From the IMG/VR virus record IMGVR_UViG_3300020536_000393, positions 1-29,128 of that record: DNA of 29,128 nucleotides. One strand, given 5' to 3'. The notes beneath the pieces are model-generated. The model was not told the DNA's origin. It searched no databases and saw nothing but the letters and a program-made list of their open reading frames with translations. This document shows, one piece after another, positions 1 through 29,128 of this stretch. How positions within the stretch are numbered: position 1 is the stretch's first letter; the number at the start of each line of letters is the position of its first letter. The DNA is from a virus. The position numbers were made by a program, and so were the translations under genes.

Positions 1-2
1 AA

Positions 3-230
3 ATTTCTACTGAAGCATCCTCAAGAGTATCAGGTGATGCGTCTTTATCAACTGCAATTTCTACTGAAGCTTCTACAAGAACTTCTGCTGACGCTTCTTT
101 ATCGACTGCATTATCTACTGAAATCTCAACTGAAGCATCAACAAGGTTATCTGCCGATAATTCATTATCAAGTGCGATTTCCACTGAAGCTTCGACAAGA
201 CAATCTGCCGATGAGTCTTTGTCAACGGCA
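3..230 (+). repeat. Four in-frame coding repeats (54-bp unit, one of 66 bp)
   Basis: Units lie at 3-56, 57-110, 111-176 and 177-230. Each encodes I/L-S-T-E-A-S-T-R-x-S-A/G-D-x-S-L-S-T/S-A. The third unit is 12 bases longer because it carries an extra LSTE. The units diverge mainly at third codon positions, so the repeat is kept at protein level. The array probably continues upstream of the window. Confidence 0.85.
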
Positions 231-485
231 ATTTCGGCCATCAATGCTTCGGACTTTGGTAAAGTAGGAACTACAGGAGTTGTTAACGGAACAAATAAAG
301 ATTTCCCGTTGGACGATGAGTTAGTTGCAAATACTGAATTTGTATATTTAAATGGTCTATTACAAAGTGCTGGTGACGACTATACAGTTGTTACAGCATT
401 AGGTGGTAACATTGCGCAAATCAACTTTGTTACAGCACCAAAACTTGGTTCTACTGTTCAATTTGCAGGTAACATAGTTGCTTAA
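3..485 (+). CDS. Fibre-like structural protein, C-terminal part (5' end outside window)
   Basis: The frame is open from the window edge to the TAA at 483-485, so the true start lies upstream. Residues 1-76 are repeats of about 18 residues of the form ISTEASTRxSADxSLSTA, a Ser/Thr/Ala pattern expected to form a coiled-coil or fibrous stalk. The last 75 or so residues form a different compact beta-rich domain with NGTNKDFPLDD, FVYLNGLLQSAGDDYTV and a VTAPKLGSTVQF ending. Such domains occur at the ends of phage fibre and other appendage proteins. Role inferred: shaft plus tip of a tail fibre or similar appendage. The gene is convergent with the DUF2827 pair and ends at a bidirectional terminator. 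Receptor and exact structural position are unknown. Confidence 0.7.
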   Translation: MSTEASSRVSGDASLSTAISTEASTRTSADASLSTALSTEISTEASTRLSADNSLSSAISTEASTRQSADESLSTAISAINASDFGKVGTTGVVNGTNKDFPLDDELVANTEFVYLNGLLQSAGDDYTVVTALGGNIAQINFVTAPKLGSTVQFAGNIVA

Positions 486-502
486 GTTATTGTTATAATA
501 AC

Positions 503-535
503 AAAAAAAAAAGAGTCCTTAGGGACTCTTTTTTT
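503..535. terminator. Bidirectional intrinsic terminator
   Basis: An 8-bp stem (AAGAGTCC at 511-518, GGACTCTT at 523-530) with a 4-base loop is flanked by an A run at 503-512 and a T run at 529-535. It can therefore end transcription on both strands. It sits in the 51-base gap between the convergent fibre-like gene (ends 485) and the DUF2827 gene (ends 537). Confidence 0.9.
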
Positions 536-536
536 G

Positions 537-1739
537 TTATAGATTATCGTATAAATTTGTTTTTGGATTATAAATCAAATGTTTATTACCCCCATTAAAC
601 AAGTTATATATCATTTTATCATAAGTTTCAACCAACATTTCATTATCAGCGTGATATCTTTGAAGGACCTTATCATTTCTTTCATGATATTCTGTTAAAT
701 TATTATCGTGTTCGGTTAAAATATAATTTAATTGTTTTGACCCCTCAACCGTATCAGATCCTTCGTAGTAATAACCAAGATCTTTACACAAAGGTGCGTT
801 ATGTAAAACAGGATAACCAAGAAACGCTGCGTCCAAATATAAATAATTCAAAGGATTTAAAACTTGATGACAAACTAAAATATCAACATACTGACTCAAA
901 ACAAAGGCCGTTTGATATCTACCTTCACCGGTAACTTTACCATCTTTATATAAATCGAAAGTTTTTATCAACCCCATAAACTCATGATTTGTTTTCAAAT
1001 TTTGTGCATTTGTAATCATTAAAGAATTGATATTTTTTTTACCAATTTCACCTCTGTAACATTCTTCTGTTATCATAGTTGGAATAAGTGCGTATTTAAC
1101 AATATTAATATTTGGCTCCATCACACCAATAGTTTTCTTTTCTTTAAAAGGTTGGTATTTATAACCCTTTTTATATTTACCATCGATAAACCCCTGTTCG
1201 ATTTCTTTAACACTTTCTAACAAAAATTTATGATGCCAAATGAATGGAACCATAATTGCATTTGTTCGATATAACGTATTATAATATCCATAATTTGTTT
1301 CATGTTGTTGTGGTATATACCATACTTCATCAAAAGTTGTTTCGATTTCCATATATTTTTTTTTGTTTTCATCAAACAAAACTTTTTCCATATGTAATAC
1401 ATAATTGTTTCCACATTTATATGCGACATATTTTTTATTTCCCGATTCTTTAAATTTCAAAACTTTTTCTTCATGGATTTGAGATCCCATCGGAAAGATT
1501 AAATCCATTTCCATATATTTGTCATCAAAATAAAATATATCAATATCTTTAAGATAGTTTCCTTTTTTGGCATCATCACCCTCAACCTTATTTGTATTTA
1601 AAAGAAAAACCTCATAATTATTTTTTGATTGTTTTAAAAGGTGAATAAACATCAATATATTTTGTTTTAAACCATTAGTCCAAATAGACTCGGAATAATT
1701 CATCAAAGATATTGTAATACCAATTTTTAAATTTTTCAT
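537..1739 (-). CDS. DUF2827-like glycosyltransferase-type protein, copy 2
   Basis: This 400-residue protein resembles the DUF2827 family, a group of unknown function with a glycosyltransferase-B-like look. It is a clear paralogue of the gene just upstream. Shared blocks are IGIT at the N-terminus, NG-x-x-QN, Y-x-CGN-x-Y, VPFIW, G-V-x-EPN and LGYPVLHN followed by DLGYYYEG. The last block resembles the C-terminal donor-binding half of GT-B enzymes. I chose the ATG at 1737-1739 because it puts IGIT at the same place as in the paralogue. The longer frame from 1793 would overlap the upstream gene by 44 bases and add 18 residues with no counterpart there. It lies 10 bases after the upstream stop, so the two are probably co-transcribed. 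Substrate unknown. Confidence 0.7.
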   Translation of the reverse strand: MKNLKIGITISLMNYSESIWTNGLKQNILMFIHLLKQSKNNYEVFLLNTNKVEGDDAKKGNYLKDIDIFYFDDKYMEMDLIFPMGSQIHEEKVLKFKESGNKKYVAYKCGNNYVLHMEKVLFDENKKKYMEIETTFDEVWYIPQQHETNYGYYNTLYRTNAIMVPFIWHHKFLLESVKEIEQGFIDGKYKKGYKYQPFKEKKTIGVMEPNINIVKYALIPTMITEECYRGEIGKKNINSLMITNAQNLKTNHEFMGLIKTFDLYKDGKVTGEGRYQTAFVLSQYVDILVCHQVLNPLNYLYLDAAFLGYPVLHNAPLCKDLGYYYEGSDTVEGSKQLNYILTEHDNNLTEYHERNDKVLQRYHADNEMLVETYDKMIYNLFNGGNKHLIYNPKTNLYDNL

Positions 1740-1749
1740 TTTATAAGTT

Positions 1750-2898
1750 TTAATATATTTTATTTTCTTTCCAATCGTATTGTTTTCTTTCAAATTTATT
1801 GTTCAATACATTATCAACCAAATACTTATATTGCAAAACTAAATTATCATTTTGAGATGTATACCTTTTGATTATCTCTCGATTTTTAGTTAAGTAATTT
1901 CCATAATTATCGTTATGAGTTTTAATTACCTCATCAATTTTCAAAACCGCATCATCACCGTCAAATCCTTCGTAATAGTATCCAACATCTTGACACATAG
2001 ATCCATTATGGATGATTGGATATCCCATCCATGCAACATCGAACCATAAATAGTTTAAATTATTTTCCCATTGCCAACTTAAAACAAAATCAACGTGTTC
2101 GGTTAAAACTTTATCTGTTTGGAATCTAGATTCAACGGTCAATATTTTATTTTTATAAATGTCTGTTGATTGAATAAAATTAACATATGGTTTTGAGTCT
2201 CTTATTAATTCAGTTCCAAATACGTAAATGTGTTTTAATGGATTAGTTTTTTGACTTTTATTTAGTATTATTGTTGGTAATATTGAATTTTTCATGACCG
2301 ACATGTTTGGTTCTAAAACTCCACATTTTTCAATAGGTCTTGGTGTGTATGTAGATTTTTCTCTAATCTCAAATGAACGTTCTATAACAAATGGATCCCA
2401 TATAAAAGGAACTACAGTAACTTTTTCTTGTCCTGTGTAAAATTTATAAAAAAAGTAATTAGTATTCTCCATTTGAGGAATTGACCACACTTGATGAGGT
2501 ATTTGGTCATAATCAAATCTATCTTTTAAAGTGTTATTTTCTCTTTTGTAATCAAACAACATTCTTTCAGTGTTGATTAAATAATGATTACCACATTCAT
2601 ATGTTACAAACTTCAAGTCTTTATTTTTTTGTTTCCAATTTGAAAACATTTTTTTACTAACGGTAAGTCCTACTTGGATTATCAAATTATATCTTATATT
2701 ATAAGATTTTTCTAAACTAAATGTGTTGATTTCTTTTTCATATTCACTAACGTCATCTATGGTTTTTTGATCTCCACAAATCAAATCCACAATATACCCA
2801 CCTTTTTTCAAAACTCTTGCTAAGTATAATGCGTTTTGATTAACACCATTTGCAAATAAACTATTATTTATCTTAACGGTTATCCCAATTCTTTTCAT
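1750..2898 (-). CDS. DUF2827-like glycosyltransferase-type protein, copy 1
   Basis: This 382-residue paralogue of the next gene starts MKRIGITVKINN and keeps the family blocks: FANGVNQNALYLARVL, TYECGNHYL, VPFIWDPFVIE, GVLEPNMSVMKN and MGYPIIHN followed by DVGYYYEG. The conserved Gly/Glu/His-rich C-terminal block suggests sugar-nucleotide binding, but I cannot see a proven catalytic residue. The gene begins one base after the J-domain gene ends and runs into the second copy, so the three form one minus-strand operon. The duplicates have diverged strongly, which suggests separate roles, for example two steps in building a glycan. Family assignment is from memory of conserved blocks. Confidence 0.7.
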   Translation of the reverse strand: MKRIGITVKINNSLFANGVNQNALYLARVLKKGGYIVDLICGDQKTIDDVSEYEKEINTFSLEKSYNIRYNLIIQVGLTVSKKMFSNWKQKNKDLKFVTYECGNHYLINTERMLFDYKRENNTLKDRFDYDQIPHQVWSIPQMENTNYFFYKFYTGQEKVTVVPFIWDPFVIERSFEIREKSTYTPRPIEKCGVLEPNMSVMKNSILPTIILNKSQKTNPLKHIYVFGTELIRDSKPYVNFIQSTDIYKNKILTVESRFQTDKVLTEHVDFVLSWQWENNLNYLWFDVAWMGYPIIHNGSMCQDVGYYYEGFDGDDAVLKIDEVIKTHNDNYGNYLTKNREIIKRYTSQNDNLVLQYKYLVDNVLNNKFERKQYDWKENKIY

Positions 2899-2899
2899 T

Positions 2900-3460
2900 C
2901 TAAATTCCTTTTGATTGTTTTATATATAGATAGATTACAGATTCTTTTTCTTCCTTTGTTTTTGCATGAACCCATAACCATAAAAAAGATGTTTCTAAAA
3001 CTGTAGATTTTTGTTTTTTTAAATTAACAATTTTTTGTAATAAAGTAATATCTGATTCTACAAATTCAATTTCTATGTTTAACTTTTTACAAAGTTTATA
3101 TAAACTCAATAGGTCATTTTTTTCATATGCCTTGTGTGATTCAATATAAATTTGATTTAAGTAATTATCATTTATTTTATCAGGATGAGTCTGTTTTGCA
3201 ATTGTTCGATATATTTCTTTAATTCTTTGTTTATCATTTTCATCGACATCATATATATCTTCTTTTTTTATCTGTGTTTCTCCATTTTTTGTGTCCCCTG
3301 AATTGGTTATTGATTCATCTGACAGACCAACTACTTCTGACATGAATTGTGTCTTATAGGTGTTTGTGAACTCTTCAACGTAAATCTCATTCAATTCTAA
3401 TGTTTCTAACTCATTCAATAGAATTTTTATTTTATATTCATATAGTTTGTGATTTTTCAT
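2900..3460 (-). CDS. J-domain (DnaJ-like) protein
   Basis: This 186-residue protein has a J-domain-like segment at about residues 75-125. A basic helix (RIKEIYRTIAKQ) is followed by the HPD tripeptide at 92-94 in QTHPDKIND, then a helix with ESHKAYEKNDLLSLYKL. HPD is the residue set that stimulates Hsp70 ATPase in J proteins, so the likely role is recruiting host DnaK. Residues 1-70 are acidic and unassigned, and the C-terminal helical part is also unrecognised. There is no Gly/Phe-rich or zinc-finger region, so this is not a full DnaJ. It heads the minus-strand operon with the two DUF2827 genes and has a TATTTAT element six bases upstream of its ATG. Confidence 0.75.
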   Translation of the reverse strand: MKNHKLYEYKIKILLNELETLELNEIYVEEFTNTYKTQFMSEVVGLSDESITNSGDTKNGETQIKKEDIYDVDENDKQRIKEIYRTIAKQTHPDKINDNYLNQIYIESHKAYEKNDLLSLYKLCKKLNIEIEFVESDITLLQKIVNLKKQKSTVLETSFLWLWVHAKTKEEKESVIYLYIKQSKGI

Positions 3461-3466
3461 CTTTTG

Positions 3467-3474
3467 ATAAATAG
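3467..3474 (-). promoter_or_regulatory. TATTTAT element upstream of the J-domain gene
   Basis: The minus strand reads CTATTTAT, then six bases (CAAAAG), then ATG. It matches the element found before most late genes in this window. If it works as a -10 box, the transcript would be almost leaderless. Confidence 0.5.
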
Positions 3475-3531
3475 ATAAGGTTTAATTTTCAAACCTATTT
3501 TCTATGTATTAAAATTAACAATTCATTAAAT

Positions 3532-3558
3532 AAAATCAATAAATAATAAATTGATTTT
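3532..3558 (-). terminator. AT-rich hairpin, possible weak terminator
   Basis: A perfect 9-bp stem (AAAATCAAT at 3532-3540, ATTGATTTT at 3550-3558) has a 9-base loop. It lies just past the end of the minus-strand gene 3576-3920. The stem has only one G/C pair in nine, so strength is doubtful. The remainder of the 115-base gap (3461-3575) is AT-rich and shows nothing else apart from the element at 3467-3474. Confidence 0.35.
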
Positions 3559-3575
3559 TGATTACTTAATTTGAG

Positions 3576-3920
3576 TTATATAAAAGTTGGTGTTGGTGTT
3601 ATTGTTGGTGTAACACTGGGTGTCACAGTAGGACTTAGTCCAGGTGTCACTGTTATTGTTGGGGTCATTGTGGGTGTTACTGTCATAGTGGGTGTTGGTG
3701 AACAAGAATAATTTATAAACTCAGTGCAACCACTTGAGTCAATAACCTTAACATTTACAACACTTGCAACATCTAAAGGTGGTGGAATATCCAACACCAA
3801 GACCGGAGGAGCAACAACGGAGGACGCAATCAAATAACAATATGTGTTTGTTATATCACAAGCGTAAAAATCAAAAGGAGAATTACCAGATATAGAAGTT
3901 ATTATTATTTGTTTCGGCAT
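3576..3920 (-). CDS. Small protein with a Thr-Pro repeat tail
   Basis: This is a 114-residue protein of unknown family. Residues 1-70 form a beta-rich head (MPKQIIITSISGNSPFDFY) with several cysteines (ACDITNTYCY, SSGC). Residues from about 72 to the end are a Thr-Pro low-complexity tail made of units such as TPTMT, TPTIT and VTPS. The same kind of tail ends the protein at 9092-9613, and Thr tracts occur at 8571-9071 and in the tail sheath. This points to a virion surface protein with an extended, possibly glycosylated tail. It lies divergent from the GT60-type glycosyltransferase. I see no signal peptide. The reading is sure from the matched promoter-like element and low complexity in frame; the function is not. 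Confidence 0.6.
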   Translation of the reverse strand: MPKQIIITSISGNSPFDFYACDITNTYCYLIASSVVAPPVLVLDIPPPLDVASVVNVKVIDSSGCTEFINYSCSPTPTMTVTPTMTPTITVTPGLSPTVTPSVTPTITPTPTFI

Positions 3921-3930
3921 GTCTTAGTTT

Positions 3931-3938
3931 ATAAATAC
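3931..3938 (-). promoter_or_regulatory. TATTTAT element upstream of the Thr-Pro tail gene
   Basis: The minus strand reads GTATTTATAAACTAAGAC and then ATG at 3920, so the element ends 10 bases before the start. Confidence 0.55.
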
Positions 3939-3980
3939 TTTATTTTACTATACATTATAATATTTTTTTAAAAAAAATCC

Positions 3981-5225
3981 ATGAAAATATTTGTCCAAAT
4001 CGCATCTTATAGAGACCCCCAACTTATACCAACAATCGAAAACTTGTTAGAAAATGCCAAAAAACCTAAAAACATAGTTATAGGTGTTGCAAGGCAATTT
4101 CATCCTGAAGATGGTTTTGACGATTTATCTAAATACAAAAAAGATAAAAGATTTAGAATTTTAGATATTCCTTATACAGATTCAAAAGGTGTTTGTTGGG
4201 CGAGACATCAAGTCCAACAATTATATGGTGGTGAAGAATATACTTTACAAATAGACTCCCATATGCGTTTTGAAAAAAACTGGGACGATGAAATGATTAA
4301 AATGATTAAACAACTTCAAAAAAAGGGATACAAAAAACCATTACTTACAGGTTATGTTTCATCATTTGATCCTGAAAATGATCCTGAAGGAAGAGTTAAA
4401 GAACCATGGAGAATGTCATTTGACAGATTCACCCCCGAAGGTGTCGTGTTTTTCTTACCTGAAACTATTCCTGGTTGGCAAGAAATGAAAGAACCTGTTC
4501 CTGCAAGATTTTATTCTGCCCACTATTGTTTTACATTGGGTGAGTTTTCAAAGGAAGTTCAACATGATCCTGAATTTTATTTCCACGGAGAAGAAATTTC
4601 TATAACTGTTCGAGCCTACACTCATGGGTATGACTTATTTCATCCACACAAAGTTCTTATTTGGCACGAATACACTCGTAAAGGTAGAACAAAACAATGG
4701 GATGATGATAAAGAATGGTATTTGAAAAACATTTCGTGTCATAAAAAAAACAGACAACTACTTGGAGTTGATGGTGAAAAGTTTGATGGAGATTACTTAG
4801 AGTGGTTCGGATCTGAAAGAACAATCAAAGATTACGAAAAATACGCAGGTCTTTTATTTGAGACAAGAGGTATTCAACAAGAAACAATTGATAAAAAATA
4901 TCCACCAAACACTTACAATTTTGAAAATGAAGATGAATGGAAAAAATCATTTTCAACAATTTTTAAACATTGTATTGATTTGAGTTTTAATAATGTTCCC
5001 GAAGAAGATTATGATTTTTGGGTAGTTGCGTTTCACGACGACAAAGATGAAACGATATATAGACGAGATGCCGATATTAATGAAATAAATAATTGTAAAA
5101 AAGATCCTGATGGATACTGTAAGATATGGAGAGAGTTTAATACAACTCAAAAACCAAAATATTGGGTTGTTTGGCCTTATTCTAAATCTAAAGGTTGGTG
5201 CGATAGAATAACTGGCAATTTATAA
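3981..5225 (+). CDS. GT60-type polypeptide N-acetylglucosaminyltransferase
   Basis: This 414-residue protein matches the glycosyltransferase (GlcNAc) family of Dictyostelium Skp1 GlcNAc-transferase and the trypanosome mucin GlcNAc-transferase. The opening MKIFVQIASYRDPQLIPTIE and the IVIGVARQ strand are diagnostic. A DxH metal-binding triad (D92-S93-H94, in QIDSHMRF) is followed by an acidic FHGEEIS segment near 202-207 and an IWHEYTR motif near 227-233. Known members transfer GlcNAc from UDP-GlcNAc to hydroxyproline or to Thr/Ser of a protein. Residues from about 320 form an extra Trp/Asp-rich C-terminal domain. The carbamoyltransferase follows after only three bases, so they share a transcript. 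Upstream lies a gene with a Thr-Pro tail, a plausible acceptor. No clear TATTTAT element precedes it, only TATAAT at 3956-3961. Confidence 0.85.
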   Translation: MKIFVQIASYRDPQLIPTIENLLENAKKPKNIVIGVARQFHPEDGFDDLSKYKKDKRFRILDIPYTDSKGVCWARHQVQQLYGGEEYTLQIDSHMRFEKNWDDEMIKMIKQLQKKGYKKPLLTGYVSSFDPENDPEGRVKEPWRMSFDRFTPEGVVFFLPETIPGWQEMKEPVPARFYSAHYCFTLGEFSKEVQHDPEFYFHGEEISITVRAYTHGYDLFHPHKVLIWHEYTRKGRTKQWDDDKEWYLKNISCHKKNRQLLGVDGEKFDGDYLEWFGSERTIKDYEKYAGLLFETRGIQQETIDKKYPPNTYNFENEDEWKKSFSTIFKHCIDLSFNNVPEEDYDFWVVAFHDDKDETIYRRDADINEINNCKKDPDGYCKIWREFNTTQKPKYWVVWPYSKSKGWCDRITGNL

Positions 5226-5228
5226 AAA

Positions 5229-6803
5229 ATGGCAAACATATCTTTTTATGGTTCACATAACGCTTCTGTTGTTGTTGAAAACCAAGGTGAAATTATTGTA
5301 GTTATTGAAGTTGAGAGATTCCTTTCACAAAAAAATGCGGGCTATTCGCAGTATTTAGTATCTTACACAAGACCTTTTTTACTTAAACATATTGTTGAGT
5401 ATATCAAAGACGAGTATGGAATTTTTGAATATGATAAATGTTACTTTTTAAATTCAGATACTATCGAAGGTAATACAAAAGTTCATTATCAAAAATTAAT
5501 ACCAGCTAAAGAATATATAGAATGTCTCCATCACTTAAGTCACGCAGCTTGTGGTTTTTATCAAACAGACTACAACGAGGCTTTGATTGTATCTTTTGAT
5601 GGTGGTGGTAACGATGGATTTTTTAATATCTACCACGCAAAGGATAGAAAGACAATTAATATCGTAGAAAAATTTAATATTGATTTAGGATTTCCATACA
5701 TGTCTTTTGGGGATTACTTAGGAGACATAAGAAGAGAACCGGCTCTTAGCATTGGTAATTTAGTTTATTCAGGAAAAATTATGGGTCTTTGTTCTTATGG
5801 TAATGTAAATGAAAATTGGTTACCTTATTTTAAAGAGTATTATAGAAAAAAACCTGATGGGAACAACTACTTACAATATTTGAGTGAGTTGGGAAGTCAA
5901 ACAAATTTATCATTTGATATAAATAATAGAATGACAGATCAGTTGGGTTGGGACGTTGCAAAAACTTCACAGGTTGCATTTGAAGAAGTCTTTATAGAAA
6001 TGATTAAACCATTTTTAGATAAGTTTCCTAATATACCTTTAATTCTTGTTGGGGGTTGTGGTCTTAATATTTTATTGAACACAAGATTACACGACGAATT
6101 GAATAGACCTGTATTTGTTCCACCAAATCCAAATGATTGCGGAATTGCAACAGGTATGATATTAAATCATATTAAACCCGAAAAGGCGATTGATATTACG
6201 TATTCTGGTATTGATATATTAGATAAACACACACTAATGTCTCACGTTGAGGAACGGCACGCCAAACCAATTAATTATGAAAAACTAATTGATGATTTAT
6301 CTAATGGAAAAATTGTTGGAGTGGTTAGAGGAAATTCCGAACATGGTCCTCGTGCTCTTGGTAATCGAAGTATTATTTGTAATCCGGCATATGATAATAT
6401 GAAAGACATACTCAATCAAAAAGTAAAAAACAGAGAATGGTATAGACCATTTGCTCCTGTCTGTAAATTAGAAGATGTTTCTAAATATTTTAATTTTAGT
6501 GGTGAAAGTAGATGGATGGGATTTTGTCCTACTGTAAAAGAAGAGTGGAGAGAAAAATTGGTTTCTATTACCCATGTTGATGGAACCGCAAGAGTTCAGA
6601 CCGTTACAGAAAAACAAAATCCTTGGTTATATAATTTACTCACCGAATTTGAAAAAAAATCTGGTATTGGAGTTTTACTAAACACATCATTCAATGTGAA
6701 TGGAAAACCAATACTTTCAAGATATACCGATGCAATTCAAGTTTATGATAAGACACAGATGGATTGTTTAATACTAAATGATTATTACTTCACCAAACAT
6801 TAA
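5229..6803 (+). CDS. Carbamoyltransferase, NodU/CmcH/TobZ family
   Basis: This 524-residue protein has the full family signature. HHLSHA (H101, H102, H105) and VSFDGGGNDG (from 121) are the metal and adenylate site of the Kae1-like domain. GGCGLNILLN (275-284) and SEHGPRALGNRS (370-381), with REWYRPFAPV after it, belong to the C-terminal carbamoyl-transfer part. LLNTSFNVNGKPI closes it. Such enzymes use carbamoyl phosphate and ATP to carbamoylate a hydroxyl on a sugar or other small group; viral members have been reported to act on hydroxymethylcytosine in DNA. Here it sits between two glycosyltransferases, which favours a sugar attached to virion protein, but DNA stays possible. No residue of the known catalytic motifs is missing. 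Confidence 0.9.
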   Translation: MANISFYGSHNASVVVENQGEIIVVIEVERFLSQKNAGYSQYLVSYTRPFLLKHIVEYIKDEYGIFEYDKCYFLNSDTIEGNTKVHYQKLIPAKEYIECLHHLSHAACGFYQTDYNEALIVSFDGGGNDGFFNIYHAKDRKTINIVEKFNIDLGFPYMSFGDYLGDIRREPALSIGNLVYSGKIMGLCSYGNVNENWLPYFKEYYRKKPDGNNYLQYLSELGSQTNLSFDINNRMTDQLGWDVAKTSQVAFEEVFIEMIKPFLDKFPNIPLILVGGCGLNILLNTRLHDELNRPVFVPPNPNDCGIATGMILNHIKPEKAIDITYSGIDILDKHTLMSHVEERHAKPINYEKLIDDLSNGKIVGVVRGNSEHGPRALGNRSIICNPAYDNMKDILNQKVKNREWYRPFAPVCKLEDVSKYFNFSGESRWMGFCPTVKEEWREKLVSITHVDGTARVQTVTEKQNPWLYNLLTEFEKKSGIGVLLNTSFNVNGKPILSRYTDAIQVYDKTQMDCLILNDYYFTKH

Positions 6804-6830
6804 TAAAATTTTTTAAAAAAATTACGAGGT

Positions 6831-8504
6831 TTGAATTCAAAATTGACAATAGTTACTGGTTTATGGGATATAAAACGAAACGAACTTACAGAAGGTTGGG
6901 CAAGATCTTATGATCATTATTTAGAAAAATTTTCACAACTACTAGAGGTAGATTGTAATATGATTATATTCGGTGATGGTGAATTAGAAAAATTTGTTTT
7001 TTCCAAACGAAGTCCTGAAAACACACAATTTATCGTTAGAAATCTATCATGGTTTAAGGGTGAATTTTACGATAAGATCCAAGAAATTAGAACAAACCCA
7101 AATTGGTATAATTTATCCGGTTGGTTAAAAGATTCAACACAGGCAAAACTCGAAATGTATAATCCTCTTGTAATGTCAAAAATGTTTTTATTACATGATG
7201 CGGTTATATTAGACAAATTTAATTCTCAAAAATTATTTTGGTTAGACGCTGGAATTGCAAACACCGTAAATATGGGTTATTTCACTCACGATAAAGTTTT
7301 AGATAAAATAGAAAATTTATTTAATCGTTTTACTTTCATCGCATTCCCATATGATGCCGACAGAGAAATTCATGGTTTTGATATTGATTCGATGACCGAG
7401 ATTGTTGGTCAAAGAGTAAATAAAGTATGTAGGGGTGGTTTTTTTGGTGGTTCTAAAATGATGATTAGAGAAATGAATACTTTGTATTACGATCTAATGA
7501 GAACCACATTAAATAACGGTTTAATGGGAACGGAAGAAAGTTTATTTTCTATTATGACATATACCAACCCAACTAACATTGATTATGTAGAAATAGAATC
7601 GAATGGACTACTTTACAAATTTTTTGAGGATGTAAAAAATGATTCTGTCATTATTAAAAGTTTTAGAAAAAATGAACCTATTGTCGTTAATAAAAATGGG
7701 GATGTTGGATTATATGTTATAACGTTCAATAGTCCAAAACAATTTGAAACTCTAATAAAATCTATGTTGGGATATGACATAAACTTCATTTATAAAACTA
7801 AAAAATTTCTACTGAATAATTCAACGGATCTGACGACAACTCCCGAATATGAAAGATTGTGTGAGCAATATGGATTTGAGCACATTAAAAAAGACAATAT
7901 AGGAATTTGTGGTGGAAGACAATTCGTCGCTGAACATTTTGCAAATACCGATTTACAATATATGTGGTGGTCAGAGGACGATATGTTTTTTCAAAACAAA
8001 CCATACGAAACTTGTAGAAATGGGTTTAATAGATATACACCAAATTTATTTGATAAATGTGTTGAAATAATGAATAAGGAGAATTTCGAATTTCTTAAAA
8101 TAAATTATAGTGAATTTTATGGTGACAATGGGACTTGTTGGCCTTGGTATAATTTACCACAAGAAAAAAGAGTAGAGTTTTTTCCCGAAAAACCAAATTT
8201 ACCTGTTAGTGGTTTAGATCCAGAGGCTCCAAAAACAAAATTTAATAATATTAAATCTCATTTAGGATTGCCATATGTTGATGGGGAAATTTATTACTGT
8301 AATTGGACTCACATTATAAGTCAAGAAGGTAATAAAAAAATGTTTTTGGATACAAAGTGGAGTTACCCTTTTGAAAATACATGGATGAGTCATCATTACC
8401 AACTAACAAAGATAAATCAACTAAGGGGAGGATTATTATTACTAACTCCAATTGAACATGATAGGTTCGATCATTACCCCAAAGAATTAAGGAAAGAATG
8501 TTAA
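6831..8504 (+). CDS. Two-domain protein: HtrL/YibB-like plus glycosyltransferase
   Basis: The protein is 557 residues. Residues about 5-265 match the HtrL/YibB family: TIVTGLWDIKR, then GW near 22, MIIFGD, WYNLSGWL, YNPLVMSKMFLL and FWLDAGI. Residues about 292-557 form a second GT-A-like domain beginning GLYVITFNSPKQFETLI, with ICGGRQF and an acidic WWSEDDM (EDDM at 382-385) that fits a DxD-type metal site. The start is a TTG at 6831 with GAGG just upstream; a second in-frame TTG at 6843 would give MTIVTG. No ATG exists between the upstream stop (6801-6803) and 6843. It closes the cassette 27 bases after the carbamoyltransferase. The sugar and acceptor are unknown; HtrL domains occur in bacterial surface-glycan clusters. 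Confidence 0.75.
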   Translation: MNSKLTIVTGLWDIKRNELTEGWARSYDHYLEKFSQLLEVDCNMIIFGDGELEKFVFSKRSPENTQFIVRNLSWFKGEFYDKIQEIRTNPNWYNLSGWLKDSTQAKLEMYNPLVMSKMFLLHDAVILDKFNSQKLFWLDAGIANTVNMGYFTHDKVLDKIENLFNRFTFIAFPYDADREIHGFDIDSMTEIVGQRVNKVCRGGFFGGSKMMIREMNTLYYDLMRTTLNNGLMGTEESLFSIMTYTNPTNIDYVEIESNGLLYKFFEDVKNDSVIIKSFRKNEPIVVNKNGDVGLYVITFNSPKQFETLIKSMLGYDINFIYKTKKFLLNNSTDLTTTPEYERLCEQYGFEHIKKDNIGICGGRQFVAEHFANTDLQYMWWSEDDMFFQNKPYETCRNGFNRYTPNLFDKCVEIMNKENFEFLKINYSEFYGDNGTCWPWYNLPQEKRVEFFPEKPNLPVSGLDPEAPKTKFNNIKSHLGLPYVDGEIYYCNWTHIISQEGNKKMFLDTKWSYPFENTWMSHHYQLTKINQLRGGLLLLTPIEHDRFDHYPKELRKEC

Positions 8505-8548
8505 TTTAGTATTTTATCACTTTTATTATATGAATAATTTAAATAAAA

Positions 8549-8556
8549 GTATTTAT
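8549..8556 (+). promoter_or_regulatory. TATTTAT element upstream of tail-tract paralogue 1
   Basis: GTATTTAT ends 14 bases before the ATG at 8571. The bases that follow (ATGTAAAAGATTTA) are nearly the same as those after the copy at 9071-9078. Confidence 0.6.
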
Positions 8557-8570
8557 ATGTAAAAGATTTA

Positions 8571-9071
8571 ATGGAGTGGTTCATAAAGAAAAATTCAACA
8601 TTACCCGTATTAAAAATTAACGTCATAAAAGACGGTAGAAGTGATTACGATAGAACGATGAGGTATCTAAATGAAACCGACATATTCTTTTCGATGGTTG
8701 ATACTCAAACTGGAATCCCAAGAATTTCAAGCAGACCTGCAGGTTTAATGAAAAAAGAGCAACTTAGCACAAGTGCCGAAACGGAATATTATGTTTATTA
8801 TCAATTCACGCCTTTTGACACAAAAAAAGTTGCAAGATATAAAGGTCAATTTTTATTCAGAAACGATACAGGTATAATGACGTTACCTTTGAATCAAGAT
8901 ATATTTATAAACGTTACGGAAAGTTTTATAATAGATGATGTGGAATTTCAATCTTGTTATGTTGTGGACTTTCCTTGTTGTATTGGGGGTTCGTTACCCT
9001 TTCCTCCGTTTCCAGTTACCACAACAACTACAACAATAATATACACCACCACAACAACCACTACTATCTAG
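8571..9071 (+). CDS. Virion-type beta domain with poly-Thr tail, paralogue 1
   Basis: This 166-residue protein is of unknown family. It is a clear tandem paralogue of the next gene: both start MEWFI or MEFTI, then NSTLP, share FFSMVDT, YYVYY-x-FT, DT-x-KV, RY-x-GQFLF and end the head with C-Y and CC. The head (1-140) looks like an Ig-like or baseplate-type beta domain. Residues 150-166 are almost pure threonine in two runs of six and seven, split by IIY. Such tracts resemble mucin acceptor regions, and a GT60-type enzyme lies 3.3 kb upstream. It has its own TATTTAT element. Role inferred: decoration or appendage protein of the virion. Confidence 0.65.
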   Translation: MEWFIKKNSTLPVLKINVIKDGRSDYDRTMRYLNETDIFFSMVDTQTGIPRISSRPAGLMKKEQLSTSAETEYYVYYQFTPFDTKKVARYKGQFLFRNDTGIMTLPLNQDIFINVTESFIIDDVEFQSCYVVDFPCCIGGSLPFPPFPVTTTTTTIIYTTTTTTTI

Positions 9072-9078
9072 TATTTAT
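9071..9078 (+). promoter_or_regulatory. TATTTAT element upstream of tail-tract paralogue 2
   Basis: GTATTTAT begins on the last base of the previous stop codon and ends 13 bases before the ATG at 9092. It was apparently copied together with the gene, since the leaders of both paralogues are nearly identical. Confidence 0.6.
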
Positions 9079-9091
9079 AGTAAAAGATTAA

Positions 9092-9613
9092 ATGGAATTT
9101 ACAATAGCCCAAAATTCTACCTTACCTCTTCTTAAATTACAAGTTGTGAAAGATGGTATTCAGAACTATGACTCTATGATGGAGTTCATAGAAAGGTCTT
9201 CCATTTTCTTTTCTATGGTTGATACCACAAATGGTTTATTCAAAGTATATACCAAAACCGCAAGTTTTGTGGAAAAATTAGGTATGGACCCTAACTCAAC
9301 ACCAGAGTATTATGTGTATTATAGATTCACTCAACAAGACACTAGTAAAGTTGGAAGGTATGAGGGTCAATTTTTATTTATAAATGAAACAGGAACTTTA
9401 ATCTTACCAATAAGAGAACCACTTTATATAAATATTGTTGAAAGTTATATTGCAAATGATTTAACATATAACGATTGTTATATTTTACAATACAATTGTT
9501 GTGTTACCCCATTTCCAACACCAACACCAAGTCCGACTAGAGATTTTATTTTGTCAATGACACCAACCCCAACCCCAACAAACACACCAACACCAACTCA
9601 AAGTCCTGTATAA
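9092..9613 (+). CDS. Virion-type beta domain with Thr-Pro tail, paralogue 2
   Basis: This 173-residue tandem copy of the previous gene has a shared head: MEFTIAQNSTLPLLKLQVVK, FFSMVDTTNG, YYVYYRFTQQDTSKVGRYEG and a YNCC ending. The tail (about 142-173) differs: it is a Thr-Pro-Ser array with TPTPSPT and TPTPTPTNTPTPT, interrupted by RDFILSM. So the same head carries a different low-complexity tail, and that tail resembles the one at 3576-3920. This suggests tails are exchanged between structural genes. No hairpin terminator follows, only a T run. Function unknown; a surface-exposed virion protein is likely. Confidence 0.65.
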   Translation: MEFTIAQNSTLPLLKLQVVKDGIQNYDSMMEFIERSSIFFSMVDTTNGLFKVYTKTASFVEKLGMDPNSTPEYYVYYRFTQQDTSKVGRYEGQFLFINETGTLILPIREPLYINIVESYIANDLTYNDCYILQYNCCVTPFPTPTPSPTRDFILSMTPTPTPTNTPTPTQSPV

Positions 9614-9631
9614 TTTTTTTGTAACTACGAA

Positions 9632-9660
9632 TTGACAAGAGTAATTTTCACTCCTATATT
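9632..9660 (+). promoter_or_regulatory. Sigma70-like promoter of the DNA polymerase gene
   Basis: TTGACA (9632-9637) and TATATT (9655-9660) are separated by 17 bases, the standard spacing for a housekeeping-sigma promoter. The -10 continues as TATATTTAT, so the late-type element may be embedded here too. It predicts a leader of roughly 50 bases before the ATG at 9720. Confidence 0.6.
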
Positions 9661-9668
9661 TATTTACG

Positions 9669-9686
9669 AAGGTAAATGTCGACCTT
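9669..9686 (+). promoter_or_regulatory. Leader hairpin of the polymerase mRNA, possible autogenous operator
   Basis: AAGGT (9669-9673) pairs with ACCTT (9682-9686) over an eight-base loop, AAATGTCG. In T4 the polymerase represses its own mRNA through a short hairpin with an eight-base loop. The geometry here is alike, but the hairpin is 33 bases from the start codon and the loop sequence does not match the T4 loop as I recall it, so function is conjecture. Confidence 0.3.
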
Positions 9687-9719
9687 ATTCGGCAGCTAAT
9701 ACACCAAAAGTAAATAACC

Positions 9720-12536
9720 ATGATATCACAAGAAGAAATAGAACAATTTCTTCAGGGAAATGATCCTGAAGAATTCATCGTATCGGTAGAATACGATTAC
9801 TTATCCGACAAAATTTTCAAAATAAAGGAAGTTCCTGGTAAGGGAAAACAAATCCAAAAAGATACGTTAATATCTTTTGCATGGGTTGGGGATCTACGAA
9901 ATCTCAACTTTTATTCAAAATCAAAAGCATTACAAAAAGAAGCCATGACAAAACATGGTATCATTATAGAAAAACTACGAACTGACAAAAACGAGCGTTT
10001 AGAGAATGGTTTAACCTTTCTTGTTAAATCCATGAAAGGTTATAGAAACCTTATTCAGTTTTTTAGAGAAGGTGGTGTTGATCCTTGGGGTGAAAATGTA
10101 AGAGACCTCATCATGGTATTACCTCCCGTTGAGCAATACCTTATCTCAAAAGAAAAACGACTATTCAAAGGATTCGAGGAATACAACGACATCACAAGAA
10201 TGGTATTTGACCTTGAGACCACATCTTTAGAACCTAAAGATGGGAGAATCTTCATGATCGGAATCAAAACAAACAGAGGGTTTAGAAAAGTTATTGAGTG
10301 CACTAACGAAGATGAAGAAAGACGTGGTATTACTGAGTTCTTTAGAATAATAGAAGAACAAAAACCTTCAATTCTTTCAGGATACAACTCATTCAACTTT
10401 GACTGGTATTGGATTTATGAAAGATGTAAAATCTTGAATCTTGATATTAAAAGAGTTGCAAAATCTCTAAACCCTGAGAAATCTATTTCACAAAAAGAGT
10501 CCATGTTGAAACTTGCAAACGAGGTTGAGAAATTCACTCAAACTCAAATGTGGGGTTATAACATTATTGATATTCTACATTCTGTTAGAAGAGCCCAAGC
10601 AATCAACTCAAACATCAAAGAAGCTGGTTTGAAGTATATCACCAAATATATTGAAGCTGAAGCTCCTGATCGTGTTTATGTTGACCATGATAAGATTGGA
10701 TCGATGTATCGTGAAAAAGAAGAGTATTGGTTGAATATCGAAAATGGTAAATATAAGAAAGTAGGTGTAGACCCAAAGATTGATGAGGTTTGTGGTAGAC
10801 ACTCAAATGTTTACATTAAAACAACGGGGGACGACATTATTGAGCGTTATCTTGACGATGACCTTGAAGAAACTCTATTGGTTGATGAAGAATTCAATCA
10901 GGGATCATTTTTGTTGGCATCACTTCTTCCAACAACATATGAAAGAGTTTCAACGATGGGAACGGCAACATTATGGAAAATGTTGATGTTAGCTTGGTCA
11001 TATAAACATGGACTTGCAATTCCCGCTAAGAACGACAAAGGGAATTTCGTAGGAGGACTTTCTCGTCTTATTCGAACAGGTTACTCGAAGAACGTATTAA
11101 AACTTGACTATTCGTCTCTATATCCATCTATTCAGTTGGTTCACGATGTATTCCCCGAGTGTGATGTTACAGGTGCGATGAAAGGTTTATTATCATACTT
11201 CCGTAACACTCGTATCAAATACAAACAACTTGCTGAGGAATATGCGTCAATAGACAAAAAGAAATCAACTTCTTATGACCGTAAACAATTACCAATTAAG
11301 ATCTTCATCAACTCGATGTTCGGTGCCTTGTCAGCCCCACAAGTATTTCATTGGGGTGATATGGATAAAGGGGAAATGATTACTTGCACAGGTCGTCAAT
11401 ATCTTCGTATGATGATTCACTTCTTTATGGATCGTGGTTATACACCCCTTGTAATGGACACGGACGGTATTAACTTCTCGGTTCCTGAAGGTGTGGAAGA
11501 AAGACGATATGTTGGTAAAGGTCTAAACTGGAAAGTAAAAGAAGGTAAAGAGTATGTTGGTGAGGAAGCAGATGTAATGGAGTTTAATGATCTTGCGATG
11601 AGAGGTGAGATGGCACTTGATACTGATGGACAATGGCCAGCTTGTATAAACTTGGCTCGAAAAAACTACGCACTTATTACCGCCAAAGGTAAAATCAAAC
11701 TTACAGGAAACTCAATTAAGTCTAAGAAAATGCCAATCTATATTGAGAAGTTCTTAGATACGGGAATCAAACTTTTACTTGACGGTAAAGGACAAGAGTT
11801 TGTTGAGTGGTATTATGAATACATACAACAGATATTTGATTTACAAATTCCTTTAATGGACATTGCAAACAAAGCTAAAGTAAAACAAAGTATTGACGAC
11901 TATGTTATTCGTAGTAAACAAACTACAGAGGCTGGAAGTCTAATGTCTCGTCAAGCACATATGGAACTTGCAATTAAAGAAGGTCTTAATGTAAATCTTG
12001 GTGATGTAATCTTCTATGTAAATAACGGAACTAAGGCTTCACACGGCGATGTTCAAAAAGTTAATAAACCAAAGAAGGGTTGGTCACAAGAACATATTGA
12101 CACTTACGGTGGACCTATTCCTGAAAACTTAGAGTCAATAATACAACTTAATTGTTATCGTATTGACCCGTTAGATCTTGAAAGTAACCCAACTATGAAA
12201 GGTCAATACAATATCCAACGAGCAATTGCAACATTTAATAAGCGAGTTGAACCATTACTTGTTGTATTCAAACAAGAAGTGAGAAACGGATTGTTAGTAA
12301 AAAACCCGGAAGATAGACCTTTTTTCACAAAAGAACAATGTGAATTAATTAATGGTCAACCGTTCGAGGAAGAAGATCAAGATAAACTTGAGGATGTAAT
12401 GGAAATTTCTGAAGAAGAAATGTCTTTTTGGAATAGAGTCAACATTAGTCCATATCACATGTATAAAAATGCGGATGAATATATGTTCAGATATCTACCA
12501 AAAGATGATTTATTCTCCTTTGAGTCCGTCACTTGA
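9720..12536 (+). CDS. 43: Family B DNA polymerase (T4 gp43-like)
   Basis: This 938-residue replicative polymerase is somewhat longer than T4 gp43 (about 900). The 3'-5' exonuclease is intact: Exo I FDLETT (D164, E166), Exo II GYNSFNFDWYWI, and an Exo III-like Y-x3-D at Y377-D381 (RYLDDD). Polymerase motif A is DYSSLYPSI (D463), motif B is KIFINSMFGAL (527-537) and motif C is MDTDGI (D580, D582). Both active sites therefore appear complete. The C-terminus (DDLFSFESVT) vaguely resembles a clamp-binding tail but is not convincing. It stands alone on the plus strand with its own sigma70-like promoter, unlike the structural genes. Its last 27 bases overlap the convergent gene 12510-12857. Confidence 0.97.
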   Translation: MISQEEIEQFLQGNDPEEFIVSVEYDYLSDKIFKIKEVPGKGKQIQKDTLISFAWVGDLRNLNFYSKSKALQKEAMTKHGIIIEKLRTDKNERLENGLTFLVKSMKGYRNLIQFFREGGVDPWGENVRDLIMVLPPVEQYLISKEKRLFKGFEEYNDITRMVFDLETTSLEPKDGRIFMIGIKTNRGFRKVIECTNEDEERRGITEFFRIIEEQKPSILSGYNSFNFDWYWIYERCKILNLDIKRVAKSLNPEKSISQKESMLKLANEVEKFTQTQMWGYNIIDILHSVRRAQAINSNIKEAGLKYITKYIEAEAPDRVYVDHDKIGSMYREKEEYWLNIENGKYKKVGVDPKIDEVCGRHSNVYIKTTGDDIIERYLDDDLEETLLVDEEFNQGSFLLASLLPTTYERVSTMGTATLWKMLMLAWSYKHGLAIPAKNDKGNFVGGLSRLIRTGYSKNVLKLDYSSLYPSIQLVHDVFPECDVTGAMKGLLSYFRNTRIKYKQLAEEYASIDKKKSTSYDRKQLPIKIFINSMFGALSAPQVFHWGDMDKGEMITCTGRQYLRMMIHFFMDRGYTPLVMDTDGINFSVPEGVEERRYVGKGLNWKVKEGKEYVGEEADVMEFNDLAMRGEMALDTDGQWPACINLARKNYALITAKGKIKLTGNSIKSKKMPIYIEKFLDTGIKLLLDGKGQEFVEWYYEYIQQIFDLQIPLMDIANKAKVKQSIDDYVIRSKQTTEAGSLMSRQAHMELAIKEGLNVNLGDVIFYVNNGTKASHGDVQKVNKPKKGWSQEHIDTYGGPIPENLESIIQLNCYRIDPLDLESNPTMKGQYNIQRAIATFNKRVEPLLVVFKQEVRNGLLVKNPEDRPFFTKEQCELINGQPFEEEDQDKLEDVMEISEEEMSFWNRVNISPYHMYKNADEYMFRYLPKDDLFSFESVT

Positions 12537-12857
12537 TAAGATATACCAAATACCATTAACGTTTTGAAACTCAACACATGATCCTTTTCCAAGTTCCAAT
12601 TCGTCCCATTCATCATCAATCCTTCCCATGTCAGGAGTTATTTTACAATTGGTCAAAGCTTTTATTGTGATTTTCTCTGTGGTTGTAGAGTCAAGTTTAA
12701 TTTTCGCACTTTCAGTATCTCTGACTATAATTAAGTTTTCACCTAAAGTAGAATAGAATGATTCGCTTAATATGACATTTTCGAAAGTGTCTAAGTTTAA
12801 AGACCTTGACCCACGAAATATGGTTTTTCTTGTTGGGTTGTTTTTTATAATCGGCAT
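12510..12857 (-). CDS. Small probable structural protein
   Basis: This is a 115-residue protein. The C-terminal GIWYILSSDGLK motif resembles the end of many phage fibre or head-decoration proteins, where a compact beta domain ends in a W-Y-I-x-SSDG strand. The middle (ENLIIVRDTESAKIKLDS, TEKITIKAL) looks beta-rich. It follows the gp13-like gene after five bases, so the two share a transcript. Its 3' end overlaps the polymerase 3' end by 27 bases on the opposite strand. No promoter element of its own is seen. Exact role unknown. Confidence 0.6.
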   Translation of the reverse strand: MPIIKNNPTRKTIFRGSRSLNLDTFENVILSESFYSTLGENLIIVRDTESAKIKLDSTTTEKITIKALTNCKITPDMGRIDDEWDELELGKGSCVEFQNVNGIWYILSSDGLKGE

Positions 12858-12862
12858 AGTAA

Positions 12863-13987
12863 TTATATTACATAAATTTGTCGAGGCATTGCTCTAAACT
12901 TAAGTTGTTTGTTAAGATTTTCGGCCAATAATGCTTCTCTTTCCATTATTTTTTCTGGTCTTAATCGTGTTAGACGACCATCAGCACCTATAAGTTCTTC
13001 AATAAGTTTTGTTTTTTCGTCTTTACCTTCTGTTGCCAAACTTTGCCATTCCATAGTTAAATCACCATCAGGAGTTTTTAGACTTCCACTAAATTTACCT
13101 CTAACTTTAGAAAGTGTTTCTTTACAGTATGCGACAAACCATCTTCTTACCCAAACTTGTGCTGGATTATTTAATTTATACCAACTTAATTTGTTGTATG
13201 GAACATCAGAAGGTAACAAAATAATATCAGGGTTATCGGCTAAACACTTGTCTCTATCACCTTGTGTGGTATCATAATACCAATACCAAACTTTACCTTG
13301 CATTAACTCAGAATTACCAAAGTCAAATTTACCACCAGGTGTGTTCAACAAGTGTAATGCTTTTTTTCCGCCAGGTAATGCTGTTATATAATAAGTTAAA
13401 TCTCCGGCAATAATTCTTTTTTGAATGTTTATTTCTTGCATTCTAAGTAACATATCAAATGCCGGCATCAAAAAGTAACTACCCGACATATTTCCTATTT
13501 GAGCATATCCTGCGGGTCCTGATATACCACCACCTGCAATTCCACCAAACGCCCATGGGTCAAATAATAGATTATTCAGTGTTGGCGGTGTAAACCACAA
13601 AACTTCATTTACTTCTCTTCCTGCAGGAATTTCGTAAATCTGTTGGTTAGGAACTAATTGGACATAATCTTTTTTTATTTCCCAATCACCACCTGCTTGT
13701 AGTCCGACAATTTTTGAATATGCGTATGTGTATCTTGTTTCGAAATCCAAACTTTTAGTAATAAAAGCCCTTGATAAAGATTGAGTGTCTAAATTTAGAT
13801 TATATAAAGATGTCCATTGTGATTCTGTAAGCCAATCTTGAACATATTGTGAATAATCGTCTATTGAGTATTCTAACAATGTGTCCATCATTTCGTCCTC
13901 TAATTCTACGGATCTAAGTGGAGCACCTAAAAGGTGTCTGACTTTTTGATAAAATTCACTTCTTTCTGGTTCGTTGATTATTGCCAT
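12863..13987 (-). CDS. 13: Neck protein, gp13-like
   Basis: The protein is 374 residues. The N-terminal stretch YQKVRHLLGAPLRSVELEDE, with a following acidic helix (MDTLLEYSIDDYSQYV), resembles the start of T4-type gp13 neck proteins, which join the portal to the tail. A NQQIYEIPAGREVNEVLWF segment fits the beta part of that family, and a Gly-rich loop (GGIAGGGISG) follows. T4 gp13 is shorter (about 310). Its gp14 and gp15 counterparts are encoded 5 kb away on the other strand, so the neck genes are split. A TATTTAT element lies 14 bases upstream of the ATG. The assignment is by pattern and context; another neck or head-completion protein is possible. Confidence 0.5.
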   Translation of the reverse strand: MAIINEPERSEFYQKVRHLLGAPLRSVELEDEMMDTLLEYSIDDYSQYVQDWLTESQWTSLYNLNLDTQSLSRAFITKSLDFETRYTYAYSKIVGLQAGGDWEIKKDYVQLVPNQQIYEIPAGREVNEVLWFTPPTLNNLLFDPWAFGGIAGGGISGPAGYAQIGNMSGSYFLMPAFDMLLRMQEINIQKRIIAGDLTYYITALPGGKKALHLLNTPGGKFDFGNSELMQGKVWYWYYDTTQGDRDKCLADNPDIILLPSDVPYNKLSWYKLNNPAQVWVRRWFVAYCKETLSKVRGKFSGSLKTPDGDLTMEWQSLATEGKDEKTKLIEELIGADGRLTRLRPEKIMEREALLAENLNKQLKFRAMPRQIYVI

Positions 13988-14001
13988 GAGATATTTTATT
14001 T

Positions 14002-14009
14002 ATAAATAT
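14002..14009 (-). promoter_or_regulatory. TATTTAT element upstream of the gp13-like gene
   Basis: The minus strand reads ATATTTATAAATAAAATA and then TCTC and ATG; the element ends 14 bases before the start. It fills the 34-base gap after the fusion gene. Confidence 0.55.
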
Positions 14010-14021
14010 CTTAAAAAACTA

Positions 14022-16223
14022 TTATGTAGTCGGGCAAGTAATAAGTTTTTTTTCTCCTTGGGGAATGTCTAAAACAACAGATTCTAAAATGTCTTTATCA
14101 ACAAATTTATATGCCTCAACTTTATTGTATTCCGGTTTGATCCTGAAACGTATTGATAGTCTTTTTTCATCACACCCCCTTTGACCTTTGTTCGACCAAT
14201 AAAGTTCAATATACTCTATTGGTATAATTATATCGTTCGAATAAACCATACCTGAAATTTTATTTCTAACACTATCAAGATAGTTTTTTGCATTTTGATT
14301 TGTTTGTAACCAAATAAATATTTTATCAATCAATTCATTATATATATCGATCACTAATGGTTTGTCATTTTTTAAATTACTTTGTTTAAAAATTGAGAAA
14401 AATTCCGATAAATAACTATCTATTGCGTAATCCATGTTTTTTGCCTCAAGAAATGATCCTTTAGGGAACATAACGTCACCATTTTCTTTTTTTAAATCCA
14501 TAGCAACTTCCATATCAGATTTTAAATTCTTAGTTGTATTTTTAAATGAATCTGTCAAACATTTTGTAATTCTAAAAAAATTAAAATTCAAAGTTTCTTT
14601 TTTATCTCTAATTTTGTGAAGTGTCTGTATAATTTTGTCTTTAGCGTCATCACCACAATTATAGTTAAGTTCCAATTTTGTTGCTTTTTTAGTAAAGTAA
14701 GGTGTGTCTGTAAATCTTAATTCGTGTTTTTCATGTTCTTTAAATTTTATATAATCTAACATCGCTTCTAAATCTTTAGGAATAACATTCTTATTCTTAA
14801 ATTGTCTAAGCACTTTTTTGGTATATTCGTTATCAAATCTTTCGTCTTCAATGAAATCCGCAACCAATTTTAAAAAGTTTGCAATTTGATTAACATCAGG
14901 AAGGCTCAATTTAATTATTGTAGGAAAAACACCAACAGATATTCTAGAAAAAAATTTTCTCATTTTAGTTAAACTTTCGTTTATACTATCCTCAATCATT
15001 TTGTTGTTGAGTGACCCAATAACTTTTTCTAATTCACAAAAAGGTGAATCTGTTTTACCCCTTGATTTTACCGACCTACACAATTTGGAAACCATAGTTT
15101 CGTTTTTATTAGTATTTTCGTTCAAAGATTTTTTTTCAGATGTTTCTAATTTACTCAAGTATAAATCATTCACAAATTCCCAATTAACAACATCCCAAAA
15201 ATTGTTTATATATTCATCACGTTTATTCTGATACTTTAAATAATAAGCGTGTTCCCAAACATCCAGACCTAGTATAGGAAACCCCCCTTTTTTAACAACA
15301 TTCATTAAAGGGTTATCTTGGTTAGGGGTGGACATTATTTTTAACTTACCATCTTTAGAAAGATATAACCAAGCCCATCCTGAACCGAAACGATCCTTGG
15401 CGGCTTGATTGAACTCATCTTTCATTTTTTTAATGTTACCAAAATCTTTTTTTATTTGATCGTATATTTCACCTTTTGGGATTTGTTTTTTAGGTGATAA
15501 CATTTTCCAAAACAACGCATGATTAAAGGCACCTCCGGCATTATTTCTAACGGTATTATCAAATTTACTTATAGATTTGATAATCTCCTCTAACTCCATA
15601 TCACCACTTTCGTTCTTAAGTGCCTTATTTAATTTATCAACATAACCCTTATAGTGTTTGTTATAATGAACATCCATCGTTTTAGAGTCAATAAATTTTT
15701 GAAGTGAAGAGTATGAGTATGGTAATTTATCAATTCCAATTTTTTTCATCTCAGCAATCAAACTTTCTTTGATTAAAGATTTTTCGTTTCGTTGTATGTT
15801 TTCTCTAATTAGAGTTAGTTTATTTTCTAAACTTTTATATTCATACATTCTCGGTTCAAAATCAGGATTTTCTTTTTCAAAAATTTTAATAAGTCTTCCT
15901 GCAAAAGCATTCGCCTCATCTTCATTTTTACCACCAATGTCCGGACCTTTTTCTCTTTTTAAAACATCCATTTGATGTTCGTGAACCCATTCGTGAGCTA
16001 AGGTTCTCATGATGTCTCGATTCATTCGATCACCAACTAAGACTTTAATAACATTATCCGATCTTCTACTACCTGTTGACATTTCACCTTTTTTTTGATT
16101 TAAAAAAATTATTCTTAAATCATTTTTTAAGGGAAATTCTCGTTGCAAAAGTTTTATGAACTTATTAACAAAGTCAGAATGTTTTTTAAAATCTTTATTT
16201 TCGTAACTGAATGATACTTTCAT
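14022..16223 (-). CDS. Fusion: HExxH metallopeptidase-like, Mn-type superoxide dismutase, unknown C-domain
   Basis: The frame encodes 733 residues without a stop. Residues 1-150: a zinc-peptidase-like region with HEWVH (77-81) and, about 20 residues on, EDEANAFAGRL (101-111), where a Glu could be the third ligand. Residues 165-355: a full Fe/Mn superoxide dismutase with all four metal ligands, H186 (DVHYNKHYKGYV), H235 (FNHALFW), D321 and H325 (DVWEHAYY), plus the gating Tyr at 194. NNAGGAFNH and STPNQDNPLM, with the Gln at 302, are of the manganese type. Residues 365-733: unrecognised, helical and Lys-rich, with ENTNKNE as a likely linker near 370. It is followed by the gp13-like gene and preceded by structural genes, so it may be virion-associated. 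SOD removes superoxide; how it serves a phage is not known. Confidence 0.85.
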   Translation of the reverse strand: MKVSFSYENKDFKKHSDFVNKFIKLLQREFPLKNDLRIIFLNQKKGEMSTGSRRSDNVIKVLVGDRMNRDIMRTLAHEWVHEHQMDVLKREKGPDIGGKNEDEANAFAGRLIKIFEKENPDFEPRMYEYKSLENKLTLIRENIQRNEKSLIKESLIAEMKKIGIDKLPYSYSSLQKFIDSKTMDVHYNKHYKGYVDKLNKALKNESGDMELEEIIKSISKFDNTVRNNAGGAFNHALFWKMLSPKKQIPKGEIYDQIKKDFGNIKKMKDEFNQAAKDRFGSGWAWLYLSKDGKLKIMSTPNQDNPLMNVVKKGGFPILGLDVWEHAYYLKYQNKRDEYINNFWDVVNWEFVNDLYLSKLETSEKKSLNENTNKNETMVSKLCRSVKSRGKTDSPFCELEKVIGSLNNKMIEDSINESLTKMRKFFSRISVGVFPTIIKLSLPDVNQIANFLKLVADFIEDERFDNEYTKKVLRQFKNKNVIPKDLEAMLDYIKFKEHEKHELRFTDTPYFTKKATKLELNYNCGDDAKDKIIQTLHKIRDKKETLNFNFFRITKCLTDSFKNTTKNLKSDMEVAMDLKKENGDVMFPKGSFLEAKNMDYAIDSYLSEFFSIFKQSNLKNDKPLVIDIYNELIDKIFIWLQTNQNAKNYLDSVRNKISGMVYSNDIIIPIEYIELYWSNKGQRGCDEKRLSIRFRIKPEYNKVEAYKFVDKDILESVVLDIPQGEKKLITCPTT

Positions 16224-16235
16224 TTGTATGAACTT

Positions 16236-16436
16236 TTATTTGTATAGTTCTTGTAGTAATTGATCTATGGTTGTGAAACTATTGCCGTTTACTGTCATAG
16301 TGGTGTCAATAAGTAATATACCTTTATTGGTTGGGACGTGAGACTGAGTTTCATTTATAATTTCAAAATTACCTTCAAATATGTAGTCAATGTTTGATAG
16401 TTTAAACCCATTTTGGATTTTGGTTAAATTATTCAT
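16236..16436 (-). CDS. Small hypothetical protein
   Basis: This 66-residue protein starts MNNLTKIQNGFKLSNIDYIF and ends QLLQELYK. The family is not recognised. The middle (KGILLIDTTMTVNGNSFTTI) looks like beta strands of a small structural domain. Its start overlaps the end of the fibre-like gene 16429-17133 by eight bases and it ends 12 bases before the fusion gene, so it is translated as part of that operon. The tight packing supports a real gene. Confidence 0.5.
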   Translation of the reverse strand: MNNLTKIQNGFKLSNIDYIFEGNFEIINETQSHVPTNKGILLIDTTMTVNGNSFTTIDQLLQELYK

Positions 16437-17133
16437 ATATCTGAACGATTACTCTTTTATGACCTTGATTGTCTGGTGTTGTTGATGAGTTTTGGACCGC
16501 AAACAATAAGTAATAATCAATCGCCGGATTAAATGGAACTAAAGTTATAGTTCCTGAAGTTAAATCTGTGCTTATACCGTTTGACGGGTTATATACGTAT
16601 AAATTTGTTCCGTCAAAAAAGAAATTTCTTTCAAACCTTTGGATATAGACTGTCGAGTTCATTGCTCCCGCGGTTCCCAACAATGTTGCTCCTGTTAAAC
16701 TATTAGAAGTGTTTATGTAAATTCTTGCGGTAGATGTTGTTGATCCTGCCGTCTTAGTTAATAAATTACGAATATAAATTGAATTGTTTGTGTTGATTGT
16801 TCCTGCCGGTATTAAAACAAACGCACTAATCTGATTTGTAGTTCCTATTAAATTAGAACCAACTTTAGTAGATAATGTTATTGGGTTGGCAACTCCAGTT
16901 ATGGATATGTTTCCACTTCCAAGTAAAGAAGTTCCGTTTATTGTTTTAATATTTGTCCCACTAACTAAAGTATTTTGTTTACTTAAAAGTGAAGTTTCTA
17001 GTGATGCGTCAACAGCATCATTTATTGAATCTTCCGTAGAAATTTTTGTTTCTAATGATTCGTCTATTGAATCCAACGAATTAAGTTCTTCACTTAACCC
17101 ACTAATCTGATCTTGATCTAATTTTGTTGGCAT
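16429..17133 (-). CDS. Tail-fibre-like structural protein
   Basis: The protein is 234 residues. Residues 1-55 are a coiled-coil-like stretch rich in Ser, Asp and Glu (SIDESLETKISTEDS, AVDASLETSL), similar in style to the repeats at 3-230. Next comes QNTLVSGTNIKTINGTSLLG followed by SGNISI, a motif common in the shafts of phage fibres. The rest is beta-rich and low in charge (SIYIRNLLTKTAGSTTSTAR, NLYVYNPSNGIST), ending RVIVQIYE, like a fibre tip domain. Function inferred: short fibre or appendage. It heads an operon with 16236-16436 and the fusion gene, with a TATTTAT element 17 bases upstream. Confidence 0.65.
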   Translation of the reverse strand: MPTKLDQDQISGLSEELNSLDSIDESLETKISTEDSINDAVDASLETSLLSKQNTLVSGTNIKTINGTSLLGSGNISITGVANPITLSTKVGSNLIGTTNQISAFVLIPAGTINTNNSIYIRNLLTKTAGSTTSTARIYINTSNSLTGATLLGTAGAMNSTVYIQRFERNFFFDGTNLYVYNPSNGISTDLTSGTITLVPFNPAIDYYLLFAVQNSSTTPDNQGHKRVIVQIYE

Positions 17134-17150
17134 AATTTATCTATTTCTAA

Positions 17151-17158
17151 ATAAATAT
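17151..17158 (-). promoter_or_regulatory. TATTTAT element upstream of the fibre-like gene
   Basis: The minus strand reads ATATTTATTTAGAAATAG and then ATAAATT and ATG at 17133. The element touches the stop codon of the helicase gene (17158-17160). Confidence 0.5.
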
Positions 17159-18918
17159 CACCTTTTGTTGATTAGGTTTAGTATTTCCTCAGCAACATCA
17201 CCAACATTTTCAGGTATTTGATCACCCATCACGGTTCTGATAATTTCTTTTTTCTTGTTTAAAATATCATAAATCACACCCTCAATTGTATTTTCATATA
17301 AAGGATAATATACCAATACATTTGATTTTTGACCATAACGATAGGCCCTATCTTCAGCTTGTGCGTGTTCTGCGGGAACAAATGATAAATCATTCATAAT
17401 AACAACCTCAGCAGATGTTAAAGTTAAACCAACACCAGCGGCCTTTAAATTACCAACAAAAACTTTTATTTTATCGTCATTTTGAAATGAGTCGACGGCT
17501 TGTTGACGAACTGAGTTTGAACAACTACCATCTAAATAAACCGCTTGTTTTTTAAAATGTTGATAGATTGTTTGAAGTGAGTCTGTAAAGTTGGTAAAAA
17601 TAATAACTTTCTTTCCTTGTTCTAATATGTTTTCCGCAAATTCAATTGTTTGTTTTGTTTTTTCATTTGCAATTACTTTTCGAACTTTCATTAATTTTGA
17701 GAACTGAACGGTAAGTGATGAAGATTCGTCAGGATTTCTATCATACCAATCATAGTATTCACCCATTAGATTTTCATATTCTTTTGATTGTAATCTTAAA
17801 TAAACAGGTGTAATAATTTTATCAGGTAAATCTAAAACCTCTTCTTTTAATCTTCTAAGAATTTGTTTTGAGGTCCGATCTCTTAACTCTTCTAAGTTAG
17901 ATGCTCCTGTAACATTCCACACTTTTCTATTTCCCGCCTTAAACTGATACCCTTGACAGTATCGAATGGCATAAGCCATCCAATTCTGCGCGACAGGGCT
18001 TTCGATGATACTCAAAAGATTGTAATAATTCATAGGTCGTGAAGTCATCGGTGTTCCCGTTAACAACCATACTCTATTAATCTTTTTAACAAAACTATTT
18101 ATGATTTTTGTTCTTTGAGCTTGAGCATTTGAAATCATATGAGCTTCATCCAAAATAACTAAATCAAAATTGCATTGTTCTAATAAGGTTGGTTCCTTAC
18201 TTTTTGGATCGTGAAAGTTCTTTAATATGTCGTAATTGATAATCACAAAATCATGTTCGGTAGAAAACTTTTTTCCTTCACAAATAAAAACAGAACGATC
18301 TGAATAATTTTCAATTTCTCTTTGCCAATTTATTTTTAATGAAGCGGGACAAACAATTAATATTTTTTTGGATCCTGTTTCTAATGATGCAATAATTGTT
18401 GAGGTTGTTTTTCCAAGGCCCATGTCATCGGCCAGAATAAATCTTTTTGAACCTGCCAATTTTTCAATTGCAATTTTTTGATGATTTAATGGTGGTCGGT
18501 GAGAATACTTTGAATAATCAATTTCAACACTTTGGACATTATGTGTTTTGATAAGTGCTGATTTGGGAACCCAAAATTCGGACAATTGGTCTTTTTCAAA
18601 AAACTTTCCCCAAATATGATATGATTTTTCTTTTTCTACCAATAACTTTTCTATATAAATCTGTGAAGGAGTCTCTAACAAATATTTTTCTTCAGCAAAC
18701 TTTTTAGAAAAGTATGTATCCAAATCAACCCACTTTCTTGCAACCTTTGGTGTTGTTTCAAAGTAATTCACAATATAATCCGCTTGAGCTCGGGTGGGGT
18801 AAAACTTTTTGGATGTTTCTTTTTTTTGTTTTAAAAAAAGTATGTAGTTATTTGCACCACTATAAGAATCAAGCAGTTCAAGAGCTTTGTGTTCAACTAA
18901 AGACGATATATTATCCAA
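17158..18918 (-). CDS. SNF2-family helicase/translocase
   Basis: The protein has about 586 residues from the chosen start. The SF2 motifs run in order: motif I DDMGLGKTTS, motif Ia CPASLKINW, motif II LDEAHMI, motif III LLTGTPM, motif V AAGVGLTLTSAE and motif VI QAEDRAYRYGQ. The DEAH box and the RxYRxGQ ending are typical of SNF2 ATPases. These proteins move on double-stranded DNA and remodel forks or repair intermediates; phage members may replace UvsW-type functions. The N-terminal 130 residues are unassigned. The open frame extends to a TTG at 18975, but that lies upstream of the palindromic promoter-like element (18949-18960). The TTG at 18918, behind GTAAAAGACTTGAA, resembles the other starts, so I chose it. 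Confidence 0.9.
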   Translation of the reverse strand: MDNISSLVEHKALELLDSYSGANNYILFLKQKKETSKKFYPTRAQADYIVNYFETTPKVARKWVDLDTYFSKKFAEEKYLLETPSQIYIEKLLVEKEKSYHIWGKFFEKDQLSEFWVPKSALIKTHNVQSVEIDYSKYSHRPPLNHQKIAIEKLAGSKRFILADDMGLGKTTSTIIASLETGSKKILIVCPASLKINWQREIENYSDRSVFICEGKKFSTEHDFVIINYDILKNFHDPKSKEPTLLEQCNFDLVILDEAHMISNAQAQRTKIINSFVKKINRVWLLTGTPMTSRPMNYYNLLSIIESPVAQNWMAYAIRYCQGYQFKAGNRKVWNVTGASNLEELRDRTSKQILRRLKEEVLDLPDKIITPVYLRLQSKEYENLMGEYYDWYDRNPDESSSLTVQFSKLMKVRKVIANEKTKQTIEFAENILEQGKKVIIFTNFTDSLQTIYQHFKKQAVYLDGSCSNSVRQQAVDSFQNDDKIKVFVGNLKAAGVGLTLTSAEVVIMNDLSFVPAEHAQAEDRAYRYGQKSNVLVYYPLYENTIEGVIYDILNKKKEIIRTVMGDQIPENVGDVAEEILNLINKR

Positions 18919-18948
18919 TTCAAGTCTTTTACTAAAAATAACAATAAA

Positions 18949-18960
18949 ATAAATATTTAT
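18949..18960. promoter_or_regulatory. Palindromic TATTTAT element shared by divergent genes
   Basis: ATAAATATTTAT is a perfect 12-base palindrome holding the TATTTAT element on both strands. It lies 15 bases before the plus-strand ATG at 18976 and 30 bases before the minus-strand TTG at 18918. It could drive both the gp14-like gene and the helicase. Confidence 0.5.
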
Positions 18961-18975
18961 CAATAAAACAACCAA

Positions 18976-19491
18976 ATGAAAAGTAATGTTCCTATAACAA
19001 GGTTAGGTAAATTTTTTGGAGATCGTGATTTTGAATTGGAAATCGGTATGGGTCAAGAGTGGTTGATCGGAGACATGAACTATACTTGTGTTTTATACAA
19101 AATAGATAGAAACAAAATTAAAACCGATGATGTCTATGGTGAGGTTGTGAGTGACGGAATAAAATTTTTACCTCCTGTTGAGTTTAATGCTCAAGTTACA
19201 ATTGCGGCACCCGAAAACAAATTTATTGGGACATCAACAAAAATGGATCAGGTCGAGCCAGGAAACATCACAATATCGGTTTATTTAAAAACTTTACAAG
19301 ATTTACAAATCGATATCGACTTTGGTGACTATATTGGATATTACGATAGTGAAAACTTTGTTCGTTATTATACGGTTGTAAATGATGGTCGTGTTGTATC
19401 AGACACAAAACACACATATAAAGGTTTCAAACCATTTTTTAAGACCATAATCGCGGCTCCTGTTGGACCAAATGAATTTAGAGGATTATAA
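18976..19491 (+). CDS. 14: Neck protein, gp14-like
   Basis: This 171-residue protein is shorter than T4 gp14 (about 256). The DDVYGEVVSDGIKFLPPVEF segment matches the way T4-like gp14 proteins carry a D-x-L/V-YGE motif before the beta domain. Later blocks are ITISVYLKTLQDLQIDIDFG and DYIGYYDSENFVRYY. Position supports the call: it opens the run gp14-gp15-sheath-tube. gp14 helps close the head and join the tail. Its TAA overlaps the ATG of the next gene by one base (TAATG), indicating translational coupling. Could instead be another head-tail connector. Confidence 0.5.
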   Translation: MKSNVPITRLGKFFGDRDFELEIGMGQEWLIGDMNYTCVLYKIDRNKIKTDDVYGEVVSDGIKFLPPVEFNAQVTIAAPENKFIGTSTKMDQVEPGNITISVYLKTLQDLQIDIDFGDYIGYYDSENFVRYYTVVNDGRVVSDTKHTYKGFKPFFKTIIAAPVGPNEFRGL

Positions 19492-19763
19492 TGAAAATAA
19501 TAATTAAAGAATCTCAAATACAGTTGTTGAGACGACTACAAGATATTGAGAAGTATGTAAATTATGCAATTAAAACCGCAAAAGATTTATATAAAAAACC
19601 AAAAAATTTTGGTATTTATGAATCAAAAATTATCGGATTGGTTAGACAGTTGTTAGAACAAAACCACCCAAAAGTAGAATATAATTGGCACGAAATTACA
19701 ATTTTAATTTCAGGTCATTTTAACGATAAATTACAACAAGGTTATAAAAATTTCAACAAGTAA
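19491..19763 (+). CDS. Small hypothetical protein
   Basis: This 90-residue protein starts MKIIIKESQIQLLRRLQDI. It is helical and Lys-rich, with KPKNFGIYESKIIGLVRQLL in the middle. The family is not recognised. It overlaps the gp14-like stop by one base and is followed by the gp15-like gene after one base, so it is surely translated with them. Its place between neck and tail-completion genes suggests a role in joining head and tail, but the sequence does not show it. Confidence 0.55.
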   Translation: MKIIIKESQIQLLRRLQDIEKYVNYAIKTAKDLYKKPKNFGIYESKIIGLVRQLLEQNHPKVEYNWHEITILISGHFNDKLQQGYKNFNK

Positions 19764-19764
19764 A

Positions 19765-20808
19765 ATGGCATTACCAAAAAAAGGACCTGTTAAACCTACT
19801 TTACCTTTGACTTACCCGAAAACTCTTTTACCAAGACGGGAACAAATCAAAGATATGATTACAAAAGATGGAACGTATCTTCCTAAGTCGTTACTTCATG
19901 CTGATTTGGATCGTGGGTTTTTAGATTTTGTGAAAGAAAAATTCAAAATAGTTTCAGAAGGTGTTAATATTCCTGTTGTTGATATTTTGGTTACAACACA
20001 AAATTGGTCTCAGTTTGTTGAAACTTGGGATTTTCAAAACATAGACAAAAATTTAGAACCCCCTTTTATTACTGTTATTAGAAGTCCTGAAGTAAAATAC
20101 GGTAATAATCCTGCTGTTATGTATAATATACCAAACAGAAGAATGTATTATTATATGGAAGTTCCAACATGGAATGGAAATGTAGTGGGCGCTGATATCT
20201 ATAAAATACCACAACCAGTCCCAATAGATTTAAAGTATTCTGTGGCAATTGTTTGTAATAGAATGAGAGAGGTTAATACATTAAATCAAAGAGTAATGGA
20301 AACTTTTGCTTCTCGACAAGCATATCAAACAATCAACGGACATTATATTCCAATTATTAATGATGGATTCACAGACGAATCTTCAATGGACTTAGAGAAA
20401 AGAAAATATTATATTCAAAAATATGATTTTACAATGATGGGATTTTTGATTGATGAAAATGAATTCGAAGTAAGTCCTGCGATTTCACGAACTTTAACCG
20501 TAATAGAAGTAGATCAAAGAAACATTAAACGACCACAGAAAAAAAGAGAACCAGTTGAGTTAGAACAAATTGTTTTAGAATATCTTAGTGGATCCACATC
20601 TGAAGAATATAATTTTGAATACACTTGTAATTTGTATTTTACCCAATCAACTAATATTGATTCTTATTCTGTTTATATTAATGATGAATATTATGGGGAC
20701 GATGTTGATTTAATTCAAATTAATACAAATGATATTTTAAGAATTGATATTATTGTGGGAATGGGATTGGAAATTCCTAAATTGATTTTTTCTCAAAAGT
20801 TAGTTTAG
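19765..20808 (+). CDS. 15: Tail completion / sheath terminator, gp15-like
   Basis: This 347-residue protein is longer than T4 gp15 (about 270). A central region contains VPIDLKYSVAIVCNRMREVN, TLNQRVMETFASRQAY, HYIPIINDG and QKYDFTMMGFLIDE. This is the arrangement of gp15-type proteins, where a PIxLxY strand and a helix with repeated contacts precede the long beta part. gp15 caps the sheath and tube before head joining. The start MALPKKGPVKPTLPLTYP is Pro-rich, and the last 85 residues are an acidic extension (YINDEYYGDDVDLIQIN). Its stop overlaps the minus-strand RHH gene by four bases. Assignment rests on pattern and gene order. Confidence 0.5.
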   Translation: MALPKKGPVKPTLPLTYPKTLLPRREQIKDMITKDGTYLPKSLLHADLDRGFLDFVKEKFKIVSEGVNIPVVDILVTTQNWSQFVETWDFQNIDKNLEPPFITVIRSPEVKYGNNPAVMYNIPNRRMYYYMEVPTWNGNVVGADIYKIPQPVPIDLKYSVAIVCNRMREVNTLNQRVMETFASRQAYQTINGHYIPIINDGFTDESSMDLEKRKYYIQKYDFTMMGFLIDENEFEVSPAISRTLTVIEVDQRNIKRPQKKREPVELEQIVLEYLSGSTSEEYNFEYTCNLYFTQSTNIDSYSVYINDEYYGDDVDLIQINTNDILRIDIIVGMGLEIPKLIFSQKLV

Positions 20809-20966
20809 TCCTCTCCGTATATGTCTTTTTTTTCTTTACACTTCTCCAATATTAAAGACTCTAAAAATCTATACATTTTAATTCCTCTTTTGTCGCAATA
20901 TTTTTTTAGGACTTCATGAACTTTGGAGTCTATTTTTAAATTTTTTATCTTCTTGTTGTCGTCCAT
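20805..20966 (-). CDS. Ribbon-helix-helix-type DNA-binding protein
   Basis: This is a 53-residue protein from the ATG at 20966. KIKNLKIDSKVHEVLKKYCD followed by KRGIKMYRFLESLI has the arrangement of a ribbon-helix-helix fold: a basic beta strand (KNLKID), helix A, a G-x-K turn and helix B. RHH proteins bind operators as dimers or higher oligomers and usually repress. An upstream ATG at 20999 would add MILFCLFSTNP, which looks unlike an RHH N-terminus but is closer to the TATTTAT element. It is the only minus-strand gene inside the tail module and is divergent from the sheath gene, so it could control it. Overlap with the gp15-like gene is four bases. Confidence 0.6.
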   Translation of the reverse strand: MDDNKKIKNLKIDSKVHEVLKKYCDKRGIKMYRFLESLILEKCKEKKDIYGED

Positions 20967-21007
20967 AGGGTTGGTAGAAAAAAGGCAGAATAAAATCATA
21001 CCATAAT

Positions 21008-21015
21008 ATAAATAG
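21008..21015 (-). promoter_or_regulatory. TATTTAT element upstream of the RHH gene
   Basis: The minus strand reads CTATTTATATTATGGTATG, placing the element eight bases before the ATG at 20999 and 41 before the ATG at 20966. Read on the plus strand, the same site is TATAAATA (21007-21014), the T4 late promoter sequence, 76 bases before the sheath ATG. Confidence 0.45.
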
Positions 21016-21049
21016 TTTTGTAGATGTAAAGTTTTTGGTGTTTTATCAA

Positions 21050-21057
21050 GTATTTAT
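21050..21057 (+). promoter_or_regulatory. TATTTAT element upstream of the sheath gene
   Basis: GTATTTATAGAAAAATAAAT begins here. The element ends 33 bases before the ATG at 21091, the same distance as at the tube gene. Confidence 0.6.
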
Positions 21058-21090
21058 AGAAAAATAAATAATTTAAAAATAATACTTAAC

Positions 21091-24000
21091 ATGGCAACTA
21101 ACAGTAAAGTTTTTGTTTCTCCAGGTGTTTACACCTCTGAGGTTGACTTAAGTTTTGTCGCTCAAAGTGTCGGTGTAACAACACTGGGCATCGTGGGAGA
21201 AACATTGATAGGTCCGGCATTTGAGCCGATCTTTATTAGAAATTTTGATGAATTTCAAACAGTATTTGGGGGAACGTCTCCTGAGAAATTTATCAACACA
21301 ACAATACCTAAATATGAGGCCGCTTATATCGCTCAAGCATATTTACAACAATCAAACCAATTGTTTGTAACAAGAATCTTAGGTTTATCTGGTTATGATG
21401 CGGGACCTTCTTGGTCTGTAACAACAGTAGCGAATGTGGATCCATCAACAGTAGGTTTATGGTGTTTAAGTTCAGTCACAAGCACCGCAACTTGTGAAAC
21501 AACTTGTGTTGATTATTATGATGAGGTATATTCAATCCCTTTCACCGGATGTAATAATGATATATCAACAATTTCATATCTTTCATCTTTCCCGAGTGAA
21601 ATTCAGGATATTTTATACCAACAATATGAACAATTCAACGGAGGAACATCAACATTAGATGATAATATACGAAGTCTTATATTTGATGTAATCACCAGTT
21701 CTAACCCATTTGTTGCTGAAGATGAATTTATTTCTTACTTCGGTTCAATTCCAACAAATGATTATGACGTATTAACAAATGCAGGTTGGACAGCATCTAC
21801 AAATGTATTTGGTGTTCCATCGGTTTCTTTAGATGATACTAATTTATTATCTCCTTTAAATGACGCTTGGTATTACGCATTATTCAACACAACAGGAAAT
21901 ACTAATTATAGTGGGTATTCTTTCTTTACATATGTTTCAGGTTTGACTTTATCCCCTATCACAACAACAACAACGATAGTTCCATCTACAACGACTACAA
22001 CTACCAATCCTTGTGTGACTCCTGTTCCAACAACAAGCACAACTACAACAACAACTTTACCTGTAAATTGTTACTCAGGTAATTTATTGTTAAAAGTTTA
22101 TTATTATACAGGAACTTCTTATAGCGATTATGATAATGTTGTTGTAGGAACGCTAAGATCAAGAGGTGTTGCGACTTATGTGAATTCTACTAACCCAGCG
22201 TATTCTGTAACAGGAATTACTGATGTTACACTGAATATGACAGGACAATACTCAGGGGTTCTTAAAAATCCATATTCAACTTTTGGTGTTAATGTTGTTG
22301 ATAAGTTCGGAACATCATATTTCTTTGAAACTTCTTTCACACAAAATGATCCTGAATATTGGTCAAAAGTGTTTGGTGTTACTAACTTCCAAAAACCAAG
22401 AATTGAGGTTCCAGTATTTGCTGAAGAAAATTTCCAATCATGGTTAAACTTCGCATGGAGAAAAGGTTACATTAAAGGTTTGAACCCCAATTTAATTTCA
22501 TTAGATTCTGCACAAAGTGGAGATCCTGACTCAATTGGTTGGTATTTAGATAAATGGCAAACACCAAATTCACCATTTGTTGTTTCAGAATTGAGAGGTA
22601 ATAAGGTATATGACTTATTTAGATTCTACACAATTTCTGATGGTGATGGGGCAAATACTTTAATAAAAATATCTATTGTTAATCAAACATATAGTAATCT
22701 TACGTTTGACGTATTGATTCGTGACTATTTTGATACAGATGCCAATCCTGTAGTATTGGAGAAATTTACAAACTGCACCATGGATCCAGGTCAAAACAAC
22801 TTTATCGCCAACAAAATAGGAACATTGGACGGTGAATATATGTTGAATTCTAAATACGTAATGGTTGAGATGTCAGAAGACGCACCGATAGATGCTTTAC
22901 CATGTGGATTTAACGGATTTAATTTTAGAAATTACGCAGGAGCTCAATCACCTTTCCCAATTATTAAGGGTAAATATGACTTCCCAGGTGAGGTTATTTA
23001 CAATCCTCCATTTGGTTTATCATCAGGTAATGACAATGCTCTTGTTAGTCCAGGAGATAATGTTAGAAGAACTTACTTAGGTATTTCGAACTCTTATGGA
23101 TGGGATCCGGCTTACTTTGAATATGTTGGTAAGAGAAACCCAATTAATTCTTGTGATATTGAAGGTTTACCATTCAATTACAGATCGGCAGGTTTCCACA
23201 TGGATGTAAATGCAAGTGGTTTAACAATCGGACCTGAGTTCTCAACAAGTGGAGATCCAAGATTTATTTGTGGTAACTCTCCGTTCATTACTGAACCTGA
23301 ATTACCAACAAATGCATATTATAGATTGTTCGCACGTAAATTCACTTTATTAGTTCAAGGTGGTTTTGATGGTTGGGACATTTATAGAGAATGGAGAACC
23401 AACGAAGATAGATTCCAAATTGGTAGATCAGGTTATTTGAATGGTGCATGTCCATCTACAAGATACCCGAACGCAACAGGTTGGGGAGCATTTAAAGAAA
23501 TTTCTTTAGGTGATGGAACACAAAACTTTGCAAATACTGACTACTACGCATATCTTTTAGGACAACAAACTTTCGCAAACCCTGAAGCAACAAACATCAA
23601 CGTGTTTGTAACTCCAGGTATCGATTATGTAAATAATAGTAATCTTGTGGAAGATGCGGTTCAAATGATCGAGTTCAACAGAGCGGATTCACTATATGTT
23701 TGCACCACACCTGATGTTGATTTATTCTCACCGGCTAACTCAGGAACTGATATATTTATCTACCCAACTGAGGCTGTTGATAATTTGGATAATACAGGAA
23801 TTGACTCTAACTATACCGCAACTTACTATCCGTGGGTTTTGACAAGAGATAGTGTGAATAACACTCAAATTTATATCCCACCGACAGCTCAGGTAACAAG
23901 AAACTTAGCGTTGACAGATAACATCGCATTCCCATGGTTCGCTGCGGCGGGTTACACTCGTGGTATTGTAAATTGTATCAAAGCTCGTAAGAAATTGACT

Positions 24001-24426
24001 CAAGAAGATAGAGACATTCTTTATGTTGGTAGAATTAACCCAATTGCAACTTTCTCAGATGTGGGAACCGTAATTTGGGGTAATAAAACTTTACAAGTAA
24101 GAGAATCGGCTCTTGATAGAATTAACGTTAGAAGATTGTTATTACAAGCTCGTAAATTAATTTCGGCAGTATCGGTAAGATTATTGTTTGAACAAAACGA
24201 TGCACAAGTTAGACAAGACTTCTTAAATGCGGTCAATCCTATCTTAGATGCTATTAGACGAGATCGAGGTTTATATGACTTTAGAGTGACGGTTTCATCT
24301 GATCCTGAAGATATTGATAGAAATCAATTGACAGGTAAGATTTACATAAAACCTACAAGAGCTCTTGAATTTATAGACATCACGTTCTATATCACACCAA
24401 CGGGAGCGTCATTTGAAAATATATAA
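21091..24426 (+). CDS. 18: Tail sheath protein, gp18-type, enlarged
   Basis: This 1111-residue protein is far longer than T4 gp18 (about 660). The N-terminus (FVSPGVYTSEVDLSF, GIVGETLIGPAFEPIFI, FQTVFGG) and the C-terminal domain (GYTRGIVNCIKARKKLTQED, LYVGRINPIATF, RRLLLQARKLISAV, YDFRVTVSSDPEDIDRNQ) are those of contractile tail sheaths. The sheath core seems to be residues 1-110 and roughly 750-1111. In between lies a very large insertion, expected to point outward. At about 288-330 it carries Thr tracts (SPITTTTTIVPSTTTTTTN, then STTTTTTLPV) of the kind seen at 8571-9071. The sheath contracts to drive the tube through the envelope. It has a TATTTAT element upstream and a strong terminator downstream. 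Confidence 0.93.
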   Translation: MATNSKVFVSPGVYTSEVDLSFVAQSVGVTTLGIVGETLIGPAFEPIFIRNFDEFQTVFGGTSPEKFINTTIPKYEAAYIAQAYLQQSNQLFVTRILGLSGYDAGPSWSVTTVANVDPSTVGLWCLSSVTSTATCETTCVDYYDEVYSIPFTGCNNDISTISYLSSFPSEIQDILYQQYEQFNGGTSTLDDNIRSLIFDVITSSNPFVAEDEFISYFGSIPTNDYDVLTNAGWTASTNVFGVPSVSLDDTNLLSPLNDAWYYALFNTTGNTNYSGYSFFTYVSGLTLSPITTTTTIVPSTTTTTTNPCVTPVPTTSTTTTTTLPVNCYSGNLLLKVYYYTGTSYSDYDNVVVGTLRSRGVATYVNSTNPAYSVTGITDVTLNMTGQYSGVLKNPYSTFGVNVVDKFGTSYFFETSFTQNDPEYWSKVFGVTNFQKPRIEVPVFAEENFQSWLNFAWRKGYIKGLNPNLISLDSAQSGDPDSIGWYLDKWQTPNSPFVVSELRGNKVYDLFRFYTISDGDGANTLIKISIVNQTYSNLTFDVLIRDYFDTDANPVVLEKFTNCTMDPGQNNFIANKIGTLDGEYMLNSKYVMVEMSEDAPIDALPCGFNGFNFRNYAGAQSPFPIIKGKYDFPGEVIYNPPFGLSSGNDNALVSPGDNVRRTYLGISNSYGWDPAYFEYVGKRNPINSCDIEGLPFNYRSAGFHMDVNASGLTIGPEFSTSGDPRFICGNSPFITEPELPTNAYYRLFARKFTLLVQGGFDGWDIYREWRTNEDRFQIGRSGYLNGACPSTRYPNATGWGAFKEISLGDGTQNFANTDYYAYLLGQQTFANPEATNINVFVTPGIDYVNNSNLVEDAVQMIEFNRADSLYVCTTPDVDLFSPANSGTDIFIYPTEAVDNLDNTGIDSNYTATYYPWVLTRDSVNNTQIYIPPTAQVTRNLALTDNIAFPWFAAAGYTRGIVNCIKARKKLTQEDRDILYVGRINPIATFSDVGTVIWGNKTLQVRESALDRINVRRLLLQARKLISAVSVRLLFEQNDAQVRQDFLNAVNPILDAIRRDRGLYDFRVTVSSDPEDIDRNQLTGKIYIKPTRALEFIDITFYITPTGASFENI

Positions 24427-24447
24427 GTTGGTTTAAATAAAAAAATA

Positions 24448-24474
24448 GGGGGAGACGATGTTCTCCCCTTTTTT
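24448..24474 (+). terminator. Intrinsic terminator after the sheath gene
   Basis: GGGGAGA (24449-24455) pairs with TCTCCCC (24462-24468) over a six-base loop, followed by six T. It begins 21 bases after the sheath stop codon. Confidence 0.9.
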
Positions 24475-24484
24475 AATATTAATA

Positions 24485-24492
24485 ATATTTAT
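24485..24492 (+). promoter_or_regulatory. TATTTAT element upstream of the HAD gene
   Basis: ATATTTAT ends four bases before the ATG at 24497, right after the sheath terminator. The short distance suggests a nearly leaderless transcript or a different start site. Confidence 0.4.
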
Positions 24493-24496
24493 TGTT

Positions 24497-25339
24497 ATGA
24501 GTTATTCTAGTAAAGTAAAAAAAATTATATCAGAAATCATTCAAGACCAATTAAAACCAACTATGAAATATTATGCATTTGATTGGGATGATAATCTAAT
24601 GTATATGCCAACTAAAATATATTTAAAAAGTGACAAGGGAAAGGTTGTTGGTATGTCCACCGAAGATTTTGCGGAGTATCGATCTGAAATAGGAAAAAAA
24701 CCTTTTAAATATGAGGGGAACATAATTGTGGATTTTGACGATGATGCTTTTAGAGATTTCCGTGTTTCGGGTGATAAAAAGTTTATGACCGATGCGATGA
24801 CCGCTCAAGTTGGTCCGGCATGGTCCGATTTTGTTGAGGCGGTTAATAACGGTTCAATTTTTTCTATAATCACCGCTAGAGGACATACCCCAAGTGTTTT
24901 AAAAGATACTATTCATAATTTAATTAACAAAAATAAGTATGGTTTAAATAAAAAAGAAATTGTTAAAAACCTTAGAAAATATAGAGATATAACTGATGAG
25001 GAGGATTTAACAGACGACGAACTTATAGAAACATATTTAGAAATGTGTAAATACCACCCCGTTAGTTTTGGTGAAGGTTCGGCCGCCAATCCCGAAGAAC
25101 TTAAAGTAAGTGCAATGAAACAATTTATGGAGTATGTAAAAAATCTATCTCATAGACTACAAGAAAAGGCATATTTCAAAAACAAAATTTCAAACTACTT
25201 TACACCTTATATAGGGTTTTCAGATGATGATTTAAAAAATGTTCAAGCAATGAAAAAGCATTTTGATGATGAAAGTGGATTAGATATTTATCATACTGGA
25301 GGAGGAGAAAAACTAAATTTGAGTAAAATACCGGACTAG
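24497..25339 (+). CDS. HAD-superfamily hydrolase
   Basis: The protein has 280 residues from the ATG at 24497. The longer frame from 24458 starts inside the terminator loop and adds a hydrophobic, unlikely N-terminus. HAD motif I is AFDWDDNL (nucleophile D29, D31); motif II is in IITARGH; a Lys for motif III lies in PEELKVSAMKQF; motif IV is FSDDDLKN. The set fits a phosphatase or phosphotransferase using an aspartyl-phosphate intermediate. A long insertion after motif I and a helical region between motifs II and III form the cap. Substrate unknown; T4-like phages use HAD-type phosphatases on nucleic acid ends or nucleotides, but no specific match is seen. It sits between sheath and tube. Confidence 0.8.
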   Translation: MSYSSKVKKIISEIIQDQLKPTMKYYAFDWDDNLMYMPTKIYLKSDKGKVVGMSTEDFAEYRSEIGKKPFKYEGNIIVDFDDDAFRDFRVSGDKKFMTDAMTAQVGPAWSDFVEAVNNGSIFSIITARGHTPSVLKDTIHNLINKNKYGLNKKEIVKNLRKYRDITDEEDLTDDELIETYLEMCKYHPVSFGEGSAANPEELKVSAMKQFMEYVKNLSHRLQEKAYFKNKISNYFTPYIGFSDDDLKNVQAMKKHFDDESGLDIYHTGGGEKLNLSKIPD

Positions 25340-25393
25340 TTAATATATAATTTGAAAAATATTGGAAGTAAATAGAAAAAATTTATTTTCACA

Positions 25394-25401
25394 GTATTTA
25401 T
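25394..25401 (+). promoter_or_regulatory. TATTTAT element upstream of the tube gene
   Basis: GTATTTATAATAAAAAATAA begins here. The element ends 33 bases before the ATG at 25435, after an A-rich leader. Confidence 0.6.
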
Positions 25402-25434
25402 AATAAAAAATAAAACAAAATTAAAAAATAAAAC

Positions 25435-25923
25435 ATGGCTGATTTATTAATGAAAATGCCGATTCCCTACGAGCCAAAAAGGGAGAACCGATGGATTTTG
25501 AGGTTTCCATCATCACTTGGTATTAACGAGTGGTATGTTGAGACGACATCAAGACCTAAACTTACTATTACACCTACGGAAATTCAATTTTTAAACACAT
25601 CAACCTATGTTGCTGGTAGATTTACATGGGGTGAACTTCCTGTGACTTTTCGTGATCCAATCGGACCTTCAGCCTCTCAAGCTGTTATGGAATGGATTAG
25701 ATTATGTGCTGAGTCAGTGACAGGTCGTATGGGTTATGCTGCGGGTTACAAAAAGAATGTTGACCTTGAAATGTTGGACCCAACAGGAGTTGTTGTTGAA
25801 AAATGGATATTAGAAGGGACATTTTTAACTGGTTATGATGGAGGATCCCTAACATATTCAAGTGACGGTTTAGCAAAAATTTCGTGTAATATGAGAATGG
25901 ACCGTTGTATATTGGTATATTAA
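25435..25923 (+). CDS. 19: Tail tube protein, gp19-type
   Basis: This 162-residue protein is almost the length of T4 gp19 (163). It starts MADLLMKMPIPYEPKRENRW, then ILRFPSSLGI, TWGELPVTFRDP, MEWIRLCAESVTGRMGYAAG, VDLEMLDPTG and ILEGTFLTGY. This is the beta-sandwich of contractile tail tubes, whose rings stack to form the inner channel. Its own element precedes it and a hairpin terminator follows, so it can be made as a separate, abundant transcript. Order sheath, HAD gene, tube, chaperone matches known tail modules apart from the HAD insertion. Confidence 0.93.
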   Translation: MADLLMKMPIPYEPKRENRWILRFPSSLGINEWYVETTSRPKLTITPTEIQFLNTSTYVAGRFTWGELPVTFRDPIGPSASQAVMEWIRLCAESVTGRMGYAAGYKKNVDLEMLDPTGVVVEKWILEGTFLTGYDGGSLTYSSDGLAKISCNMRMDRCILVY

Positions 25924-25944
25924 CATAATATTTTTTTCTATTTC

Positions 25945-25981
25945 AAAGACCTATTCACTTTACTAGTGGTAGGTCTTTTTT
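25945..25981 (+). terminator. Intrinsic terminator after the tube gene
   Basis: AAAGACCTA (25945-25953) pairs with TAGGTCTTT (25970-25978), with an inner CACT/AGTG stem and a short loop, ending in a T run to 25981. It starts 21 bases after the tube stop codon. Confidence 0.85.
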
Positions 25982-26002
25982 ATTTTTATAATAAAAAGAA
26001 AT

Positions 26003-26773
26003 ATGGAAGAAGATGTATATAAAGCAGGACAAGCAGAATTTAATTTACCACACGATGTTGTCCAACTCCCATCGGGAGGAATTTTTTACAAATCAAAAAA
26101 GAAATCGGTTAAAGTTGGTTATTTAACTGCGATGGATGAAAATATTATTGCAGAAGCCGACTTTAAAAAAAGTATTCAAGAAAGTATTATTCTCCCTTTA
26201 CTAAGAAACAAGTTATATGAAAGAGATCTTAGACCTGAAGAATTATTAGACGGTGATGTTGAAGCGATACTTCTTTTTTTAAGAAATACATCTTTTGGTC
26301 CTGAATATAAAATTTCTGCGATAGATCCGGCAAATGACGAAAAATTTCTCGCAACTATTCTATTAGATGAATTAAACATTAAAAAAACTAACGTTCATCC
26401 AAACGACGAAGGTCTTTTAGAAACAACACTTCCTGTGTCAGGAAAAAAAGTTAAATTAAAATTTTTGACTAGTTCTGACAAAGTAGAAATTACAAGAATA
26501 CTACAATCTTATCCGTCTGAACGAACCGCACCTTCTATCACTACAAAACTATTATATCATATCGTTGAGTTGGATGGGGAAAAAGATAAATCTAAAATTT
26601 CAACCTTTGTCCAACAAATGCCAATTGGAGATTCAAAATATATCAGAAGATTTTTATTAGACAACGAACCTAGATTAGATCTATCACGAGAAGTAATCGC
26701 CCCGTCAGGAGAAAGAGTAATGGTCGACATTACTTTTGGGGTGGAGTTTTTTCGGCCTTTCCTATCAGTATAA
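26003..26773 (+). CDS. Tail assembly chaperone / baseplate hub assembly protein, gp26-like
   Basis: The zero-frame product is 256 residues. VVQLPSGGIFYKSKKKSVKV, then YLTAMDENIIAEADFKK, ILPLLRNKLYERDLRPEELL and DVEAILLFLRNTSFG resemble the T4 baseplate-protein family (gp26-type). A C-terminal MVDITFGVEFFRPF follows. Its position between tube and tape measure is that of the tail assembly chaperones that coat the tape measure during tail building. At TTT TTT CGG (26747-26755) a +1 shift would join residue 250 to a 49-residue extension; without it the protein ends RPFLSV at 26773. No standard TATTTAT element precedes it, only TATTTTTAT at 25981-25989, which overlaps the end of the tube-gene terminator. 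Confidence 0.7.
   Translation: MEEDVYKAGQAEFNLPHDVVQLPSGGIFYKSKKKSVKVGYLTAMDENIIAEADFKKSIQESIILPLLRNKLYERDLRPEELLDGDVEAILLFLRNTSFGPEYKISAIDPANDEKFLATILLDELNIKKTNVHPNDEGLLETTLPVSGKKVKLKFLTSSDKVEITRILQSYPSERTAPSITTKLLYHIVELDGEKDKSKISTFVQQMPIGDSKYIRRFLLDNEPRLDLSREVIAPSGERVMVDITFGVEFFRPFLSV
26747..26755 (+). promoter_or_regulatory. Putative +1 ribosomal frameshift site
   Basis: The zero-frame codons are TTT TTT CGG. A tRNA-Phe on the second TTT can re-pair one base on with TTC, leaving GGC as the next codon. Slippage of UUU to UUC before a slow CGN codon is a known +1 mechanism (influenza PA-X uses UUU CGU). CGG is likely rare in this AT-rich genome. Confidence 0.55.
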
Positions 26774-26903
26774 AACTGTAATCTTAGACGAGTTTTATTA
26801 TTTTTCTAGAATATTTAGAACACAATATTCTGAGTTTCTAAATATGCCAACTTACGTTAGAAAGTATTTGGTTAATAAATACGTGGAAGACAACAAAAAA
26901 TAA
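26754..26903 (+). CDS. +1-frame extension of the tail assembly chaperone
   Basis: From the codon after the shift site, the +1 frame is open for 49 codons to the TAA at 26901-26903. It reads GLSYQYKTVILDEFYYFSRI, then FRTQYSEFLNMPTYVRKYLV and NKYVEDNKK. The chaperone stop is at 26771-26773, so most of this lies in what would otherwise be a 162-base gap. The sequence is rich in aromatic and charged residues, and MPTYVRKYLV resembles the Met-Pro-x-x-x-R pattern in the distal part of many tail assembly chaperones. There is no ATG in this frame before 26844, which would leave only 19 residues, so a shift from the upstream frame is the natural way to express it. Fusion length would be 299 residues. 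A sequencing indel would give the same picture. Confidence 0.7.
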   Translation, partial: GLSYQYKTVILDEFYYFSRIFRTQYSEFLNMPTYVRKYLVNKYVEDNKK

Positions 26904-26914
26904 TTCTTAAAAAG

Positions 26915-26922
26915 GTATTTAT
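26915..26922 (+). promoter_or_regulatory. TATTTAT element upstream of the tape measure gene
   Basis: GTATTTATTAAGTAAAATAC begins here; the element ends 13 bases before the ATG at 26936. Confidence 0.55.
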
Positions 26923-26935
26923 TAAGTAAAATACT

Positions 26936-28741
26936 ATGGACGAGGACGAATACGCAAGACTACAAGACGAAACAACCAAAGCGAATGCTGATTGGACTTC
27001 GAAACAGACCAAAATGTTTTCGGACATGGCCAATTCTACAAATACAACTTTTAATGCCTTTTCACTCAACATGAATGCTATTGCAGGTGAAATTAACAAT
27101 ACTTTTAGTTCTTTGATAGATGCCATGAATCCATTGGATTCAGACGCTTTTAAAGCCATGGATGAATATGGAACCAAAATACAACGAACATTTGGTTTGG
27201 CTAAAAACAGAATGGATGAATTCAAGGACACTATAGCGAATGCGGGGCCCGAACTAATCAAAATGGGGTTAACTGAGTCAGACATAACTACAAATATGAC
27301 AAGTATTATGGAGGGGTTGGGAACTACGGCAAGTGTTACAGAAGATGCTATTATAGAAGTAACCGCCGCTGCAGAAGTAACTGGACAACAAGTAGGGACA
27401 TTAGCAGAAAACTTTCGTGGTGTTGGTGTATCAATATATGATGTAGGTGAAGAAATGAAAAAGGTTACGGATTACGCCAGAAGCGTAGGTGTGTCAGTAA
27501 AGGGTGTTTCAGAAGGAGTTGTTTCTAATTTGGCCAAGATAAATACATTTAATTTTGAAAATGGAGTTGTAGGATTGGCTAAAATGGCTGCCACTTCGGA
27601 AAGGTTGGGAATATCAATGGACAAAGTATTTCAAACTGCCGAAGATTTACTTAGTCCTGAAAAAGCAATAGACATGTCATCGGCACTTCAAAGACTTGGT
27701 GTTACATCATCAGGATTACTTGATCCTTTAAGAGCTATGGACATGGCGCAAAACGATCCTGAAGCCCTTCAGAAAGAAATGGTTAAACTTGGACAGGAAT
27801 TTACAACATTCAACGAAAAAACAGGAAAGATGGAAATTTTACCTGGTGCAAAACGAAGAATGAGAGAAGTGGCCTCTGCCGTAGGAATGACTGCTGAAGA
27901 ATTTTCGAAAATGGCCTTAAAATCTGCAGATTTCGAAATGAAATTAAAACAGATCAAAATGCCTGACATTGTTGGTGGTAATCAAGAAACTAAAGAACTA
28001 ATAGCGTCCATGGCACAAATGAAAGATGGTGTTGCGACTATTAAAGTAAAAGATTCGGAAACAGGAAAAATTGAAGAAAAAAAGGTAGAAGAACTTACAC
28101 CAGACGATATAAAAGAATTACAAAAGGCAAACGAAGAGTCCTCAAAGAGTATTGAAGATATTGCGATGAATCAATTGGATGAAACTAAACAAATTAAAAA
28201 TTTGTTAGAAAGTGGTGTAGTTGCAACAAAGTTTGCAAAAGCAACTACACCAACATTAAGTAAGTTTTATGGACAAGTATCAAGTGCGTATAAGAATATT
28301 GCAAAAAGCACTGCTGACGTGATTGGAACCACACAACAACAAAGAAAGGCTCAAGAATCAATTTACCAACCTGTTTCAGGAATAGTTCAGGGTGGATTAT
28401 CGGGAGACAAAGAAATGATGGTGAAATCAACAAAAGAATTAGATGAAAATATATTCAAAACCTTAGGTGATTTTGAAACAAGATTCCAAACTTCAGTAAA
28501 TGAAACTCAAATGAAAATTGTCCAAGATATACAAACCGCATATTCAAAACCTCTTAAGGTTGAAGCAAAGGCAGATTCTAACATCAATATTGGGTTGAAT
28601 GTTTCTGGAGCTAACCTGACTTCTGCAGATATTGATAAAATAAAACAAGCTATGTTGAATGATCCTACGTTCGCAACTCAATTAAATAAGATATTAGCCG
28701 GTGGAACCGTTTCTGCATCAACAGGAGGAAAGAACACATAG
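26936..28741 (+). CDS. Tail tape measure protein
   Basis: This 601-residue protein is close to T4 gp29 (about 590), which sets tail length. It is mainly helical, with a start MDEDEYARLQDETTKANADW, a long region of Ala, Met and Lys-rich heptad-like helices (TSEVD-free, e.g. KAMDEYGTKIQRTFGLAKNR), and a central ILPGAKRRMREVASAVGMTA segment shared in style with tape measure domains. KVKDSETGKIEEKKVEELTP and the GLNVSGANLTSADIDKIKQA near the end are further parts. No clear transmembrane stretch or peptidase domain is visible. The position directly after a frameshifting chaperone is the strongest argument for the role. It has its own TATTTAT element. Confidence 0.75.
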   Translation: MDEDEYARLQDETTKANADWTSKQTKMFSDMANSTNTTFNAFSLNMNAIAGEINNTFSSLIDAMNPLDSDAFKAMDEYGTKIQRTFGLAKNRMDEFKDTIANAGPELIKMGLTESDITTNMTSIMEGLGTTASVTEDAIIEVTAAAEVTGQQVGTLAENFRGVGVSIYDVGEEMKKVTDYARSVGVSVKGVSEGVVSNLAKINTFNFENGVVGLAKMAATSERLGISMDKVFQTAEDLLSPEKAIDMSSALQRLGVTSSGLLDPLRAMDMAQNDPEALQKEMVKLGQEFTTFNEKTGKMEILPGAKRRMREVASAVGMTAEEFSKMALKSADFEMKLKQIKMPDIVGGNQETKELIASMAQMKDGVATIKVKDSETGKIEEKKVEELTPDDIKELQKANEESSKSIEDIAMNQLDETKQIKNLLESGVVATKFAKATTPTLSKFYGQVSSAYKNIAKSTADVIGTTQQQRKAQESIYQPVSGIVQGGLSGDKEMMVKSTKELDENIFKTLGDFETRFQTSVNETQMKIVQDIQTAYSKPLKVEAKADSNINIGLNVSGANLTSADIDKIKQAMLNDPTFATQLNKILAGGTVSASTGGKNT

Positions 28742-28775
28742 TGATATTTTATTATAAAAAAAACTAGCCTATTAT

Positions 28776-28783
28776 CTATTTAT
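28776..28783 (+). promoter_or_regulatory. TATTTAT element upstream of the last gene
   Basis: CTATTTATAAAATAAAAA begins here; the element ends 10 bases before the ATG at 28794. Confidence 0.5.
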
Positions 28784-28793
28784 AAAATAAAAA

Positions 28794-29128
28794 ATGGCTG
28801 AAAGTTTTTTGTCTTTTGGTAGTTCTGAATCATTCAGAAAACAATTGTTGGTAAGAAACTTACCGGCATATAACGTTCCTGGAAGTTACGCTTCACCGGG
28901 AAACCCAATTAATTATGAAACAAACTTAACGGTTTCAAACGTAATTGATTCCCCAAATAATTATGTCTCAACAAATCTTTTTGCAACAGAATTATATCCC
29001 CTTAATGAATATGGACCCGAAGGTGGTTTCGGAAGTCCAATAGGGTTAAATAATGTTGCTTCAACCAACAACCCTGAGGGAACTAATCAAGGACCATATT
29101 ATCCAAGACAAGGAACAAACTTAGATGT
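28794..29128 (+). CDS. Probable tail or baseplate protein, N-terminal part (cut by window end)
   Basis: The frame is open from the ATG at 28794 to the window edge (111 codons). It starts MAESFLSFGSSESFRKQLLV, then RNLPAYNVPGSYASPGNPIN and YETNLTVSNVIDSPNNYVST. The stretch is rich in Asn, Pro, Tyr and Gly, as in structural proteins with few helices. The family is not recognised. Position right after the tape measure gene suggests a baseplate or tail-hub protein. A TATTTAT element lies 10 bases upstream. Confidence 0.6.
   Translation, partial: MAESFLSFGSSESFRKQLLVRNLPAYNVPGSYASPGNPINYETNLTVSNVIDSPNNYVSTNLFATELYPLNEYGPEGGFGSPIGLNNVASTNNPEGTNQGPYYPRQGTNLD

Follow-up and report, generated by a model that had tools for sequence, protein, structure and literature searches.

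To our knowledge, glycosylated phage particles are known from few cases and follow unclear acceptor rules, and no variable cassette is known for virion glycosylation of the type seen in mycobacteriophage Che8. In Che8 and its relatives, capsid and tail-tube proteins receive glycans from transferases that the phage itself encodes (cited in PMC12619734, PMC11256854); those phages differ in type from the one described here, and their glycans are placed on the C-termini of capsid and tube. Closer to our locus is Xanthomonas phage XacN1, which carries an orthologous GT60-carbamoyltransferase-HtrL/GT operon. The XacN1 authors report at least two glycoproteins ascribed to the phage's glycosyltransferases, one being this GT60 (ORF334), and suggest that these enzymes glycosylate them; the GT60, its HtrL partner, the threonine tracts and the wider family are not named in the text consulted (PMC5852040). 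Moraphages, freshwater jumbo phages of up to 307 kb with mostly Bacteroidota hosts, have four core orthologue groups that are glycosyltransferases, for which their description offers no acceptor or mechanism beyond general remarks (PMC12619734). They are probably the clade to which our phage belongs.

Among cellular systems, streptococcal serine-rich-repeat glycoprotein loci combine GtfA/GtfB priming with accessory transferases that act stepwise in the cytoplasm (PMC5796085). Our locus follows the same logic, an acceptor gene adjoining a conserved priming enzyme and variable extenders, whereas its putative priming enzyme is GT-A/GT60 rather than GtfA/GtfB and is found in phages; no accessory Sec system was seen in the loci read. 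The GT60 polypeptide alpha-GlcNAc-transferases (Toxoplasma and Dictyostelium Gnt1, and the Trypanosoma cruzi enzyme) belong to the same Pfam family (PF11397) across the full catalytic region, share its metal-binding-type DxH motif and act, as a family, on protein hydroxyls. In contrast to these, our enzymes are from phages and bacteria, soluble and in an operon with their own putative elongating enzymes, and the candidate acceptors are Thr/Pro tracts. We consider it probable (roughly 70%) that the locus encodes a cytoplasmic, stepwise O-glycosylation module acting on the phage's own Thr/Pro-tract proteins.

Gene organization of the locus

The coordinates and reading frames of the locus (Table 1) were verified in the window, the whole 29,128-nucleotide stretch analysed. 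Gaps of 3, 27, 66 and 20 bases separate the five forward-strand genes between 3981 and 9613, which therefore plausibly form one operon. The earlier note had placed the GT60 enzyme, carbamoyltransferase and HtrL protein together in an operon, with which the Pfam matches and short gaps agree. It also had three Thr-tailed proteins flanking them; the tracts are real and two of these genes follow downstream on the same strand, whereas the third is divergent from GT60 and lies outside the operon.

Table 1. Features of the putative glycosylation locus and the tail sheath tract (positions in the window)
Feature	Position	Strand	Evidence
Thr-Pro tail protein, 114 aa, candidate acceptor	3576..3920	-	tract score 14/20 near C-terminus
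GT60 (PF11397) polypeptide HexNAc-transferase candidate, putative initiating enzyme	3981..5225	+	PF11397, motifs, model
O-carbamoyltransferase, predicted optional glycan decoration	5229..6803	+	PF02543 + PF16861
HtrL_YibB domain with C-terminal GT-A-like domain, putative conserved extending enzyme	6831..8504	+	PF09612, EDDM
Small beta-domain protein with poly-Thr tail, candidate acceptor	8571..9071	+	homologues at same place in most loci
Paralogue of 8571-9071 with Thr-Pro tail, candidate acceptor	9092..9613	+	42% identity, tract score 13
Thr tracts within tail sheath protein (21091-24426), candidate virion acceptor	21955..22062	+	PF17482/phrog_23

Family and fold of the enzymes

Pfam assigned PF11397 alone to the candidate initiating enzyme, with the catalytic region covered (E = 4.4e-71; 240 bits against a cut-off of 21). 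Its DSH (D92-S93-H94) and GEE (203-205) motifs are invariant in 32 relatives and are also present in XacN1 and RAS14, which bears out the original assignment of a GT60-type enzyme with DxH and EE motifs. The accompanying remark that the family is mostly known from eukaryotes fails in practice, since over 300 loci were found in phages and several in bacteria. All top 29 solved structures nearest to the GT60 model (pLDDT 82) were mucin-type ppGalNAc-transferases (GT27; Z 16.7-19.5), the best aligning over 266 residues at Z 19.5 and rmsd 3.5, while a sequence search of solved structures with GT60 and HtrL returned no true relative. The likeness to GT27 extends to the DSH motif and to Thr/Ser/Pro-rich acceptors (putative here), although identity in the structural alignment is only about 12% and the C-terminal domain is aligned in few rows. 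Fold comparison thus points to a place near polypeptide HexNAc-transferases, a shared fold not in itself showing function.

The N-terminal half of the putative extending enzyme matches HtrL_YibB (PF09612, E = 4.7e-14), as had been proposed; the C-terminal half lacks a Pfam match, so its designation as a glycosyltransferase domain follows from an invariant EDDM motif. Among 50,697 phage records, full-length homologues of this protein were confined to 3, precisely those that also have GT60.

The carbamoyltransferase (Carbam_trans_N and _C) is 71% identical to its counterpart in a Jiulongibacter sediminis operon and 45% identical to that of XacN1. It belongs to the variable cassette and is found in few loci, so it appears to be an optional decoration and not part of the core; carbamoylation as a later capping step, as first suggested, is retained as a candidate glycan decoration in this reduced role. 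Phage-type carbamoyltransferases are known to act on 5hmC in DNA (PMC8670742), and the glycosyltransferases and carbamoyltransferase might accordingly decorate hydroxymethylated bases. We regard such DNA hypermodification as very improbable, the least likely of the readings considered: identity with the proven DNA enzyme is only about 26% and covers just a part of the sequence, and the operon also occurs on bacterial chromosomes. DNA-type carbamoyltransferases moreover pair with a thymidylate-synthase homologue, and no thymidylate-synthase/hydroxymethylase homologue was found beside the carbamoyltransferase in the loci, PF00303 matches in the same records lying far from GT60; all four thymidylate-synthase homologues with a readable active site carry the normal Asn. 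Matches to Tet/JBP base hydroxylases were absent from 19 records in a weak search that also found none in control genomes.

Threonine tracts in candidate acceptors and the tail sheath

Tract density exceeded that expected from composition: among 2000 shuffles per protein, the observed score was reached in 12 (3576-3920), 0 (8571-9071), 3 (9092-9613) and 0 (sheath). The Thr codons within tracts are mixed (in the sheath ACA 12, ACT 5, ACG 2 and ACC 1), which rules out a triplet-slippage artefact. Homologues of the 8571-9071 protein carry Thr or Thr-Pro tracts after a conserved CC motif, while some members, the 138-aa forms, are without a tract. A homologue of this small tailed protein was found in no cultured phage at the limit set for the search. 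A mediocre structure model (pLDDT 72) gave only weak Ig-like Foldseek matches, and a fold name or baseplate role for this protein was therefore dropped.

The tail sheath, identified by PF17482 and phrog_23, bears its tract at a constant place (residues ~284-312) in 48 of 74 sheath relatives, about one third lacking it, and the Thr tracts first noticed in this protein are thus upheld. Tracts also occur in a Hoc-like protein and in one XacN1 protein that matches a family of virion structural proteins.

That the acceptor might instead be hydroxyproline within the Thr-Pro tracts, as in Skp1, is suggested by Gnt1 of Toxoplasma and Dictyostelium, likewise a GT60 enzyme, which acts on hydroxyproline (PMC6939170). 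We judge this very improbable, since the poly-Thr tracts contain little Pro and a PF13640 prolyl hydroxylase-type gene was present in 0 of 17 GT60-positive records against three comparison phages with one, a search of phage records that leaves room for a host hydroxylase to supply the activity.

A conserved core, a variable cassette and their association with tracts

In 46 non-redundant related loci, GT60 and the HtrL protein stand on either side of zero to eight mostly different genes for glycosyl-, methyl-, acetyl- and carbamoyl-transferases; the variable genes named include GT25, GT10, GT34, GT7, GT2, FkbM/TylF methyltransferases, DegT, NTP-transferase, epimerase, GNAT and the carbamoyltransferase. 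The order (tract protein)-GT60-variable genes-HtrL/GT-(tract protein) is kept in about 80 loci. A Thr/Pro-tract protein adjoins the core in 27 of 32 non-redundant loci and lies directly upstream of GT60 in 20 of 36, compared with 2.6% of genes genome-wide.

DNA encoding TPTPTP was present in all 33 GT60-positive records (reversed pattern, 0-1 per record), most of which come from one phage clade, so that these are not 33 independent events and perhaps four or five independent lineages are represented. The three GT60-positive cultured jumbo phages (XacN1, RAS14 and CM1) have 19-29 Thr-Pro-tract matches each, with none in eight GT60-negative jumbo phages or in two more phages; in XacN1 and RAS14 the tract proteins are encoded elsewhere in the genome rather than beside the operon, those of XacN1 including ORFs 232-237, 350, 369, 370 and 372. 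These outside comparisons were used because no GT60-free close relatives within the clade were found via DNA polymerase and GT60 anchors. Among contigs picked blind, GT60 was encoded on 10 of 39 with Thr-Pro tracts and on 0 of 31 with Glu-Lys tracts, the latter being shorter and the contrast size-matched in part only. Two GT60-negative Thr-Pro contigs, L361 and L399, have similar N-terminal sequences, and L399 encodes a 79% homologue of window positions 3-485; both look like fragments of this phage type. Near more divergent GT60 genes (27-34% identical), only weak tracts were found. Overall, the co-occurrence that had been proposed as a check was seen in every GT60-positive phage examined, and the association spans two unrelated jumbo-phage groups as well as bacterial chromosomes.

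Alternatively, the tracts could be mere flexible linkers of tail or surface proteins, with the cassette acting elsewhere, for example on host surface polysaccharide or a lipid-linked sugar. On contigs that lack GT60, Thr-Pro linkers do occur in bacterial proteins that look exported, and a role in modifying host capsule has been proposed for glycosyltransferase clusters of jumbo phages (PMC7824862). This explanation is unlikely, as it does not account for tracts occurring in every GT60-positive phage examined but in none of the GT60-negative jumbo relatives, for the direct adjacency of tract proteins to the core, or for polypeptide transferases being the nearest fold.

Proposed mechanism

Gene families, the conserved bracket with its variable middle, the tract-GT60 association and the fold were computed; the sugar, linkage, acceptor residue, order of steps and presence on the virion are predictions of the glycosylation model. 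In that model, GT60 would transfer the first sugar, probably GlcNAc from UDP-GlcNAc, to threonines (and serines) of the Thr/Pro tracts, which would be disordered targets. The HtrL-GT protein and a lineage-specific enzyme set would then extend and cap the chain; here that set comprises the carbamoyltransferase only, which would carbamoylate a sugar hydroxyl. Likely acceptors are both tailed proteins of the operon, the Thr-Pro protein divergent from GT60, the tail sheath and further tract proteins encoded at other genomic positions. The particle would thereby acquire a glycan coat, and swapping the cassette would change the chemistry of that coat. The earlier note's central idea, that the phage encodes both acceptors and enzymes, is strengthened by the co-occurrence, the conserved core and the fold, while the sugar, acceptor residue and particle glycan that it named keep the standing of predictions.

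Since both the candidate acceptors and the enzymes are recognisable from genome sequence, not only in hundreds of phages from the environment but also in three cultured phages, the prediction can already be tested. Phage surface variation would be explained in part by such a swappable glycan cassette.

Bacterial counterparts

On a Jiulongibacter (Bacteroidota) chromosome, the same operon adjoins the gene for a Thr-Pro protein that appears to be exported, and a Saprospiraceae genome encodes GT60-HtrL with an exported-looking Thr-Pro neighbour. Such loci, together with a phage tract protein in which SprB and a type IX secretion C-terminal domain are found, would fit a module directed at surface proteins of the host instead of the virion, for instance to block adsorption of rivals. 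We find this quite improbable given the tracts in the tail sheath, the XacN1 virion-structural-family protein and the Hoc-like protein, and the glycoproteins in the XacN1 authors' proteomic analysis (PMC5852040).

With the phage's own proteins as the favoured targets, there is about an even chance that these loci form a widespread prokaryotic counterpart of mucin-type O-glycosylation, common to Bacteroidota and their jumbo phages, in which a GT60 primer and an HtrL-GT extender bracket a swappable decorating cassette and so give related phages chemically different glycan coats on Thr/Pro tracts. A large group of freshwater phages, and some bacteria too, thus share a conserved enzyme set that most likely attaches variable sugar chains to Thr-rich parts of their own proteins, in the phage those of the particle, resembling the way in which animals decorate mucus proteins. 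If so, the differing glycan coats would be a counterpart, on virions, of O-antigen variation. The bacterial loci suggest that bacteria have a protein-glycosylation pathway which has gone unrecognised and could also serve as a tool for making mucin-like glycopeptides.

Gene set, threonine tracts and enzyme fold

The window is a 29 kb piece of an uncultured myovirus-type phage genome that encodes a tail sheath, a gp19-like tube and T4-type baseplate components alongside a family-B DNA polymerase, and the genes from which the earlier note had proposed phage-encoded, mucin-like O-glycosylation were present as described. In the proposed HtrL-plus-glycosyltransferase protein, the HtrL_YibB domain was confirmed, whilst the C-terminal half is termed glycosyltransferase-like on one ground, its invariant EDDM motif. 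The sheath tracts were also borne out and occupied one fixed position in 48 of 74 sheaths. Tract scores in the window were matched by 0-12 of 2000 composition-preserving shuffles, and the mixed Thr codons ruled out triplet replication slippage as their source. In IMG/VR, the 29,869-base contig L085 carries a sheath whose C-terminal part is 100% identical to that of the window and probably represents the same phage population.

Features of the putative glycosylation locus and tail sheath in the window
Feature	Position	Strand	Remarks
Thr-Pro protein	3576-3920	-	Divergent
GT60	3981-5225	+	PF11397 match, 4.4e-71
O-carbamoyltransferase	5229-6803	+	
HtrL-GT protein	6831-8504	+	HtrL_YibB domain, then C-terminal half with invariant EDDM motif
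Small protein, poly-Thr tail	8571-9071	+	Paralogue of 9092-9613, 42% identical
Small protein, Thr-Pro tail	9092-9613	+	Paralogue of 8571-9071
Thr tracts of tail sheath	21955-22062		

Among GT60 relatives, DSH, GEE and neighbouring residues were invariant. The best 29 entries in structural alignment of the predicted GT60 structure (pLDDT 82) were all mucin-type polypeptide GalNAc-transferases (Z 16.7-19.5), and Foldseek returned a teichoic-acid GlcNAc-transferase first, followed by a list dominated by the mucin-type enzymes. The candidate initiator appears to resemble them in fold and is by sequence a GT60 member; GT60 enzymes of Toxoplasma and Trypanosoma move GlcNAc onto proteins (PMC6939170). 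We consider it about 70% probable that the locus specifies a cytoplasmic O-glycosylation module, in which the candidate GT60 initiator would begin a glycan extended stepwise on Thr/Pro tracts, those of virion proteins included, with carbamoylation as one optional cap. Its working logic would be that of streptococcal serine-rich-repeat glycosylation loci (PMC5796085).

Conserved ends and variable cassette

Locus order was read in the 80 closest of at least 314 GT60 relatives in IMG/VR and in a second set of 80 loci anchored on the neighbouring polymerase, its contigs partly shared with the first. Both gave the same order: GT60, variable genes, HtrL-GT, one or two small domain-plus-tract proteins, then polymerase. 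The intervening genes formed about 70 clusters, matching glycosyltransferases (GT25, GT10, GT34, GT7, GT2, PLOD-type), FkbM and TylF methyltransferases, DegT aminotransferase, nucleotidyl-, acetyl- and epimerase enzymes and carbamoyltransferase. With fixed ends and diverse glycan enzymes between them, the locus resembles a glycan-assembly cluster. Carbamoyltransferase was confined to a handful of loci, so the later capping step proposed previously would be an optional decoration from the variable middle. Two tandem DUF2827 genes (537-2898, minus strand; E 3e-98 and 3e-71), accompanied by a DnaJ-like gene (2900-3460), are rare among related loci and therefore probably another optional insert.

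Association of tracts with GT60

Across 46 non-redundant loci, a tract protein lay directly upstream of GT60 in 20/36, compared to 2.6% of genes in three large background genomes (binomial p about 1e-22, uncorrected for shared ancestry), and either there or within three genes past the HtrL gene in 27/32. The co-occurrence that the earlier note proposed to check in related genomes was found: DNA encoding TPTPTP was present in 33/33 GT60-positive records (2-43 per record; reversed pattern 0-1) and in 2/10 Microcystis-phage-like control contigs (once or twice each), and GT60 occurred on 10/39 contigs picked blind by Thr-Pro tract versus 0/31 picked by Glu-Lys tract, counts that partly reflect a single clade and the length of the contigs.

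Were the acceptor instead hydroxyproline, as in Skp1, a prolyl hydroxylase might accompany GT60; PF13640 was found in 0/17 GT60-positive records, which makes this reading less likely. That the cassette modifies DNA is unlikely, since carbamoyltransferases acting on DNA occur together with thymidylate-synthase homologues, while the ones found next to glycosyltransferases were from contigs with unmodified DNA (PMC8670742), and phage thymidylate synthases lay far from the GT60 locus, with the ordinary Asn in the four that could be read.

Cultured phages and bacterial chromosomes

GT60 was detected in only 3 of 50,697 phage records, the jumbo phages XacN1, RAS14 and CM1, and exactly these encoded a full-length HtrL-GT protein. 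In XacN1 and RAS14 the operon runs from GT60 through carbamoyltransferase and one or two further genes to HtrL-GT, with 41-47% identity to the window, and their polymerase looks unrelated to the window's. No tract protein adjoined either operon; 16 and 13, respectively, were encoded elsewhere, of which one in XacN1 (251158-255111) matches a virion structural family. TPTPTP was absent from eight jumbo or large phages that lack GT60, among them the XacN1 relatives Atu_ph07, SCTP-2, RaK2 and GAP32, and from a 484 kb phage and Microcystis phage Mel-JY01 (3/3 GT60-positive versus 0/10 comparison phages, Fisher p=0.0035). Tract proteins flank GT60 in another phage (L710), whose enzyme is 38% identical to the window's. 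SprB repeats, a PKD-like domain and a CHU_C type IX secretion domain are present in a further phage Thr-Pro-tract protein (L311:3509-6025; record G002:243509-246028), suggesting a host among the Bacteroidota and the borrowing of cell-surface domains.

On the Jiulongibacter sediminis chromosome, the gene for a Thr-Pro protein whose N-terminus looks twin-arginine-like by eye is followed divergently by GT60 (57% identity to that of the window), carbamoyltransferase (71%) and a gene whose product has FkbM and HtrL domains. On the other side, just downstream of the Thr-Pro gene, a shorter PF11397 gene (L689:5945-6865, minus strand; 28% identity to the window GT60) may encode a second priming enzyme. 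Similar Thr-Pro proteins adjoin GT60-HtrL in a Saprospiraceae genome, where the protein has a tail for type IX secretion, and lie near a GT60 match on a Vicinamibacterales contig.

There is precedent in mycobacteriophages for virion proteins glycosylated by the phage's own enzymes, according to work cited in PMC12619734 and PMC11256854, and PMC5852040 suggests that phage glycosyltransferases, including the GT60 homologue ORF334, glycosylate the XacN1 glycoproteins, of which it reports at least two. New here are the enzyme identity, the recognizable acceptor, the conserved bracket with its variable cassette, and the occurrence of chromosomal versions in bacteria.

Other window genes

An SNF2-type helicase (17158-18975, minus strand; PF00176, 3e-31) adjoins the tail genes. 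An unusual fusion for a phage is the 733-aa product of 14022-16223 (minus strand), in which an N-terminal part with an HEXXH motif (AHEWVHEHQ) precedes an iron/manganese superoxide dismutase domain that is complete (PF00081, PF02777).
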